Source of the DNA: Actinopolyspora mzabensis
GTDB taxonomy: Bacteria > Actinomycetota > Actinomycetes > Mycobacteriales > Pseudonocardiaceae
Length of the DNA: 64,000 bases
Direction: 5' to 3'
Assembly: GCF_900101095.1 (NCBI RefSeq)
Contig: NZ_FNFM01000004.1
Coordinates: forward strand, 248,001-312,000
The translations under genes were made by a program, and so were the position numbers. Under the pieces are notes generated by a model. The model was not told where the DNA came from. It searched no databases and saw only the letters and a program-made list of their open reading frames with translations. This document shows positions 1 through 64,000 of this stretch, one piece after another (the stretch's first letter is position 1; each line of letters begins with the position of its first letter).

Positions 1-363
1 GTCGAGCGCGGCGTAGCGGTCCCTACCCGCGCTGCACAGCTGGCCGTCCGGGATGGCGGACTCGTGATTGCCGTTGACGCCGTTGACGTACAGGCCGTTC
101 CAGTTCCACATCGCGTTCGGGTTGGCCTGCCACGCCTGCCAACACATCGGGTCCTCTTCTTCCATCGCGGGGGACTGGAAGTTGTCGGCCCAACGGTCCC
201 AGCAGCCGTAGTTGCGGGTGGGTGGGTTGGTCGCGGACCCGTGGGCGCTGGCCTCTTCCGGCTGGCCCATCTGCATTCCGGCGAACATCGCGGTGGCGGC
301 GGCGGACAGGGCCACCACTCGCGTCAGTACGCCGGTGCGTCGACGAACGGAACGCTTGGACAT
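1..363 (-). CDS. AA10 lytic polysaccharide monooxygenase, N-terminal part (cut by window edge)
   Basis: Secreted copper enzyme that oxidatively cleaves chitin or cellulose. The 121 visible codons run off the left edge without a stop. Residues 1-40 form a signal peptide (Arg-rich start, Ala/Val core) ending ASA, and the mature chain begins HGSATNPPTRNYGCW. A mature N-terminal His is the first half of the copper-binding histidine brace, and the PPTR-Y-C pattern is typical of AA10. A Trp-rich stretch (WQAWQANPNAMWNWNG) and Cys pairs follow. The ATG at 363 has a GGAG ribosome site about 8 bases upstream. A perfect CebR-like palindrome lies 31 bases upstream of the start, so cello-oligosaccharide induction is likely. 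The second brace His and any carbohydrate-binding module lie outside the window, so substrate cannot be assigned. Confidence 0.88.
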   Translation of the reverse strand, partial: MSKRSVRRRTGVLTRVVALSAAATAMFAGMQMGQPEEASAHGSATNPPTRNYGCWDRWADNFQSPAMEEEDPMCWQAWQANPNAMWNWNGLYVNGVNGNHESAIPDGQLCSAGRDRYAALD

Positions 364-393
364 TTCGTCTCCTAGAGAGAGGAACATGGTGCA

Positions 394-407
394 TGGGAGC
401 GCTCCCA
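394..407. promoter_or_regulatory. CebR-type operator TGGGAGCGCTCCCA
   Basis: A perfect 14-base palindrome, TGGGAGCGCTCCCA, just upstream of the AA10 gene. It is identical to the published CebR box of Streptomyces, where the LacI-family repressor CebR represses cellulolytic genes until cellobiose or cellotriose is present. The regulator itself is not in this window. Confidence 0.85.
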
Positions 408-914
408 AAAAAACTCTAGCGAGTGCGCCGGAAGTTGTGAACCCTCTCACAGTAGGCATTGTCTTCCTTGAGGTCGCATGGGGAATGAGCCCTCCTCCGT
501 GAGGTTCCGTCGCCCATCGCTTCTCGGCCGAGCAGGGGGAGGTGCTTCTCGGAGAGTCGGCTCCGTAGGCCTTGGCACTTGCCGCCACAGGGGAGAGTCG
601 GAGCGAGACCACGCTCTTGCGCTCGTCGACACGAGGTGATCCGGCCTTCTGCTGGCGAGCTCGCCCCCAGTTTCCGGCTCAGAGCACTGCGCGCGATCTC
701 GGGGGTGCTGCTCGGGCCGGCAAGGTCAATGACATGTCTGGCCCATTCGGAGTAGTGGGTATCCCTGGATTCGTCGAAAACCGGCTAGTCGGCTTTTGTG
801 TTTACAAACCGCACAGGTGGTTTGTATATTGAGGTCGTTCTGGCATGCGGGGCTCGGGCATGCGGAGTCCTCGTGGCGCTGATGGACTCAGGGCAACGAA
901 ACTGGGAGCTGGCG
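408..914. other. Intergenic region, no supported gene
   Basis: About 500 bases between the divergent AA10 gene and the response regulator. Short open frames here show no recognisable domain. The only structured element I see is an inverted repeat at 803-826, listed separately; the promoter of the response regulator should lie near it. Confidence 0.6.
803..826. promoter_or_regulatory. Inverted repeat TACAAACC-N8-GGTTTGTA, possible TetR/autoregulator operator
   Basis: Perfect 8-base arms (TACAAACC at 803-810, GGTTTGTA at 819-826) separated by 8 bases, about 90 bases upstream of the response-regulator start. The ACAAACC/GGTTTGT half-sites resemble the autoregulatory elements bound by gamma-butyrolactone receptors of the TetR family. 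That resemblance is inference; any dimeric repressor could use it. Confidence 0.4.
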
Positions 915-1610
915 ATGCATCTTCTTGTGGTGGAGGACGAGAAGGACGTAGCCGTGGCCTTAACCAACGGTCTTCGACGACACGGTCACGCGGCTGTGGC
1001 GGTCAACACGGGCAATCACGCGCTGGATGCCTACCACGGCGTGGATCTCGTGTTGCTCGATCTGGACTTGCAGGACATGGACGGACTGGAGGTGTGCCGT
1101 AATATCCGAATGGCCTGCAATATTCCGATCATCGCGTTTACCGAGCGAAGTACGGAGTCGGAGAAGGTCATGGTGCTGCAGGCAGGTTCGGACGACTGCT
1201 TGGGCAAACCGTACGGGTTCCGGGAGCTGATGGCCCGCATCGATGCCGTTATGCGACGAGTGCGTTCGCGGTCGGGCAAACCATTCGTGGTCAGCGGTCC
1301 GCTGGAGATCGATCTCGCCACTAGGGAAGTTCGACTCAACAAAGAGCTTATCGAGCTGACCCGCAAGGAATTCGACCTGTTGTACTATCTGGCAAGTCGG
1401 CCCAGCGCCGTGATCTCGCGGCAGCAGCTGATGGCCGAGATATGGGGGGACCCGATTGTCGAATCGGCGGGGACGAGGATCAGTCGCACCATCGACACGC
1501 ACGTGAGTACCCTCCGAGGCAAGCTGGGATCCAACGATTGGATCCGCACCGTGCGCGGAGTTGGCTTCCGCTTCGATACGAAACAGGCGCCGCAACCCGA
1601 AGTGGTGTGA
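915..1610 (+). CDS. Orphan OmpR/PhoB-family response regulator
   Basis: A 231-residue two-component transcription factor. The receiver domain (about 1-115) has the acidic pair near residue 8, the phospho-acceptor Asp49 in VLLDLDLQDMDG, Thr76 and Lys98 in GKPYG. A winged-helix DNA-binding domain (about 130-223) carries the family pattern LTRKEFDLLYYLA and ends VRGVGFRF. The ATG at 915 is chosen because GGGAG lies 6 bases upstream and the protein then begins MHLLVVEDE, the normal receiver start; an earlier in-frame start only adds non-homologous residues. No sensor kinase is adjacent. Its position before the ACP/NRPS region suggests a pathway-specific activator, which is inference. Confidence 0.85.
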   Translation: MHLLVVEDEKDVAVALTNGLRRHGHAAVAVNTGNHALDAYHGVDLVLLDLDLQDMDGLEVCRNIRMACNIPIIAFTERSTESEKVMVLQAGSDDCLGKPYGFRELMARIDAVMRRVRSRSGKPFVVSGPLEIDLATREVRLNKELIELTRKEFDLLYYLASRPSAVISRQQLMAEIWGDPIVESAGTRISRTIDTHVSTLRGKLGSNDWIRTVRGVGFRFDTKQAPQPEVV

Positions 1611-2365
1611 GTGATTCGAGGTGGAAGGTGACGCACCAACACCGCCCCATCGTTGGCGGGCGGACGAATGCTCCAGCTGCCGTAGGTACTGGTGATCTCA
1701 TGGGGGTAGGGGCTCAGCTGGATCCGTTCCTCGTCGCGGTCGAGGCGATGCCGGTTATCCGCAGCTGTTCGGTACGTGTGTCCACGTTGAACCGGTGGTC
1801 CCGATCCGTGCGGAGTGGGTCAAGCGCAATCTTCGTATACCCTCCGCGACCCCCGGTTCGGTGAGCTGATGGTTGGGGCGTGGACGGGTGTGGCAAGGGA
1901 GAAGAAGAAATCTCGTGTGCTTCCGACGGGCGAGCTGATTGGCCGGCTGCCGCCGCTACGTGTGGTTGACACGGATTTGTTCGTCTCCCCCGGCGGAACC
2001 ACCTTCGATTCCCACGTGCCTGCGAGGGCGACGACTGTCGCTCCGTGATTCGGCGTGTTCGCATGCTGTTCGTGTCGAACGCCTGGTTCCGGTGCGGGCG
2101 CACGAGATGTTCCGGGACCGTCCCCGCAAAGATTTGTCAATATTTTTTCGAATCGATTGACACTTGCGTGCGTGAATCGAATAATTTCGTCGAATTTGTT
2201 TTCCGATTAACGCTCTGCTCGTGCTGACCTCGTCTCCTTCGTCGTATCCGACAGTCTTCGTCCGTACCGCTGTTCATCGTCTTGATCGGAGTTCTCGGCG
2301 TATCAGTCACGGAGACCGGCCCCCACTCCGTTCGGGTTAAACACGACAAGAAAGGACTCGACCCG
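1611..2365. other. Long intergenic region, no supported gene
   Basis: 755 bases without a convincing gene. One frame around 1745-1868 reads with plausible codon bias and ends in a stop but has no start or recognisable domain, so it may be a gene remnant. From 2125 to 2240 the DNA is markedly AT-rich for this genome (runs of T, and TTGACA-like text at 2157), which is likely the promoter of the ACP gene. Confidence 0.5.
2126..2144 (+). repeat. Upstream motif copy 1 (GCAAAGATTTGTCAATATT)
   Basis: Matches 16 of 19 bases of a second copy at 3971-3989. Both sit in AT-rich DNA upstream of a cluster gene: this copy 222 bases before the ACP, the other 158 bases before the TrpF-like gene. A shared activator or sigma-factor site is possible. 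Confidence 0.45.
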
Positions 2366-2773
2366 ATGGCCACATCAGACCCACTGGCTCACGAGGCTCC
2401 TGATCTCGATCCGGAGACACTGCGTACCGCCAGTATCGACGAGCGCATCGACAGCATCGAGGAGTTCCTCTGTCATGAGCTGGATCGGGCGTTGGACCTA
2501 CCCCCCGATTCTCGTTGCGACCCCCGTAGGCCGTTTCATGCCCAGGGGGTGGGTTCCATGACGGCACTGCGACTCAAAAAGCAACTCGAGTCGGTGCTGT
2601 GCATCGAGATCGAAATCGTGCAGCTCCTGCGCTCACAGAGTCCGGCCGAGCTGGCAGCGCTGTGCGCGCTGCGGATCGAGGACCCCACGCTCTCCGGCAA
2701 GGACTCTCCCAAGACGGTGAGTCGGTCCTGTGGTTCTTCGGTGTGCAGCGATGAGCGGCCCTCGGGTGAGTGA
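2366..2773 (+). CDS. Stand-alone acyl carrier protein (PKS/NRPS type)
   Basis: A 135-residue carrier protein that would hold an acyl or aminoacyl group on phosphopantetheine. The core runs from about residue 28 to 108. The attachment Ser64 is in GVGSMTAL, a variant of the usual D/G-x-S-L/M motif at the start of helix 2, followed by an LKKQLESVL helix. The ATG at 2366 has AAAGGA about 9 bases upstream; the 28 residues before it are not carrier-like. The last 30 residues are Ser/Cys-rich tail. The stop overlaps the broken PPTase gene, so the two formed one unit. Its partner enzyme is not evident; the only synthetase nearby has its own carrier domain. Confidence 0.75.
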   Translation: MATSDPLAHEAPDLDPETLRTASIDERIDSIEEFLCHELDRALDLPPDSRCDPRRPFHAQGVGSMTALRLKKQLESVLCIEIEIVQLLRSQSPAELAALCALRIEDPTLSGKDSPKTVSRSCGSSVCSDERPSGE

Positions 2774-3413
2774 TGGTCAGCAGGATCTGTGGTTGCTCCG
2801 ACAGCCGTGGATCGAACAGCCCGGAGATCGGTTGAGCACCGCCGAACTCGACGAGTACGAACGGATGCGGGCGGCAACGTTCAACCGGACGCATGACCGG
2901 CTGTTGTCCCTTGCAGTCCATATCGGCCTGCGTCGTCCACTGGGTTCCTATCCGGATATCGTGCCCGAGGCGCGCTTCACCGGGGAAACCCGTCCGAATT
3001 GCGGCGCACCCCACGGTCGCCCGGTTTGGTCGGCGTTCCGTTGCACTATTCGTCGTCACATACCAGCGGCCTCGCACTCCTCGGAGTGGCAACGGAGCCA
3101 GGCGGAGTGGAGGGGGAGGTGTAGCCGTCCCCGGAGACCGTGGATTTGTGCAGTTTCCGCGCTGCACCCTACCGAACAAGCGGAGTTGGGGCCCTGACGG
3201 ACTCGCAGTGCCGATGGTCATTCGGGCGGCTGTGGCCGCACAGCGAGGCCTGGCTGAAGTGGGCTCGGTACCGGACTCGATCGTGATCCGGCAGCCGACT
3301 CTCCTGGTGAGCTCACCGATGACGCGGTGTCGTCCGCGCTGAGGAGATGGACCGTGCGCAGCTTTGCCCGCGTTTCCGATCACGTCAATCACGTTGCCGC
3401 GATTGCCGAATAA
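2751..3413 (+). pseudogene. Sfp-type 4'-phosphopantetheinyl transferase, multiply frameshifted
   Basis: The full length of an Sfp-like transferase (about 221 codons) can be followed, but only by changing frame. The N-terminal part is in the frame of the ATG at 2751, including CGAPHGRP near 3000. VPLHYSSSHTSGLALLGVA is in another frame from about 3026 and meets a stop near 3122. LHPTEQAELG returns to the first frame and ends at the stop 3195-3197. FGRLWPHSEAWLKW, the W-x-x-KEA helix with Lys changed to Ser, is in the second frame. GTGLDRDP through WTVRSF to HVAAIAE is back in the first frame, ending TAA at 3411. At least four frame changes mean the gene is dead unless the sequence is wrong. 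It would have activated the overlapping ACP and the NRPS carrier domain. Confidence 0.8.
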
Positions 3414-3533
3414 AATTCTTTGTCAAACTTGTTGTTGTGAGCGCCGGTTGGTCGACACAATTGAATTTGTCCTGGTGAACGGTGTCTTTCGGAACACGCT
3501 GGCGGGCACTTCCTGTCTCTTCAGGAGATTTCC

Positions 3534-3700
3534 ATGTCTTACAGACCCATCAACCTCGCTGCCGTCATCGGTAGCGTACGAAACGGCCGTTTCGGCCCGA
3601 CCGTCGCCAACTGGTTTTTTGGCCGGTCCCGGATCCGAGAGGTGTGCTTTCCGGACTAGTCGACCTTGCGAAGTACCCCTTGCCGTTTTGTGCCGAGGTT
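3534..3700 (+). pseudogene. NADPH-dependent FMN reductase fragment, frameshifted and truncated
   Basis: The ATG at 3534, with AGGAG upstream, opens a frame reading INLAAVIGSVRNGRFGPTVA, the flavodoxin-like phosphate-binding start of NAD(P)H-dependent FMN reductases. That frame stops near 3657. In the next frame the family text continues as LVDLAKYPLPF (about 3650-3685), corresponding to the usual VDLADxPLPF, and then homology ends; the Pro-Glu-Tyr-Asn region is absent. It is therefore both frameshifted and deleted. A flavin reductase would fit beside the NRPS, whose oxidase domain uses FMN. Confidence 0.7.
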
Positions 3701-4147
3701 CATGCGGTGAGGTTTCGAGAGGTGAGCAGTTTTCACAACCGGTGGGACGAGTTCGGGGAAGGCGGCGAATCCGGAGGCCGGCGGGAACAGGGGGCGAGGG
3801 GCTGGAGCGAGCCCGGGCCGGTATTTCCGGTACGGCTTGAGTATGGGTTGTATCGTGTCGGGCAACATGTGCGGCCTACTCGTGGCTTCCGAGGACGAGG
3901 ATGCCGTGGGGGCCCGTGGTTTCGGGTATTTACTGGGGTTTACCTCTGAGGTCGAGTCCGACAACGACTTGCAAAGATTTAACAAAATTACCCGCGACGA
4001 TGATTAACATCGAGGTTTTGGTGTGCGACACTGTTTTCGGTTTCGCGCATTCGCATCGAAGGACGGAGCACGGAGAAGCGCGAGTTTTCCGTGGTTTCGA
4101 GTGAAACTGTTTATTTTTGCGAACGACCTTTTCAGGAGGAAGTGAAG
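3701..4147. other. Intergenic DNA upstream of the TrpF-like gene
   Basis: No recognisable coding sequence follows the flavin-reductase fragment. The stretch 3960-4020 is AT-rich and contains the second copy of the GCAAAGATTT motif. A strong AGGAGG ribosome site (4135-4141) belongs to the next gene. Confidence 0.5.
3971..3989 (+). repeat. Upstream motif copy 2 (GCAAAGATTTAACAAAATT)
   Basis: Second copy of the motif at 2126-2144, differing at three of 19 positions, 158 bases before the TrpF-like gene. A weaker relative (CTTTGTCAAACTT) occurs near 3418, before the flavin-reductase fragment. Confidence 0.45.
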
Positions 4148-4822
4148 ATGAATCGACTCGTCCAGGTTGCCGGGATTATCGATGCCGACGAGGCGGCGCT
4201 GCTTTGTGCCGAGGGGGTCGATTGGCTGGGGTTCCCACTACGGCTGCCCTCGGGCAAGGACGACATCTCCGAGGAAGACGCTACGAAGATCGTTTCCGGT
4301 CTCGAGTCCCCCCGTGCCGGGGTGCTGATCAGCTATCTGACCGACGCGGATGAAGTCAGCGAGTTCTGCACTCAACTGGGTGTGACCGCCGTGCAACTGC
4401 ACGGCGATGTGGCCGACGACCAGTTGCGCAAGCTGAAATCCGATCGCCCCGACCTGTACGTCCTCAAGAGCCTGGTGGTGCGCGAGGACAATGCCGAGGA
4501 GCTGCTGGCGCTGGTCGACGCGGTGGCGGACTCGGTGGACATGTTCATCACCGATACCTACAACCCGGCCACCGGAGGGAAAGGTGCGACGGGCTTGACG
4601 CACGACTGGGAGGTCAGTGCCGAGCTGGTTCGCCGTTCCCCGAAGCCGCTGATGATGGCAGGCGGACTGAATCCGGACAACGTGGCCGAGGCGATTCGAC
4701 AGGTGCGGCCAGCCGCGGTGGACGCTCACACCGGCCTGGAGGGGCCGGACGGGCGCAAGGACGTGGCCAAGGTTCGCAAGTTCGTTTCCGAGTCCCGCCG
4801 CGCCTTCGCTCAACTCGGCTGA
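4148..4822 (+). CDS. TrpF-like (phosphoribosylanthranilate isomerase family) protein with altered active site
   Basis: A 224-residue TIM-barrel protein of the PRA isomerase family. TrpF converts N-phosphoribosylanthranilate to an aminodeoxyribulose phosphate by Amadori rearrangement. The phosphate-binding elements are present: GGKGATGLTHDW (about 144-155) and MAGGLNPDNV near 180, and the candidate general acid Asp136 is kept in FITDTY. The N-terminal VKICG signature, which carries the catalytic Cys, is here VQVAG (residues 5-9), so Lys is Gln6 and Cys is Ala8. It is therefore unlikely to be the tryptophan enzyme. It opens a same-strand run with the UPRT and NRPS. A binding or isomerisation role on a phosphoribosyl compound is inference. 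Confidence 0.8.
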   Translation: MNRLVQVAGIIDADEAALLCAEGVDWLGFPLRLPSGKDDISEEDATKIVSGLESPRAGVLISYLTDADEVSEFCTQLGVTAVQLHGDVADDQLRKLKSDRPDLYVLKSLVVREDNAEELLALVDAVADSVDMFITDTYNPATGGKGATGLTHDWEVSAELVRRSPKPLMMAGGLNPDNVAEAIRQVRPAAVDAHTGLEGPDGRKDVAKVRKFVSESRRAFAQLG

Positions 4823-4889
4823 CACCGGAAGCAGACCGGTCGGCCATGTGATCGTTCGTGCTCACCTCATCCACCAGGAGCGTCACGTC

Positions 4890-5573
4890 ATGACGAGCAT
4901 CGACAATGTCCATCCGCTGCCACAGACCAATCAGCTGCGGGCGATGCACACCATCATCCGCGACAAGCACGCGTCCCGAGCAGACTTCGTCTTCTACTCG
5001 CGCAGAATAATCCGCCTCCTGCTGGAGGCGAGCATGGATTTACTGCCGTTCGACAAACACGAGGTCACCACGTCGGTGGGCGAGACCTACCACGGATTGA
5101 AGTTCAGTTCGAAACTCTGCGCGGTGCCGGTCATCCGGGCCGGAGAGAGCATGGAAGCCGAACTGCGGGAGATACATCCGAGCATTCGCATCGGCAAGAT
5201 CCTCGTCCAGCGGGACAAGGAGACCAAGCTTCCGCACCTGTATTACTCCCACCTGCCGGACGACATCGCCGAGCGGCAAGTGCTGCTGCTGGAACCGATG
5301 CTGGCCACGGGCGGTTCGGCACTCGCGGCGATCGAAGTTCTGCTCGGCGCGGGCGTGCCGGAGGAAAACATCGTTTTCGTCAACTTCCTCGCCTCCCCGT
5401 CCGGGATCGACACCGTCTGCCGGACTCACCCGAAGTTGAAGATCGTCACTTCCTCGATCGAGGAGCGCCTGAACGAGAACTCCTTCATGATTCCCGGAAT
5501 CGGTGACTTCGGGGATCGCTATTTCGGGACCGCCGACTCGGGGGCGCGGGAAGCCGCTCGGGCAGGGCGTTGA
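4890..5573 (+). CDS. Uracil phosphoribosyltransferase, eukaryote-like type
   Basis: A 227-residue phosphoribosyltransferase converting uracil and PRPP to UMP. It reads like the eukaryotic (Fur1/Toxoplasma-type) family: IIRDKHASRADFVFYSRR near the start, GETYHGLKF, IRAGESMEAELRE, the PRPP loop EPMLATGGSA (135-144), and the uracil-binding end IPGIGDFGDRYFGT. The ATG at 4890 has AGGAG 9 bases before it; an earlier ATG lacks one. A housekeeping upp would not be expected inside an NRPS operon. In the minimycin pathway a UPRT (MinD) protects the producer by raising UMP against a toxic C-nucleotide, so self-resistance is the best hypothesis. That transfer of role is inference. Confidence 0.88.
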   Translation: MTSIDNVHPLPQTNQLRAMHTIIRDKHASRADFVFYSRRIIRLLLEASMDLLPFDKHEVTTSVGETYHGLKFSSKLCAVPVIRAGESMEAELREIHPSIRIGKILVQRDKETKLPHLYYSHLPDDIAERQVLLLEPMLATGGSALAAIEVLLGAGVPEENIVFVNFLASPSGIDTVCRTHPKLKIVTSSIEERLNENSFMIPGIGDFGDRYFGTADSGAREAARAGR

Positions 5574-5625
5574 GAGAGCGAAACAGTTGTAAACGCGAAA
5601 CCGCGTACCAGCAAGTTAGGGGAAC

Positions 5626-8600
5626 ATGTTGGAAACCGCACAGTTCATCGAACGAAGACAGGACACTCTGCTGGGATCCTGCTTACCCGAGCTGTTGAAG
5701 CAGCAGGCGGCTGCGCAGCCCGAAGCCGTGGCGGTCGCTGACAACGATCGGCAGCTGAGCTATCGGGAGCTGACCGAGGCCAGCACGCGGCTGGCCGCAC
5801 ATCTGAATCACCTGGGGGTGACCACCGAGACCCGCGTCGGCTTGTACGTCGAACCGTCCCTGGAACTGATGACGGGGGCGTGGGGCGTGCTGTTCTCCGG
5901 AGGTGCCTACCTGCCGCTGTCTCCGGAGTACCCCGAAGACCGGCTGCGGTACATGATCGAGGACAGCGGTACGAAGGTCATCGTCACCCAGGGGCATCTC
6001 GTCGAGCGCCTGGCGCAACTGGCGCCGCAGGGCACGAAGATCGTCACGTTGGACGACGCGGAAGAGTGCGTTTCCACTCCGGACCAGGTTCCGAGTTCCG
6101 ACAACTTGGCGTATGTCATCTACACCTCCGGCAGTACCGGCAGGCCGAAGGGCGTGATGATCGAGCATCGTAGTCTTGCTTCTCAGCTGCGGTGGATGTT
6201 CTCCCGTGGTTACCTGGGCAAGCACACCACGGTGCTGCAGAAGACGCCGATGAGTTTCGACGCGGCGCAGTGGGAGATTCTGGCTCCGGCCTGCGGTGCT
6301 CGGGTCGTCATGGGGCCGCCCGGTAGCTACCGGGATCCCGAACTGCTCAACGAGACGATCATCGAACACGACATCACCACGCTGCAGTGCGTCCCCACCC
6401 TCCTCCAAGCACTGCTGGAGACCGAGGAGTTCCGCAAATGCGTCTCGCTGCGCTGGGTTTTCTCCGGCGGTGAGGCGCTGTCGAAGCAGCTGGCGCGCCA
6501 GCTCGTCGACGACTTGCCCTCGGTTTCCCTGGTGAATCTCTACGGACCAACCGAGTGCACGATCAACGCGACCGCTTACTCGGTCGACCCCGCCACGGTC
6601 GGAGAGGGCGGGGGGACGGTCCCGATCGGCACGCCGGTCGACAACACCCAGTGCTTCATCCTGGACGCGGAAATGGCCCCGGTCCCCATTGGTGAGACCG
6701 GTGAGCTCTACATCGGCGGGAAGCAGCTGGCACGCGGTTATCTGCATCAGCCGGAGATGACCGAACAGCTTTTCGTCCCGTCCCCGTTCGTGCCGATGGA
6801 GCGGCTGTACAGAACCGGTGATCTGGCGTACTGGAACTCCGACGGCACGATCCAGTTCTCCGGGCGGGCCGACAACCAGGTCAAGCTACGCGGCTACCGC
6901 GTGGAGCTTGACGAGATCGCACTGGGGATCGAGGAGCACACCTGGGTTCGACGAGCCGCAGCCATCTGTACCGAGGACCCCAGGACAGGCTTTCAGGACC
7001 TGGTGGGCTGCGTTCAGCTGAACGCCAAGGAAGCGGCTCTGATGGATCAGGGCAACCACGGTTCCCACCATCAGTCCAAGGCCAACAAGCTCCAGGTCAA
7101 GGCGCAACTGTCCAACCCGGGGCTTCCCGAACCGGACGAGCTGGCCGGGCTGCCCGCTGTGGACCTGCTCAACGAGCAACCCACGACGAGGCAGCAGCAG
7201 GAGGTCTTCGCTCGCAAGACCTACCGCTTCTACGAGGGCGGCGAGGTCAGCGCGGCAGACATCCACGAGCTGTTGCGGCCGCGGTCGATCAGTGACTTTT
7301 CCAGGAACCTGGATGAGTTGTCGTTCGCCGAGCTGGGGGAGCTGCTGCGTTGGTTCGGTCAGTTCCACAGTGACGAACGACTGCTGCCGAAGTACGCCTA
7401 CGCCTCTCCGGGGGCGCTCTACGCGACACGGATGTATCTGGAGATCTCCGGGATCTCGGGTCTGGAACCAGGTGTGTACTACTACCACCCGGCCGAGCAC
7501 CGGCTGGTGCGGTTCGGTCGGGTCACGGACTCCCGCGAAGTGCGGCTGAAGGTTCACTTCCTGGGCAAGCAGCAGGCCGTCGAGCCGGTGTACAAGAACA
7601 ACATCCGGGAAGTGCTGGAGTTCGAGACCGGCCACATGCTCGGAGTGTTCGAGGAAGTGCTGCCCGAGTACGGGCTGTCCATTCGCCCGCTGGAGTACCG
7701 GGAAGCGGTCAGGGAAGAACTGGGCGCTGCAGCGGAGGACCACTATCTGGGCACCTTCGAGATTCGCCCGAACGACGGTGTGCCCCAGCCGGAGGCCACC
7801 GAGATCTACGTGCAGGCCCATCCCGGACGTATGGCCGACCTGCAGGCGGGCCAGTACCGGTACCGGAACGGTGAACTGGAACTCATCTCCCATGAGCTCG
7901 TGCTGGGCAAGCACGTGATAGCGATCAATCAGCAGGTCTACGAGCGGGCGAGCTTCGCGATCACGGCAGTCAGCCGTGCCGCCGAAGAGTGGCTGGAGTA
8001 CATCAGCCTGGGGAGCAAACTGCACCACTTGCAGCGCAACGACCTGTCACTGGGGTTCATGTCCTCGGGATACAGCTCGAAGACCGGCTTTCCGTTGCCA
8101 TCCGCGCAGCGCATGGACGATATCCTCACCTCCTGCGACATCGCCCCCGGGCCCTCGTACTTCTTCCTGGGTGGGCGGGTCAGTCCGGAACAGATCCGCA
8201 GCGAGGGCATGTACGAGGACATGGTCCACATGAGGGGGCCCGCGGAGATCATCAAGGACGATCTGGCTCATTTCCTGCCCGACTACATGATTCCGAACCG
8301 GATCGTGCTGCTCGACGAGATGCCGTTGACCGCGAACGGCAAGGTCGACTGCAAGACGCTGGCGGCTTCCGACGACTTGAAGCCCGCGGAAACTCCCGAC
8401 GGCTACGTGGCCCCCGAGACGTCCACCGAACGATGGTTGGCCACGGAGTGGGGCAAGGTACTGAAGTACGAGGACGTGTCGATGGCGGACGATTTCTTCG
8501 TCTGCCGAGGTAACTCGCTGATCGCCGTCACACTCGTCAACAAGATCAATCGGGAATTCGGAACGCGACTGCCGTTCCAGATCGTGTTCGAGTACCCGAA

Positions 8601-9462
8601 GCTCGCCGACCTGGCGGCCAGGATCGACGACGATTCCCCACAGGAGTCCTCGCGTCTGGTGCCGCTGCACCACGGGGGCGATGACGATCCCGTGTTCTGC
8701 TGGCCGGGTCTGGGTGGTTATCCGATGAACCTCCGCGTCCTCGCTCGTGAGGCGGGAGTGGCGGGCCCGTTCTACGGGATGCAGGCCCACGGCATCAACG
8801 CCGGGGAGGAGCCGTACCACACCATCCGTGAGATGGCCGCCGCCGATGTGGCCGAGATCCGGCGCGCGCAGCCGGAGGGTCCGTACAACCTGTGGGGATA
8901 CTCCTTCGGTGCCAGGGTGGCGTTCGAGGCAGCCTGGCAGCTGGAGAGCTCCGGCGAGCGGGTGGAGAACCTGCTGCTGATCTGCCCCGGGAATCCGAAG
9001 GTCCGTGAGATCGACGGAGAGCGTCACGGGCGTACCGCGTCCTACGACAATCCGGCGTACGTGACGATCCTTTTCTCCGTCTTCGCGGGAGCCATCAGTG
9101 GCTTCGAGCTCGATAGGTGTCTCGAGGCGACTCACGACGAGGAGAGCTTCGTAACGTTCGTCCACGAGTTGTATCCGGCGCTGGACAAGCAATTGATCAG
9201 GAGGATCACCCGGATCGTGGGAGAGACGTATGAGTTCGAGTACAGCTTCCGCGAGCTGAACGAGCGACGGCTCGACGCGCCGGTGACCCTGTTCAAGGCC
9301 TCGGGGGACGACTACTCGTTCATCGAGGGCAGTTCCGGGTACTCCGCCGCTCCACCCACCGTGGTCGAACTGGAGAGCGATCACTACGGCGTGCTGCAGG
9401 AGCGGGGTGTTCACGAGCTCGTCTCGGCGATCCGTTCCAGCGTCGGCACGGAACGGAGCTGA
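5626..9462 (+). CDS. indC: Indigoidine-synthetase-type NRPS (A with inserted oxidase, T, TE)
   Basis: A 1278-residue single-module synthetase, almost the length of BpsA (1283). BpsA-type enzymes activate L-glutamine, cyclise and oxidise it, and release an aminopyridine-dione that dimerises to blue indigoidine. Motifs in order: A3 TSGSTGRPKG (167-176), A4 FDAAQWEI, A5 YGPTE (306-310), A7 YRTGDL, A8 from about 413; an inserted FMN-dependent McbC-like oxidase about 508-815 (KYAYASPGALYATR); A10 NGKVD near 905; carrier Ser964 in RGNSL; thioesterase GYSFG with Ser1093 and His1253. All catalytic elements look intact. It needs a PPTase from elsewhere, since the local one is broken. Association with PsuG and UPRT leaves a C-nucleoside product possible instead of the pigment. 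Confidence 0.93.
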   Translation: MLETAQFIERRQDTLLGSCLPELLKQQAAAQPEAVAVADNDRQLSYRELTEASTRLAAHLNHLGVTTETRVGLYVEPSLELMTGAWGVLFSGGAYLPLSPEYPEDRLRYMIEDSGTKVIVTQGHLVERLAQLAPQGTKIVTLDDAEECVSTPDQVPSSDNLAYVIYTSGSTGRPKGVMIEHRSLASQLRWMFSRGYLGKHTTVLQKTPMSFDAAQWEILAPACGARVVMGPPGSYRDPELLNETIIEHDITTLQCVPTLLQALLETEEFRKCVSLRWVFSGGEALSKQLARQLVDDLPSVSLVNLYGPTECTINATAYSVDPATVGEGGGTVPIGTPVDNTQCFILDAEMAPVPIGETGELYIGGKQLARGYLHQPEMTEQLFVPSPFVPMERLYRTGDLAYWNSDGTIQFSGRADNQVKLRGYRVELDEIALGIEEHTWVRRAAAICTEDPRTGFQDLVGCVQLNAKEAALMDQGNHGSHHQSKANKLQVKAQLSNPGLPEPDELAGLPAVDLLNEQPTTRQQQEVFARKTYRFYEGGEVSAADIHELLRPRSISDFSRNLDELSFAELGELLRWFGQFHSDERLLPKYAYASPGALYATRMYLEISGISGLEPGVYYYHPAEHRLVRFGRVTDSREVRLKVHFLGKQQAVEPVYKNNIREVLEFETGHMLGVFEEVLPEYGLSIRPLEYREAVREELGAAAEDHYLGTFEIRPNDGVPQPEATEIYVQAHPGRMADLQAGQYRYRNGELELISHELVLGKHVIAINQQVYERASFAITAVSRAAEEWLEYISLGSKLHHLQRNDLSLGFMSSGYSSKTGFPLPSAQRMDDILTSCDIAPGPSYFFLGGRVSPEQIRSEGMYEDMVHMRGPAEIIKDDLAHFLPDYMIPNRIVLLDEMPLTANGKVDCKTLAASDDLKPAETPDGYVAPETSTERWLATEWGKVLKYEDVSMADDFFVCRGNSLIAVTLVNKINREFGTRLPFQIVFEYPKLADLAARIDDDSPQESSRLVPLHHGGDDDPVFCWPGLGGYPMNLRVLAREAGVAGPFYGMQAHGINAGEEPYHTIREMAAADVAEIRRAQPEGPYNLWGYSFGARVAFEAAWQLESSGERVENLLLICPGNPKVREIDGERHGRTASYDNPAYVTILFSVFAGAISGFELDRCLEATHDEESFVTFVHELYPALDKQLIRRITRIVGETYEFEYSFRELNERRLDAPVTLFKASGDDYSFIEGSSGYSAAPPTVVELESDHYGVLQERGVHELVSAIRSSVGTERS

Positions 9463-9497
9463 ACCCCGCACCTCGACGGGGCACCGAGATACCCGCG

Positions 9498-9528
9498 GGC
9501 GGACCGGCCCTTCCGCTGCCGGTCCGCC
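9498..9528 (+). terminator. Hairpin between the NRPS and tautomerase genes
   Basis: Ten-base arms GGCGGACCGG and CCGGTCCGCC enclose an 11-base loop, followed by CTTTCCC. It lies 36 bases after the NRPS stop and could terminate or attenuate transcription before pptA and psuG, lowering their expression relative to the NRPS. Confidence 0.5.
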
Positions 9529-9558
9529 TTTCCCGGAGAGCAGACGAAGGAGTTTTCC

Positions 9559-9792
9559 ATGCCACACGTCACCATCAAGCACTTCCCACGGAACTTCACG
9601 CACCAAGAGCAGCAGCGGTTGGCCGCGGAGATCACCGCACTGGTCCTGGAGAACTTCGACACCCACGGAGACGCCGTATCGATCGCGCTGGAGCCGGTGG
9701 AAAAGCCCGAGTGGCACGAGAAGGTCGTCGTCCCCGAAGTCACGGAACGCGCGGAACTGTTGATCAAAGCGCCGAACTACCGGAAACAGTGA
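9559..9792 (+). CDS. PptA-like tautomerase (4-oxalocrotonate tautomerase family)
   Basis: A 77-residue protein beginning MPHVTIKHFP, so Pro2 becomes the N-terminal catalytic base after Met removal. Length and sequence follow E. coli PptA (77 residues), including ISIAL-like SIALEPVE and the Leu-Ile-Lys-x-Pro-x-Tyr end. AAGGAG precedes the ATG at good spacing. Such enzymes interconvert keto and enol tautomers. In this operon the substrate may be the glutamine-derived pyridine-dione from the NRPS or its ring-modified product, which is inference. The gene ends 8 bases before psuG, so the two are co-translated. I know of no indigoidine cluster that requires it. Confidence 0.85.
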   Translation: MPHVTIKHFPRNFTHQEQQRLAAEITALVLENFDTHGDAVSIALEPVEKPEWHEKVVVPEVTERAELLIKAPNYRKQ

Positions 9793-9800
9793 GGTGAACC

Positions 9801-10733
9801 GTGCACGCGTACAACAGTGTTCCGCTGATTGTCAGCGAAGAAGTCTCCGACGCCCTCGCCTCCGGCGATCCGGTCGTGGCGCTGGAGTCGAACGTCATCA
9901 CACACGGCTTGCCCTACCCGGACAACGCGGCTACCGCTCGGAAGGTGGAGCAGGCCGTCCGGTCCGGGGGAGCCACCCCCGCGACGATCTGTATCGAGGA
10001 CGGTGCCATCCGGGTCGGTATGACCGAGTCGGACATCGAGCGTTTCGCCGTCACGCCGGGAATCCCGAAAGTGAGCAGTCGGGACATGTCGGTGGTGCTG
10101 GCCCAGGGGTACAGCGGGGCCACCACCGTTGCCTCCTCGGTGGTGGCCGCGGACTTGGCGGGCATACCGTTCTTCTCCTCGGCAGGCATCGGCGGGGTGC
10201 ATCGGGGAGCCCAGGAGACGATGGACATCTCTTCGGATCTGATCCAGTTCACCCGCTCCCGGGTCGCCGTGGTCTGCGCCGGGGCGAAGATGATCCTGGA
10301 TCTCGGTCTGACGATGGAGCACTTGGAGACGCACTGTGTGCCGGTGGTTTCCTACCGCTCGGACGACTTTCCAGCCTTCTACTGCGTCACTTCGGGATTT
10401 GCCAGTCCACACCGGATGGACGACGAGCGGCTCTTGGCCAGAGCCGTCGAGAACCACTGGGCACTCGGGAACCGTTCCTCGTTCCTGATCACCACTCCCG
10501 TCCCGGAACGGGAAGCCATCGACAGCGGTGAGGTCGACCGGACGATTCGGGAGGCCACGGTAGCGGCCGAGAAGGACGGGGTGAGTGGCCAAGCGATCAC
10601 GAAGTACCTGATGCGGGCCGTTGATGCGGCGACCGAGGGACGCTCGGCACGGGCGAACACGGCAGTGCTCGTTTCCTGCGCCGAGGTGGCGGGGCGGCTG
10701 GCCGCGGTTCATGCCGGCGAGGTTGTCCGATGA
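9801..10733 (+). CDS. indA: Pseudouridine-5'-phosphate glycosidase / IndA family
   Basis: A 310-residue PsuG-fold protein. PsuG reversibly breaks or makes the C-C bond between ribose 5-phosphate and uracil; relatives serve in indigoidine (IndA), minimycin and alnumycin pathways. Visible elements: [16 protein letters not shown] with catalytic Glu29, [12 protein letters not shown], the Asp of DISSDL, and the Schiff-base Lys163 in CAGAKMILD. The usual Asn-Asn-Ala near the C-terminus reads Ser-Cys-Ala here (LVSCAEVAG), which may alter activity. The start is GTG, with GAGGTGA upstream. No HAD phosphatase (IndB-like) is fused or adjacent, so the dephosphorylation step would have to come from elsewhere. 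Confidence 0.9.
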
Positions 10734-10748
10734 TCCGTCGGTGCGACC

Positions 10749-11261
10749 TCAGTGGCCCGTCTCGTTCGGGGCGGTGTCGCCGAGGCTGATGAGGAGTTTG
10801 CGCAGCAGTTCGGTGAGGTCTCCCTGCTCGTGCGGATCGAGTCCGGCTAGCGCTCGTGTCTCGTGCTCGACGTGGTCGCCCACTGCCGCGTCCACAACTC
10901 GGTAACCGTGTTCGGTGAGTGTGATCAGCACGCTGCGCCGGTTACCGGGGTCCGTTTCGCGGGTCACCAGTTCCTTGGCCGCCAGCCGGTCGATGCGGTT
11001 GGTGATGGCTCCGGAGGTGACCATGGAGGCTTCGACGAGGGCGCTCGCGGTCAGTTGATACGGGGAGCCGGAGCGGCGGAGTGTGGCCAGGATGTCGAAT
11101 TCCCAGGATTGCAGGTCGTGGGCGGCGTAGTTCTCGCGCAGGGTGCGTTCGAGCAGTTGGGAAGCTCGCTTGACGCGTCCCACCACGCCCATCGGTGCGG
11201 GATCGATGTCCGGTCGTTCGGTACTCCACTGTTCCAGCAGTCGGTCCACGCTGTCCCTCAC
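10749..11261 (-). CDS. MarR-family repressor
   Basis: A 170-residue winged-helix regulator. The N-terminal helix region is followed by the recognition helix (ALVEASMVTSGAITNRIDRLAAKELV) and a wing with DPGNRRSVLITLT. The GTG start at 11261 has AAGGAG upstream. It ends 15 bases after psuG in convergent orientation and is divergent from the EamA exporter, with a repeat-bearing 85-base region between. The standard reading is a repressor of the exporter, released by the pathway product or a related toxic compound. Confidence 0.87.
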   Translation of the reverse strand: MRDSVDRLLEQWSTERPDIDPAPMGVVGRVKRASQLLERTLRENYAAHDLQSWEFDILATLRRSGSPYQLTASALVEASMVTSGAITNRIDRLAAKELVTRETDPGNRRSVLITLTEHGYRVVDAAVGDHVEHETRALAGLDPHEQGDLTELLRKLLISLGDTAPNETGH

Positions 11262-11271
11262 TGATCTCCTT

Positions 11272-11340
11272 AATGTTGAAGTATTTGACCCATACTATCA
11301 GACGAGTTACTCTATTGAACGTTGATTAGTTTAACGTTGA
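11272..11340. promoter_or_regulatory. marR/eamA divergent promoter with three AAYGTTGA repeats
   Basis: Three direct copies of AA(T/C)GTTGA lie at 11272-11279, 11318-11325 and 11333-11340; the last two are 15 bases apart. A plausible plus-strand promoter is TTGACC (11285-11290), 17 bases, then TACTCT (11308-11313). The last two repeats lie just downstream of it, where a MarR dimer would block transcription. Confidence 0.55.
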
Positions 11341-11346
11341 GGTGAA

Positions 11347-12369
11347 ATGATGACCTGGATCTCTGCAGCCGGAAGTTCCGCCGCGGGCGGATCCCCGGCA
11401 CGAACCTGGAGTCTGACCGGTCTCGCCGCGCTGGCACCGGCGACGTGGGGCACCACTTACCTGGTGACCACCGAGTTCCTACCGCCGGACCGCCCGATAC
11501 TTTCCGGTGCGATCCGGGCGCTGCCCGCTGGGCTGATCGTGCTCGCGATGACCCGGACACTGCCGCGGGGAAGCTGGTGGTGGCGTGCGGCTTTGTTGGG
11601 CACTCTCAACATCGGAGCCTTCTTCGCGCTGTTGTTCGTCGCCGCTTACCGATTGCCCGGGGGTGTCGCGGCCACCCTCAGCGCGGTGCAGCCGTTGTTG
11701 GTGGCGGGGTTGGCGTTCGGGTTGCTCGGGGAGCGGCCGACGCGTTGGCGGCTGGGCTGGGGAGTGGCCGGAGTGGTCGGGGTGGCCATGATGGTGCTTC
11801 AGGGCGAGCTCGGCTTCGATCCGATCGGGCTCGTGGCAGGACTCGCCGGTGCCGGGGCGATGTCGGCCGGGGTTGTGCTGACCAAGCGGTGGGGCCGTCC
11901 CGAGGGAGTGAGCCTGTTGACGTTCACCGGCTGGCAGTTGACCGCGGGTGGTCTCCTGCTCGCGCCGCTGGCTCTGGCTTTCGAGGGGATGCCCCCACCA
12001 CTCGATCTTTCCGCGGTCGCCGGATACCTCTGGCTCGGCGGTGTCGGCACCCTGCTGGCCTACATGCTGTGGTTTCAGGGGGTGGCTCGGCTGCCCGTCG
12101 CGGCCGTGTCATTCCTCGGGCTGCTCTCCCCGGCCGTGGCCACGATCCTGGGGTGGTTGGTCCTGAACGAAACCCTGACCGCCGTCCAGACCATCGGTTT
12201 CGTGCTCGCCCTGCTCTCGATCGCGGCAGCACAGCTCAGTCCGCCCGCCTTCGGCAAGTCGAACCGATCGAAATCGCCGTCCCCGTCGGGAGAACCGGCA
12301 CCGCAAGCCGCCGTGGTGGAGGAGTCCGAAGGTTCCCGACCCGCACCTGCGGCGACAGCCCACCGGTAG
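11347..12369 (+). CDS. EamA/DMT-family transporter
   Basis: A 340-residue inner-membrane permease with ten predicted hydrophobic segments in two repeated EamA halves (about 20-145 and 160-290). The first half begins TWGTTYLVTTEFLPP; the second ends WLVLNETLTAVQTIGFVLALLSIA. The C-terminal 45 residues are hydrophilic and Pro/Ser-rich. Family members export amino acids, nucleosides or drugs. It is divergent from the MarR gene and adjoins psuG, so export of the cluster product is the natural proposal, comparable with the transporter of the minimycin set. Two adjacent ATG codons open the frame; either could be used. Confidence 0.85.
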   Translation: MMTWISAAGSSAAGGSPARTWSLTGLAALAPATWGTTYLVTTEFLPPDRPILSGAIRALPAGLIVLAMTRTLPRGSWWWRAALLGTLNIGAFFALLFVAAYRLPGGVAATLSAVQPLLVAGLAFGLLGERPTRWRLGWGVAGVVGVAMMVLQGELGFDPIGLVAGLAGAGAMSAGVVLTKRWGRPEGVSLLTFTGWQLTAGGLLLAPLALAFEGMPPPLDLSAVAGYLWLGGVGTLLAYMLWFQGVARLPVAAVSFLGLLSPAVATILGWLVLNETLTAVQTIGFVLALLSIAAAQLSPPAFGKSNRSKSPSPSGEPAPQAAVVEESEGSRPAPAATAHR

Positions 12370-12417
12370 TGGCGGCCCAAAACGACACGAAATCATTCTC
12401 GGGAAAGGAAGAAAACG

Positions 12418-13299
12418 TTGAGTCGAACCCTGTTGATCACCGGAGCCACCGGAACTGTGTCCAGTGCCCTGTTGCAGGCCCTGCGGGATTCCGATCTCGA
12501 ACCACGGGCGTTGGTCCGTGACAAGGCGAAGGCCGAGCGGTTCGAGGCACGGGGCGTACGGGCCGTTGTCGGCGACCTCGACGACGCCCGGTCGCTGCCC
12601 TCGGCCTTCGAGGGCGTGCAGGACCTGTGGCTGCTGACTCCGAACAGTCCCCGGGCGCCCGAGAACAACATGAACGCCGTCTGGGCCGCACGTCGAGCGG
12701 GCGTGGAACGGGTGGTTCGCCTGTCGGCGGTCGGTGCGGCCCATGACGCACCGACCCGCAGTGGACGGTTGCACGCACTGTCCGATCGCGAGACCGAACG
12801 GTCCGGCATGTACTGGACGATCCTGCGCCCCCACTGGTTCATGCAGAATCTGCTCAACGAGGCGGGTGATATCGCGGCCGAGGGAACGTTCTCGCTCAAC
12901 ATGGGACAGGGACGGCTGGGGATGATCGACGTGCGCGACATCGCCGAGTTCGCCGCGCGGGTGCTCACCACGGAACCGGAGCGCCATCACGGCAAGACCT
13001 ACACCCCGACCGGACCGCGGTCGCTCTCCTTCACGGAGGTGGCCGAACAGCTCGGTCGAACGCTCGGACGGGAGATCCGCTACGTGCCGACGGCCGACGA
13101 AATCGAGCGCAAGACTCTGCTCGACATCGGCGTGCCGGAATGGATGACCGAGATGCTCATCGAGTACGGGCAGGCCTACGCGACCGGCTGGGGCGACTTC
13201 ACGACTAGCGATTTCCGGAACGTCGTGGGCCACGAGCCCCGAGGCCTCGCCGACTTCGCACACGACCACGCCGACAGCTTCGCCCCCGCACACCGATAA
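12418..13299 (+). CDS. NmrA-like NAD(P)-binding oxidoreductase
   Basis: A 293-residue atypical short-chain dehydrogenase. The Rossmann start is LLITGATGTVSSALLQAL, followed by ALVRD (NADP-binding strand 2), a GDLDD segment and VRLSAVGA. The NmrA/NAD(P)H-azoreductase-like C-terminal part includes FTEVAEQLGRTLGREIRYV. There is no Tyr-x-x-x-Lys pair in the classical SDR spacing, so it may reduce quinone-type substrates or act as a redox sensor. It begins at TTG (12418) with GGGAAAGGAAG upstream and follows eamA by 48 bases, so it is probably in the MarR-controlled unit. A role on azaquinone products is inference. Confidence 0.8.
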   Translation: MSRTLLITGATGTVSSALLQALRDSDLEPRALVRDKAKAERFEARGVRAVVGDLDDARSLPSAFEGVQDLWLLTPNSPRAPENNMNAVWAARRAGVERVVRLSAVGAAHDAPTRSGRLHALSDRETERSGMYWTILRPHWFMQNLLNEAGDIAAEGTFSLNMGQGRLGMIDVRDIAEFAARVLTTEPERHHGKTYTPTGPRSLSFTEVAEQLGRTLGREIRYVPTADEIERKTLLDIGVPEWMTEMLIEYGQAYATGWGDFTTSDFRNVVGHEPRGLADFAHDHADSFAPAHR

Positions 13300-13301
13300 C
13301 C

Positions 13302-13317
13302 GTGCCGGACGCGGCAC
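13302..13317 (+). terminator. Short hairpin after the reductase gene
   Basis: Six-base GC arms (GTGCCG, CGGCAC) with a 4-base loop begin two bases after the stop codon. There is no T-run, so efficiency is uncertain. Confidence 0.4.
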
Positions 13318-13742
13318 CTGTCACCTGGCCGTTGAACTCTTGCGAGCACGAGCACGAACACGCCAGGGCCCGGTGACGGCGTCGACCGCCCGAAGTAGTG
13401 GGAGGCGTGTCCAGCGTCCGGCCCGGTTCGGTCGCACCGTGTCCGGTTCATCGGGATAGCGGTATACCAGCTCGTTCCGCGGCGGTGGGTAACCTTCCGT
13501 CCTACAGACCGCTTGGCTGATGTATTGGACCCCGCTACCTTCCCGCCGGTGCCGGGATGCGGCTGTCGTGGGTGACGAGCCCGTTTCGAGCGCAGACGCG
13601 GATGGTCGGGGAAGACGTGGGTGGTCAACCGGCGATTCGGTCTCCTCTCGGGAGAGTGTGCGATGTCGGGGCTTCCCCGGGCGAGAGCTCGCGGGAGGCC
13701 CCGCCGAGCGCGTGCGGGAAGGACCGAGTCGACGCAGTTCTG
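13318..13742. other. Intergenic region, nothing recognised
   Basis: About 425 GC-rich bases between the convergent reductase and HPr genes. The open frames have no recognisable domains or ribosome sites. Confidence 0.5.
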
Positions 13743-14033
13743 TCAGGTGGTGGGCTCCCCGTCGAGGTCGCGGGTCAGCAGTTCCACCAGTTCGTCGAGC
13801 ACCGTTTCGGCACCGTCGCCCTCGGCCGCCAGTTCGACCTCGTCGCCGTGCTCGGCCCCGAGCGTCATGAGTTCCAGCACGCTCGCGGCATCCACCGGTC
13901 TGCCCGGAGTGCCGTCGGTGACCTTGGCGATGGTCACCGGCAGCGGTTGTGCGGCCGCGTTCGTCGCCAGCAGTCCCGCGGGACGGGCGTGTAAGCCGAC
14001 CTTCGAGACGATCGTCACGCGACGCTGGTGCAT
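13743..14033 (-). CDS. ptsH: Phosphocarrier protein HPr
   Basis: A 96-residue PTS phosphocarrier. His15 in GLHARPAG takes phosphate from enzyme I and passes it to EIIA. The regulatory-serine loop reads DAASVLELMTLGAEHGDEV. The ATG at 14033 has GAGAGGAG upstream. It is the last gene of the fructose operon, 92 bases after the EIIBC gene. A much longer antisense-looking frame through this DNA is rejected in favour of this start. Enzyme I is not in the window. Confidence 0.94.
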   Translation of the reverse strand: MHQRRVTIVSKVGLHARPAGLLATNAAAQPLPVTIAKVTDGTPGRPVDAASVLELMTLGAEHGDEVELAAEGDGAETVLDELVELLTRDLDGEPTT

Positions 14034-14125
14034 TCCTGTGCTCCTCTCCCTATGATATTTGGTCGTCCGGTCGCTCCGACCAGCGCTGAACCGACGCTCC
14101 CGCCGGGTCCGTTTCACCGCCGGCT

Positions 14126-15589
14126 TCAGGCGGCAACGGCCCTTTCGGTCTCCGAGATCTGTTCCGCCGCGGCGGGCCCGCGGCCGACGAACGACTTGGT
14201 GGCGAGCACGACGGCTGCGGCCACCAGCACCCCCGTCAAGATCGCGAGCAAGTACAGCAACGGACTTCCGACCAGCGGCAGCACGAACAGTCCACCGTGC
14301 GGGGCACGCAGCGTCGCCCCGAACAGCATGGACAGCGCACCCGCGCTCGCCGAGCCGAGGATCATCGACGGGATAACCCGGAACGGGTCCGAAGCGGCGA
14401 ACGGAATCGCCCCTTCGGTGATGAACGAGGCTCCCAGTAGCCAGGCGGGACGTGAGCTCTCCCGCTCGCCGGGGGAGAACGACCTGGCGTGAACGGTCGC
14501 GGCCAGCGCCATCGCCAACGGTGGCACCATTCCCGCGGCCATCACGGCGGCCATGATCTCCAGCGCCGTCTCGCTGCCGGTGGTCAGCCCTCCGACAGCG
14601 AAGGTGTAGGCGACCTTGTTGACGGGGCCCCCGAGGTCGAAAGCGATCATTCCGCCGAGCACCGCGCCCAGCAGCATCGCGTTCGCGCCGCTGAGCCCGT
14701 TGAGCCACGCCGTGAGAGCGGTCATCGCGGCAGCGATGGGTTTGCCCAGCACCACGAACATCAGGGTGCCGACCACCATCGAGCCGAACAGGGGGATCAC
14801 GACCACCGGCATGATGCCCGCGACGGCCGAGGGGACTCTGACCCGGCGCAGCCCGAGGACGACTCCACCCGCCAGCAGCCCCGCGATCAGGCCGCCGAGG
14901 AACCCCGCTCCGACCGCGACGGCCGCTGCGCCGCCCACGAAACCGGGAACCAGTGCGGGGCGTTCGGCCATCGCGAACGCGATGAAACCGGCGAGCACCG
15001 GGACGAGGAACTCGAAAGCAGCCGTGCCGATCTGGTTCGCCAACGCGGCCCAACTGGTCAGACTCGCCGGATCGAACCGCTCGGTGACATCCGGTGCTTC
15101 GGTGATCTGGTAACCGCCCAACGCGAAGCTCAGCGCGATCAACAGTCCACCGGCGGCGACGAACGGGATCACGTAACTGACCCCGGTCATCAACCACTGG
15201 CGAAGCCGTACGGCCGCCGAGGCGTTCGCGGTGACCTTGGTGGCCGGTTCCGAGCTCGGGCCTTCCGAGCCTGAGCCGACCCGCATCGGCTCGGCCGTCG
15301 CCGCGCGTTCCAGCAGGGAAGCGGCGCTGTCGACGGCCTGCTTCACACTCGCCTCGACTACGGGCTTGCCCGCGAACCTGTCTCGGTCGGTTACCCCGAC
15401 GTCGGCAGCGAGGATCACGGCGTCGGCCGCATTTATGTCCTGTTCGGACAACGGATCGGAGCCGGCCGCTCCCTGCGTCTCGACGCTGAGCTCGTCACCC
15501 CGGTTACGGGCGGCCTGTTCCAGCGCCTCGGCAGCCATGTAGGTGTGCGCTATGCCGGTGGGGCACGCGGTCACGGCGACGAACTTCAA
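14126..15589 (-). CDS. fruA: Fructose-specific PTS enzyme IIBC
   Basis: A 487-residue membrane permease that imports fructose with phosphorylation at C1. The EIIB domain (about 1-100) has phospho-Cys9 in VTACPTGIAHTYMAAEAL. A linker (100-130) precedes the multi-span EIIC domain (about 135-480) with SYVIPFVAAGGLLIALSF and EGAIPFAASDPFRVIPS. The EIIA function is on the separate upstream gene, with a 4-base overlap of stop and start, so translation is coupled. Confidence 0.94.
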   Translation of the reverse strand: MKFVAVTACPTGIAHTYMAAEALEQAARNRGDELSVETQGAAGSDPLSEQDINAADAVILAADVGVTDRDRFAGKPVVEASVKQAVDSAASLLERAATAEPMRVGSGSEGPSSEPATKVTANASAAVRLRQWLMTGVSYVIPFVAAGGLLIALSFALGGYQITEAPDVTERFDPASLTSWAALANQIGTAAFEFLVPVLAGFIAFAMAERPALVPGFVGGAAAVAVGAGFLGGLIAGLLAGGVVLGLRRVRVPSAVAGIMPVVVIPLFGSMVVGTLMFVVLGKPIAAAMTALTAWLNGLSGANAMLLGAVLGGMIAFDLGGPVNKVAYTFAVGGLTTGSETALEIMAAVMAAGMVPPLAMALAATVHARSFSPGERESSRPAWLLGASFITEGAIPFAASDPFRVIPSMILGSASAGALSMLFGATLRAPHGGLFVLPLVGSPLLYLLAILTGVLVAAAVVLATKSFVGRGPAAAEQISETERAVAA

Positions 15590-16038
15590 GGTTTGACCTC
15601 CTCACGCACGTAGGAAGCGACCACGGCCGGCTCGTCCGCGTCGAGCAGGGTTCGTTTGAATTCTTCCCGCATCAGTCGACGTGCCAGCGAGGCCAGCACC
15701 GCCAGGTGGTCCGAATCCCCGCCTTCCGGCGCGGCTATCAGAAAGATCAGATTCGCCGGACCGTCCTCGGCGCCGAAATCGATCCCCGATGTGCTGCGCC
15801 CGAACGCCAGGCTCGGAGCGGTCACGGCGGCCGAGCGGCAGTGCGGGATGCCGATGCCGCCCCGCATGCCGGTGGCCATCTGTTGTTCGCGGGTCTCGAC
15901 ATCCTCGAGGAAACGTTCGATGTCGGTGACACGTTCGGCGTCGACCAGCCGGTTGGCCAACGAGCGGACCGCGGCGCGCCGATCCGCGTCGGGCAGGTCC
16001 AAATCGACCAGTTCGGTGGTGATCAGTTCACTGCTCAT
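15586..16038 (-). CDS. Fructose-specific PTS enzyme IIA
   Basis: A 150-residue PTS-Fru/Mtl/Ntr-type EIIA domain. His66 in GIGIPHCRS is the phosphorylated residue. It overlaps fruK upstream by 11 bases and fruA downstream by 4 bases. In many actinobacteria this domain is fused to EIIBC; here it is split. Confidence 0.93.
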   Translation of the reverse strand: MSSELITTELVDLDLPDADRRAAVRSLANRLVDAERVTDIERFLEDVETREQQMATGMRGGIGIPHCRSAAVTAPSLAFGRSTSGIDFGAEDGPANLIFLIAAPEGGDSDHLAVLASLARRLMREEFKRTLLDADEPAVVASYVREEVKP

Positions 16039-16996
16039 TCTTCGACTCCGTTACGGCGACATGGGGGTCGAGCCGACCCGATTCGTCGATTTCGGTGATC
16101 CGCACCTGTTCGATCCGCAGGTCTTTCGGCGTGGGCATTCGGCTCCCCGGCAGTTCCACGGCTGCCGAGCCGTAAGCCACGGCGGAGCGCAGGGCTTCCG
16201 GTCCGTCTCCGCCCGCGAGTAGATACCCGGCCAGCGCGGCATCGCCCGCGCCGACCGTGCTGCGCACCCTTCGGGCGTTGCTCGTGCCGAACCAGGCCGA
16301 TTCGTCCCCGACGAGCAGCGCGCCGTGCTCACCGAGGGTGACCAGCACGGAGCCGGTTCCCTCGGAGCGAACCGCTCGTGCGGTGGCGGCCACTTCGGCG
16401 AGGTTCTCGGGCCGGTGGCCGGTGAGTTCGGTCAGCTCCGCCAAGTTGGGTGCGAGCAGATCGGGACCTGCCACGCACGCCTCGGCCAACGCGGCACCCG
16501 AGGAGTCCACCGCGACCTTCGCGCCGGCCGCGCGGGCGGTGCGTACCAGACCGGCGTAGTAGTCGTCGGGGCAACCGTGCGGCAGGCTCCCGCTCGCCAC
16601 CACCCATCGCGCTCGCGTGGCCACCTCACCCAACCGGGTGCGCAACGCTTCCAGCTCGCCGGTGGTCAACGCGTTTCCGGGTTCGTTGATCTTGGTAGTG
16701 GTCCCGTCGGCCTCCACCAGGGTGAGGTTGCTGCGGGTGGCCGCCTCCACGGGCACCTCGACGACGGAGACGGCCTCCGGTGCGAGCAGCTCGGCGAGAC
16801 TGCTTCCCTCGACCCCTCCGGTCGGCAGTACTGCCACCGCGCTGTGCTCGGCCGCGGTCAACACGCGGGCGACGTTGACTCCTTTGCCGCCGGGGTCCAC
16901 GTGTACTCCACCGGCGCGGTGCACCTCCCCCCGAGCGAGACGATCGAGCAGCACGCTGCGATCCAGACTGGGGTTCGGGGTGACGGTGACGATCAT
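16028..16996 (-). CDS. fruK: 1-phosphofructokinase
   Basis: A 322-residue PfkB-family kinase turning fructose 1-phosphate into fructose 1,6-bisphosphate. It starts MIVTVTPNPSLDRSVLL and has GGKGVNVARVL, the substrate-binding GTTTKINEPG and the catalytic GAGDAALAGYL (anion hole and base Asp). The ATG at 16996 overlaps the stop of fruR as ATGA and gives the normal family start; an upstream ATG adds eight extra residues and is not preferred. Confidence 0.94.
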   Translation of the reverse strand: MIVTVTPNPSLDRSVLLDRLARGEVHRAGGVHVDPGGKGVNVARVLTAAEHSAVAVLPTGGVEGSSLAELLAPEAVSVVEVPVEAATRSNLTLVEADGTTTKINEPGNALTTGELEALRTRLGEVATRARWVVASGSLPHGCPDDYYAGLVRTARAAGAKVAVDSSGAALAEACVAGPDLLAPNLAELTELTGHRPENLAEVAATARAVRSEGTGSVLVTLGEHGALLVGDESAWFGTSNARRVRSTVGAGDAALAGYLLAGGDGPEALRSAVAYGSAAVELPGSRMPTPKDLRIEQVRITEIDESGRLDPHVAVTESKNEQ

Positions 16997-17754
16997 GTCA
17001 GTACCACCTCCGTTCCGCACTCACGCAGCTCGGAGACCGCCGCCTCGTGCAAACCACTGTTGGTGATCAGCACGTCGAGATCGGATATCTCGGCGAAACG
17101 GCTGAAATGGTCGCGGCCGTACTTGGTGTTGTCGGCCAGCAGGACTCGTTCACGGCAGGACCGCACCATCGCCGATTTCACCGCGCTTTCCGCGCTGTCC
17201 GGGGTGGTACAGCCCCGTTCGGCCGAGAAACCGTTCGTGCCTAGCAGACCGACATCGACGGTCAGACCGTCCAGCACGCTCAGTGCCCAGGACTCGACCG
17301 CGGCCAGCGTCGTGCCTCGCACTCGACCGCCGAGCAGGTGCACGTCGAGGTTGCCCCGGTTGGCCAACTGGTTGGCCACCGGAAGGGAGTTGGTGACCAC
17401 CGTCAGTTCGTGCTCGGTGGGTAGCAGGCCCGCGACTCGGCTCGTCGTGGTTCCCGCGTCCAACAGCAGCGTTCCCCTCGCCGGCACCACCTCCAGCGCG
17501 GCACGGGCCACGCGGTCCTTCTCCGCGGCGGCTGTCTGGTCGCGCTGGGAGACACCGGGTTCGAAGTCGAGCCGTTCCTGCGGGATCGCCCCACCGTAGA
17601 CGCGGCGCAGCAGTCCCTGGCGCTCCAAGGTGCCGAGATCGCGCCGAATGGTCTCCGGTGCTACCTCGAGCTCCGCGGAGGCCTCCGCGACGTCGATACG
17701 ACCGTCGTGGCGTGCCCGCTGCAACAGCACCTGCCGACGCTCCGCCCCGTACAT
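16993..17754 (-). CDS. fruR: DeoR-family repressor of the fructose operon
   Basis: A 253-residue regulator. The DeoR helix-turn-helix is at residues 3-57 (ERRQVLLQRARHDGRIDV, then APETIRRDLGTLERQGLLRRVYGG). The sugar-phosphate sensor domain has LLLDAGTTTSRVA and LLADNTKYGRD. GGAGG lies 8 bases before the ATG at 17754. It is the first gene of fruR-fruK-EIIA-EIIBC-HPr and probably represses its own operon, released by fructose 1-phosphate as in related systems. Confidence 0.92.
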   Translation of the reverse strand: MYGAERRQVLLQRARHDGRIDVAEASAELEVAPETIRRDLGTLERQGLLRRVYGGAIPQERLDFEPGVSQRDQTAAAEKDRVARAALEVVPARGTLLLDAGTTTSRVAGLLPTEHELTVVTNSLPVANQLANRGNLDVHLLGGRVRGTTLAAVESWALSVLDGLTVDVGLLGTNGFSAERGCTTPDSAESAVKSAMVRSCRERVLLADNTKYGRDHFSRFAEISDLDVLITNSGLHEAAVSELRECGTEVVLT

Positions 17755-18389
17755 GCCCGTTGTCCTCCGTTCTGATTTTTGTTGCTGACTGATTTTGCCC
17801 GTTGTTGTTGTGTTGTCAAGGTCACATCCTTTTCTGGATCGATTGGCCGCAGCTTTCCGGAGGTACTGCGCAGGAGAGGCAAAAGCGAAGTCTTGGATCG
17901 GGAGCGCCCCCGAAAGGCGTTGTACCGCGCTCGGCCGGTGGCATCCCTGGAACCGACCGAAGCGGGAAGTAGGTCGATCCGCTCCCGAGGCTCGGTGCGT
18001 GTGCCGGGATCTTCTGCCCGGCTGGTGGCCGGCCCCACGGCCTCGGCCACGTTGTAGGAGATGGTGGCCACCACCAGTCCGCGCCCCCGTAGGCAGATCG
18101 GGTGGTTGGAAACCTTGGAGCGGCTCGGCCCGAGGTGTTCGGCCGGCAGGCCTGGTTGGTGGGTTCCCGTCGGCAATGCCGTCGGGACACGGCAGCGACC
18201 CGGATCGGCCCACGTCCGACCCGGGCGTGGCAGCGCTTCCTCGCTGGTTTCACATGGCAGCACCGATGCATTAGTACAGCTAACAGTGAACTTTTTCCCG
18301 TGCGGAGCAGTAACACCGAGGAGGGGAGCGAACGACTTCCGGGCACGGTGTTCGACCCCACATGTGTCCCCGGGAGCTGAACCGGGAAG
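17755..18389. other. Divergent intergenic region with fru operon promoter
   Basis: 635 bases between fruR and the helicase gene. Next to fruR is T-rich DNA with TGATTTT repeated at 17773-17779 and 17790-17796 (17-base period) and several TTGTTG units; this is the likely FruR operator. The remainder shows no recognisable gene, and the long frames crossing it on the minus strand are antisense to the helicase. Confidence 0.5.
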
Positions 18390-20921
18390 ATGGAATCCGA
18401 GATGATGCTTACCGACCAGCTTCCCCCGACTCCCGACACCGATCCGGAAACCCTGCTCGACGGGTTCACCAGCTGGACCACCGAACAGGGGTTCGAGCTC
18501 TATCCCGCCCAGGAAGAGGCGTTGCTGGAGGTCGTTTCCGGATCCAACGTGATCGTCAGCACCCCGACGGGTTCGGGGAAGAGCCTGATCGCGGTCGGTG
18601 CGCACTTCACGGCCCTGGCGAACAAGCAGCGCAGTTTCTACACCGCCCCGATCAAGGCGCTGGTATCGGAGAAGTTCTTCTCGCTGGTGGACCAGTTCGG
18701 TGCCGACAACGTCGGGATGCTGACCGGTGACAGCAGTGTCAACCCGGACGCACCGATCATCTGCTGCACCGCCGAGATCCTGGCCAACATCGCGCTGCGC
18801 GACGGTGAACGCGCCGAGGTCGGCCAGGTGGTCATGGACGAGTTCCACTTCTACGCCGAACCCCAGCGTGGTTGGGCGTGGCAGGTGCCGATGCTGGAGC
18901 TGCCACAGGCACAGTTCGTGCTGATGTCGGCGACCCTCGGTGACGTCACCGGTTTCAAGAAGGACCTCACGCGTCGGACCGGTCGTGAGACCGCCGTCGT
19001 CAGTTCCGCCGAGCGTCCGGTGCCACTGACCTTCCGGTACGCGATGACCCCGTTGCACGAGACCATCGAGGAGCTCCTCAACGGCAGGCAGGCCCCGATC
19101 TACGTGGTCTACTTCAACCAGGCTTCCGCCGTGGAGCAGGCGCAGGCGTTGGTCAGCATGAACGTGGCCAGCCGTGCCGAACGCGACGCCATAGCCGAAA
19201 AACTCGGCGACTTCCGGTTCACCGCCGGATTCGGCAAGACGCTGTCCAGGTTGATTCGGCACGGCATCGGCGTGCACCACGCGGGTATGTTGCCGCGTTA
19301 CCGCCGTCTGGTCGAACAACTCGCACAGGCGGGGCTGCTCAAGGTCATCTGCGGTACCGACACGCTCGGAGTGGGGATCAACGTCCCGATCCGAACCGTG
19401 CTGCTGACCGGGTTGACCAAGTTCGACGGCAGCCGCACCCGCCACCTCAAGGCCAGGGAGTTCCACCAGGTCGCGGGCAGGGCGGGCCGCGCGGGCTACG
19501 ACACCGACGGTTATGTGGTGGTGCAGGCTCCCGAACACGTCATCGAGAACGAACGCGCTCTGGCCAAGGCCGGCGACGATCCCAAGAAACGCCGCAAGGT
19601 CGTCAAGAAGAAGGCACCCGAGGGATTCGTCTCCTGGGGGCAGAAGACCTTCGACAAACTGGTCGAGGCCGAGCCGGAACCGTTGACGTCGAGCTTCAAC
19701 GTCACCCACGCCATGCTGCTCAACGTGATCAGCCGTCCCGGCGACACCTACGCGGCGATGCGCGAGCTGCTCACCGACAACCACGAGGACCGTCCTGCCC
19801 AGCGCAAGCACATGTTGCGGGCCATCTCCATCTACCGTGCACTCGTGGCCGCAGGGGTGGTCGAGCAGTTGGACGAGCCGGACGAGCAGGGCAGGCTGGT
19901 CCGGGTCACCATGGATCTGCAGTTCGACTTCGCGCTCAACCAGCCGCTCTCGCCGTTCGCGTTGGCCGCCATCGAACTCCTCGAGCCGGCCTCACCCAGC
20001 TACGCGGTCGACGTGCTGTCGATCATCGAGGCCACTCTGGACGATCCACGTCAGGTGCTGGGGGCGCAGCAGGCCAAGGAACGCGGTGAGGCCATCGCGC
20101 GGATGAAGGCCGAGGGCATCGAGTACGAGCAGCGTATGGAGATGATCGAGGACATCACCCATCCGCAGCCGCTGGCCGAGATGCTCGAGGCCGCTTACGA
20201 GACCTATCGGCAGGGGCATCCCTGGGTTTCCGAGCACGAGCTCTCGCCCAAGTCCGTGGCCAGGGACATGTACGAGCGGGCGATGAACTTCGTGGAGTTC
20301 GTCAACCACTACGGGTTGGCGCGTTCGGAAGGGCTGGTGCTGCGCTACCTCGCGGACGTCTACAAGGCGCTGCGGCACACCGTGCCAGACGATGCCAAGA
20401 GCGAGGAGCTCGGCGACATCATCGAGTGGCTCGGCGAGCTGGTGCGGCAGGTGGACTCCAGCCTGCTCGACGAGTGGGAACGACTGCGCAATCCGGGTGA
20501 GGACGACTCCGGTGCCGAGCCCGTCGATCAGGGGCCCGCCAAGCTCACCGACAACAAACGCGCCTTTCGGGTGCAGGTCCGCAACGCCATGTTCCGGCGT
20601 GTGGAGCTGGCGGCGCGGGAGCGGTTCGACGAACTCGGCGAACTCGACGGGGAGGAAGGCTGGACGGCCGAGGACTGGCAGGCCGCGCTGGACGAGTACT
20701 TCGCCGAACACGGCGAGCTCGGTACCGACGCCGACGCTCGTGGTCCGAGCCTGTTCATGGTCACCGAGGAGTCCCAGCGGTGGTTGGTTCGCCAGGTCTT
20801 CAGTGATCCGGAGGGCAACAACGACTGGGGGATCAGCGCCGAGATCGATCTGCCCGCCTCCGACGAGGCGGGCGTCGCGGTGGTCCGGGTCACGGACGTG
20901 GGCCGGTTCGACCAGTACTGA
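18390..20921 (+). CDS. Ski2-like DEAD/DEAH-box helicase with DUF3516-type C-terminus
   Basis: An 843-residue ATP-dependent helicase. The Walker A motif STPTGSGKS is at about 56-64, motif II reads DEFH (150-153), motif III is MSAT near 178, and motif VI VAGRAGRAGY is near 360. The C-terminal 450 residues match the actinobacterial DUF3516 type, with a basic KKRRKVVKKK linker. RNA remodelling or decay is the usual assumption for this family, though its substrate is not established. The ATG at 18390 is used; ATGs at 18402 and 18405 are alternatives with similar weak ribosome sites. It is monocistronic with a terminator just after it. Confidence 0.88.
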   Translation: MESEMMLTDQLPPTPDTDPETLLDGFTSWTTEQGFELYPAQEEALLEVVSGSNVIVSTPTGSGKSLIAVGAHFTALANKQRSFYTAPIKALVSEKFFSLVDQFGADNVGMLTGDSSVNPDAPIICCTAEILANIALRDGERAEVGQVVMDEFHFYAEPQRGWAWQVPMLELPQAQFVLMSATLGDVTGFKKDLTRRTGRETAVVSSAERPVPLTFRYAMTPLHETIEELLNGRQAPIYVVYFNQASAVEQAQALVSMNVASRAERDAIAEKLGDFRFTAGFGKTLSRLIRHGIGVHHAGMLPRYRRLVEQLAQAGLLKVICGTDTLGVGINVPIRTVLLTGLTKFDGSRTRHLKAREFHQVAGRAGRAGYDTDGYVVVQAPEHVIENERALAKAGDDPKKRRKVVKKKAPEGFVSWGQKTFDKLVEAEPEPLTSSFNVTHAMLLNVISRPGDTYAAMRELLTDNHEDRPAQRKHMLRAISIYRALVAAGVVEQLDEPDEQGRLVRVTMDLQFDFALNQPLSPFALAAIELLEPASPSYAVDVLSIIEATLDDPRQVLGAQQAKERGEAIARMKAEGIEYEQRMEMIEDITHPQPLAEMLEAAYETYRQGHPWVSEHELSPKSVARDMYERAMNFVEFVNHYGLARSEGLVLRYLADVYKALRHTVPDDAKSEELGDIIEWLGELVRQVDSSLLDEWERLRNPGEDDSGAEPVDQGPAKLTDNKRAFRVQVRNAMFRRVELAARERFDELGELDGEEGWTAEDWQAALDEYFAEHGELGTDADARGPSLFMVTEESQRWLVRQVFSDPEGNNDWGISAEIDLPASDEAGVAVVRVTDVGRFDQY

Positions 20922-20928
20922 TCGAGTT

Positions 20929-20948
20929 CCGGGGTGGCCGCACCCCGG
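20929..20948 (+). terminator. Hairpin after the helicase gene
   Basis: Perfect 8-base arms CCGGGGTG and CACCCCGG around GCCG, 8 bases after the stop codon. Confidence 0.55.
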
Positions 20949-21089
20949 TCCTCCCGTTCCACGTCCAGGTTCGGGGCGGGCGACATACCCAATTAGGTTG
21001 TGCGCAATTTAGTTTTACGCTATTTTTTGGGGGTGGTCGCGGCATGCGGCCTTATCCGCGCCAACCGATCGGTGACTGGGAGAGTGACG

Positions 21090-21509
21090 ATGACGGCGTT
21101 GTACACGGCAGAGGCCACGGCCAGCGGCGAAGGACGGGACGGGCGTACCCGCTCCTCGGACGGTGTGCTCGACCTCGAGCTGTCCGTGCCCAAGGAACTC
21201 GGCGGTCCGGGTGGAGAGGCAACCAACCCGGAACAGCTCTTCGCGGCCGGATACGCGGCCTGCTTCCACAGTGCGCTGCGGGTGGTGGCCCGGCGTGCCG
21301 GAGTGAGTGCGGACGACTCCACCGTCACCGCGCGAGTCGGAATGGGACCGGACGGCAACGGTGGATACGGGCTGAGCCTCTCGCTGCGTGTCGGGCTTCC
21401 CGGGCTCGATCGGCAGCGGGCGCTCGAACTCGCCGAAGCGGCCGACGGGGTCTGCCCGTACTCCAACGCGGTGCGCGGCAACGTCGAAATCGAGCTCGAA
21501 GTCGAGTGA
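21090..21509 (+). CDS. ohr: Organic hydroperoxide resistance protein (Ohr/OsmC)
   Basis: A 139-residue thiol peroxidase reducing organic hydroperoxides. The reactive Cys58 sits in YAACFHSAL and the resolving Cys in GVCPYSNAV, which separates Ohr from other OsmC proteins. The ATG at 21090, with GGGAGAG upstream, is used rather than earlier in-frame starts because it gives the family N-terminus TALYTAEATA. No OhrR is adjacent; the next gene is an ArsR-type metal sensor. Confidence 0.92.
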   Translation: MTALYTAEATASGEGRDGRTRSSDGVLDLELSVPKELGGPGGEATNPEQLFAAGYAACFHSALRVVARRAGVSADDSTVTARVGMGPDGNGGYGLSLSLRVGLPGLDRQRALELAEAADGVCPYSNAVRGNVEIELEVE

Positions 21510-21727
21510 TCACCTCGGTGCGCGAACCGGTCGCGGTGTGAGTGAGATCGCTGTTTTGATTTCGCCCGTTCGTCCCGGTTCCCCGTGCCCGTGACGTATC
21601 AGGACGGACCGGACGAGGTGTACCCGCCGTGACCGGGGATTCCGCGATATCGGGACGCCGGGTGCGGCGCTCGGGAATTCCACCACGTTGGCCGATCGTG
21701 CACCCGAGCCCCCGATAGACTGCCCGC

Positions 21728-22075
21728 ATGGGTCACGGACTCCGCGACGTTCCCACTCCGATCGCAAGACTGAATCAGAACTCGGCCGCCACTGTCGCCG
21801 AGACGTTGCAGGCGCTGGCCACCCCGTCCCGCCTGCTGATTCTGAGCGAGTTGCGGCAGGGAGCGCGGTCGGTGAATCAACTGGCGGAAGCGGTGGGAAT
21901 GGGGCAGTCCGCGGTGTCGCACCAGCTGCGGGTGTTGCGGTCCCTCTGGTTGGTCAAGGGTGACCGTGCGGGCAGGGCGGTGGTGTACTCGCTCTACGAC
22001 TCGCACGTCGCGCAGTTCTTCGACGAAGCGGTCAATCGGGTCGAACACCTGCACCCCGCCTCGCTGGAACGCTAG
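21728..22075 (+). CDS. NmtR-like ArsR/SmtB-family metal sensor
   Basis: A 115-residue winged-helix repressor closely resembling mycobacterial NmtR, which senses Ni(II)/Co(II). It begins MGHG, the N-terminal Gly-His used as a ligand in NmtR, and has the same numbering for Asp91 and His93 in YDSHVAQFFDEA. NmtR's His104 is replaced by Arg104, while His107 and His109 are kept in EHLH. The DNA-binding helix is GQSAVSHQLRVLR. No metal efflux pump is adjacent, so its target lies elsewhere or it acts by itself. Confidence 0.88.
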   Translation: MGHGLRDVPTPIARLNQNSAATVAETLQALATPSRLLILSELRQGARSVNQLAEAVGMGQSAVSHQLRVLRSLWLVKGDRAGRAVVYSLYDSHVAQFFDEAVNRVEHLHPASLER

Positions 22076-22103
22076 GATTCCCTCGAAACTCGAGCGGCTG
22101 AGA

Positions 22104-22136
22104 GTCGAGTCGCCGCCGGAACGGCGACGACTCGAC
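22104..22136. terminator. Long hairpin between convergent nmtR-like and fhs genes
   Basis: Fifteen-base arms (22104-22118 and 22122-22136) pair with a single mismatch around a 3-base loop. It lies between two stop codons of convergent genes, so it can serve both directions. Confidence 0.7.
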
Positions 22137-22156
22137 GGGGGACCGGTGGATCCCGT

Positions 22157-23854
22157 TCAACTCAGTCCGACGACCTCGCCGTGGTCGTCGATGTCGATCC
22201 GTTCCGCGGCGGGTCGGGAACTCAGTCCCGGCATGGTGCGGATGTCACCACAGATGGGGTAGACGAATCCGGCACCCACCGAGGCCCGGATCTCACGCAC
22301 CGGCAGCGTCCATCCCGTTGGAGCCCCCAACAGACTCGGATCGGAACTCAGCGACAGGTGCGTCTTGGCGATGCACACCGGCAGCGAATCGAACCCGTTG
22401 GCCGTGTAACTGCGCAACGCCCGTTCCGCCGCGGGGGTGTACGAAACCCCGTCGGCACCGTAGACCCTGGTTGCGACTGTCTCGATCTTGGTGCGCAGCT
22501 CCGCGGAGTCGGGGTAGAGCAGTTCGAACCGGCTGGGTTCCTCGGCGGCCTCACTGACGGCCTCGGCCAGTTCCACCGCCCCTTTGCCCCCGTCGGTGAA
22601 ATGGGTGCTGATGGCCACGCGGGCCCCCGCGTTCTCGGCCACCTCACGGATCGCCTGATGCTCACTGGGGTGGTCGGTGGGGAACGCGTTCACGGCCACC
22701 ACGGGTGAAACACCGTGCATGCGCAGGTTGTCGATCTGCTTGCGGAGGTTGTCGGCCCCCGCCAGCACGTCCTCCGGATTCTCGTCGAGCATCTCCTTCG
22801 GAAGATCCTTGCCCGCCACCACGCGGAACCGCCCGGAGTGCGCCTTCAGTGCCCGAACGGTGGCCACCAGCACCGCCGCGTCCGGACGCAACCCGGATGC
22901 CCGGCACTTGATGTTGAAGAACCGTTCGGCTCCCATGTCGGCACCGAAACCGGCCTCGGTGACCACGTAGTCGGCGCACCTGCTGGCGATGCGGTCGGCC
23001 ACGATCGAGGAGTTGCCGTGCGCGATGTTGCCGAACGGACCCGCGTGCACCAGCACCGGGGTGTTCTCGACGGTCTGCATCAGGTTGGGCTTGATCGCCT
23101 CCCGCATGATCACCGTCATCGCACCGGCGGCACCCAGTTGCTCTGCCGTGACCGGCTGCCCCTGATGGGTGTAGCCCACGACGACGCGCCCCAACCGTTC
23201 ACGCATGTCCTGCAGCGAGTTGGACAGTGCCAGCACCGCCATCACCTCGCTGGCCGCGGTGATGTCGAAACCCGTCTGGTGCGGAGTGCCGTCGGCACTG
23301 CCGCCCAGGCCGGTCACCACGTTGCGCAACTCCCGGTCGTTGATGTCGACCACTCGCCGCCAGGTGACCCGGTGGGGATCCAGCCCGAGCTCGTTGCCCT
23401 TGTGGAGGTGGTTGTCCACCATCGCCGCCAGCATGTTGTTGGCGGCCGTGACGGCGTGCATGTCGCCGGTCAGGTGCAGGTTCAGCGCCTCCATGGGCAC
23501 CACCTGGCTGTATCCACCACCCGCCGCGCCGCCCTTGATGCCGAACGTGGGCCCCATGGATGGTTGTCGGATCGCGATCGCCGATCGCTTTCCCAAGTGG
23601 TGCAGTGCCTGGCCGAGCCCGACCGTGGTGGTGGTCTTGCCCTCGCCGAGCGGAGTCGGTGTGATGGCCGACACCAGAACGTACTTGGCCCGACTCTGTT
23701 CACCGAGCTCGTCGAGGGCGCTCAGGGATACCTTGGCGACGTCCCTGCCGTAGGGCTCCAGCAGGTGGGGAGCCAGTCCCAGATCCGCGGCGACCTCCTC
23801 CAGCGGTTTGCGTGGCGAGGACCGCGATATGTCCAGATCGGACGGCATGTTCAT
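22157..23854 (-). CDS. fhs: Formate-tetrahydrofolate ligase
   Basis: A 565-residue enzyme interconverting formate, ATP and THF with 10-formyl-THF. Visible landmarks are the P-loop TPLGEGKTTTTVGL, QPSMGPTFGIKGGAAGGGY, GDMHAVTAANN and GAGFVYPICGDIRTMPGL. The ATG at 23854 has GGAGGT 6 bases upstream and overlaps the stop of the MetF-like gene as ATGA. Linked to the dimethylglycine and sarcosine genes, it could run in reverse to recover ATP and formate from excess folate-bound methyl groups. Confidence 0.94.
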   Translation of the reverse strand: MNMPSDLDISRSSPRKPLEEVAADLGLAPHLLEPYGRDVAKVSLSALDELGEQSRAKYVLVSAITPTPLGEGKTTTTVGLGQALHHLGKRSAIAIRQPSMGPTFGIKGGAAGGGYSQVVPMEALNLHLTGDMHAVTAANNMLAAMVDNHLHKGNELGLDPHRVTWRRVVDINDRELRNVVTGLGGSADGTPHQTGFDITAASEVMAVLALSNSLQDMRERLGRVVVGYTHQGQPVTAEQLGAAGAMTVIMREAIKPNLMQTVENTPVLVHAGPFGNIAHGNSSIVADRIASRCADYVVTEAGFGADMGAERFFNIKCRASGLRPDAAVLVATVRALKAHSGRFRVVAGKDLPKEMLDENPEDVLAGADNLRKQIDNLRMHGVSPVVAVNAFPTDHPSEHQAIREVAENAGARVAISTHFTDGGKGAVELAEAVSEAAEEPSRFELLYPDSAELRTKIETVATRVYGADGVSYTPAAERALRSYTANGFDSLPVCIAKTHLSLSSDPSLLGAPTGWTLPVREIRASVGAGFVYPICGDIRTMPGLSSRPAAERIDIDDHGEVVGLS

Positions 23855-24696
23855 GCGGGCACCTCCTGCAGCCGGTCGGCCATCTCGATGGCCCATTGCC
23901 GGGTCTTGCCGATCTCGTTGAAGGTGAACAGGTGCCAACCCGCGATGTTGTAGGCCGGATCCACGAGATAGGGCGACAACTCGTCGAACACGTTCTCCGG
24001 GGTGTAACGGGTCAGCAGTTTGGTCACCACGCCGTGCTGTTTCCGCAGGAAACGCATGGACTGGCCCAGCCCGATCTTCATCGAGATCCGCAGCAGCTTG
24101 CTCGGGTCGATCGATCCCGGCGCGCCGATGTAGACCGGCAGTTCGACGCCCCTGGCTCGCATGCTCTTGACCCAGGAGGCGATCGTGTTCGGGTCGTAGC
24201 AGATCTGCGAGACGATGTAGTCGGCGTAACGTGCCTTCTCGTCGGTGGCCTGGATGGTCATACGATCCGGGATGAAGGCGTGCTGCTCCGGATACCCGGT
24301 TATCCCGAGCCGATGCGGCCTGGTGCCGATCTCCTCCATGCCCCGCAGTAACGACAGGGCGTCGGTGAACCTGCCCGCCGGACGTTCGGCGTCCCCGGCG
24401 ATCACGAACACCTCGGTGAGACCGAGGTCGCTCACCCGGGCGAGCAGATCGCTCAGATGAGCCGAGTCCCGGACCAGGCGTGCCGCCAGGTGGGGGATCA
24501 CGTGCATGCCCTCGTGGTGCAGCCGTGCCGCGGTGTCCAGAGTGGCTTCGGTCCCCTTGGCGGGGGAGGACGTCACGGTGACCGTGGTTCCGGCGGGCAG
24601 TTCCCGCACCTGCTCGACGACCCCCCGCAGCGGCAGAACCTCGTAACGGGCGTTGCGGAGGTAACGCTGTAGCTGTTGTTGCGCGTTCGTGGTCAT
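23851..24696 (-). CDS. MetF-family methylenetetrahydrofolate reductase
   Basis: A 281-residue TIM-barrel flavoprotein. It has the family features TSSPAKGTEATLDTA, FVIAGDAERPAGRFTDAL and ITGYPEQHAFIP, then YIVSQICYDP (the Gln-x-x-Phe/Tyr-Asp region). It would convert 5,10-methylene-THF to 5-methyl-THF. The ATG at 24696 overlaps the upstream stop as ATGA, and its own stop overlaps fhs likewise, so the three genes are tightly coupled. As a dedicated copy beside methyl-catabolism genes it may pass methylene-THF to methionine synthesis. Confidence 0.88.
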   Translation of the reverse strand: MTTNAQQQLQRYLRNARYEVLPLRGVVEQVRELPAGTTVTVTSSPAKGTEATLDTAARLHHEGMHVIPHLAARLVRDSAHLSDLLARVSDLGLTEVFVIAGDAERPAGRFTDALSLLRGMEEIGTRPHRLGITGYPEQHAFIPDRMTIQATDEKARYADYIVSQICYDPNTIASWVKSMRARGVELPVYIGAPGSIDPSKLLRISMKIGLGQSMRFLRKQHGVVTKLLTRYTPENVFDELSPYLVDPAYNIAGWHLFTFNEIGKTRQWAIEMADRLQEVPA

Positions 24697-25904
24697 TTCG
24701 ACACCGCCGCTTCTTCCTGCCGTTCGAACTGCTTGGGGATCTGCTTCTTCGGGTCGAGGAACGGCTTTTCCACCACCTCGGCCTCCTGCGGGCCGTGCTG
24801 GGTCTCCACCACCAGGGGCGTTCCCACCTCGTGGTAGCTGATCGGCACCATCGCGTAACCGATGTTGCGGTCCAGCCTCGGCGAGTGGCAGGCGGAGGTG
24901 ACGTCTCCGATACGCAGTCCGTTGGGATCCCGCACCGGGAAGGTGTCGATCATCGAACCGTCGTTGAAGCTGCCCACTTCGGGGCCACCCATGGCCACAC
25001 CCACCAGCTTGCGGGTGATCCCCTCGTTGTAGATCCGGGTCAGCGCGGATTTCCCGATGAAGTCCGCCTCCTGGTTGAGATCGACCATCCAGGTCGCCTC
25101 GAACCCGTAACCGACCTCGAACGGATTCGTGTCGTAGGTGATGTCGCAGCCCCAGGAAAGGATGCCCGCCTCGATCCGCCGGATGTGGCAGGGACCGATC
25201 ACCCGCATGTCGTAGGGTCGACCGGCCTCCCAGATCTTCTCCCAGAGGCGCACACCGTCCTGGCTGGCGTTGTGCAGGTAGATCTCGTAGCCGAGCTCGG
25301 CGGTGTAGCCGGTACGCGAGACGATCACGTCCATGCCGTCCAGCTGCCTGTCGACGGCGTAGTAGTACGGGATCTCCTGGATGGACTCCCCGAACAGGTC
25401 CACCATGACGTCGCGGGACTTCGGTCCCTGCACCTGGACCGGACCCACGTCGGGTTCGCGGATCTGAACGTTCATCCCCAGGCTGTAGGCGAGCCCCTTG
25501 GCCCACAGCAGCACGTCGCTGTCGGCCAACGACAGCCAGAAGTGGTTCTCCCCGAGGCGCAGCAGCACGGGATCGTTGATGATGCCGCCGTCCTCCGCGG
25601 TGATGAACACGTACTTGCACTGCCCGACCCGGCACTTGTTCAGATCACGGGGGACCAGCATGTTGGTGAACTCGAAGGCGTCCGGGCCGGTGATCTCCAC
25701 CTGACGCTCGACACCGACGTCCCACAGCGTCACACCGTTGAGCAGGTGCCAGTACTCGGCTACCGGGTCACCGTAGTGCCTGGCGTGATAGGTGTGGTTG
25801 TACACGCTGTACATCCCCACCCCGTGCCTGCGCGAAGCGTAGAAGAAGGGGGACTTGCGGAGACGGGGGTACTGCAGGATCGCGGGTGTCGGGTTGATGC
25901 TCAT
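24693..25904 (-). CDS. GcvT/DmdA-like THF-dependent demethylase
   Basis: A 403-residue aminomethyltransferase-fold protein. Its start (SPFFYASRRHGVGMYSVYNH) and VTLWDVGVERQVEITGPDA resemble DMSP demethylase DmdA more than glycine-cleavage T protein. It keeps the fold's LSLADSDVLLW, QGPKSRDVM and EAGILSWGCDITYDTNPFE. Such proteins move a methyl or methylene group from a small substrate to THF. Neighbouring MetF-like and Fhs genes could receive that C1 unit. Substrate could be DMSP, a betaine derivative or another methylated compound; I cannot choose. The ATG at 25904 has AGGAGT upstream. Confidence 0.82.
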   Translation of the reverse strand: MSINPTPAILQYPRLRKSPFFYASRRHGVGMYSVYNHTYHARHYGDPVAEYWHLLNGVTLWDVGVERQVEITGPDAFEFTNMLVPRDLNKCRVGQCKYVFITAEDGGIINDPVLLRLGENHFWLSLADSDVLLWAKGLAYSLGMNVQIREPDVGPVQVQGPKSRDVMVDLFGESIQEIPYYYAVDRQLDGMDVIVSRTGYTAELGYEIYLHNASQDGVRLWEKIWEAGRPYDMRVIGPCHIRRIEAGILSWGCDITYDTNPFEVGYGFEATWMVDLNQEADFIGKSALTRIYNEGITRKLVGVAMGGPEVGSFNDGSMIDTFPVRDPNGLRIGDVTSACHSPRLDRNIGYAMVPISYHEVGTPLVVETQHGPQEAEVVEKPFLDPKKQIPKQFERQEEAAVSK

Positions 25905-25938
25905 GGGGGACTCCTATGGGGTTGATGGGGCGATTTCG

Positions 25939-25973
25939 CCGGGCCGTCCACCGCGCTGCGGTCGACGGCCCGG
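25939..25973 (-). terminator. Hairpin after the dimethylglycine oxidase gene
   Basis: Perfect 10-base arms CCGGGCCGTC and GACGGCCCGG, 15-base spacer, 30 bases beyond the stop of the oxidase gene. It may separate the oxidase transcript from the gcvT-like/metF/fhs operon. Confidence 0.5.
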
Positions 25974-26002
25974 TTGTCGGGGGGATGGAGATCGATGCGC
26001 TC

Positions 26003-28495
26003 TCAGCAGCGCATTCGTTTCATCTCGGGGTCGAACACCGGATCGGACATCACCGTGGCGGGATGCCGTTCTCCGAAGTAGGCCACCTCGACGGAGGTGC
26101 CCGCTTCGGACAGTTCCGAGGGCAACCACGCGTAGGCGAGGCTGAGGCCGAGGCTGTGGCCGTAGCCCGTACTCGTGGTGAAACCGTGGGCTTGTCGGTC
26201 CCGGGAACCGACGAAGACCGGCTCGGAACCCATCACTACCGTGCCGTCGTCGATCGACAGGCAGCACAACTTTCGTCGTATCGGGGACTCGCGGCGGCGA
26301 AGCAGCGCGTCACGACCGATGAACCGACCCTTCTCCGGCTTCACGGCGAAGGCCAGTCCCGCCTCGTCGGGGGTGTGCACGCTCCACATGTCACCGCCCC
26401 AGGCCCGGTATCCCTTCTCCAGCCTCATGTTGCTGAAAGCACCCCTGCCGCCCGCGATGACGCCGTACTCGGCGCCCGCGCCGGCCAGCAGGTCCCAGAG
26501 CCGTAGCCCGAAGTCGGCCGTGGTGTAGAGCTCCCACCCGAGTTCACCGACGTAGGACAGTCGCAGCGCCGTCACCGGAACCTCCCGCACGAACAACCGT
26601 TTGGCCCGGAAGAACCGGAACTGCTCGTGCGAGACGTCGGTATCGGTCAGCGACTGCAGCACCGCACGTGCGTACGGCCCCCACAGGCCGATGCAGCACG
26701 TGCCACCGGTGATGTCACGTACCGTTGTCGACTCGTCCGCGTGGTCGCGCATCCACGCGATGTCCCGCTGTCCGTTGCAGCCGACCTGGAAGCTGTCCTC
26801 CGAAAGCCGCGCCACGGTGACGTCCGAGCGGATACCACCCCTGTGATCGAGCATCAGCGTGTAGGTCACGTAGCCGGGAGCACGGTCCAGTTGATTGGTC
26901 GTCAACCGCTGTAGCAGCTCCAGCGCGCCGGGGCCGCTGACCTCCGCGCGACACAGCGAGGTCATGTCGTACATGGCGACCCGTTCCCGGGTGACCTGGT
27001 GCTCGGCCGCGATTACCGGGGACCAGTAACGACTGGCCCACCGGCCGGGAGTGGCCGGCTCGCGTTCGGCCACGAGAGGCTCGTTGGCCTCGAACCAGTG
27101 CGGCCGTTCCCATCCGCTGGCCTCCAGGAAAACCGCCCCGAGTTCCTGCTGGCGCGGATAGAACGGACTGGTGCGCAGTGGCCTGGGGTGTTCGGGGGGC
27201 TGCTGGGGATGGATGATGTCGTAGACCTCGCGGAAGGTCTGCGCGCTGCGCTCGGAGACGTAGCTGTCGCTGTGCGCGAAGTTCTCGAACCGCCGCACGT
27301 CCGCCGAGCGCAGGTCGATGCTGGGCTCGCCCTCGGTCATCCACTCGGCCACCGCCAGTCCCACACCGGCGGAGTGCGTGATCCACACCGCCTCGGCCAC
27401 CCAGAAGTTGTCCACCTCGCGGGTCGGCCCCAGCACCGGAGCACCGTCGGCGGTGAACAGGAAGATCCCGTTCATGCCCTCGGCAACCTCGCTACGCCGC
27501 AACGCGGGGATCAAGTCGCGCGCTTCCGCGAACGGCTTGGCGAAGTCCTCGGGTGTGAACGGGTGAACCGAGGACATGCCCTTCCAGCCACCGCCCTCCG
27601 GAGGTGCCTCGACGCCGTCTCCCGCGGCCTTGGTCGGGGTCAGCTCGTCGCAGGACACGGGGATCACCCGGTGCTGGTAGGAACCGATTCCGTAGCGGTC
27701 GTGGATCTGTCGGAAGTACAGCGAGCTGTCCTGCTGGCGCAGAATGGGTTGTTCGACCTCCTCGTCACCGGAGACCAGTCCTTCGACCGGCTCGGTGACC
27801 GCGTACTGATGGGCGACCGGCTGTACCGGGATGGACACGCCCGCCAGCTCGCCGATCCGCGGCCCCCAGATGCCCGCGCAGCACAGCACCCGCTCGGCCG
27901 TGACCGTTCCCCGGTCGGTGTGCACCGCGTTCACTCGGCCGTCGGCCGTGTCGAAGCCGGTAACCGCGGTGTGCGCGGCGAACCGGACGCCGAGGCGCTG
28001 TGCCTCCCGAGCCATGGACTCGGCGGCGCGCACCGGCTTGGCGATTCCGTCGGTGGGCACGTGGAACCCGCCGTGGATCCGGCTCGGATCCACCTGCGGA
28101 ATCCGCTCGTGAACCTCTTCCGGCGTGAGCAGCGTGCCTTCCACGCCCCAGGCGGTGGCGAGCCCGTGTTTGCGGTGCAGCTCGTCCCACCGTGCTTGCG
28201 AGGTGGCGACCTCGATTCCTCCCACCTGGTGGAAGCAGGGACGGCCGTCCACGCTCGCTGCGGTGAACCGCTCCACCGTGTAGCGCGCGAGCTGGGTCAT
28301 CGTCTGCGAACCGCTGGTCTGGAAGACGAGTCCCGGCGCGTGCGAGGACGAGCCACCGGTGGCGAAGAGTGGCCCCTGCTCGACCACGAGTACGTCCGTC
28401 ACCCCGCGTCGGGCGAGGTGGTAGGCGGTACTGCAACCGACGATTCCAGCGCCGATTATCACGATGCGTGCACTCGAATCGAGCACCGAAGCCAT
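26003..28495 (-). CDS. dmg: Dimethylglycine oxidase
   Basis: An 830-residue two-domain flavoenzyme of the same length as Arthrobacter globiformis dimethylglycine oxidase. The N-terminal FAD domain has VIIGAGIVGCSTAYHLARRG and SSSHAPGLVFQTS, in which His52 matches the histidine that binds FAD covalently in DMGO/DMGDH. The C-terminal half (from about 430) is a GcvT-like folate domain that captures the released methylene on THF. The ATG at 28495 gives the family start (RIVIIGAG); the longer frame adds a non-homologous leader. It converts dimethylglycine to sarcosine, feeding the sox operon next door. Sarcosine dehydrogenase is the main alternative. Confidence 0.87.
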   Translation of the reverse strand: MASVLDSSARIVIIGAGIVGCSTAYHLARRGVTDVLVVEQGPLFATGGSSSHAPGLVFQTSGSQTMTQLARYTVERFTAASVDGRPCFHQVGGIEVATSQARWDELHRKHGLATAWGVEGTLLTPEEVHERIPQVDPSRIHGGFHVPTDGIAKPVRAAESMAREAQRLGVRFAAHTAVTGFDTADGRVNAVHTDRGTVTAERVLCCAGIWGPRIGELAGVSIPVQPVAHQYAVTEPVEGLVSGDEEVEQPILRQQDSSLYFRQIHDRYGIGSYQHRVIPVSCDELTPTKAAGDGVEAPPEGGGWKGMSSVHPFTPEDFAKPFAEARDLIPALRRSEVAEGMNGIFLFTADGAPVLGPTREVDNFWVAEAVWITHSAGVGLAVAEWMTEGEPSIDLRSADVRRFENFAHSDSYVSERSAQTFREVYDIIHPQQPPEHPRPLRTSPFYPRQQELGAVFLEASGWERPHWFEANEPLVAEREPATPGRWASRYWSPVIAAEHQVTRERVAMYDMTSLCRAEVSGPGALELLQRLTTNQLDRAPGYVTYTLMLDHRGGIRSDVTVARLSEDSFQVGCNGQRDIAWMRDHADESTTVRDITGGTCCIGLWGPYARAVLQSLTDTDVSHEQFRFFRAKRLFVREVPVTALRLSYVGELGWELYTTADFGLRLWDLLAGAGAEYGVIAGGRGAFSNMRLEKGYRAWGGDMWSVHTPDEAGLAFAVKPEKGRFIGRDALLRRRESPIRRKLCCLSIDDGTVVMGSEPVFVGSRDRQAHGFTTSTGYGHSLGLSLAYAWLPSELSEAGTSVEVAYFGERHPATVMSDPVFDPEMKRMRC

Positions 28496-28688
28496 TGCCG
28501 CCCCCTGCCGAATATCGGGAACCGGTGTTGCGTCTAGAACAACTATCTGCGTCACTCGCAACAGTGCGCCCGATGCTCTACGTGCGTCAAGACACACATT
28601 CGGGCGACAAATGAGTGAGTTGCCGGCTCAAGATCGCGGCGTTGCGCTGGGGAATCCGCGATTTCGCTCGCACGGGGCGAGGAAGTAG

Positions 28689-29372
28689 CTACAGCACTTG
28701 CCGAATCGAGTTCTCGAAGTGATCGACATGGTCGACCGCGACGCGGTCGGCCCGGTCCGCATCGGCGTCGATGATGGCTTTCAGTAACTCGGTGTGTTCG
28801 GTGACATGGCTCGTGACGTCACTCAATCGATCGAAGAAGAGTCCCCAGATGCGCAGTGCGAGGTTGTAGTACTGCCCGAGAGTGTTTTCCAGGTAGCCGT
28901 TGTGTGTGCAGCGATACAGCGTGCGGTGCACCCGGGCATCCACGCTCATGACCGTCTCCGGCTCCTCGGGGACGTGCTCGACCAGTTCCACCAGTGCCGC
29001 GAGTTCACTCCGCTCCGCCTCGGTGGCCCGTTCGGCCGCCCTTCTGGCCGCGTGCCCCTCCAGCCTGCGACGCACGTCGGCGATCAGGGCGTGGTCGGTG
29101 ATGTTGACCTCGGTGACGAAGGTCCCCCTGCGGGGGTAGATCGCCACCAGGGACTCGGCGGCGAGGCGTTTCACGGCTTCGCGGAAAGGGGTGCGTCCGA
29201 GGTTCAGTTCGCGGGTCAGTGCTTCTTCCCGCACGGGGGATCCGGGGGCAAGTCGCAGCGACAGGATCTCTTCCCGCAGCGTCAGGTAGGCACGTTCGGC
29301 CTGTGAGGGGCGCTCCTGGGGGAGCCGTTGTGGCGAACTGTCACCCGATGGGGAATTGACCGCTTCCGACAC
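28689..29372 (-). CDS. GntR/FadR-type (FCD) regulator
   Basis: A 227-residue repressor or activator. A winged-helix domain (about 25-85, YLTLREEILSLRLAPGSPVRE, then RTPFREAVKRLAAESLV) is followed by an all-helical FCD ligand domain with conserved Asp and His residues (VDARVHRTLY, THVTEHTELLKAI-type spacing). It sits between the dimethylglycine oxidase gene (same strand) and soxB (divergent), so it most likely controls both arms in response to dimethylglycine, sarcosine or a relative. Confidence 0.87.
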   Translation of the reverse strand: MSEAVNSPSGDSSPQRLPQERPSQAERAYLTLREEILSLRLAPGSPVREEALTRELNLGRTPFREAVKRLAAESLVAIYPRRGTFVTEVNITDHALIADVRRRLEGHAARRAAERATEAERSELAALVELVEHVPEEPETVMSVDARVHRTLYRCTHNGYLENTLGQYYNLALRIWGLFFDRLSDVTSHVTEHTELLKAIIDADADRADRVAVDHVDHFENSIRQVL

Positions 29373-29393
29373 GACTCGTAGCCTACCTCACAG

Positions 29394-29407
29394 ACTGACA
29401 TTTCAGT
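29394..29407. promoter_or_regulatory. Palindrome ACTGACATTTCAGT, candidate GntR operator
   Basis: Five-base arms ACTGA/TCAGT around CATT, 22 bases upstream of the gntR start and about 140 bases upstream of soxB. Size and place suit a GntR dimer. Confidence 0.4.
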
Positions 29408-29546
29408 TGTTGTTCACTCATATGTAACGATGATCGTCATCGGTCGCCCAGCGCTCTTCGCGCGGTTCGGCCGCGAGTCCCCCGGCAGCCGATCCGAGCC
29501 ACCGACCTACGCCGGTAACCAGCAAACTGCCAGCAAGGAGCCACCG

Positions 29547-30767
29547 TTGGTCGCTGACGGCAACACCCCAGCTCCTCCGGAGCGGCTCTGGCGCAATCCG
29601 GAGCCGAAACGCAACTACGACGTGGTGATCGTCGGAGCCGGTGGGCACGGACTGGCCACCGCCTACTACCTGGCGCGCAACCACGGCCTCACCGACATCG
29701 CCGTTGTCGAGCGCGGGTGGCTCGCGGGCGGCAACATGGCCCGAAACACCACGATCATCCGTTCGAACTACCTGCTCGACGCGAGTGCCGCCCTCTACGA
29801 CCACGCGTTGCGGCTCTGGGAAGAGCTCCACGAGGAGCTCGACTACGAGTTCCACTTCAGCCAGCGCGGCGTGCTCAATCTCGCCCACACCGAGCAGGAG
29901 GTCCGAGACGCTCGTAGGAGAGCGTTCGCCAATGAGCTCAACGGGGTGGACGCCGAGTGGCTCACCCCCGACGAGATCTCCGAGGTCTGCCCCATCCTCA
30001 ACACGTCGAATCTGCGCTATCCGGTGCTCGGCGCCACTTACCAGCGCAGGGCGGGGATTGCCAAGCACGACCTCGTCGCGTGGGGGCTGGCACGAAAGTG
30101 CGACGAGATGGGAGTGGACTTCATCCAGAACCGTGAGGTCACCGGCTTCGTCACCGACGGGGACCGAGTGACCGGGGTACGAACCGACAGCGGTGACATC
30201 GGAGCCGGGCGGGTGGGACTCGCCGCGGCGGGAAGGACAACGCTGCTCACCGACACCCTCGGTGTCCGCCTGCCGTTGCAGAGTCACCCGCTGCAGGCCA
30301 TGGCCACCGAGATCCTCGAACCCGTGCATCCCTGCGTGGTCATGTCCAACCACGTGCACGTCTACACCAGCCAGGCCCACAAGGGCGAGCTCGTGCTCGG
30401 CGCGGGCGTGGACACCCACAACGGGTACGCGCAGCGAGGCTCGGTGCACGTGATCGAGAACCAGCTGGCGGCGGCCGTGGAACTGTTCCCCGTGTTCGCC
30501 AGAGCGCATCTGCTGCGTACCTGGGCGGGCACCGTGGACGTGACACCGGACGCCTCGCCGATCATCGGCCCCACGCCCTACGAGAACCTCTTCGTCAACT
30601 GTGGCTGGGGTACGGGCGGCTTCAAGGCGACCCCTGGGGCGGGATGGGTGTTCGCCCACACCATCGCCACCGGCGAGCCACATCCGCTCAACGAGCCCTA
30701 CGGCATGGAGCGGTTCACCAGCGGAGCCCTCATCGACGAACACGGCGCGGCGGCCGTTGCCCACTGA
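29547..30767 (+). CDS. soxB: Sarcosine oxidase beta subunit
   Basis: A 406-residue flavoprotein subunit of heterotetrameric sarcosine oxidase, which oxidises sarcosine to glycine, H2O2 and methylene-THF. The FAD-binding start is [20 protein letters not shown], followed by [15 protein letters not shown]. His174 in [10 protein letters not shown] corresponds to the residue that carries covalent FMN in this family. I chose TTG at 29547 because AAGGAG lies 6 bases before it and the length then matches the family; an upstream ATG at 29430 adds 39 unrelated residues with no ribosome site. Confidence 0.93.
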
Positions 30768-30926
30768 AGCGGGGGTGCACTTCGAATGCGCTGCTCACCA
30801 GCAGGTCCAACCAGGCGAGGCACCGACCCACGCGCCGGTACCCGGCCACACGAGAGCCGGCCACCCGAGCGAGTTCTGCCGTGGATTCCCGCTCCGTTGC
30901 TCGACGAGACGCACAGGAGGTCGTAG

Positions 30927-31196
30927 ATGCTACTCGTCCGATGCCCGTGGTGCGGTGACCGCGACGAGGCCGAGTTCCGCTACGGCGGACAGGCCGATGT
31001 CGACTACCCGGCCGATCCCCACCAGCTCGACGACGCCGCGTGGGGCGAGTACCTGTTCGTCCGCGCGAACCCCGCGGGCTCGTTCGACGAGCGCTGGGTG
31101 CACACGGCGGGCTGTCGCCGCTGGTTCTCGCTCGTTCGCGACACCGCGACCAACGAGATGAGGCCGGACATTCCACGACGTCGCGAAGGTCGGTAA
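30927..31196 (+). CDS. soxD: Sarcosine oxidase delta subunit
   Basis: An 89-residue zinc-binding subunit. Cys6 and Cys9 (CPWCG), His59 and Cys63 (HTAGCRRWF) are the expected zinc ligands. AGGAGG lies 8 bases before the ATG. It ends 4 bases before soxA. Confidence 0.94.
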   Translation: MLLVRCPWCGDRDEAEFRYGGQADVDYPADPHQLDDAAWGEYLFVRANPAGSFDERWVHTAGCRRWFSLVRDTATNEMRPDIPRRREGR

Positions 31197-31200
31197 CACC

Positions 31201-34107
31201 ATGACGAGTCCGTCGAACCCCAACCGTGTGAACGCCTCGGTCCGCGCGGGGCGCATCGACCGCACCCGCACGTTGAATGCCACCGTGGATGGACGTCCGG
31301 TCCACGGCAGGCCCGGAGACACGTTGGCCTCGGCCATGCTGGCACAAGGCGACATCGAGGTGGCTCCCTCTATCCAGCTGGGACGCCCGCGGGGGGTGCT
31401 CAGTGCCGACTGCACCGAACCCAACGCGCTGGTCCAGCTGCTCGACGGCGCATGTCCGGAACCCATGCTGCCCACCACCGAGATCGAACTCCGGGAAGGG
31501 CTGCGTGCCGAGACGCTTTCCGGCGTCGGATGGTTGAGCCAACAGCGGGACACCGCGGGTTACGACAAGAAGTTCGTGCACACCGACGTCGTCGTAGTGG
31601 GAGCCGGTCCCTCCGGGATAGCGGCGAGTCTGGCTGCCGCGCGAGGTGGTGCTCGGGTGATCCTCGTCGACCAGCACCGCGAGCTCGGCGGCATGCTGCT
31701 GGACGGCCGGGCCGACATCGCCGGACATCCGGCCACCGAATGGATCGGGCGCGCCGCGCGTGAACTCGCGGAGAACGAACAGGTCCGGGTGCTGACCCGC
31801 TCCGCGGCCCTCGGGTACTACGACCACAATTACCTGCTCGTAGCCGAGAGTCGTACGGACCACATGGCCGTTCCGCCTCCCTCGACGAGCCGGCAGCGCC
31901 TCTGGCACGTCAGGGCGAAGCAGGTGGTGCTAGCCACCGGAGCACACGAACGTCCCGTGGTGTTCGCCGACAACGACCGCCCCGGCGTGATGCTGGCCTC
32001 GGCGGTCAGGTCCTATCTCAACCGCTATGCCGTGCTGCCGGGTCGAGAGGCCGTCGTCTTCACCACTTCGGACAGCGCGTACAGCACCGCGCTCGACCTG
32101 CTCGGCGCGGGAGCCCGTGTTCCGGCCATCGTGGACACCCGGCCCGAACCGTCCGCACGGTTGGTCGAACAGGTCCGTGCCGCCGGTGCCCACGTGGTGA
32201 CATCGGCAGCGGTGGTCGCCACCACTGGGCAGCACCGCATATCCGGTGTGCGGGTGCGCGGGCTCGACGACGACGGTTCACTCACGGGCTGGAGCAGCGA
32301 GTTCTCCTGCGACCTGTTGGCGGTCAGCGGTGGCTGGAATCCGGCGGTTCAGCTGTTCGCCCAGTGCGGGGGAGCGGTGCGTTGGGATCCCGTGGTGGCC
32401 GGGTTCGTACCGCGGACGACCGGTGGGCGTTCCGCGAAAGTGGTGGGCTCGGCACGAGGCACCTACGATCTCGCGGGATGCCTCGCGCAGGGATTCGCGG
32501 CGGGGGCAGAGGCCGCCACACTCAGCGGGTTCCGCACCGCCCCGCCGCCGGTGCCGCAGGTGGACGGCGATCGACAGGGCAGCAGGCCACGGCCGGTATG
32601 GCTGGTTCCCGACGAGTCGCGCCCTCCGGAGCGTTGCACCGAACACTTCGTGGACCTGCAGCGCGACGCCACGGTGGCCGACATGTACCGCGCCACCGAG
32701 ACCGGGATGCGTTCGGTGCAGCACGTCAAGCGTTACACCACCATCTCGACCGGGCTGGACCAGGGGAAGGGTTCGGGTGTCAACGCGGTCGGGGTTCTGG
32801 CGGAGATTCTGGCGGCGAACTCCCCCGGTGAGGTGGGAACCACCACTTTCCGCCCGCCCTACACGCCGGTGCCGCTCGCGCTGTTCGCCGGACGCACCCG
32901 GGGCGAGCTCTACGATCCGGTGCGCACCACACCGATGCACCACCTGCACGTCGAGGCGGGCGCGGTCTTCGAGGACGTGGGCCAGTGGAAACGTGCCAGG
33001 TACTACCCGCGCGGTGCCGAGGACATGCACGCGGCCGTGCTGCGTGAGTGCGCGGCGGCCCGCACCGGAGTCGCCGTCCAGGACGTCAGCACGCTCGGGC
33101 GCATCGAGATCGTGGGGCCGGACGCGCCGGTGTTCCTCGACCGGATATACACCAACGGATTCGCGAAGCTGGCGGTCGGCAAGGCCAGGTACGGGATGAT
33201 GTGCGGTGCGGACGGGATGGTGCTCGACGACGGTGTCTCGATGCGGTTGGCCGAGGACCGGTACCTGATGAGCACCACCACAGGTGGCGCGGCGAAGGTG
33301 CTGGACTGGCTCGAGGAGTGGTTGCAGACCGAGTGGCCCGACCTGGACGTCTACTGCACCTCGGTCACCGAGCAGTGGGCGGCCGTCGCGGTGGTCGGCC
33401 CGGACTCCCGCACGGTGGTGGGGCGGCTCGCCCCGGACCTCGACGTCTCGGCCGACTCCTTCGGGTTCATGCGGTTCCACGAGACGTCGCTCACCGGTGG
33501 GATTCCCGCCAGGATATCCCGGGTCTCGTTCTCGGGAGAGCTCGCCTTCGAGGTCAACGTCCCCCGTTGGTACGGAGAGGCGCTCTGGGAAGCCACCATG
33601 ACAGCCGGCTCCGATCTGGGCATCACCCCCTACGGCACCGAGACGATGCACGTACTGCGCGCCGAGAAGGGGTTCGTGATCGTCGGGCAGGACACCGACG
33701 GAACGGTCACTCCGGTGGACCTGGGAATGGACTGGGCAGTCTCCAAGCAGAAGGACTTCATCGGCAAGCGTTCGCTGAGTCGTCCCGACCTGGTGCGTGA
33801 GGATCGCAAACAGCTGGTCGGACTGTTGCCCACCGACACCACGACCCTGTTGCCGGAGGGTTCCCACCTGGTGGAGCCCGACGTGTCGAGGCAGCCTCCC
33901 GTGCCGATGCTCGGACACGTCACCTCGAGCTATCACAGTGCCGCTCTCGAGCGAACCTTCGCGCTCGGTCTGATCAGCCGGGGACAGCAACGCTTCGGAG
34001 ACGTGGTGTGCGTGCCGGTCGACGGTCGTGACGTCGAGGTGGAGATCACCAGTCCCGTGTTCTACGACCCGGAAGGAGTCCGACGTGACGGTCCCGCACA
34101 AGGTTGA
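31201..34107 (+). CDS. soxA: Sarcosine oxidase alpha subunit
   Basis: A 968-residue subunit. A small ferredoxin-like fold that lacks iron-sulfur cysteines (about 15-95) precedes a dinucleotide domain beginning DVVVVGAGPSGIAASLAAARGG (near 130) that binds NAD. The C-terminal 380 residues form a GcvT-like folate domain (YPRGAEDM, RYGMMCGADGMVLDDGV, GMDWAVSKQKDFIGKRSL) where the methylene group meets THF. It is part of soxB-soxD-soxA-soxG; the end overlaps soxG by 23 bases. Confidence 0.95.
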   Translation: MTSPSNPNRVNASVRAGRIDRTRTLNATVDGRPVHGRPGDTLASAMLAQGDIEVAPSIQLGRPRGVLSADCTEPNALVQLLDGACPEPMLPTTEIELREGLRAETLSGVGWLSQQRDTAGYDKKFVHTDVVVVGAGPSGIAASLAAARGGARVILVDQHRELGGMLLDGRADIAGHPATEWIGRAARELAENEQVRVLTRSAALGYYDHNYLLVAESRTDHMAVPPPSTSRQRLWHVRAKQVVLATGAHERPVVFADNDRPGVMLASAVRSYLNRYAVLPGREAVVFTTSDSAYSTALDLLGAGARVPAIVDTRPEPSARLVEQVRAAGAHVVTSAAVVATTGQHRISGVRVRGLDDDGSLTGWSSEFSCDLLAVSGGWNPAVQLFAQCGGAVRWDPVVAGFVPRTTGGRSAKVVGSARGTYDLAGCLAQGFAAGAEAATLSGFRTAPPPVPQVDGDRQGSRPRPVWLVPDESRPPERCTEHFVDLQRDATVADMYRATETGMRSVQHVKRYTTISTGLDQGKGSGVNAVGVLAEILAANSPGEVGTTTFRPPYTPVPLALFAGRTRGELYDPVRTTPMHHLHVEAGAVFEDVGQWKRARYYPRGAEDMHAAVLRECAAARTGVAVQDVSTLGRIEIVGPDAPVFLDRIYTNGFAKLAVGKARYGMMCGADGMVLDDGVSMRLAEDRYLMSTTTGGAAKVLDWLEEWLQTEWPDLDVYCTSVTEQWAAVAVVGPDSRTVVGRLAPDLDVSADSFGFMRFHETSLTGGIPARISRVSFSGELAFEVNVPRWYGEALWEATMTAGSDLGITPYGTETMHVLRAEKGFVIVGQDTDGTVTPVDLGMDWAVSKQKDFIGKRSLSRPDLVREDRKQLVGLLPTDTTTLLPEGSHLVEPDVSRQPPVPMLGHVTSSYHSAALERTFALGLISRGQQRFGDVVCVPVDGRDVEVEITSPVFYDPEGVRRDGPAQG

Positions 34108-34720
34108 AACCGACACCGCCGCGGCCGAGGTCGCCACGGCGCTGCGGCACGGTCCACTGGAACACCGTGCCGCGGAGTTCGAACGTCGTAGCGCATCCGG
34201 TGCTCGTGGAGTCCGGTTGCGTGAGGAGCCGTTCCTCACGCAGCTCGATCTCCGGACCTCCCCGGGCAGTTCGTCCGCCGCCTCGGTGGCGGATGCGTTG
34301 GGGCTGCCACTGCCCGCGGCCAACAGGGTCAGCGGGGACGAGCACGACGCCGTGCTGTGGTTGGGCCCCGACGAGTCGTTGATCGTGGCACCGGACGGGC
34401 GCGCCGAGAGTCTGCTGCGCACCGTCCGGACCGCCCAACAGGGCGGTTCCGGCTCCGTGGTGGATGTCTCGGCCAATCGCACCACGCTGCGTCTTTCCGG
34501 TCCGATGGCCCGTGAGGTGCTGGAGAAGCTGTGCTCGCTCGATCTTCATCCACGTGCGTTCGGTCCCGGTGACTGCGCACAGACCCTGCTGGGGCGGGTA
34601 GTGGTGGTGCTGTGGCAGCTGGACCACGAACCCGGCTACCGCATCATGGTGCGCTGTTCCTTCGCCGAGTACCTCGCGGACCTGCTGTTGGATGCCATGG
34701 CCGAGTTTCTCGACGGTTGA
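34085..34720 (+). CDS. soxG: Sarcosine oxidase gamma subunit
   Basis: A 211-residue SoxG-family subunit, structural partner of the GcvT-like part of SoxA. Typical segments are LREEPFLTQLDLR, LWLGPDESLIVAP, VDVSANRTTLRLSG and CSLDLHPRAFGPGDCAQTLL. The GTG at 34085 has GGAAGGAG upstream and gives the normal length; the earlier ATG lies inside soxA without a ribosome site. Confidence 0.92.
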   Translation: MTVPHKVETDTAAAEVATALRHGPLEHRAAEFERRSASGARGVRLREEPFLTQLDLRTSPGSSSAASVADALGLPLPAANRVSGDEHDAVLWLGPDESLIVAPDGRAESLLRTVRTAQQGGSGSVVDVSANRTTLRLSGPMAREVLEKLCSLDLHPRAFGPGDCAQTLLGRVVVVLWQLDHEPGYRIMVRCSFAEYLADLLLDAMAEFLDG

Positions 34721-35054
34721 CGGCGGTGACCGGGAGTGTTCACATCCCGCTGGTCTCGTCGATTTCGATGGCTCTCGGTAGTCGTCCGGATACCTCACGG
34801 GTTCCCGGCTGTTACCGTCTGCGATACTGTAAGCGTGAGGTGGGCCCGATTCCGCGGTGGAGCCGGGCTCGGCCGCACGGTGGTGTCGCAGCCGGTGAAC
34901 TCGCCGGTGCCGCCGGGTTCGCCACGAGGCGAGCGCTATGTTGCGTATAACGGAACCGCGCACGGTTTGTTGGGCGACTGCCGGGAAAGTCGGGCGGTGG
35001 ACCGACGAGGACGGTTGGTTCCGGCAATTGTCCCCGGACGGATACGGTTGAGTC
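34721..35054. other. Intergenic region upstream of IclR gene
   Basis: 334 bases with no supported gene. TTGCGTATAACGGAAC near 34942 is a short AT-richer patch that may hold the promoter or autoregulatory site of the IclR gene. Confidence 0.45.
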
Positions 35055-35846
35055 GTGAGTGAATCAGCGGACGCACGAGGCAGAGGATCGGGGGCCTTGG
35101 TTCAGTCGGTGGACCGTGCCGTGACGATCCTGGAACTCGTGGCACGCAACGGCGAGGTCGGCATAACCGAGATCGCCGGAGAACTGGGCGTGCACAAGTC
35201 CACCGCGTCGAGGCTGGTCAGTGTGTTGGAAACACGTGGCCTGGTGGAACAGCTCAAGGACAGGGGCAAATACGTCATCGGATTCGGGGTGGTCCGCCTC
35301 GCGGGCGCAGCCACCGAACGGATGGACCTGCCGCGCCTCGGCGCACCGTACTGTGACTCGCTCGCCGCCGAACTCGGCGAGACCGTCAACATCGCCATCC
35401 GGGATCATGACGTGGCGATCAATATCAGCCAGGCGCGCGGCACAGCTTCCGTCACCGCGCACAACTGGGTGGGACAGCGAACACCGCTGCATGCCACTTC
35501 GAGCGGCAAGGTGCTGTTCGCGCACGCCCCCACCGAGGATCGGGAGGATCTGCTCGGTGAGGAACTGCAACGCTACACGGCGCGAACCATCACCGATTCC
35601 GAAGAGCTCCGCAAGGAGTTCCAGGCCATCGAACGCGACGGTTACGCGACCAGCTACGAGGAGCTCGAACTGGGACTGAACGCGGCGGCGGTCGCCGTGT
35701 ACAACCACAACGGTGGGGTCATCGCAGCGCTGAGCGCTTCCGGACCATCCTACCGGTTCTCCCGCAGAAGGATGCGTGAACTCGTCGACGCGATGACGGT
35801 GGCCTCCAAGGAGCTCTCGGCCCAGCTGGGGTATCTCGAAACCTGA
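35055..35846 (+). CDS. IclR-family transcription regulator
   Basis: A 263-residue regulator: winged-helix domain (about 14-75, SVDRAVTILELVARN, then VHKSTASRLVSVLETRGLVEQ) and an effector domain (95-255) with TPLHATSSGKVLFAHA and SYEELELGLNAAAVAVYNH. The start is GTG. It follows the sox operon by 334 bases, so control of betaine or sarcosine genes is possible but unproven. Confidence 0.9.
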   Translation: MSESADARGRGSGALVQSVDRAVTILELVARNGEVGITEIAGELGVHKSTASRLVSVLETRGLVEQLKDRGKYVIGFGVVRLAGAATERMDLPRLGAPYCDSLAAELGETVNIAIRDHDVAINISQARGTASVTAHNWVGQRTPLHATSSGKVLFAHAPTEDREDLLGEELQRYTARTITDSEELRKEFQAIERDGYATSYEELELGLNAAAVAVYNHNGGVIAALSASGPSYRFSRRRMRELVDAMTVASKELSAQLGYLET

Positions 35847-35954
35847 GCATTCCGCACCGGGCCGACTCGTTCCGCGGAGCGGACGCGCCTCGTCCTCGAC
35901 GCTTCTCCCGGAACCGCTGTGGTCCGACAGATGCCGCCCCGGTGGTCAACCGGT

Positions 35955-36791
35955 CTACGTGCCGGATGGCGATCCTAGTGGCACTACCGCCACGGGGCGA
36001 TTCGCGTGCCGAGTCACTCCGATGAGCGTGGAGCCGGACCCGTTTCGGGCGAGGTTTCCGTCGGTTCCGCGGCCAACGATCAGCAGCGCGGCGTTCTCAC
36101 TGGTTCTCGTGAGTACCGGAACCGGCTGGCCGCCCCGTACGCTCCGGCTGACTCGCACTTCCGGATACTTCTCGGCCCAACCGTCCGACCGTTCGGACAG
36201 CCAGTGCTCCAATGCCTGTCGCAGCCGTTCCCCGTGGTGGGGTGACAGCGGTGTTCGTACCGTCTCCCCGTAGTCGGACTCGTGCCAGGATCTTACGATT
36301 TCGAGCCGAGGATCCTCGCGTAGCGCTGCCGCCTCGAAGGCGTACTGCAGCAGGGGAGCATCGTCCCCGTCCTCGTGGAGCCCCACCACCACGGGGCCGT
36401 TCCACGAGCCGCTCGTGCCGTTGGTCAGCACCACGGGGCAGTGGGCGCGTCCGGCGACGGCGGCGCTGACCGAGCCGAGTGGTTTTCCACCGAGCCCGCC
36501 GAGCACCAGTTCGTGAGCGTTGCGGGACTCACGGATCAGACACTCCACCGGATCACCCAGCACCACACTGGTCACCACGCACAGTTCCGGCCGCAGCGTC
36601 CGGCAGCGCGCGGACACTTCCTCGACCGTCCGGGCCGCGTAGTACTGGAGCGCTTCGTCCTCGTGGACCACCACCAGGCACAGCGCGGAATCGGTGCGGA
36701 CACTTTCCTCGGATGCCCACAGTGCCGCCTGCAGTGCGGATATCGACCCGTCGACGCCTACCACGATGTGTTGTTGATCCGGTGGCAACAT
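35955..36791 (-). CDS. Tandem universal stress protein
   Basis: A 278-residue cytoplasmic protein with two UspA domains (about 6-135 and 140-275). Each ends in the ATP-binding pattern: GGLGGKPLGSVSAAVAG in the first, GRGTDGNLARNGSGS in the second. The ATG at 36791 gives the family start (QHIVVGVDGS at 8-17); a frame extension to 36848 has no better ribosome site. Double-domain Usp proteins are common in actinobacteria under dormancy or redox stress; no DosR-type box is evident here. Confidence 0.87.
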   Translation of the reverse strand: MLPPDQQHIVVGVDGSISALQAALWASEESVRTDSALCLVVVHEDEALQYYAARTVEEVSARCRTLRPELCVVTSVVLGDPVECLIRESRNAHELVLGGLGGKPLGSVSAAVAGRAHCPVVLTNGTSGSWNGPVVVGLHEDGDDAPLLQYAFEAAALREDPRLEIVRSWHESDYGETVRTPLSPHHGERLRQALEHWLSERSDGWAEKYPEVRVSRSVRGGQPVPVLTRTSENAALLIVGRGTDGNLARNGSGSTLIGVTRHANRPVAVVPLGSPSGT

Positions 36792-36921
36792 CTTTTCGCT
36801 CCGCTCGGAAAGAACCTGTCTCTCCCGCGAGGGGAGAGGAACTCTCACAGGTAACCCTGTTGTAGCCCGGCCGAGGGCGACTAGGGTCGAACGTCACCGG
36901 AACAGCGGCCCGACGGCCCCG

Positions 36922-38121
36922 CTACTGATCCAGTCCGTACCGGTGTTGGTCCAGTTCGTCCCCGGGAATCACCGTGGTGTTCTGTTCGGAGTTCTCCGGC
37001 TCGCCGTCGCTCTCGTACTCCGCTCGGATCTCGGTTGCCTCCCGCGACATCTCGTGCTCGTCGAGCACATCAGCCAGTCGACGCGCGAAGAGTGGCCGCT
37101 GTTCGTCGTCCTCGGGATGGCTCGCCTCGATCATGTGTCTGGCGAACAGCACCCGAATGCTCGTGCGGTCCTGTGCTTCGTCCATTCCCGAGATTTCCGG
37201 CGGCGCGGTCTCCCCGCCCGAGGCGAAAGTCCGGCGTGCGAACGTGGTGCCGCTCACAGCGGTGTCCGAGGTGAAGAAACCGGTGGCGGGGACCCACTGG
37301 GCCGAGGCCGCACCGTGCCGCGTGGCTTCCTCCGGACTGTGGGCCAGCGCCGACAGTTGGGAGAGTGTGTCGACCAACCCCACCGCCTCCTCCAGCCGTT
37401 GCCTGGACACATCCTCCTGCGCGAGCCACCACACCACCGCGTTGGCGGTGTCCTTGAGCGCGTCGTTGGTCAGGTACTCGCGATAACCGCGTTCCCCGTC
37501 GCGCCTGCGCTGTCGTATCTCCTCGTCCTTGGCCACATCGCCGAGTGCGCGCAGCCGCTGTTCGTCGGTCTCCCGCATCGTCAGCGATACGTCCTGCGCC
37601 CAAGCCTGCAGGTGCCCCGCCGGGTCCTGCCGCATCACCCCCAGTGCGTCCCGCAGTCGATGAGTGGTGATCCCGTGATCCAGCGCTCCGGTCTCCGCGG
37701 TCACCGCGCAGGCACGTCGGTAGACCGCGTCCACCGCGATGGCCTGCTGTCGCTCCGGAGAAGGGCCCGCTGCGCCGGGAGCCGCTATCCAGTGCACCGT
37801 GGCCGACAACAGCAGCCGGTACTCCGGATGTTGGGTGGGCACCCACAGCCCCTCGACCTGGTGCGAAGGGTGAGTGGAGGGAGCCTGTTCGGGTGGTTGT
37901 TGCTGTCGCTGTTCCTGCTGCTGCCGCATCTCCTCACGGATACGTTGTTCCTCGCGCCGCCTGCTGATCCGCCTGCCCAGCGGCTGTGGGGCCGCAGCCA
38001 ACGCCAACGCCAACGGCAGCCACAGCCACGCCGGCCATCCCGCAGTCAGCCCCAGCACCAACGGGACGATCGCGGCCACCACACCGAGCGCGCCGAGCAG
38101 TGCCTTTTCCTCACCGGTCAT
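36922..38121 (-). CDS. Membrane-anchored protein of unknown function
   Basis: A 399-residue protein I do not recognise. After MTGEEKALLG, residues 8-50 form two closely spaced hydrophobic segments (VVAAIVPLVLGLTAGW, LWLPLALALAAAP). A charged Arg/Glu/Gln-rich stretch (about 53-85, including QQQEQRQQQ) suggests a coiled or flexible linker, then a soluble, mostly helical domain rich in Asp, Glu and Arg. The last 30 residues are acidic. The ATG at 38121 has GAGGGGG upstream. It lies alone between the stress protein and a MetE-core gene. A cytoplasmic-facing scaffold is as much as can be said. Confidence 0.72.
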   Translation of the reverse strand: MTGEEKALLGALGVVAAIVPLVLGLTAGWPAWLWLPLALALAAAPQPLGRRISRRREEQRIREEMRQQQEQRQQQPPEQAPSTHPSHQVEGLWVPTQHPEYRLLLSATVHWIAAPGAAGPSPERQQAIAVDAVYRRACAVTAETGALDHGITTHRLRDALGVMRQDPAGHLQAWAQDVSLTMRETDEQRLRALGDVAKDEEIRQRRRDGERGYREYLTNDALKDTANAVVWWLAQEDVSRQRLEEAVGLVDTLSQLSALAHSPEEATRHGAASAQWVPATGFFTSDTAVSGTTFARRTFASGGETAPPEISGMDEAQDRTSIRVLFARHMIEASHPEDDEQRPLFARRLADVLDEHEMSREATEIRAEYESDGEPENSEQNTTVIPGDELDQHRYGLDQ

Positions 38122-38462
38122 GACCGAGCCCCCTCGACGAGGTCGATTGCGCCGATACGGCCGCGCGAGCTCCGGCGCCGCCGGTGACCGGCGTCGTGCC
38201 GCTGCCGTGGGGTTCACCGCTCGGGCAGTGACGGCGGCGGTCGGTGCCGACCGGGTGACCGGATCGCGCGGTCAAGTCCCGTGCCTACCGGTTGGACCTG
38301 GCATCGGGGTACCGCCGTTGATCGAGTTCGCTCGAATGGAGCATACGCGTGGTGGGGGATCGTCCTCGTCGTGTGCTGCGGCAGGCGCCCCCGGGACTCG
38401 GCGGTGCAATGACGACGAGACTCCGCCGCGTGCCGGGGGCGCCGCTCCGAGCGGTCTCCGGA
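38122..38462. other. Intergenic region with a long inverted repeat
   Basis: 341 bases without a supported gene. It contains the hairpin at 38384-38443 downstream of the MetE-core gene and probably the promoter of the unknown membrane protein. Confidence 0.45.
38384..38443 (-). terminator. Inverted repeat after the MetE-core gene
   Basis: Perfect 11-base arms GGCGCCCCCGG (38384-38394) and CCGGGGGCGCC (38433-38443), with an inner GGCGG/CCGCC pair. It lies 20 bases beyond the stop of the minus-strand MetE-core gene. Confidence 0.5.
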
Positions 38463-39584
38463 TCAGTCGCCCCACACCTCACGCGCGGTTTCGACGATCA
38501 GTCGCAGCTTGGCCGCCTGCTGTTCGTGGTCCAGCGCGTTGCCCTCCTGCGTGGAGGCGAATCCGCACTGCGGTGACAGGCAGAGCTGGTCGATGTCGAT
38601 GTATTTGGTGGCTTCTTCGATACGCCGTTTCAGCGCGTCCTTGGACTCCAGCTCGCCGCGTTTGGTGGTGACCAGCCCGAGCACGACCATCTTGTCGTCG
38701 GGGACGAAGCGCAGTGGGGCGAACCCTCCCGAACGTTCGTCGTCGAACTCCAGGAAGAATCCGTCCACGTCGAGCTCGTTGAACACCGCCTCCGCGACGA
38801 ACTCGTAGCCGCCCTCGGCCACCCACGAGGAGCGGAAGTTGCCCCGGCACATGTGCGTGGTCACCGCCATGTCGGCCGGACGAGCGGCGAGGGCCGCGTT
38901 CATCTGCTTGATGTTGCGCAGGTGCTGGTGCTCGGCGTCGTCGCCGCGCTCGGCCAGTTGGGCGCGTTGGGCCGGATCGTTGAGGTAGGCCAGACTGGTG
39001 TCGTCGAGCTGGAGGTACTTGCAGCCCCTGGCGGCCATGGCCCGGATCTGGTCGGCGTAGGCGGCCGAGAGGTCGTTCCAGAACTGCTCGATGTCCGGGT
39101 ACACCTCCGGACTGATCGCCGCGGGGCCGCCCCGGTAGTGGACCATGCTCGGCGAGGGCATCGTCAGCTTGGGGGTGGCCGTGCTGACCTGAGCGGCCAG
39201 GTAGGCGAAGTCCTCGCCGAAGATCGGTTCCCCGAGTCGGATCCTCCCGTCGATCCGGGTTGCCGAGGGGGCGAACTCGATGTCACCCGCTTCGTTGTGG
39301 AACCGCACGGACATCGTGGAGTCACTGGCGTTGATGCCGTCCAGCTTGTAGATGAAGTCCATGTGCCACGTGGAGCGGCGGAACTCACCGTCGGTCGCGG
39401 TGGAAAGCCCGATGTCCTCCTGCATGGCCACCACCTCACGTACCGCGCGGTCCTCGGTTTCGCGCAGCGCCTCGGCGGACAGCTCGCCCGCCGCGAACTT
39501 CTCGCGTGCCGAGTGCAGGTACGAGGGGCGCAGCAGGCTGCCCACGTGGTCGGCCCGGTAGGGCGGGAAAGAACGTTGTGCCAT
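38463..39584 (-). CDS. MetE C-terminal-domain (cobalamin-independent) methyltransferase
   Basis: A 373-residue single-barrel protein related to the C-terminal half of methionine synthase MetE. Zinc-ligand candidates are His and Cys in THMCRGNF, a Glu near EFDD, and Cys in LSPQCGFAS. The start YRADHVGSLLRP is typical of the stand-alone MetE-core family. These proteins transfer a methyl group to a thiol, but the methyl donor (methyl-THF, methylcobamide protein or a methylated amine) is not fixed by sequence. Near betaine and sarcosine genes it could link demethylation to methionine. An IclR gene is divergent from it. Confidence 0.85.
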   Translation of the reverse strand: MAQRSFPPYRADHVGSLLRPSYLHSAREKFAAGELSAEALRETEDRAVREVVAMQEDIGLSTATDGEFRRSTWHMDFIYKLDGINASDSTMSVRFHNEAGDIEFAPSATRIDGRIRLGEPIFGEDFAYLAAQVSTATPKLTMPSPSMVHYRGGPAAISPEVYPDIEQFWNDLSAAYADQIRAMAARGCKYLQLDDTSLAYLNDPAQRAQLAERGDDAEHQHLRNIKQMNAALAARPADMAVTTHMCRGNFRSSWVAEGGYEFVAEAVFNELDVDGFFLEFDDERSGGFAPLRFVPDDKMVVLGLVTTKRGELESKDALKRRIEEATKYIDIDQLCLSPQCGFASTQEGNALDHEQQAAKLRLIVETAREVWGD

Positions 39585-39901
39585 GACCGCGACAGTAGGG
39601 CACCCTTTGTGGAACTTGTTGGTTTCGAAACAGGGGGAGCTCGTTGCGCAGCGGTTCCGCGTCGGCCGGACGTGATGGGACCCTGGACGCTCGTGATTTC
39701 GTTTCCGTTGAACGGAAAATCCGGTTTCGTGTAGGAGTGATCCGGATCATCCTCGGACGGATGTCCGGTTCCGGAGAACGTGGCGAGCAGGTGAGAGGCC
39801 CGGTGGGGTGACTCGCGGCCAGCGGTCCCCAAGGGTCCGTGAGGGCGACGGTCTCGTCGCACTCGAACCGAGTGCAGGGAGCCGACTGCAGGGAGCGTGG
39901 T
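39585..39901. other. Divergent promoter region, metE-core/IclR
   Basis: 317 bases between divergently read genes, with no supported gene. Its main feature is the 17-base palindrome at 39702-39718. Confidence 0.5.
39702..39718. promoter_or_regulatory. Palindrome TTTCCGTTGAACGGAAA, candidate IclR operator
   Basis: Perfect 8-base arms TTTCCGTT/AACGGAAA around one G, midway between the MetE-core gene and the IclR gene. Both the symmetry and the divergent position suit the adjacent IclR regulator. Confidence 0.55.
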
Positions 39902-40702
39902 ATGGCACCGACCAGGGAGGGGGCCGCCGGGCGCGACGACCGTTCCGTCACCGGGAAGCTGTTCATGCTGCTGTCGGCCTTCAGATCAGGCAGCGCGGAA
40001 TTGACGCTCAGCGAGATCGCACACCGATCCGGACTGGCCATGACCACGGTGCACCGGTTGGTCGGTGAGCTCACCGAGCGGGGAGTTCTGGAACGCGGTT
40101 CCGATCGTCGCTACCGGGTCGGACTGGCGCTGTTCGAGATCGCCGCGCTGGCCCCGCGAGGGCCCGGACTGCGCGAGGTGGCGCTGCCCTACATGGAGGA
40201 TCTCTACGAGGTCACCAGGGAAAACGTGCAGTTGGGGGTCAGGGCCGACGAGGAGGTCGTGTTCGTGGAACGGCTCGCCGGGCGCGCCTCGGTGGGAGTG
40301 CGGACCAGAATCGGTGGCAGGTTTCCGATGCCGCCGACCGGTGTGGGCTTGGTGCTGCTCGCGCACGCTCCGTCCGAGGTCCGCCAACGCGTGTTGGCGG
40401 CGCCGCTGCGCCGGTTCACCTCCCACACGCTGACCGACCCGGAGCGGGTGCGAAGGGTGCTGGCAGACGTTCGCAGGGACGGGTTCGCGGTCAGCGACCG
40501 GCAGGTGACCTCCGACGCCCTCTCGGTGGCAGCGCCCGTCTTCGACGGCTCCGGTGCGGTGGTGGCGGCGCTCTCGGTGGTGCTGCGTTTCGGCAGCGTC
40601 CGGCCGAGCTCGCTGGCTCCGGCCGTGCGGATGGCAGCTCGCGGGATCTCCCGCGCGCTGAGCTCCGCACCGGATTCCACCGGCGGCTCGCTGGCGGGCT
40701 GA
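39902..40702 (+). CDS. IclR-family transcription regulator
   Basis: A 266-residue regulator. The winged helix is at about 17-75 (VTGKLFMLLSAFRSGSAELTLSEIA, MTTVHRLVGELTERGVLER) and the effector domain follows, with GVRTRIGGRFPMPPTGVGLVLLAHA. The ATG at 39902 with GGGAG upstream is preferred to a frame extension. It probably controls the divergent MetE-core gene through the palindrome between them. Confidence 0.88.
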   Translation: MAPTREGAAGRDDRSVTGKLFMLLSAFRSGSAELTLSEIAHRSGLAMTTVHRLVGELTERGVLERGSDRRYRVGLALFEIAALAPRGPGLREVALPYMEDLYEVTRENVQLGVRADEEVVFVERLAGRASVGVRTRIGGRFPMPPTGVGLVLLAHAPSEVRQRVLAAPLRRFTSHTLTDPERVRRVLADVRRDGFAVSDRQVTSDALSVAAPVFDGSGAVVAALSVVLRFGSVRPSSLAPAVRMAARGISRALSSAPDSTGGSLAG

Positions 40703-40775
40703 GCGGTTCCCGATGGGGCGAGGTGGTGGTTGCCGCCGGCGCGCACCGGATGTTCGGGCCCGGCCGGGCCCGAGG

Positions 40776-41297
40776 TCAACCGAGAACGGTACAGGTGCTC
40801 GATGCCGTGGCGAGCAGTTTGCCCGTCGAATCCCGGAGCTCGCCCTCCGCGAACGCCACCTGTCGTCCCGGTTTGGTAACCCTGCCGAGGGCGTGGAGTT
40901 CTCCGGTGTCGAGGTGGATGGCGCGCAGGTAGCTGACCTTGATCTCGGCCGAACTGTAGCCCGTACCGGCGGGAAGCGTGCTGTGCACGGCACAGCCGGT
41001 CACCGAGTCGAGCAGGGTGCAGGCCAGTCCGCCGTGCACCATGCCGATCGGGTTGTAGGCCGACTCGTCGGGGAGGCAGCTGAACTCCACCTCGCCCTCG
41101 GCCACGCTGCTGATCCGCATGTCACCGAACAGTGCGCTGATCGGTGGTGGCGGCAGCTCGCCGCGATGCATCGCCGACAGGTAGTCCAGTCCGGACATGC
41201 CGGTGGCCGCGCGGGCACCCGTGGTGGGGTCGTACCAGGTGACGGTCTTGCTGCGTGGTTCTCCCCAGTCGTGGCCGGTTTCGTTCCCATCGTTCAT
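40776..41297 (-). CDS. PaaI-family hotdog thioesterase
   Basis: A 173-residue acyl-CoA thioesterase-like protein. The hotdog active-site segment is NPIGMVHGGLACTLLDSVTGCAV, with the family's His-Gly-Gly and an acidic residue in the central helix, then SSAEIKVSYLRAI and RVTKPGRQVAFAEGEL. The ATG at 41297 is preferred over upstream frame extension. Substrate unknown. Confidence 0.85.
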   Translation of the reverse strand: MNDGNETGHDWGEPRSKTVTWYDPTTGARAATGMSGLDYLSAMHRGELPPPPISALFGDMRISSVAEGEVEFSCLPDESAYNPIGMVHGGLACTLLDSVTGCAVHSTLPAGTGYSSAEIKVSYLRAIHLDTGELHALGRVTKPGRQVAFAEGELRDSTGKLLATASSTCTVLG

Positions 41298-41430
41298 GGC
41301 CGACAACGCTACCTCCGGTGCCGGGCCGCTGAACCGCCCTGTCGCTTTGTGGCTCAGCGCTTCGGCGGCTTCGCCGTGCCGGCGCGGATGCTTCCGGGCG
41401 CCGGGTAGGAGAACTCTCCGGATCGGTTCT

Positions 41431-41946
41431 TCAGTTCGTCGCTTCGGAGTGCTGGTTCTTGAGCGTGAGGTAGTGCTGGGCGTTGGCCGTGATGAGCTCT
41501 CGCTCCTCCCCGGTGGTTTCGCGGCGTACCTTGCCCGGCACACCCGCCACCAGCGAGTTCGGCGGGATCTCGGTGCCCTCCAGGATCACGGTGCCCGCCG
41601 CGATGATGCTGCCGGAACCGACGCGCGCCCCGTTGAGCACGGTGGCGCTCATGCCCACCAGCACGTTGTCCTCGACGGTGCAGCCGTGCAGCACCGCGCG
41701 ATGACCCACCGAGACGTACTCGCCGAGCTCCACCGGGATTCCGGGGTCGGCGTGTGCGACGCAGCCGTCCTGGAGATTGCTGTGGCGCCCGATCGAGATG
41801 CTGTCGCAGTCGGCGCGTACGACCGAGGCGTACCAGACGCTCGCCCCCTCCGCCAGGGTGACCGCACCGGCCAACGTGGCGGTCGGAGCCACCCAGGCCC
41901 CGTCCCGCACGGTCGGGCTCGTCCCGTTCAGCTCGATCGATTGCAT
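41431..41946 (-). CDS. Gamma-carbonic anhydrase-like hexapeptide protein
   Basis: A 171-residue left-handed beta-helix protein built from repeats such as ATLAGAVTLAEGASVWYASVVRAD. The metal-site histidines His65 (VAHAD), His82 and His87 (GHRAVLHG) are present. Family members range from carbonic anhydrase to acyltransferase-like proteins, and actinobacterial copies are usually of unproven activity. The N-terminal ATG is followed by the expected start. It lies 133 bases upstream of the thioesterase gene on the same strand. Confidence 0.88.
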   Translation of the reverse strand: MQSIELNGTSPTVRDGAWVAPTATLAGAVTLAEGASVWYASVVRADCDSISIGRHSNLQDGCVAHADPGIPVELGEYVSVGHRAVLHGCTVEDNVLVGMSATVLNGARVGSGSIIAAGTVILEGTEIPPNSLVAGVPGKVRRETTGEERELITANAQHYLTLKNQHSEATN

Positions 41947-42112
41947 GGATCCTCCGTGGCCGACGCCGATGTTTCCGCGCCAACCTACACACCGGTAGCC
42001 GGCAGCGGCACCGCCCGTCGTTGAGTCACTCAGGAGGGCGTCTCGGGATTCGTCGCAGTGTGGCGGAAGGCCCAGCGGCGTCGAATTCCGGTCGTTTCTC
42101 CGGGCTCGCCGT

Positions 42113-42661
42113 TCAGACGCCCGCCGTGCCCGCGTAGTCGGGTTCCGGGAACGGGTTGGTCAACAGGCGGTGCGGGCCACGGCGGAGTGCCGCGCTGACT
42201 CGGTCGTCCCGCAGGGTGGGGTCCGCTCCGGGGCCTTCCCGGACCAGCAGTTCGCCGGGGCCGGGGAAAGCGCCGCACGTGGGACAGTGGCCGGTGGCCT
42301 CCAGGTCGGTGTCGCAGTCGGCGTGGCTGAAGACGCGACGGGAACCGTGTGGGGAGAGCCAGCGTTCGCCCCACTGGGCGAGGGAGAATATCGCGGGCCA
42401 CAGTTCCATCCCCTGCTCGGTGAGCAGGTAGTGCACCCCGTTCGAGTGCTCCCGCCGTTCGAGTGCTCCCCTGGCGGTGAGTGTTTTCAGCCGATCGGCC
42501 AGCACGGCGCGCGGAATGTCCAGATGTGCCTGGAAGTCCTTGAACTGCCTCACCCCGTAGAAGCAGTCGCGAAGCACGAGAAGTGTCCAACGTTCCCCGA
42601 GCGCTTCCAGCGCGTGTGCCAGTGAGCAGTCCTGTCTCGAGTAGCCACGTCCCAATCCCAC
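42113..42661 (-). CDS. HxlR-family regulator
   Basis: A 182-residue winged-helix regulator with the HxlR start DCSLAHALEALGERWTLLVLRD and GVRQFKDFQAHLDIPRAVLADRL. The C-terminal extension contains Cys-x-x-Cys-type residues (CDTDLEATGHCPTCGAF) that could bind metal or sense thiols, which is inference. The start is GTG. It is divergent from the MFS exporter and probably represses it. Confidence 0.87.
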   Translation of the reverse strand: MGLGRGYSRQDCSLAHALEALGERWTLLVLRDCFYGVRQFKDFQAHLDIPRAVLADRLKTLTARGALERREHSNGVHYLLTEQGMELWPAIFSLAQWGERWLSPHGSRRVFSHADCDTDLEATGHCPTCGAFPGPGELLVREGPGADPTLRDDRVSAALRRGPHRLLTNPFPEPDYAGTAGV

Positions 42662-42729
42662 GCGACCATTCTAACAATTCACCTTTCGAATGTTTGAGTT
42701 CGCTCATTGAACCAACACTGCTAGTGTGA

Positions 42730-42754
42730 TCACCGAACAGTTCAGTCACCGAAC
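42730..42754. promoter_or_regulatory. Direct repeat TCACCGAAC x2 before the MFS gene
   Basis: Two exact copies of TCACCGAAC at 42730-42738 and 42746-42754, 16 bases apart, between the divergent hxlR and MFS genes and just upstream of the MFS start. Likely regulator site. Confidence 0.45.
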
Positions 42755-42768
42755 TTCGGGGAGTAGTA

Positions 42769-44223
42769 GTGACGACCGAATCCGTGGCCGACCGAGCCGT
42801 GGCAGCGTGGGTGACGCTGACGTTGTCGTGCGTGGCCACCCTGCTTGTTCTCATCAACTTCACCGCGCCGGTCTCGACAGTGGGGATCATCGGTGCGGAC
42901 CTCGACTCCGGAGCCTCGGGCCGGACCTGGATCCTGGGCAGTATCAGCCTCGGGCTGGCTGTGTTCCTGCTGGTTTCCGGGAGCCTGGCCGACGATTTCG
43001 GGCGTAAGCGGGTCTTCGTACTCGGCGGTGCGTTGCTGGGGCTCTCCAGCGTGGCGTGCGCCCTCGCACCCACCACAGTGATGTTCGTGCTCGCCCGCAT
43101 CGTGCAGGGTGGTGCCAGCGCTGCCCTGCTTGCCTCGGGACTCGGGCTGTTGGGCCACGTCTTCGTCCCCGGTCCGGAGCAGGCGCGAGCCACGGGGCTG
43201 TGGGGAGCGATGGTGGGTGCCGGTATCGCCGTGGGGCCGGTGTTCTCGGCACTGTTGATCAAGGTCGCCGCCTGGCCCGCTGCCTACTGGGTCATCGCGA
43301 TTCTCGCCGCCCTGCTGACACTTTGGGCGGCGCTGAGTCTCGAGGAATCCCGCAGCGATCATCCACGCGGGCTCGACATCGCCGGAGTGGTCACCCTCGG
43401 CGGTGGTCTCGCTCTCCTGGTGGCGGCCCTCACCGAGAGTCGGCAGGGTTGGGCACAGCCGAAGGTATTGGTGTTCCTCGCGTTCGGGCTGGTACTGCTG
43501 ATCGCCTTCGTACTGGTAGAACGAACGGTCGCGGAGCCGATGCTGGAACTGGAACTGTTGCGGCGTCCTGCGTTCCTCGCCGCCACGGTGGGAGCGGTGA
43601 TGATCGGTGTCGCGGTGATCGGGTTCATGACCTACGTACCAGCGGCGGCACAGCGGGTGCTCGGTCTTGGCCCACTCGCGGGTGCGGGCATCCTCGGGGT
43701 CTGGTCTGGTCTCTCCTTCGTGGTGGCACCGCAGGCTCGTCGGTTGATCGGAGTACTCGGTGCCCGGCATCAGGTCGCGGGTGGACTGGCCCTGTGCGGT
43801 CTCGGTGAGCTTGCCCTGGTCGGGATCACCGAGTGGTCCTCGTGGTGGTGGCTGGTCCCGGGGCTGGCGCTGGCCGGGGTCGGGAGTGGATTCGCCAACG
43901 CTGCCCTGGCTGGGCTGGCTGTGCGGAGTGTGCCGAACCACCGGGTGGCGATGGGCTCCGGAGCCAACAACACCGCCCGCTACGTCGGCTCGTCGCTGGG
44001 GATTGCGCTGATCGCCGCGATGCTCTCGCTGGCTCCGGGCGGGCAGGAACCGGGCCGGGACTTCGCCATCGGAATGACCTATGCGGCCCTCGTTTCGGCC
44101 GTGCTCTCACTGCTCGGGGCCGTTGTCGTGGCCCTCTGCCATCAACGCGAGTACACGGAAATCCCCTCCCGTGGCGCTCGGTGGGACCATCTCGGTCCCA
44201 CCAAGCCGTCCGGTTCGGACTAG
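42769..44223 (+). CDS. MFS drug-type exporter (DHA2-like)
   Basis: A 484-residue membrane protein with about 14 hydrophobic segments. Motif A is LADDFGRKRVFVLGG and motif C-like text is GAMVGAGIAVGPVFSALL, as in drug:H+ antiporters. The GTG at 42769 follows CGGGGAG. The divergent HxlR regulator and the direct repeats between them make an inducible efflux module likely. Its 3' end overlaps the convergent xylB stop. Confidence 0.88.
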   Translation: MTTESVADRAVAAWVTLTLSCVATLLVLINFTAPVSTVGIIGADLDSGASGRTWILGSISLGLAVFLLVSGSLADDFGRKRVFVLGGALLGLSSVACALAPTTVMFVLARIVQGGASAALLASGLGLLGHVFVPGPEQARATGLWGAMVGAGIAVGPVFSALLIKVAAWPAAYWVIAILAALLTLWAALSLEESRSDHPRGLDIAGVVTLGGGLALLVAALTESRQGWAQPKVLVFLAFGLVLLIAFVLVERTVAEPMLELELLRRPAFLAATVGAVMIGVAVIGFMTYVPAAAQRVLGLGPLAGAGILGVWSGLSFVVAPQARRLIGVLGARHQVAGGLALCGLGELALVGITEWSSWWWLVPGLALAGVGSGFANAALAGLAVRSVPNHRVAMGSGANNTARYVGSSLGIALIAAMLSLAPGGQEPGRDFAIGMTYAALVSAVLSLLGAVVVALCHQREYTEIPSRGARWDHLGPTKPSGSD

Positions 44224-45629
44224 CCGTACACCCGCTGTACGGCATCGCGGTACTTCTCGCGGATCTCCTCCCCACGACCCACGTCCCGGGCCTCGTGCGA
44301 TTCGCAACGCAACGGCCAATCCGGTGGCGCCTCGGAGCCCTTGGCCACCCAGGCGGCCTGTCTGGCGGCGCCGAGGGCGACGTACTCGGCCGCCTCCGGT
44401 ACCTGCACGTCCACTCCGAACAGCATCGGAGCGATAGCGCGCACCGCGGCCGACTCGGCGGCGCCCCCTATCAGCAGTACCCGCCGCACGGTCACCCCCA
44501 CGTTCCGCAGCGCGTCGATCCCGTCCGCGAGTCCGCAGAGCATTCCCTCCACGGCCGCGCGTGCCATGTTCTCCGGGGTCAGATTGCCGGTGCGCATTCC
44601 GGTCAACGTGCCCGTGGCGTCGGGCAGGTTGGGGGTGCGCTCGCCGTCGAGATAGGGCAACAGCGTCAGCCCCGCAGCGCCGGGTTCGGCCCGCAGCGCG
44701 AGTTCGTCCAACCCGGCGAGGTCTGTGCCCAGCGCGTTCGCCGTCGAGTCGAGCACCCGGGCCGCGTTCAGCGTGGCGATCAGCGGTAGGTAACGGCCGG
44801 TCGCGTCGCAGAATCCGGCCACCGCTCCCGTGGGGTCGCCACCCGGTTGTTCGGTCACCGCGAAGGCGGTACCCGAGGTTCCGACGGAGACGACCACATC
44901 ACCGGGTTCGATGCCGAGGCCGAGCGCCGCGGCCATGTTGTCGCCGGTGCCCGGCCCCAGGGTCGCCCCGCGCAGCTCTTCGAGCTCGGTGACCTCCCCG
45001 GCGGGTTCGTTCGGGGAGAGCACTTCGGGCAGCCGCGGGGCACGGTCGGACAGCACCTCGCGGCACAGTTCCGGCAGCCATTCCCCCGAAGCGGGGGAGA
45101 AGTAGCCGGTTCCCGAGGCGTCCCCGCGATCGGTGACGGCACGATCCGGACTCCCGGACAACCGCCAGGTCAGCCAGTCGTGCGGCAGCAGCACCCGGTC
45201 CAACCGCGCCGCGTTGGCGGGTTCGTTCTCGGCGAGCCAGGCGAGTTTGGTGAGCGTGAAGCTCGCCACCGGGACCAGCCCGGTGCGTTCGGCCAGTGCC
45301 GCTGAGCCGTGCCGTTCCGTCAGCCGCTCTGCCTGCGGCGCCGAACGGGTGTCGTTCCACAGCAGTGCGTCCCGCAGCACCGTGCCCGCGGAGTCGAGCG
45401 CGACCATGCCGTGTTGCTGTCCGGCCACGGACACGGCTTCGACGGGACCGGGGGCGGCATCGACCGCCTGCCGCACGGCCTCGCCGCAAGCCCGCCACCA
45501 CACCTCCGGATCTATCTCGGAGTGCGGTGGGTGGGAGGCCCTGCCCTCGGCGACGACGCTGCCGTCCTCGGCGTCGACGACCAGCGCCTTCGTGGACTGG
45601 GTGGAGGAATCCATCCCCAGAACGAACAC
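44220..45629 (-). CDS. xylB: Xylulokinase
   Basis: A 469-residue FGGY-family kinase making xylulose 5-phosphate. It begins VLGMDSSTQSTKALVVD (phosphate-binding loop), has VSVAGQQHGMVAL, the catalytic-base Asp in YLDGERTP and GGAAESAAVRAIAPMLF near the end. The GTG start at 45629 follows AAGGAGT. It lies 164 bases downstream of xylA on the same strand, with a hairpin between. Confidence 0.94.
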   Translation of the reverse strand: MFVLGMDSSTQSTKALVVDAEDGSVVAEGRASHPPHSEIDPEVWWRACGEAVRQAVDAAPGPVEAVSVAGQQHGMVALDSAGTVLRDALLWNDTRSAPQAERLTERHGSAALAERTGLVPVASFTLTKLAWLAENEPANAARLDRVLLPHDWLTWRLSGSPDRAVTDRGDASGTGYFSPASGEWLPELCREVLSDRAPRLPEVLSPNEPAGEVTELEELRGATLGPGTGDNMAAALGLGIEPGDVVVSVGTSGTAFAVTEQPGGDPTGAVAGFCDATGRYLPLIATLNAARVLDSTANALGTDLAGLDELALRAEPGAAGLTLLPYLDGERTPNLPDATGTLTGMRTGNLTPENMARAAVEGMLCGLADGIDALRNVGVTVRRVLLIGGAAESAAVRAIAPMLFGVDVQVPEAAEYVALGAARQAAWVAKGSEAPPDWPLRCESHEARDVGRGEEIREKYRDAVQRVYG

Positions 45630-45705
45630 GACGACTCCTTTCGCGGTGACCAGGAGAGCACCTCACGGGCGCGCTCGGGTCTCGTTCTCGTACGTGACGA
45701 CACGC

Positions 45706-45740
45706 GTCGAGCGCGTGTGCTCGTCACACACGCGCTCGAC
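45706..45740 (-). terminator. Hairpin between xylA and xylB
   Basis: Perfect 14-base arms GTCGAGCGCGTGTG and CACACGCGCTCGAC around a 7-base loop, 54 bases beyond the xylA stop. It could make xylB expression partly independent of xylA. Confidence 0.6.
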
Positions 45741-45793
45741 ACGAGTGTTGCCTGCCGCCGGTGGCAGTCGCCCCGCGGCTGTGGAGCGTGGGG

Positions 45794-46957
45794 TCAGCTC
45801 AGCCCCATCAGGTGCTCCAGCGCGAGCTGATCCAGCCACTCGTAGTGCATGGCGCGCTTACCCGCCTCATCCGGGTCGAACCCTTCCGAGGCGCTCAGCA
45901 GTTCCTCGGGCTTCTCGCCGGAGGCGAGCGTGGGACGAGCGAGTTCGTCCACTCGGGACGCCTGCAGCGCCTCCCGGACTCGCGGGTCGGCGCGGAAGGC
46001 CGCCGCCCTCTCCCGCAGGATCAGGTAGTTGCGCATGCACCCCGCAGCCGAGGTCCACACACCCTCGTCGTCCTCGGTGCGCGAGGGTTTGAAGTCGAAG
46101 TGCCTCGGCCCCTGGTAGCCTGCGTTCTCCAGCAGGTCGACCGTGAAGAACGCGCTCTTGAGGTCGCCCGCGCCGAACCGGAGGTCCTGGTCGAACTTGG
46201 CGCCGTGCTGGCCGTTGAGATCCAGGTGGAACAGTTTGCCCGCCCACAGTGCCTGGGCTATGCCGTGCACGTAGTTGAGCCCGGCCATCTGTTCGTGACC
46301 GACCTCCGGATTCACACCGACCATGTCGGGGTGTTCGAGCTGCTCGATGAACGAGAGCACGTGTCCCACCGTCGGCAGCAGGATGTCGCCACGCGGTTCG
46401 TTGGGTTTGGGCTCCAGCGCCAACCGCAGGTCGTAGCCGCGGTCCCGAACGAACTCGCAGACCGTGTCGATGCCCTCCTTGTAGCGGGCGAAGGCCGCAC
46501 GGGCGTCGATCCCCGCGTCGGTCTCGGCGCCTTCCCTACCACCCCAGGCGACGAAGGTCTTCGCGCCGAGTTCGGCGGCGAGTTCGACGTTGCGCAGCAT
46601 TTTGCGCAGTGCGAACCGGCGTATGTCCCTGTCGTTGGCCGTCAGGCCACCGTCCTTGAAGACCGGGTGTCCGAACAGGTTGGTGGTGATCATCGGCACG
46701 GTCATGCCGGTCTCGTCCAGCGCCTCGCGGAACCGCGAGATCACCCGCTGCCGCTCGGACTCGTCCGCCGCGAACGGGATCAGGTCGTCGTCGTGAAACG
46801 TGACTCCCCAGGCTCCCAACTCCGCCAGGCGGTGTACCGCCCGCACCGGGTCGAGTTCCGGCCGAGTGGGAGCTCCGAACGGATCGGCTCCCTGGAAACC
46901 GACCGTCCAGAGTCCGAATGAGAACTTGTCGGCCGCGGCGGGTGAGTAGTCGCTCAC
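45794..46957 (-). CDS. xylA: Xylose isomerase
   Basis: A 387-residue enzyme of the short Streptomyces class, converting xylose to xylulose. The catalytic His55 and Asp58 lie in [12 protein letters not shown]. The metal-site Glu and Lys are in [14 protein letters not shown], later ligands in [13 protein letters not shown] and [24 protein letters not shown] precedes the ATG. Control by the ROK repressor downstream in the locus is likely. Confidence 0.96.
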
Positions 46958-47005
46958 TTGTTGCTCCTTTCAGGGGAACGGCATTGCCGTCCACTGGGGA
47001 CGGGT

Positions 47006-47031
47006 GGGGAGCCGGTGACCACCGGCTCCCC
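47006..47031 (-). terminator. Hairpin after the GH3 gene
   Basis: Perfect 11-base arms GGGGAGCCGGT and ACCGGCTCCCC with a 4-base loop, 7 bases beyond the stop of the minus-strand GH3 gene and before xylA. Confidence 0.65.
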
Positions 47032-47038
47032 GACTCGG

Positions 47039-49762
47039 TCACCGAACCTTGACGACGAACTCCGTCGATTCGGTGTGACCGCGATAGCGCACGGTCGCGG
47101 TGACCGTGGCGACTCCGGAATCACGGGTGCGAATCACCCCGTGCGGATCCACCGACACCACCCCCGGTCGGTTGCTGCGGTAGTGCACCCGCATTCCGGG
47201 AGGCAGGGGTTTGTCGCGCTCGTCCGCGACATGTCCGACGAGCGTGCCGTCGTCGAACGAGACCGTCGTGCGCGGCCGGACCACGGTGTCGCGATCGAAG
47301 ACCCTGCGCACCGTGATCCCGCGCTCGGCGTCCCCGGCAGCCCGCGGTGTGGTGCTCACAGCGGCGGGAGTCGGGCGTAGCTCGCCGTGCACCGTCACAC
47401 GCTCGCTGTCGGCGGCGTCCGAGCTAGAACTCGAGTGGGCCAGGCGGAACTCGTATCCACTGTCGCTGATCTCGTAGCGGTTCCGCTGTTGCTCGAACAG
47501 CGCCAGCTCACGCACCGGGATCGTGAACTCGACACGCTTGCTCTCGTGCGGCCGGAGCGAGACCTTCTCGAAGCCGACGAGCCGTTCGTCCGGACGTTCG
47601 GCCCGGTCCGCCTTCGACGCGGCGGCGTAGAGCTGCACCACGTCGGAGCCCGCGACATCTCCGGTGTTGGTGATCCGCGCACTGGCGCGGACCTTGCCGT
47701 TGGCGTTGACGTGTTCGCGGTGGATCCGCAGATCACCGTATTCGAACTCGGTGTAGCCGAGTCCGTGACCGAACGGGTAGGCGGCCTGGCCGTCGAAGTA
47801 CATGTAGGTCCGGCCGGGTTGCGAGTCGGTCGGCCTGATCCCGTAGTCGCCGATCGACGGCAGCTGGGAATCGTTCCGGTACCAGGTGAACGGCAGGTGC
47901 CCGCTGGGGTTGGTCTCGCCGAGCAGCACGTCGGCCAGCGCCTCGCCCTTGCGCTGCCCGTTGTAGGAGCTCCACAGCATCGCCGACACATCGGAGGCGA
48001 AGCTGCTCACGTCGACAGCCCCGATGGTCTCCATGTAGACCACCGTGTTCGGGTTGTTCGCCGCTACCTTGTTGATCAGCTCCGTCTGCGGTTCCGGCAG
48101 TCGCAGCGTCTCCCGGTCCTCGTCCTCCTTGGCGGTGCTCTCGTCCGTGCCGCCGTAGACGACCACCGCGTCGAAGTCGGCGGAGGCGCGCACCGAGTTC
48201 CGGTTCAGCTGGTGCTCGGTACCGGGCTTCGTGCCGGGGAGGTAGTCCACGACCGCGTCGGGGTTGATCTCCTCGACGGCCCGCTTGAGCCCCTCGTAGC
48301 CGTTGACGCCGTTGGCACGGCCGGACGGCCCCTGGTCGCTGGAGTAGCCACCCAGATACATCTGCTCCGGATTGGCGTGGTCACCGATCACCGCCAGCCG
48401 GTACTGCCCCGACTCCGGTATCCGCAGCGGCAGCAACTTGCCACCTTCCTCGGTGGGCTTGTTGCGCAGCATCACTATTGATTCGGAAGCCGCCTCGCTG
48501 GCGAGGTTCAGGCGTTGCGGTGTCTGGGTCACCGCGTCGTTCGACTCCGCGTTCTCCCAGCTGCCCTTGGGAACGCGTTCCCTGGCGCGCTGGACCCAGG
48601 GCACCTGGTCGGGGTCGTCGAACTCGCCGAGTCGGATCCGCACCGTGAACATCCGGATCAACGAGGCGTCCATGAAGTTCTCGGTGTAGACGCCGTTGTG
48701 GGTCTCGATCTTCTGCTGGGCGGCCTCGGGCAGCGTGTTACCGAAGTTGTGCTCGTCGTGGTAGCCCTGGTTGCAGTTGAGGTCCACACCGGCCGCGTTG
48801 GCGTAGGCGTTGCGCTCGATGTGGTCGAGCGGTTCCTCCTCGCCCTCCGGTTTCCAGTGGTGGCCGTGCTGGATCTCGTAGACCGAGTCGCAGTCGGAGG
48901 TGAAGAACCCGTCGAACCCGAAGGTCTTTCTGGCCAGCGTGTCCAGCAGACCGACGTCGGCCGAGGCGGGCACCCCGTTGACCCTGTTGTAGGCGGTCAT
49001 GATCGAAGCGGGCGAGCTTTCGCGGATCACTTCCTTGAACGGAGCCGTGTAGTACTCGCGCAGCGTCCGCTCGTCCATGTTCGACGTGCCGGTGAGCCGG
49101 TTGAACTCGCTGTTGTTCGCAGCGAAGTGCTTGATCGTGGTGCTGGTCTTGAGGTAGCCCTCCGAGGAGGGCAGCAGGTTGCCCTGCTTGTCCTTGCCCT
49201 CCATGCCGTTGACGTACTGCGAGGCCATGGCCGCGGTCAGGCCCGGGTCCTCGCTGAAGGTCTCGTCGTTGCGGCCCCACCTCGGATCGCGGCTCAGGTT
49301 GATGGTGGGGGAGTAGAAGTTGAGGTCGAGACTGTTGTCACGTACCACCTCGCGGGCCTCGCTGGAGGTGGCCTGCGCGACCCGGTACATCAGGTCGGGG
49401 TTCCAGGTGGAGCCCATGGACAGGCTCACCGGGTACGAGGTGGTGTTGGTCAGTATCTCGGGGTTGCCCTCCTCGTTGTACTGCTCCCGTGCGACGCCGT
49501 GTGCCGCTTCGTTCCACCAGCCGTAGGAACGCACCTCGAGCCGGGGGATGGCGGGTGCCTGACTGCTGATCAGCTGTGACGCCTTCTCGGACGGCGTCAT
49601 CCGCGAGACCAGGTCGGCGGCACGTTCCCGGGCCGAGTAGCTCTGGTCCAGGTAAACGGGGGTCTCTTCGGCTCTCTCCTGGGCCAGCGCGGGTGCGGTG
49701 GACAGCGCACAACTCACGCACAGGCCGAGGGTCACCAGGAGACGTGTCGGTCGTCGTCTCAT
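47039..49762 (-). CDS. Secreted GH3 beta-xylosidase/beta-glucosidase
   Basis: A 907-residue extracellular glycosidase. A signal peptide occupies about 1-29 (MRRRPTRLLVTLG to ALA). The GH3 N-terminal barrel has YGWWNEAAHGVA and NLSRDPRWGRNDETFSEDP, with the nucleophile Asp290 in FFTSDCDSV. The GH3 C-terminal domain, a fibronectin-III-like domain (about 680-770) and a final Big2-like beta domain (PGMRVHYRSNRPGVVSVDP) follow. The ATG at 49762 has GGAGAG at good spacing and gives a clean signal peptide, whereas the longer frame does not. The sequence is closest in style to beta-xylosidases, and the xyl neighbours support xylo-oligosaccharides. Confidence 0.9.
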   Translation of the reverse strand: MRRRPTRLLVTLGLCVSCALSTAPALAQERAEETPVYLDQSYSARERAADLVSRMTPSEKASQLISSQAPAIPRLEVRSYGWWNEAAHGVAREQYNEEGNPEILTNTTSYPVSLSMGSTWNPDLMYRVAQATSSEAREVVRDNSLDLNFYSPTINLSRDPRWGRNDETFSEDPGLTAAMASQYVNGMEGKDKQGNLLPSSEGYLKTSTTIKHFAANNSEFNRLTGTSNMDERTLREYYTAPFKEVIRESSPASIMTAYNRVNGVPASADVGLLDTLARKTFGFDGFFTSDCDSVYEIQHGHHWKPEGEEEPLDHIERNAYANAAGVDLNCNQGYHDEHNFGNTLPEAAQQKIETHNGVYTENFMDASLIRMFTVRIRLGEFDDPDQVPWVQRARERVPKGSWENAESNDAVTQTPQRLNLASEAASESIVMLRNKPTEEGGKLLPLRIPESGQYRLAVIGDHANPEQMYLGGYSSDQGPSGRANGVNGYEGLKRAVEEINPDAVVDYLPGTKPGTEHQLNRNSVRASADFDAVVVYGGTDESTAKEDEDRETLRLPEPQTELINKVAANNPNTVVYMETIGAVDVSSFASDVSAMLWSSYNGQRKGEALADVLLGETNPSGHLPFTWYRNDSQLPSIGDYGIRPTDSQPGRTYMYFDGQAAYPFGHGLGYTEFEYGDLRIHREHVNANGKVRASARITNTGDVAGSDVVQLYAAASKADRAERPDERLVGFEKVSLRPHESKRVEFTIPVRELALFEQQRNRYEISDSGYEFRLAHSSSSSDAADSERVTVHGELRPTPAAVSTTPRAAGDAERGITVRRVFDRDTVVRPRTTVSFDDGTLVGHVADERDKPLPPGMRVHYRSNRPGVVSVDPHGVIRTRDSGVATVTATVRYRGHTESTEFVVKVR

Positions 49763-49867
49763 CCAGCTCTCCGTCAACTCGGTGCCAAATGTCGTTCGGT
49801 TTCGACAGCGGGACCGGATTCCGTCGTTCACCGGTTCGCCGCTGCCGCGGATCCTTCGTTGTGACGT

Positions 49868-49902
49868 GTTAAATATTATTTGTAAGAGGTAAAAACAAAA
49901 TG
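49868..49902. promoter_or_regulatory. AT-rich patch between GH3 and ROK genes
   Basis: A run of about 35 bases that is strongly A/T-rich in otherwise GC-rich DNA (TTAAATATTATTTG, then GTAAAAACAAAAT). Imperfect symmetry, with ATTATTTGT facing AAACAAAAT, resembles operators of ROK-family repressors such as NagC/Mlc/XylR. It lies in the divergent promoter of the GH3 and ROK genes. Confidence 0.5.
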
Positions 49903-49947
49903 AGCGGCGTGTCAACCCCCACACCCGTTGGCGCCGCGCAACGGTGC

Positions 49948-49975
49948 AACGTTGACTGGCGAACGTTGACTGGCG
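49948..49975 (+). repeat. Perfect 14-base tandem repeat before the ROK gene
   Basis: AACGTTGACTGGCG occurs twice in exact head-to-tail tandem, ending 32 bases before the ROK start. It contains TTGACT twice, so it may duplicate a -35 element or a regulator half-site. Confidence 0.6.
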
Positions 49976-50007
49976 AGGGAAGCAATGAGCCGTGAAGCGA
50001 GGACCAC

Positions 50008-51201
50008 GTGACCGCATCGACCGCGCAGGGCCGCGATCCGGCGAGCCTGCGACGTCACAATCTCCGGGCGCTGCTGCGCCACCTGCATCTGCGGGGCCCC
50101 ACCAGCCGGGTCGGACTCGGCCAGGTGACCGGGCTCACCCGCAGCGCCATCGCGGACCTGGTGGGGGAGCTGACCGAACGCGGGTTGGTGCTGGAAAGCG
50201 GGTCGAGCCAGCAGCAGCCGGGCAGGACCGGCCGGGGGCGTCCCCCGCTGATCGTCTCGCTGCGTGACGAACGCGCCTACGTCCTCGCCATAGCCGTTGA
50301 CGTGGACACCGTACGGATCGGCAGAGTGGGGTTGGGGGGCAACGTTCTCGAGGAGATGGCAACCCAGCACGAGCATGTGCCCGGCGACCCCACCCCGGGA
50401 CTGGAGCAGCTCGCAAGACTGGTCCGGGAACTCGTGACGACCACCGAGGCCCCGCCCATCGCGGTGGGGGTGGCGGTGCCCGGCCTGGTTCGGGACGAGG
50501 ACGGGGTGGTCACCCGCGCTCCCAACCTCGGTTGGCACGAGCTGGCGCTCGGACAACGACTGCGCGAGCTGGCGGAGATCACGGCTCCGGTGGTGGTCGG
50601 CAACGAGGCCCGGCTGGCCGCCCTGGCCGAACACCGGCGCGGTGCGGGCAGGGATCGAACCGATCTGGTTTACGTCTCCGCGGGTGTCGGTGTGGGCGCC
50701 GGGATCGTGGCGCACGACCAGCTGCTCACCGGCAACACCGGATACGCGGGCGAGATCGGGCACATGATCACGAATCCCGGCGGCAGAACCTGCCACTGCG
50801 GTGCTCGGGGGTGCTGGGAAACCGAGATCGGGGCCGATGCCCTGCTGCGGCGGATCGGTGTCGTGGAGCCCGCCGACAGACAGTCCGAACTGGAGCGCCT
50901 GTTCGAGCGTGCCGAACAGGGGGAAGCCGAAGCGCTCGACGCGTTCCGGCAGCTCTGTACACCGGTCGCGACCGGCCTGGCCAACATGATCAATATCTTC
51001 GATCCGGGGCTGGTACTGCTCGGGGGGCTGCTGCGGCCTCTGCTGCGGTATGCCGAGGGCGAACTGCGCTACAACCTCGAACGCATCCGGGGACTGCCCG
51101 AACTGCCGGTGGAGCTCGGCAGCGCTCGGCTGGGAGAGCAGGGGCACCTGCTCGGTGCCGCCGAAGCCGCGGTGAGCAGCTTCCTGGCGTCCTTCGAATA
51201 A
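50008..51201 (+). CDS. xylR: ROK-family xylose repressor
   Basis: A 397-residue regulator. The N-terminal winged helix (about 12-75) includes SRVGLGQVTGLTRSAIADLVGELTERGLV. The ROK sugar-kinase-like domain keeps the zinc site GHMITNPGGRTCHCGARGCWE-type His and Cys residues (text at about 250-270). The start is GTG. It is divergent from the GH3 gene and flanked by xylA/xylB and GH31, so xylose or xylobiose is the likely ligand. Confidence 0.9.
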   Translation: MTASTAQGRDPASLRRHNLRALLRHLHLRGPTSRVGLGQVTGLTRSAIADLVGELTERGLVLESGSSQQQPGRTGRGRPPLIVSLRDERAYVLAIAVDVDTVRIGRVGLGGNVLEEMATQHEHVPGDPTPGLEQLARLVRELVTTTEAPPIAVGVAVPGLVRDEDGVVTRAPNLGWHELALGQRLRELAEITAPVVVGNEARLAALAEHRRGAGRDRTDLVYVSAGVGVGAGIVAHDQLLTGNTGYAGEIGHMITNPGGRTCHCGARGCWETEIGADALLRRIGVVEPADRQSELERLFERAEQGEAEALDAFRQLCTPVATGLANMINIFDPGLVLLGGLLRPLLRYAEGELRYNLERIRGLPELPVELGSARLGEQGHLLGAAEAAVSSFLASFE

Positions 51202-51352
51202 CTCCCGAGCGTTCCTGCCCGCCGGAGTGGGCAACCCGCCCCCGACCGGAGACGAAGGGGCGCTCGGACCTGTAACCGCCGTCCCGCCACATCGAACCGC
51301 CCTCGTGCCGCTTCGTCCCGCCGAGCGCGCGGCCCGTAGTGGCCGTGTGCTC

Positions 51353-51396
51353 CCGGTTCCGGTGGTGCCGACACGCGTCGACGCCACCGGAACCGG
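51353..51396. terminator. Bidirectional hairpin between xylR and GH31
   Basis: Perfect 13-base arms CCGGTTCCGGTGG and CCACCGGAACCGG with an 18-base spacer, between two convergent genes. Confidence 0.6.
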
Positions 51397-51482
51397 GCGG
51401 AGCCCACAACGGGGATCGCGCGCCCGTGCGTGCGGCGAGCGTCCCGCCGCGCACCAGGAGCTCACCACTGCGGTTTTCCCGC

Positions 51483-53468
51483 CTACGTGCCCAGTTCCAC
51501 GCTCGCGCCCTCACGGCGGAACACCGGCACCGTCTCCAGCGGAGCCTCGGTCGTGATCGTGGTGCCGCCGTCGAACGCCCGACCTCCCCAAGCGCCGACC
51601 CACCTGTCGCCGCTGGGCAGCCGTACCGAACGCTCCCGTGCGCCGTACTCGGTCACGGGAGCCACCAGCACGTCCGGCCCCAGCAGGAACTGGTCCTCGA
51701 CATCCCACGCACCCTCGTCGTCCGGATAGTCGACGAACAACGGGCGCATCGGCGGCAGACCGCGTTCGTGGGCCACGCGCATCTGCTCCATCAGGTACGG
51801 CCGGAGCCGCTCCCGGAGGAACAGCATCTCGCGGATCGACTCGTAGGCCTGTTCGCCGAACGACCACACCTCGTTGGGGCCACCGGTCATCTCCGGACCC
51901 AGCGGCATCCGCGGATCACGGTTTCCGTGCAGCCGGAACAGCGGGCAGAACACCCCGTACTGGAACCACCGCACCACCAGCTCCCGGAAGTACTCCGAAT
52001 CGGGATCGCCACCGTGGAACCCGCCGATGTCCGTGGTCCACCAGGGAATCCCGGACAACGCGACGTTCAGTCCGGCACGCACCTGAGCCCGCAGCGACTC
52101 GAAGGTGGCGTCGATGTCGCCGGACCACAAAGCCGCACCGTAGCGTTGGCTGCCGGCCCACGCGGAACGACACAGTGACACGATCTCGGTCTCGCCCTCC
52201 TCCCGCATCCCGTCGTGGAATCCCTGCGCGTGCCGCAGCGGATACAGGTTGAACACCTCCCGGCCCGGCCCCTCCGCGAACCGCAGGTTCTCCGGAGTAC
52301 CGGGGCGGATCTCCGGTTCACAGGCGTCCAACCACCAGACCCGCACTCCCAGGTCGTAGTAGTGCTCCCGCGCCCGGTCCCAGACGAACCGGCGGGCCCG
52401 GGGGTTCGTGGCGTCGTAGAAGGCAACGGGCATCTCGACGTCGAACCCCTTGTCCCGCCACGGCGCGTGGTAGGGCACTCCGGCCTCGGTCTCGACCAGC
52501 AATCCCTCCTGCCGCATTCGCTCGAAGTTCTCGCTGAGCGGGTTGACCGAGGGCCAGATCGAGACCATCAGGCGCACTCCGGCCTCGTCGAGCTCGCGCA
52601 GCATGGCCGCCGGGTCCGGGTACTCCGCCGGGTCGAACTTCCACTCGCCGAGGTGCGTCCAGTGGAAGAAGTCCGCGACGATCACCGACAGCGGCAGTTC
52701 GCGACGCCGGTACTCCCGGACCACCTCCAACAGCTCCTCCTGGGAGCGGTAACGCAGTTTGCTCTGCCAGAACCCGGCGGCCCACTCCGGGAGCACGGGG
52801 GGACGGCCGGTGACCTCGGTGTAGTTACCCAGCAGCTCGGCAGGCGTCCGGCCGGTGGTGACCCAGTAGTCCAGCTGCCTGGTGCTGTCGGCCACCCACC
52901 TGGTCCCGTTGTGCGCGAACTCGACCCTGCCGACCGCCGGGTTGTTCCACAGAAAGCCGTATCCCCTGCTGGAGAGCAGGAAGGGAATGGAGACCTCCGC
53001 GTTGCGCTGCACCAGATCCAGCACGGTCCCCTTCTGGTCGAGCAGTCCGTGCGTGTGCTGCCCCAGCCCGTAGATCCGCTCCCCGTCGTAGGCCCGGAAA
53101 CACTGCTCCATGCGCCTGCTGCTGCCGGAGCTGGACCCGTAGAGCCGCGGGCCGGGCCACCAGAAGTGCGCGGGTTGCTCAGCCAGCAGTTCCGTACCGT
53201 CACTCGTGTCGACGAAACGCAGCATTCCCGCCGTGTCGATCTCGGCCGCCAGCGCACCGTTGGTGATCCGGGCGAGGGACTCCTCGACGGTTATTTCGGG
53301 AACCTCGCCCGATCCGGGGCGTTCGACGAGCGCTCCCGGAAGATCGTCGACCAGCGGAGCGAATCCGGCTCGCACCCGCAGGCTGTCCCCGCCCCAGGGT
53401 TCGATCCGAAGGGTCTCCTGGCCGTTGTTCCACTCCAATGCCCCGTCGCTCTCGTGGGCACCTCGCAT
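51483..53468 (-). CDS. GH31 alpha-xylosidase-type glycosidase
   Basis: A 661-residue cytoplasmic retaining glycosidase (no signal peptide). GH31 landmarks are the nucleophile Asp381 in WWLDACEPE, the acid/base Asp451 in WSGDID, and GLGQHTHGLLDQKG in the N-terminal beta domain. The sequence type (WNNPAVGRVEFA, PVLPEWAAGFWQSKLRY) matches alpha-xylosidases of the YicI group, which remove alpha-1,6-xylose from xyloglucan oligosaccharides. It follows the ABC importer genes on the same strand, so it likely processes the imported sugar. Alpha-glucosidase is the alternative. Confidence 0.87.
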   Translation of the reverse strand: MRGAHESDGALEWNNGQETLRIEPWGGDSLRVRAGFAPLVDDLPGALVERPGSGEVPEITVEESLARITNGALAAEIDTAGMLRFVDTSDGTELLAEQPAHFWWPGPRLYGSSSGSSRRMEQCFRAYDGERIYGLGQHTHGLLDQKGTVLDLVQRNAEVSIPFLLSSRGYGFLWNNPAVGRVEFAHNGTRWVADSTRQLDYWVTTGRTPAELLGNYTEVTGRPPVLPEWAAGFWQSKLRYRSQEELLEVVREYRRRELPLSVIVADFFHWTHLGEWKFDPAEYPDPAAMLRELDEAGVRLMVSIWPSVNPLSENFERMRQEGLLVETEAGVPYHAPWRDKGFDVEMPVAFYDATNPRARRFVWDRAREHYYDLGVRVWWLDACEPEIRPGTPENLRFAEGPGREVFNLYPLRHAQGFHDGMREEGETEIVSLCRSAWAGSQRYGAALWSGDIDATFESLRAQVRAGLNVALSGIPWWTTDIGGFHGGDPDSEYFRELVVRWFQYGVFCPLFRLHGNRDPRMPLGPEMTGGPNEVWSFGEQAYESIREMLFLRERLRPYLMEQMRVAHERGLPPMRPLFVDYPDDEGAWDVEDQFLLGPDVLVAPVTEYGARERSVRLPSGDRWVGAWGGRAFDGGTTITTEAPLETVPVFRREGASVELGT

Positions 53469-53606
53469 GATTCCGCCTTCCTGTAGCCGTGGTCGATCGG
53501 AGCCTCACCCGGGTCCGCGGGACCGGAAGAGCTCGGTCGTGTCGAAGAGCTCCGGAACCGCTCCTCGGTGAGCGCGGAACGATCCGTTTCCGCGAACCTC
53601 GTGACG

Positions 53607-54425
53607 TCATTCCTTCACGCCGCCCCCCGTGATTCCCGCCGCCACGTAGCGCTGTGCCGTCAGCAGCAGCACGGCGGCGGGAATGGAGGCGAGTACGGCG
53701 GTGGCCATGACCCCGTTCCAGTTCGTCGTCTGGTTCCCCACGAAGCGATAGATCCCCACCGTGATCGGTTGAATGGTGTTGCCGGTGGTGAAGCTGACCG
53801 CGAACAGGAAGTCCGCCCAGGCGAACAGGAAACTGAACAGCCCTGCAGTGATAACCGCGTTGCGGCACACCGGGAGCACCACGGAGCCGAAAGTGCGCCA
53901 CTGGCCACAGCCGTCCACCCGGGCCGCCTCGATCAGTTCGCCGGGAACCCCGCTCATGAAGGTGCGCAGTATCAGCACCGCGAACGGTACGGTCAGCGTC
54001 GAATCGGCCAGGATCATGCCGGGGTAGCTGTCCAGCAGCCCGACCCCGCTGAAGATCGGATACAGCGAGTTGGCCATCACGATTCCGGGAACCATCTGCA
54101 CCAGCAGTACGACCAGCACCAGCGCGAGCGTGCCGCGCAGCCGGAACCGCGCGAGGGCGTAGGCGGCCGGGGCGCTCACCACCAGCGTGAACACCACGGT
54201 GCCCAATGCGATCACCAGGCTGGTCACCAGATGTGAACCCTGCGTGCGGATGGCCTCGGCATAGCCGCTCCAGGTCGGGTCGAACGGGAACCAGGCGGGC
54301 GGTGTCCGCAGCAACGCGTCGCTGCTCTGCAGCGAAACGTTGACCATCCAGTAGACCGGTGCGAGGAATACGAGCACCAGTACGATTCCGACAGCGGTGT
54401 TCAGGACGCGTCGCGTGGTGGTCAT
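53607..54425 (-). CDS. Sugar ABC transporter permease (MalG type)
   Basis: A 272-residue inner-membrane permease with six hydrophobic segments and the ATPase-contact EAA loop EAARVDGCGQWRTFGSVVLPV. It overlaps the upstream permease by 4 bases. No ATPase gene is in the cluster; actinomycete sugar importers of this type usually share an MsiK-like ATPase coded elsewhere. Confidence 0.92.
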   Translation of the reverse strand: MTTTRRVLNTAVGIVLVLVFLAPVYWMVNVSLQSSDALLRTPPAWFPFDPTWSGYAEAIRTQGSHLVTSLVIALGTVVFTLVVSAPAAYALARFRLRGTLALVLVVLLVQMVPGIVMANSLYPIFSGVGLLDSYPGMILADSTLTVPFAVLILRTFMSGVPGELIEAARVDGCGQWRTFGSVVLPVCRNAVITAGLFSFLFAWADFLFAVSFTTGNTIQPITVGIYRFVGNQTTNWNGVMATAVLASIPAAVLLLTAQRYVAAGITGGGVKE

Positions 54426-55393
54426 CCGCGCTCTCCCCCTGAGCTGAACGTGTTCCGGATGGAACGCAGGTACAACAACGCGAACACCAGCGCGACCACG
54501 ATGAGTAGGTTGCCCACCGCCGCTCCCTGCCCGAAGTCGAACTCCTCGAACGACAGGGCGAAGGACCAGGTGGTCAGCGTTTCACTCGCGTTGGCGGGGC
54601 CACCGCCGGTGAGAATCATGATCATGTCGAACACCTTGAGGGTGTAGATCAGCCCCAGCATCAGTACGATGGCGATCACCGGACGCAACAGCGGCAGGGT
54701 GATCATCCGGAACCGTTGCCACGGCCCCGCCCCGTCCAGGGCAGCCGCCTCGTACAGCGAAGCGGGCACAGCTTGCAGTCCGCTGTGCAGGATGACCAGG
54801 TTGAACGGCACACCGACCCAGATGTTGGCGATGATCGCGGAGGTCAGGGCGTACTGGGTGCTGGAAAGCCAGGGAATCGGATCCGAGATCAGGTGGAGCC
54901 CCAGCAGCAGCTGGTTGAGCACCCCGAAACCCTCGTCGTAGATCCAGCGGAAGACCGCCCCGGAAACCACCAGCGGCAACAACCACGGCAACAGCATCAG
55001 ACCGCGCAACGTTCCGCTGAGCGGGAAACGCCGCTGAAAGAACACCGCCAGTCCCAGTCCGATCACGAACTGGAACGACAACGATCCCGCGGTGAACAGG
55101 GCGGTGTTCAGCACCGCCCCGCCGAAGATCGGATCGGTGACCAGCGCGATGTAGTTGTCCAGTCCCACGAACGGGGAACCGCCCTCGTAGAACGAGGCGA
55201 CGGTCCACTGCTGGAAGCTCATCGCCAGGTTCCGCAGTACCGGATAGCAGAAGAACAGCAGGAGGAACAGCATCATCGGCAGGACGAAGGTCCACTTGAC
55301 CAGACCTTCGCGGTTGCCGCCCGGTTTTCGACGGGTGGCTCGCGGACCGCTGGTTCCGCTCGTCGTTCGCGTATTCGTCGTCATGGCAACCAT
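54422..55393 (-). CDS. Sugar ABC transporter permease (MalF type)
   Basis: A 323-residue permease. The hydrophilic N-terminal tail (about 30 residues, Thr/Arg-rich) precedes six membrane spans. The EAA loop reads EAAALDGAGPWQRFRMITLPLL. It starts 19 bases after the binding-protein gene and overlaps the second permease. Confidence 0.92.
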   Translation of the reverse strand: MVAMTTNTRTTSGTSGPRATRRKPGGNREGLVKWTFVLPMMLFLLLFFCYPVLRNLAMSFQQWTVASFYEGGSPFVGLDNYIALVTDPIFGGAVLNTALFTAGSLSFQFVIGLGLAVFFQRRFPLSGTLRGLMLLPWLLPLVVSGAVFRWIYDEGFGVLNQLLLGLHLISDPIPWLSSTQYALTSAIIANIWVGVPFNLVILHSGLQAVPASLYEAAALDGAGPWQRFRMITLPLLRPVIAIVLMLGLIYTLKVFDMIMILTGGGPANASETLTTWSFALSFEEFDFGQGAAVGNLLIVVALVFALLYLRSIRNTFSSGGERG

Positions 55394-55412
55394 CCACTCG
55401 ACACCGTCGACG

Positions 55413-56609
55413 TCAGTCCGCGTTCGCCGCGATGCGCGCCGCCCGTTCCAATGCTTTTCGCGGGCTGGTCGATCCCGCGATCGTGGCCTGGATCGCGTCG
55501 GCCAACCCCTGTGAGACCTCGCGGTAGCGTGGCCCCAGTTCGGCGGTGCGCGCCCGGCCGGTTGCCACCTCCTCGACGAACGGTTTCATGACCGGACGCT
55601 CCGCGGCGTACTGTTCGGCCACCTTCGTGCGTGCCGGTACGTAGGCGTGGTCGCTCGTCCAGTCCAGCATGTTGTCCCGCTCGAGCATGCAGTCCAGCAC
55701 TCGAGCGGCGTCGCGCTGCCGTTCCGGGGTCGTCTCCGGGATCGCGCCGACCTCACCGCCCAGCGGCACCTTCGGGGCGATGTCCTGACTCGGTGTCGGG
55801 AGCGTGACGATGCCGTAATCCACCCCGGATTCGTCCAATGAGGACAAAGCCCAGGATCCGTTGATCATCATAGCGGCGTTTCCGCTGGCGAAGCGGTCGA
55901 TGACGTCGTTCTGGTTCCAGTTGACCACGGATCTCGATGCCAGGCCGTCCTCGACCAAACCGGACCAGAACTCCAGCGCCTCGACGGGCCGCCGTGAGTC
56001 CAGGGAGTCGAGCGAGCCGCCGTTGCTCCACAGGAAGGGTTCGAACTGCCAGGAACCCTCTTCGGAGGCGATCGCCGAGAACGCGATCCCGTGGGTCGAG
56101 CCCTCGGTCAACTCCCGGGCCGCACTCCGCATCTCCTGCCAGGTTTCCGGCGGCTCCAGCCCGGCCCGCTCGAACATGGTGCGGTTGTAGAACAGCGCGA
56201 GGCCGTTCACACCGGGCGCCAGGCCGTAGAGCTTCCCCCGGTAACTACCGGCCTCGACGATCCCGGGGTAGAACCCCTCGCCGCTGAGTCCGTACTGGCT
56301 CAGCTCGGTGAGCGCTCCCGTTTTGGCCACGGTCTTCAGGTCGGGGTTGTCCACGAACAACAGATCGGGGAGGGAATGGGCCGTGGCGTCCCGGAGGACT
56401 TTGGGCATCAGTTGGTCGACCGGGACGTTCTGCCTGCGGACGCGCAGCCCGAACCGTTCGGCGCACCGGTCCAGTACCGAGCGGAACTGGCGACCGGCCT
56501 CGGCGCTGGTGTAGTGGTCGAGCTCGACCACCACGTCGGCGGGCCGGGAACTCACCCCGCCCGTGCAGCCCGCGGTGACCAGCAGCAGTGCCAGACCGAG
56601 TGTGATCAT
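55413..56609 (-). CDS. Sugar ABC transporter substrate-binding lipoprotein
   Basis: A 398-residue extracellular binding protein (family 1). The lipobox is LVTAGC within a short hydrophobic leader (ITLGLALLLVTAGCTGG). The mature part has GKLYGLAPGVNGLALFYNRTMFERAGLEPPETWQEM and ASGNAAMMINGSWAL-type text. I use the ATG at 56609 because a LacI-type operator at 56724-56737 lies upstream of it. A GTG at 56759 would put that operator inside the coding region and add 50 Arg-rich residues, though it has a fair ribosome site. The ligand is probably a xylose-containing oligosaccharide, from its neighbours. Confidence 0.82.
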   Translation of the reverse strand: MITLGLALLLVTAGCTGGVSSRPADVVVELDHYTSAEAGRQFRSVLDRCAERFGLRVRRQNVPVDQLMPKVLRDATAHSLPDLLFVDNPDLKTVAKTGALTELSQYGLSGEGFYPGIVEAGSYRGKLYGLAPGVNGLALFYNRTMFERAGLEPPETWQEMRSAARELTEGSTHGIAFSAIASEEGSWQFEPFLWSNGGSLDSLDSRRPVEALEFWSGLVEDGLASRSVVNWNQNDVIDRFASGNAAMMINGSWALSSLDESGVDYGIVTLPTPSQDIAPKVPLGGEVGAIPETTPERQRDAARVLDCMLERDNMLDWTSDHAYVPARTKVAEQYAAERPVMKPFVEEVATGRARTAELGPRYREVSQGLADAIQATIAGSTSPRKALERAARIAANAD

Positions 56610-56723
56610 CCTGGCTCTCGAACGGGGCCAACGGGGGCCGCGGGCCCCGGGGTCGTCCGATCCCGCCGCGGGCCTCCCGCTTTCCGCCGAACGGTCGATT
56701 CCGCTTCGTCCGAAACGAGGTCG

Positions 56724-56737
56724 TCGAAGCGATTCGA
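56724..56737. promoter_or_regulatory. LacI-type operator TCGAAGCGATTCGA
   Basis: A near-palindrome differing by one base from the perfect TCGAAGCGCTTCGA at 57152-57165. It lies just upstream of the ABC binding-protein gene, the right place for repression of the importer/GH31 operon. Confidence 0.65.
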
Positions 56738-57003
56738 TTATGCTTGCCGGTAATCGCACCGTTGCCACCTTCTTCCGGTCCCGTGGCGTTCCTGTCGTTC
56801 GCGAGGTGCCGGGCTTCCGCCGTCTCGTTCGCTCGGGTGAGCGAGCTAGACGGCGCGGCCGAACCCGCGTTCCCGCGCGCTCGGGGGTCACCGGCCCGTT
56901 CTCCTCGCCGCTGGGGCGGAAGCTCAACGGTGCTCACGTCAGTGGGAGGGCTCGGCAGCCGTGAACCCTGGCGTGGCGGGTACGCCCAGCGGTGAACACC
57001 CCG

Positions 57004-57114
57004 ACCCGCAGGGTTGCCCGTGTTCACCGGAACGGACCGTTCTCCGCTACTAACGGAGGAGGTGGTGCTCATCGGTGTACCGGCTTGCCGGGCGAGATCG
57101 GCGATCGTTGGCAT
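57004..57114 (-). pseudogene. LacI-family repressor stub (helix-turn-helix only)
   Basis: The ATG at 57114 opens PTIADLARQAGTPMSTTSS, the LacI helix-turn-helix, and then VSSGER. After about residue 30 the similarity stops: the hinge helix and the whole sugar-binding domain are absent, and the frame runs on through low-complexity text into antisense DNA of the binding-protein gene. Only about 400 bases separate it from that gene, too few for the missing 300 residues. The gene has therefore lost most of its length. Two operator-like palindromes flank it. Confidence 0.72.
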
Positions 57115-57151
57115 AAGTTGTTCTCATCCGCACCGAACGAACTTCCGTTTT

Positions 57152-57165
57152 TCGAAGCGCTTCGA
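57152..57165. promoter_or_regulatory. Perfect LacI-type operator TCGAAGCGCTTCGA
   Basis: A 14-base perfect palindrome with the central CG-GC symmetry of LacI-family sites, 37 bases upstream of the LacI stub. Together with the copy at 56724 it marks the original target sites of the lost repressor, unless another LacI protein uses them. Confidence 0.7.
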
Positions 57166-57429
57166 CAGCACAGTAGACAGTGATCGGTATCACGTCAATG
57201 GAGGATCGTGGCGGATGGTGCTGAAGTGCCACCGAACGCTTGTCCGGGAACGCGTAGTGCCCCTCGCGGGGCTGCTGTGGTTACCGGCTCTTCGCGAATC
57301 GGCCGGCGAACTCCGTGAACCGGGCGGTATGGGATCTTCGACCCGGTGAGCGCCGAACGCGGGAGTGCGCTGCGTCAGCTCGGCGCTGGCCGCCGCCGGA
57401 CCACACCCTGCTCGCCCCGAAAGGCGTTG

Positions 57430-58638
57430 TTACGCCGCTGTCTCCGGGGAACTCGACTTCGACGTGAGCTGGGTGACCACGGCCAGCGTCCCCATGATCG
57501 CCACGGTCGCCAGCCCGACGACGAGCGAGGGAATCGTGTGGCCGACTACCAGACCGAGCACACCGACCGCGACCAGCGCCGTCGCAGCCACGCAACGGGC
57601 ACGGGCCACCGAACCGGTCCGCGAACGCAGGAACAGGATGTTGCCGCCCAGATAGGCCAGTGGACCTCCCACAGTGGTCAGCACCACCGCCGGGTCGGCC
57701 TCGGCATGACCGATGCGCAGTTCGATCGAGACGGCCACGACGATCGCACCCGCCACCATCAGCGCGTGAGCGCAGGCGAACGCGGAACGCAGCGCACTGG
57801 TGCTCGCGTCGCCCCGACTGGTCTGCGTGTCCTGTCCAACCAGTGCGAAGTAGGCCCACCACAGCACGAACAGTCCGACGAAACCGAGCAGGGTGGCCAC
57901 GATCGCGCGGACGGTGATCGGCTCCGGTTCGGGGAGCGTGAATCCCACGATCAGGATGGACTCACCGAGCGCGATGATGAACACGCCACGGTTGCGCTCG
58001 GCGAGGTGTTCCGGATCGGTGGGCCAGGTGTGCATCGGCGCCGTTCCCAGCCCGGGGAAGCGGAACTCGAATCGCTGAGCCGCCACGTCCACGACCAGTG
58101 CGACCAGCCAGACGACCAGTCGTGCGGTGGGGTCGAGAAACGCGCCGACGAGCCAGAGCACGCATGCCGAAGCGCTCCAGGCGAGCAGGTTCGTGTAGTT
58201 CTTCCCGAGTACGTGCCCACGCAGCGCCACGGCCATGAACACCGCGCGCCCGACCTGGGCGCCCACGTAACAAAGGGCGAACTACAGGCCGTCCTCGGCG
58301 AAGGCGTGTGGCAATCCGAGCGACATGCCCAGCGCCGCGAGCATCAGCAGTCCGTTGAGGACCCGCACGAGCCCGCTGCTCGGATCCAACCAGTTCATCG
58401 CCCAGGTCGAGTAGTTCCGGGCCCACCAAACGGCCCCGAAGAGCAGGGCCGCCTGCAGCACTCCCACCCAGCTGAGATGGGACAGCAGCGCGTGCGAGAC
58501 CTGGACGATCGCGAAGACGTAGACCAGGTCGAAGAGGAGCTCGATCGCCCCGACCTCGGAGCGCCGCACACCCTCCCGACGCATCAGACGTGGTTGTGGC
58601 TGCGCTGCTGGCGGGGGAGTGGGCTCGTGCCGGCTCAC
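57430..58638 (-). pseudogene. LtrA (low temperature requirement A) gene interrupted by an amber codon
   Basis: A membrane protein of the LtrA family, 403 codons including stops. It starts GTG (58638) with AAAGGA upstream, then RRSEVGAIELLFDLVYVFAI, the usual family start. After FAEDGL a TAG at 58284-58282 stops the frame. The same frame continues at once with FALCYVGAQVGRAVF and runs to TAA at 57430 through NRGVFIIALGESILIVG and several membrane spans. No bases are missing, so one substitution (for example Trp TGG to TAG) explains it. It is a recent nonsense mutation, a sequence error or, less likely, readthrough. Confidence 0.82.
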
Positions 58639-58795
58639 TGGGTCCTTTCCGAAGTCGATCCGCTCGTGGCAACGGGCATTCCAGGGGTTTCCGTCACCGG
58701 CCCGGACACCTGCGTGGCCCGCCGTGTCTCCCTCGTGTTCGCGGTCTCCGCGTCCCGCGCATCGCTCAACACCGTGCCGAGTAACCCGTGATTCC

Positions 58796-59977
58796 CTACT
58801 GCCGCTCGAGCTCGGTGATGGTCGTTACCGGTTTGCCCGTCTGCGAGCGCGCCACCAGGCGGGCGATGCCGGGCAGCCGAGCCAGGCCGAGCGCGATGCG
58901 GCGCATCACCAGTTGCGTGGTCGTGTGCGGCAGGAACCAGCGCACACCGCTGCGTGCGGTCCGCTGCTTCTCCTCGACCACTGGTCGCCACAGCCGTTCG
59001 TACTCTTCGGCTCCCTCCTCGATCGATGCGGCGCGCCGCAGCCGCTCGGCGAGTACGTACGCACCGGCCAGCCCCAGCGAGGCACCCTGGCCCGCCAGCA
59101 GCGAGACGGCGTGGCAGGCATCACCGACCAGCACCACGCGACCGCTGTGCCAGCGGGGTGTCTCGATCTGCGCGACCTGGTCGTAGTACACGTCCTCGGC
59201 AGCGGGGCAGCGGGCGAGCGCGGTGGGAACGACCCAACCGAGGGAACCGTAGTTGTCGAGCAGTGCGGCGCGCGGGTCGGTGGGCAGCGTGGGATCGCTC
59301 GTGCGGTGGACGGCGAACACCGCGACCTTTTCGCCGCGCAGGCCGTAGAGTCCGATCTGGCGGTCCACGGTGTCGGTGAGGCAGTATCGATCCGCCAGGC
59401 GGGCGTGGATCTCGGGGGCGTGGAAGGTGAACGCGGCGGTGTGGAAACCGAGATGCCGCAGGTGGTTTCGTTCCTCGCCGAAGACCAGCGTTCGTACCGT
59501 GGAATGAACACCGTCCGCGCCGACCAGCAGATCCGCGTGCAGCACCCGACCGTCGCTCAGCGTCACCCTCACTCCGTCGGAACGGTTGTCGACGTGAACG
59601 GGACCGATCGAGAACCGAAGGTCCACTTCGGTGGGAAGGTTCTCCCGCAACGCCAGTTCCAGGTCCGGACGCAGGATGTTCACCATGCGACTGTTCATCG
59701 CCCGGGAGAACCGCTCGAAGTCGAGCCGAGCGCGGGTCCGGCCGTCACGGTCGACGAAACACGCCTCCGAGACCTGGTAGCCGAGTTCGTGCAATCTCGG
59801 CAGTAACCCCATCGCCTCGGCGGCGTCGTATCCGGGACCGAAGAAGTCCATCATGTAGCCCTGCGTGCGCGGACCGGGTGCTCGTTCCAACAGCACCACG
59901 TGCCAGCCCAGAGTGTTCAGTCGTCGCGCCAGGGTGAGTCCGGCGATGCCCGCTCCGCAGATGATCGCTTTCACCAT
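58796..59977 (-). CDS. FAD-dependent aromatic monooxygenase (PHBH/TetX-like)
   Basis: A 393-residue class A flavin monooxygenase. The FAD-binding start is AIICGAGIAGLTLARRL, the middle DG motif is LLVGADGVHSTVR, and the GD motif is VVLVGDACHAVSLLAGQGASLGLA. Such enzymes hydroxylate aromatic compounds or inactivate drugs. It starts inside the end of the TetR gene (7-base overlap), so the two are coupled and the regulator likely responds to the enzyme's substrate. Confidence 0.9.
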   Translation of the reverse strand: MVKAIICGAGIAGLTLARRLNTLGWHVVLLERAPGPRTQGYMMDFFGPGYDAAEAMGLLPRLHELGYQVSEACFVDRDGRTRARLDFERFSRAMNSRMVNILRPDLELALRENLPTEVDLRFSIGPVHVDNRSDGVRVTLSDGRVLHADLLVGADGVHSTVRTLVFGEERNHLRHLGFHTAAFTFHAPEIHARLADRYCLTDTVDRQIGLYGLRGEKVAVFAVHRTSDPTLPTDPRAALLDNYGSLGWVVPTALARCPAAEDVYYDQVAQIETPRWHSGRVVLVGDACHAVSLLAGQGASLGLAGAYVLAERLRRAASIEEGAEEYERLWRPVVEEKQRTARSGVRWFLPHTTTQLVMRRIALGLARLPGIARLVARSQTGKPVTTITELERQ

Positions 59978-60609
59978 CGGTCTCCCCTCTCGGTGCGCGC
60001 GCCCTCGTCGGCGGTTTCCTCGTGTCGGTTGCCCTCGCCGTCCTGCTCGGTGGTGAGCAGCCTGCGCAGCACGGCTCGTACGGTCCCGGTGGTAAGCGCG
60101 GGGTTCAGGTCGCGGTGCAGCATCAGACCGTCGAGGCTCGCGACCACTACCGCGGCGCTGGCTTCGGCATCGGTGATTCCGTGTTCGATGAATCGGTCGG
60201 CCAGTGCCTTGCGAAGATCGGTGAGCACGGCGCTGATCCGTTCCAGCAAGCCGGGATCACGGGTAGCGGCGAGGTACGCCTCCACGAACAACACCGATTC
60301 CGGATCGTTCCCACCGTAGGAATCCAGCGCGGCAAGCAGGGTCGTCAGCGCTTCGTCCGCGCTGCCCACCTGTTCGAGGGCTGTCTCGAGCCATGCGGTT
60401 GCCGCACGCATCGTCCCGACGGCCGTTTCCGCTAGCAGCGCGTCCACCGAGTCGAAGTGGTAGTGCACTATTCCGGCGGTCACTCCGGCCCGCTCGGCCA
60501 CCGCGCGAGTGGTCACTCCGGTCCAGCCGCGTTCGGTGATCAGCTCCGCCGCCGCGCGCAGCAACCGTTCACGCGCCTCACGCCCCCGTTCCTTAGCCGT
60601 CGCGGCCAT
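59971..60609 (-). CDS. TetR-family regulator
   Basis: A 212-residue repressor. The N-terminal domain is RERLLRAAAELITERGWTGVTTRAVAERAG followed by TAGIVHYHFDSVDALLAE. The C-terminal ligand domain is alpha-helical, and the last 25 residues are acidic and disordered-looking. The ATG at 60609 gives the family start; the longer frame is not TetR-like. Confidence 0.9.
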   Translation of the reverse strand: MAATAKERGREARERLLRAAAELITERGWTGVTTRAVAERAGVTAGIVHYHFDSVDALLAETAVGTMRAATAWLETALEQVGSADEALTTLLAALDSYGGNDPESVLFVEAYLAATRDPGLLERISAVLTDLRKALADRFIEHGITDAEASAAVVVASLDGLMLHRDLNPALTTGTVRAVLRRLLTTEQDGEGNRHEETADEGARTERGDRW

Positions 60610-60843
60610 GTCTTCACCCCGCTGCTTCTCCCGATCGTTTTGGGCATTCGTCTTGGGCGAGTGTCCAATTTTGAGCCTACCTCTCAACCGGTCATCGGGT
60701 CGAGGGGCACCCGGTGTCCGGTGCGCGGCTCCCCGAAATGCTTTGCTCGCCACGTACCGGCCGGTATACGTTGGCCCGCGTGAACAACGGCGCCGGGAAA
60801 GTGAACACGGTAGGCGGAGCGAGTGGAGTGCTTCGAGGGTAGA

Positions 60844-62268
60844 ATGCACTTCGACGAAAACGACGTGGTGACTTCGGTCCATTTGGATGTCGATGCCGAC
60901 ACGATCTTCGAAGCACTGGACAGATCTTGTTCGATCGCCGAGATGTTGGAGTGCTCGACGCTTCGTGTGGAATCGAGAGGACTCGAGGAGGACGGGCCGA
61001 ATTACAGTTCCGTCGTTACTTCGGTGACGTCCCGTGATTCTTCGTCCTCGATCGGCGATTCGTTCCTCGCCGCCGCTTATCCGGCTCTCGAGAAGTTCAG
61101 ATTCTCGGAAGACCGGTACAGGACCATCGGGGACGAGGGGGATGACGAGGACGAAGTCTTCGCCGATCTCGTGGCGCCACCTCGGTTCTTTCCGAAAATG
61201 GGTGTGACCGTATCCTCGATATCGGGTTTCACCGCGTCGTACGCACGTGCGGATTACCCGGAAGCGGAGTACCCGTTCCGAAGACGTGAGACCTACGATT
61301 CGGGGCGGGTGCATTCGGTCTTCCCGGATGTCGGCAACCAGCCGGACGAGATAGTGGTTCGCCCACAGCTGTGGCTCGCGGCCGCGGATCTGACCACCGC
61401 CGCAGGGTTGATACGACAGCCGCTGCGCGAGCTGGACGGGAAAGCGCTCGAACTACTACCGGCCGGTGCTCGTGCGGAGGACGGTTACCATGCGGCGCTG
61501 CTCGGCACCGTCGCGAGCGACGCGAGTACGACTCGGGAAGAGCGAATGCTGGCCGCGGTTCGGGACACGGCCCGTTTCTTCGGGATTCCGGAGGACAGCG
61601 CGACCGTCGAGCAGTGGCCCCGCGAATCGATCGGAGTGGTGCGGAACCCACAAGTTCTGGGGAATTCGACGGGTGCCCGGTGGTTAGAGGGGATCTACGT
61701 GCGGCTCGGTGCCGACCCGCTCGGAATCGTCGACAACAACACCTCGCGATTCGAGCCGGATGAGGACCTCGAGGAGGACGACCTGCCGGAGGGCGACTTC
61801 ACCGATGAGCAGCTATCCGAATTTGTCGAAGTGTTCAGTGGCTTGCAGGATGTCCTGGGGCAGGTCTGGCTCGTTGTCACCGCCGAGGTGCGTTGCTCCC
61901 ACACCGCTGTTGCCGAGGATGCGCTTCGGAACCTGCTGGAGGATATCCGGCCGCGTGTCTCCGCCGAGAAGACGTGGCTGATTCCCGAGGAGACATGTAC
62001 GAGTGGTGCCGGTAAGTACCGAGCACAGGCGTCGATGCATACCTTCGAAAGGGATCACCGTCGAGTGCTGGACGGCCTGATGAACACACTCGATGACGGG
62101 ATGTGGCGCAGCTCGACCCGGCCCTGGGGAACGGATGAGAACGAGGAAACAGTGATTCGCTGGAATCCGTTCGGAGCCACGGCCGAAGGGGAGATAACCG
62201 AGTTGACCGTGCGTGCGGTGTACGGGCCACCGAAGTGGCTGTGGGAACAGTGCTTCGAGGAGCTGTGA
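60844..62268 (+). CDS. Large acidic protein of unknown function
   Basis: A 474-residue soluble protein I do not recognise. It is acidic throughout, with clusters such as DEGDDEDEVFADL (about 98-110) and EPDEDLEEDDLPEGD (about 302-316). No signal peptide or membrane span is visible. Trp and aromatic residues are frequent toward the C-terminus, which ends GPPKWLWEQCFEEL. The ATG at 60844 has GAGGG close upstream; a GTG at 60823 with GGCGGAG is an equally possible start. The gene stands alone, with a slightly lower GC content and looser codon choice than its neighbours, which may mean transfer. The acidic character recalls immunity or mimic proteins, but nothing specific supports that. Confidence 0.7.
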   Translation: MHFDENDVVTSVHLDVDADTIFEALDRSCSIAEMLECSTLRVESRGLEEDGPNYSSVVTSVTSRDSSSSIGDSFLAAAYPALEKFRFSEDRYRTIGDEGDDEDEVFADLVAPPRFFPKMGVTVSSISGFTASYARADYPEAEYPFRRRETYDSGRVHSVFPDVGNQPDEIVVRPQLWLAAADLTTAAGLIRQPLRELDGKALELLPAGARAEDGYHAALLGTVASDASTTREERMLAAVRDTARFFGIPEDSATVEQWPRESIGVVRNPQVLGNSTGARWLEGIYVRLGADPLGIVDNNTSRFEPDEDLEEDDLPEGDFTDEQLSEFVEVFSGLQDVLGQVWLVVTAEVRCSHTAVAEDALRNLLEDIRPRVSAEKTWLIPEETCTSGAGKYRAQASMHTFERDHRRVLDGLMNTLDDGMWRSSTRPWGTDENEETVIRWNPFGATAEGEITELTVRAVYGPPKWLWEQCFEEL

Positions 62269-62567
62269 GCTTCGGGATGCCGCCGTGTTCGCCCGGCCGG
62301 TCATCGGAGTTCCGCCCACCCAAGTGGCCGACGGGGACAGCGTCAGCGTGCTCCTCCGGATCTACACCGAGGTGCTGAGCGGGCAGCGGAGAAAGCGAAG
62401 CACTGTATTCGACGAGCGCTTGGAGAGTAGACGCTGATTTCGTGTCCGCACATTGGCCGCGAACCCCCGCAGAGTGCCGTGTATCGCCGGGCACAACCGC
62501 AGACCCCGTGATCGGCCGCTGTTCGCATCGCGCCAGCGCAGCGGCTGTTTTCGGCTGCTGTAAAGGG

Positions 62568-62641
62568 TGCCCCCGGTCCGACTCGAACGGACACTACACG
62601 GATTTTGAGTCCGCCGCCTCTGCCTATTGGGCTACGGGGGC
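62568..62641 (-). tRNA. tRNA with CAA anticodon (Leu by code), class I body
   Basis: A 74-base cloverleaf: acceptor GCCCCCG/CGGGGGC with discriminator A, short D stem with GG in the loop, anticodon stem GCGGA/TCCGT around CTCAAAA (anticodon CAA, codon UUG), variable loop GTAGT of five bases, T stem GTCCG/CGGAC with loop TTCGAGT. CCA is not encoded. Leucine tRNAs normally have a long variable arm, and this one does not. It lies just before pdtaR, divergent from it, an arrangement I recall from other actinobacteria. Confidence 0.88.
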
Positions 62642-62919
62642 CGCTGCTGCGTACAGCATACGACAGGGGTGATCATTGCCCGACAGCGGGGTGTGCTGCC
62701 CTCTTCGTGCTCTCCGCTCGGGGCGCCGCTCCCCGGTGCGGCCCGGCCGGGCCGAGCTGCTCCGTCCGGTGGAATCCTCTCACCTCGCCTGCCTGGCACG
62801 CCCGACTTGAGGGCCCGTTCGTGCGGCCCCTGCCGCTGTGGCGGGGGTGCGCAGGACGATAAGCTGCAGTCTCCGATGCGACCGCATCGGCAGACCCGAG
62901 ACTCATCCAGGAGGATCCG

Positions 62920-63549
62920 GTGACCACGCCGGCTGCCGAGGACCCGAACGCGGCGAGTGCGACGAACGCTACTCAGCACCGCGTGCTCGTGGCCGAGGAC
63001 GAGGCGCTGATCAGGCTCGATCTGGTGGAGATGCTTCGCGAGGAGGGATATCAGGTCGTCGGTGAGGCCGGTGACGGGGAGGAGGCGGTGCGGCTCGCCG
63101 AGGAACTGCGCCCCGATCTGGTGATTCTGGATGTGAAGATGCCGAAGATGGACGGCATCGAGGCCGCTTCCTCCATCGCGGGCGAGCGTATCGCCCCCGT
63201 GGTGATCCTCACCGCCTTCAGCCAGCGCGACCTCGTGGAGCGGGCCAAGGAGGCCGGAGCCATGGCCTACCTGGTCAAACCCTTCGCCAAGCGGGATCTG
63301 GTTCCCGCCATCGAGCTGGCGGTCTCCAGGTTCACCGAGGTGCAGGCACTGGAGGCCGAGGCGGCGAATCTCTCCGAGCGGCTGGAGTCGCGGAAGACGA
63401 TCGAGCGCGCCAAGGGGCTGCTGATGAGCAACCACGAAATGTCCGAGCCCGAGTCGTTCCGCTGGTTGCAGCGAACCGCCATGGACCGGCGCACCACGAT
63501 GAAGGCCGTGGCCCAGGCCGTGCTCGACAGCATGGATCCGGGGGAATGA
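62920..63549 (+). CDS. pdtaR: PdtaR-type response regulator with ANTAR RNA-binding domain
   Basis: A 209-residue antitermination regulator. The receiver domain (about 20-135) has the acidic pair, phospho-acceptor Asp71 in VILDVKMPKMDG, and Lys in LVKPFAKRDL. A short coiled linker is followed by the ANTAR domain (about 145-203) with RKTIERAKGLLM and FRWLQRTAMDRRTTM. ANTAR proteins bind two-hexaloop RNA structures and prevent termination. The start is GTG with AGGAGG upstream. The partner PdtaS kinase is unlinked, as in mycobacteria. Confidence 0.94.
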   Translation: MTTPAAEDPNAASATNATQHRVLVAEDEALIRLDLVEMLREEGYQVVGEAGDGEEAVRLAEELRPDLVILDVKMPKMDGIEAASSIAGERIAPVVILTAFSQRDLVERAKEAGAMAYLVKPFAKRDLVPAIELAVSRFTEVQALEAEAANLSERLESRKTIERAKGLLMSNHEMSEPESFRWLQRTAMDRRTTMKAVAQAVLDSMDPGE

Positions 63550-63630
63550 CCACGTAAGGACCGCGCCCGCTCGAACCACCGGGTCCGCCGCAGGGCGGCC
63601 TGACGCTTTCCGGGTGAAGCAGCTCGACCG

Positions 63631-63665
63631 CGGAGCACAGGCCCCGGATCGGGGCGCTGTGTCCG
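63631..63665. terminator. Bidirectional hairpin after pdtaR
   Basis: A GCCCCG-GAT-CGGGGC core (63641-63655) extended by CACAG/CTGTG and CGGA/TCCG pairs with single-base bulges, between convergent pdtaR and the thioesterase gene. Confidence 0.6.
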
Positions 63666-63678
63666 CTCCGGCTCCGCT

Positions 63679-64000
63679 TCAGTTCGCGGGCGGTTTGTCG
63701 CGCAGCACGCAGGTCAACCGTGCCGAGCAGGTACGTTTGTCGCACTCGTCGGTGATGACGATCTCGAACGTGGCCGTGGCACCACCCCGGTGCAGCGGCG
63801 TCGCCACCCCGGTCACCGTGCCGTCGGTCGCCGCCCGGTGGTGGGTGCACGACAGTTCCAACCCCACCGCGATCCGATCCGCTCCCGCGTGCAGCGCCGC
63901 CGCGATGGAGCCGAGCTGCTCGGCCAGCACCGCGTTGGCGCCACCGTGCAGCAGCCCGTAGGGCTGCCGATTTCCCGCCACCGGCATGGTTCCGACCACA
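63679..64000 (-). CDS. PaaI-family thioesterase, C-terminal part (cut by window edge)
   Basis: Hotdog-fold thioesterase. The visible 106 residues begin at the window edge with VAGNRQPYGLLHGGANAVLAEQLGSIAA, the active-site helix with His-Gly-Gly and Glu, then GLELSCTHHRAA and GGATATFEIVI. Family members have about 20-40 residues before this point, so the true start is outside the window. The Met near 63999 is probably internal. Menaquinone-pathway or acyl-CoA thioesterase activity are the usual roles. Confidence 0.83.
   Translation of the reverse strand, partial: VVGTMPVAGNRQPYGLLHGGANAVLAEQLGSIAAALHAGADRIAVGLELSCTHHRAATDGTVTGVATPLHRGGATATFEIVITDECDKRTCSARLTCVLRDKPPAN

Follow-up and report, generated by a model that had tools for sequence, protein, structure and literature searches.

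The gene cluster at positions 4148-12369 of the window (the whole 64 kb stretch of Actinopolyspora mzabensis DNA analyzed here) belongs to a variant of the indigoidine/minimycin family that recurs and moves horizontally. Its distinctive element is a TrpF-like protein (TrpFL), the tautomerase, the uracil phosphoribosyltransferase (UPRT) and the PecS/PecM-like pair being already known in this family. Among clusters of this kind, TrpFL and a HAD phosphatase show near mutual exclusion. Indigoidine synthetases are in use as reporters with a blue readout, C-nucleosides are of interest as antibiotic leads, and only for minimycin is the company of synthetase, PsuG and UPRT explained. A branch that recurs, in part on plasmids, and has a TrpF relative devoid of the TrpF catalytic residue in place of the phosphatase points to a candidate enzyme and product, and the compact five-gene set is amenable to expression and gene-by-gene deletion.

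Table 1. Features of the TrpFL-containing cluster and its downstream neighbor (window coordinates).
Feature	Coordinates	Strand	Evidence or remark
TrpF-like protein (TrpFL)	4148..4822	+	PF00697 1.4e-23
Uracil phosphoribosyltransferase (UPRT), MinD-like	4890..5573	+	PF14681 2e-76; solved UPRT 1upf 6e-73
Single-module NRPS, BpsA/IndC type, predicted L-Gln	5626..9462	+	domains, code residues
PptA-like tautomerase, 77 aa	9559..9792	+	YdcE 2.4e-10; NCBIfam PptA 78.9 bits
PsuG/IndA/MinB-type pseudouridine-5'-phosphate glycosidase family protein	9801..10733	+	PF04227 3.3e-108, 361.8 bits
MarR-family regulator, PecS-like by position and relatives	10749..11261	-	PF01047 5.1e-12
MarR-EamA divergent intergenic region	11262..11346	.	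two exact TTNAACGTTGA repeats, candidate operator
EamA/DMT transporter, PecM-like, probable exporter	11347..12369	+	PF00892 3.1e-32
NmrA/NAD(P)H-binding protein, 3' of transporter, membership uncertain	12418..13299	+	PF13460/PF05368

All the genes that the preliminary description had placed together here are present, with intact open frames (Table 1). The gap between the tautomerase and PsuG genes is 8 bases, and 52-96 bases separate the other neighboring genes between TrpFL and PsuG. Homologues of the HAD phosphatase and of DUF4243 proteins were sought in window bases 1-24000 at identity floors of 40% and 38%, respectively, and none was found; the host genome has a single match to the DUF4243 family, a weak one (27.6 bits, cut-off 27) on the same contig, about 103 kb past the right end of the window. 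The NmrA protein has no homologue in the compared loci save for a match of 29% in a PsuG locus that has no NRPS, and none in the three plasmid loci. On the Corynebacterium aurimucosum plasmid pET44827, EamA is followed by a gene with the annotation 'NAD(P)H-binding protein', which was unmatched by the NmrA protein query. A phosphopantetheinyl transferase (PPTase) remnant suspected at 2751-3014 was rejected, as this stretch has no Pfam match.

In the NRPS, AMP-binding, PP-binding and thioesterase domains were identified by profile search, and the oxidase domain was judged solely from full-length alignment with relatives; residues 14-1274 align with the NRPS of plasmid pSA3239 (59%). The substrate-code residues, read by eye from the motifs, are D-A-W-Q-F-G-L-I-N, which agrees with the code DAWQFGLINK given for Gln in the Streptomyces albus J1074 synthetase (PMC3992020), and L-Gln is accordingly the predicted substrate. 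In a tree built by a quick method, the window NRPS lacks starred support, and the nearest rows are two detached Kitasatospora synthetases. The tautomerase has Pro right after the start Met, scores just below the NCBIfam PptA cut-off of 83 bits and is, by analogy, the stand-alone counterpart of the Tau domain of MinA/IndC. Compared with the solved PsuG 4gij (5.3e-74), the window PsuG retains the Lys at the position altered in chain 4gim, presumably the active-site Lys. The closest solved relative of the UPRT is entry 1upf, which we take to be the Toxoplasma enzyme, and the PGIGDFGDR stretch of the solved true UPRT is retained in the alignment. The UPRT is 63-70% identical to those of five loci with minimycin content, and a protective effect on the UMP pool has been reported for MinD (PMC8724604), both consistent with the shielding role that had been proposed for it.

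One of the nearest characterized systems is the minimycin (oxazinomycin) cluster minABCDT of S. hygroscopicus JCM 4712, described as encoding an NRPS, a Tau domain within MinA, MinB, MinD and a transporter (PMC8724604). The window shares with it the Gln-type NRPS, the Tau function, the PsuG type (MinB), the UPRT (MinD) and a transporter; it differs from the cluster as described there in having no MinC (HAD phosphatase plus DUF4243) and in the addition of TrpFL and the PecS/PecM-like pair. The full minimycin content (NRPS-PsuG-HAD-DUF4243-UPRT) was found in five loci (L161, L165-L168). The indigoidine cluster of S. albus J1074 (SSHG_00311-00316) is similar in its IndA, separate 4-oxalocrotonate tautomerase, Gln-type NRPS, transporter and phosphoribosyltransferase but has IndB, and the available part of that report mentions no TrpF-like gene (PMC3992020). 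The indA-indB-indC type of cluster is matched by the Gln-type BpsA/IndC NRPS, and no IndB homologue was found in the 24 kb searched. Thus, the earlier view of the TrpF-like and tautomerase genes as extras stands for TrpFL only: the tautomerase has precedents in the MinA Tau domain (PMC8724604) and in J1074 (PMC3992020) and is no innovation of this cluster, the more so as it is undetected in several related ones (see below). Nor is the UPRT an addition to the known family, being already known there (MinD; PMC8724604).

Similar gene sets are found in Streptomyces, Actinoplanes, Dactylosporangium and Chromohalobacter and, with no tautomerase detected, in four Rheinheimera clusters and a Millisia cluster. 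They span Actinomycetota and Proteobacteria and are also carried by plasmids of S. lavendulae and C. aurimucosum. Because the arrangement recurs in other genomes, it is more than chance, and the possibility raised at the outset that it is confined to this strain fails; within the genus, TrpFL is absent from all five genomes searched. The contig scan for TrpFL covered close relatives only, so that the 51 loci obtained are no exhaustive count; gene presence was called by identity floors of our choosing, and as many loci are near-duplicates (e.g., L040/L171 and L049/L172), collapsed counts were also computed. On pET44827, the gene order is MarR, TrpFL, upp, NRPS, tautomerase, PsuG, EamA, identical to the window from TrpFL to PsuG, but the proteins are merely 34-55% identical to those of the window and the MarR gene is upstream. 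The pSA3239 plasmid of S. lavendulae CCM 3239 encodes TrpFL, UPRT, EamA, tautomerase, PsuG and NRPS (42-79% identity to the window), with an alkene reductase and a PRPP synthetase in addition and the NRPS gene last, followed by a SARP regulator. In many relatives, the gene 3' of PsuG is an old-yellow-enzyme (OYE) homologue, often followed by a PRPP synthetase gene, so its assignment as MinC was rejected; both the OYE and the PRPP synthetase are missing from the window. Loss of the NRPS in two Kitasatospora clusters was likewise rejected, since the NRPS is encoded elsewhere in both genomes.

By its sequence, TrpFL belongs to a family with the phosphoribosylanthranilate isomerase (PRAI) fold that shares with TrpF the phosphoribose site and the catalytic Asp and is devoid of the TrpF Cys and Arg. 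TrpF employs a catalytic Cys and an Arg that contacts the substrate carboxylate. In the alignment to Thermotoga maritima TrpF, Ala8 occupies the catalytic-Cys position and Asp38 that of Arg36, and across the family Cys is changed to Ala, Lys to Gln and Arg to Asp or Glu; in the canonical TrpF comparison, Lys and Cys are 100% conserved by selection because the 13 rows were chosen by a motif that includes both (14 were fetched and one, which gave no motif row, was left out). The structure model (pLDDT 94.8) has PRAI as its nearest solved folds. The earlier assignment as a TrpF homologue stands with respect to fold and PF00697 membership, and by its active-site residues the protein is not a TrpF. 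TrpFL also matches 13 NCBIfam TrpF models and reaches the cut-off of none, and genes that carry the annotation 'phosphoribosylanthranilate isomerase' in clusters of this kind very probably do not encode TrpF; the presence of such a homologue on pET44827 had already been pointed out (PMC2830990). We further identified 28 loci with distant TrpFL homologues, 21 of which entered one residue alignment and 13 a second residue comparison. In all 10 genomes checked among them, there is a better-scoring second PRAI gene, and none of these 10 has PsuG; reading of the listing of 22 loci revealed no conserved neighbors, and a phage collection contained no TrpFL match. A role of TrpFL as canonical TrpF in tryptophan supply was rejected on the basis of the lost residues, the sub-threshold model scores and the other PRAI gene in 10/10 genomes. 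Given that the distant homologues stand alone, in genomes that encode a second PRAI and lack PsuG (10/10 checked), TrpFL was probably recruited into the cluster, and serving C-nucleosides does not appear to be its inherent role.

Among clusters that combine NRPS and PsuG, a HAD phosphatase is encoded in 1 of the 39 with TrpFL versus 7 of the 7 without it (p = 1.5e-7), in a 46-row table where two loci (L125 and L173) were entered manually as TrpFL-positive, TrpFL being elsewhere in those genomes. After collapse of PsuG at 95% identity, the counts are 1/29 versus 6/6 (p = 4e-6); at 85%, only 13 groups remain, one of them mixed (p = 0.04). The HAD gene was sought solely in the fetched stretches, such that in a TrpFL genome the role could be filled by a phosphatase encoded outside them, and within this scope the missing phosphatase noted earlier is a property of nearly the whole group. 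The exception is a Rhizocola cluster (L056), which has both genes. Conversely, the seven HAD-type genomes have no TrpFL genome-wide, with at most one weak 36% match. DUF4243 follows suit, with 0/37 loci with TrpFL versus 5/9 without, L125 and L173 being counted here as TrpFL-negative. In the PsuG tree, two HAD-type loci (L097 and L163) fall within an otherwise TrpFL-type clade (support 99/95), so TrpFL/HAD swaps probably occurred both in this clade and at the minimycin split.

We see about an even chance that the cluster encodes a variant pathway, with C-ribosylation of an aminopyridinedione and transfer of the 5'-phosphate intermediate to TrpFL instead of a phosphatase, while UPRT shields UMP metabolism. 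The NRPS would convert L-Gln to the aminopyridinedione, the monomer that otherwise dimerises to indigoidine, and the tautomerase might offer the form that PsuG couples to ribose 5-phosphate, yielding a C-ribotide. In minimycin clusters, the molecule would be finished by the HAD phosphatase and the DUF4243 enzyme, an exit for which TrpFL might substitute in the window. Since TrpFL retains the phosphoribose pocket and the general-acid Asp, it is proposed to act on a 5'-phosphoribosyl conjugate, by ring opening, isomerisation or hydrolysis. Sister clusters encode flavin enzymes, either OYE or a protein of the FMN_red type, which the window lacks and which may supplement the TrpFL step there. The UPRT, joined in many relatives by the cluster's own PRPP synthetase (beside PsuG or OYE), would hold UMP high against a uridylate-like intermediate, and the PecM-like transporter would export the product under control of the PecS-like repressor. 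Against this reading are the pigments, rather than a C-nucleoside, credited to relatives, the coexistence of both genes in L056, the weaker statistic after collapse at 85%, the distant TrpFL homologues in genomes lacking PsuG, the five clusters with no tautomerase detected and the absence from the window of the OYE and PRPP synthetase common in relatives. A more specific version, in which TrpFL catalyzes a carbon analogue of the TrpF reaction, opening and rearranging the ribose of the PsuG-made C-ribotide, is a long shot; if true, the products would be open-chain or re-closed phosphorylated C-nucleosides, a class of natural products absent from the literature surveyed, where the minimycin line gives a dephosphorylated C-nucleoside.

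The published relatives keep a pure pigment cluster in contention, a less probable but serious alternative in which indigoidine or a darker azaquinone is made and PsuG, UPRT and TrpFL trim side products or guard against the reactive monomer. The same-order pET44827 region (orf17-orf21) is held responsible for black pigment, orf19 and orf20 being conjectured there to serve in NRPS activation (PMC2830990), the pSA3239 genes are assigned to blue indigoidine (PMC10409956), and Dickeya PecM exports indigoidine (PMC12288460). However, the black-pigment assignment appears to be based on annotation (PMC2830990), BpsA-type synthetase activity by itself is enough for indigoidine (PMC3992020), so that a set conserved across phyla needs another reason, and a UMP-protecting UPRT with a PRPP synthetase is ill-suited to pigment alone. 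Rather unlikely is damage control, whereby TrpFL, acting outside product synthesis, opens or hydrolyzes N-phosphoribosyl adducts of ribose 5-phosphate with reactive amines such as aminopyridinedione. An active site that has lost the base Cys but kept Asp and the phosphate site would fit, as would the free-standing homologues in genomes with no PsuG and a better-scoring PRAI gene, but the near-exclusion with the HAD phosphatase suggests a pathway step, and the five minimycin-content loci, where the same amine is expected, have no TrpFL. The UPRT gene shares the locus with TrpFL, mostly adjoining it, in 23/23 loci (L035-L057), and many clusters carry a PRPP synthetase, which would suit a route analogous to TrpD/TrpF where the UPRT homologue N-ribosylates the heterocycle from PRPP, TrpFL processes the N-ribotide and PsuG recycles the sugar; yet, with PGIGDFGDR retained and the same UPRT type in minimycin-type loci devoid of TrpFL, this is improbable. 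A silent or decaying acquisition yielding no product is highly improbable: the 2.3-4.1 kb stretch upstream appears degraded and TrpFL is absent from the five sister genomes, but the core frames are all open with GC3 of 0.78-0.84, and two PPTase-family matches in the host genome are candidates for NRPS activation.

The MarR and EamA genes, reported in the preliminary description as an export pair, are divergent, which is the PecS/PecM layout known from an indigoidine producer (PMC12288460); as in Dickeya, this is a divergent MarR-efflux pair, here adjoining an indigoidine-type NRPS, the likeness being one of layout. The two TTNAACGTTGA repeats between them (11315-11325 and 11330-11340) have no further exact match anywhere in the 64 kb window; when 2 mismatches are allowed, the total of 27 matches is not above the chance expectation of 21.2 (sd 5.1). 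An operator shared with the region before TrpFL was rejected, as 3940-4147 contains no match to the repeat with up to 2 mismatches. The MarR neighbor in C. aurimucosum has been likened to PecS (53% similarity; PMC2830990), and a transporter with 48-59% identity is encoded in most TrpFL loci.

At window positions 4148-12369, the gene set named in the preliminary description is present with all frames open: genes for a TrpF-like protein (TrpFL), a uracil phosphoribosyltransferase (UPRT), an NRPS, a tautomerase and a C-glycosidase of the PsuG/IndA family (PsuG) lie in this order on the same strand, followed by a MarR gene on the opposite strand and an EamA gene divergent from it. The GC3 of the cluster (0.78-0.84) is close to that of other genes in the window, and the lowest whole-gene GC within it (0.61) is that of the UPRT and tautomerase genes. 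The NRPS is of the single-module BpsA type, with AMP-binding, PP-binding and thioesterase domains found by Pfam; the oxidase domain has no Pfam match and was judged only by full-length alignment with relatives. The substrate code, with positions placed by the GrsA numbering and motif strings read by eye, is D-A-W-Q-F-G-L-I-N (nine of the ten positions). This predicted code agrees with the one for Gln, DAWQFGLINK, given for the Streptomyces albus J1074 synthetase (PMC3992020). Two PPTase-family matches at other places in the host genome could be activators of the NRPS. The gap between the MarR and EamA genes contains two exact TTNAACGTTGA repeats that are absent from the rest of the window, and looser matches are no commoner than expected by chance (27 vs 21.2). 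PecS/PecM is a divergent MarR-efflux pair, of which PecM exports indigoidine in Dickeya (PMC12288460). Ahead of the cluster, a stand-alone PP-binding protein (2372-2770) precedes a stretch in which no clear gene stands out, and a 41-residue frame at 3534-3656 shows a weak likeness to the start of FMN reductase (E 0.079); the region 2372-3660 looks as if it were a decayed neighbouring set.

The tautomerase and UPRT belong to the known indigoidine/minimycin family because the minimycin and S. albus J1074 sets already include such functions. For the former, the review PMC8724604 names MinA, which contains a Tau domain, along with MinB, MinC, MinD and MinT; for the latter, PMC3992020 gives IndA-like and IndB-like proteins, a 4-oxalocrotonate tautomerase, the NRPS, a phosphoribosyltransferase and a transporter. 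The tautomerase, previously considered an extra gene, accordingly has counterparts in the Tau domain of MinA and in the S. albus tautomerase.

The window arrangement is genuine and represents a branch of this family that recurs. A search for the set in actinobacterial genomes had been proposed in the preliminary description; the set recurs in other genera, as well as in Proteobacteria and on plasmids. Scanning of the genome-contig collection with TrpFL yielded 51 loci, in 23 of which (L035-L057) a UPRT gene shares the locus; at the chosen identity floors, these 23 encode NRPS (20 loci), PsuG (20), EamA (all) and often MarR. The other 28 loci showed no further gene of the set, save two weak response-regulator matches to the OmpR-like protein of the window. 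The hosts of the 23 loci include Actinomycetota (Streptomyces, Kitasatospora, Actinoplanes, Dactylosporangium, Rhizocola and Millisia) and Proteobacteria (Rheinheimera, Chromohalobacter and one 'Oxalobacteraceae' record); the tautomerase was not detected in the four Rheinheimera loci or in the Millisia locus. In two Kitasatospora clusters (loci L044, L048 and L123, L124), TrpFL, UPRT, EamA, PsuG and an old-yellow-enzyme homologue (OYE) occur together without an NRPS alongside; in both, the matching NRPS is encoded elsewhere in the same genome, with no other probed genes within the 16 kb fetched. Nine plasmid records match TrpFL at E 1e-30, including pSA3239 (S. lavendulae) and pET44827 (C. aurimucosum). 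A third, from Agrobacterium vitis (L193, 12001-21100), carries full-length TrpFL and UPRT matches with an IS481 transposase nearby, along with partial or fragmented matches to the transporter, NRPS, PsuG and OYE, and looks like a copy of the cluster that has decayed. One actinobacterial genus has a cluster-type PsuG beside NRPS and tautomerase in 10 of 15 genomes; three of the 10 were fetched (L094-L096), and all three contain TrpFL. Some match to the TrpFL query (E 1e-8) is found in 53 of 150 genomes from the family to which the window belongs, the window's genome among them; true TrpFL occurs, besides the window, only in G066, G114 and G131 (63-65% identity), all three with the cluster. The window copy was probably acquired, since TrpFL is missing from all five same-genus genomes searched.

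Among all 46 NRPS-PsuG loci, a HAD phosphatase is encoded in one of the 39 TrpFL-positive loci vs all seven TrpFL-negative ones (p 1.5e-7). When PsuG is collapsed at 95% identity, the counts are 1/29 vs 6/6 (p 4e-6); at 85%, which leaves only 13 groups, one of them mixed, they are 1/11 vs 2/2 (p 0.04). The sole exception, L056, has both genes, and TrpFL was not found elsewhere in the seven HAD-type genomes save for one weak 36% match. In Streptomyces (392 genomes), PsuG matches at E 1e-85 occur in 33 genomes at 34 places, of which 33 were fetched, the remaining one being that of L038. Nineteen of the 33 are NRPS-linked: 12 with TrpFL, six without it and one on a truncated contig, in a genome where a different contig carries TrpFL. 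Of the six loci without TrpFL, five contain HAD and DUF4243, the gene content of minimycin clusters, and the sixth (L163) contains HAD. A HAD homologue is also found near PsuG in 13 of the 14 Streptomyces loci that lack the NRPS (L175-L188), which suggests that PsuG normally comes paired with HAD and that this pairing was lost in the TrpFL line. The exchange probably occurred more than once because, in the PsuG tree, HAD-type L097 and L163 fall inside an otherwise TrpFL-type clade that includes the window (99/95), some deep forks of the tree being weak. A quick-method NRPS tree gave no starred group for the window.

TrpFL is a PRAI-fold protein (structure model pLDDT 94.8) whose nearest solved structures are TrpF enzymes. 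Q6, D39, D136, H152, G172-G173 and K204 are invariant over 31 members and A8 is nearly so. Compared with TrpF, the base Cys is replaced by Ala, the preceding Lys by Gln and, in most members, the carboxylate-binding Arg by Asp or Glu, whereas the catalytic Asp and the phosphate site are kept. All 10 checked genomes with distant TrpFL homologues also contain a better-scoring PRAI gene, and PsuG, sought in the same genomes, is present in none. Given these altered residues and genome contents, TrpFL is, on sequence grounds, an enzyme family separate from TrpF that was probably recruited into the window-type pathway. Free-standing homologues, 45-60% identical, from Lentisphaerae, Verrucomicrobia, deltaproteobacterial and other genomes (L058-L077) have no shared neighbours that we could see and represent an uncharacterised enzyme family. 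Our guess is that TrpFL acts on a 5'-phosphoribosyl conjugate by opening its ring, isomerising it or hydrolysing it.

The TrpFL loci differ in their additional genes. OYE is added in 28 of 42 loci, 15 of these also with PRPP synthetase, and DJ-1/PfpI and alpha/beta-hydrolase genes are added in six, five of them also with an FMN_red protein. The window, L034 and L094-L096 contain the core set without any of these; L056 has the HAD gene in place of OYE-type or DJ-1-type additions, and the short contigs L042 and L050 are not typable. PRPP synthetase beside UPRT suits a resistance that replenishes UMP, of the kind reported for MinD (PMC8724604). Past the cluster, L034 encodes radical-SAM, AdoMetDC-like and ATP-grasp proteins (17120-19899, judged by eye).

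A C-nucleoside, as proposed in the preliminary description, is a plausible product of the window cluster. The main counterweight is the pigment record of its relatives: PMC10409956 speaks of the genes on pSA3239 as those for the blue pigment indigoidine, and in 2010 PMC2830990 already pointed out the TrpF homologue in the pET44827 region for black pigment, with the guess that it aids NRPS activation. In the literature searched, which leaves out most subscription papers, neither work on what TrpFL does nor an account of the gene set as a group came up; within it, the TrpFL family as recognised by its residues and its near-exclusion with the phosphatase are new. Other regions of the window are listed in the table.

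Other features of the window
Feature	Position	Strand	Basis
Fructose-PTS-like operon	14126-18213	-	translations judged by eye
EIIBC-like	14126-15589	-	by eye
EIIA-like	15586-16038	-	by eye
PfkB-like	16028-17020	-	by eye
DeoR-like regulator, after PfkB-like in the fructose-PTS-like operon		-	by eye
Sarcosine-oxidase-like flavoproteins and GcvT-domain proteins	24693-34107
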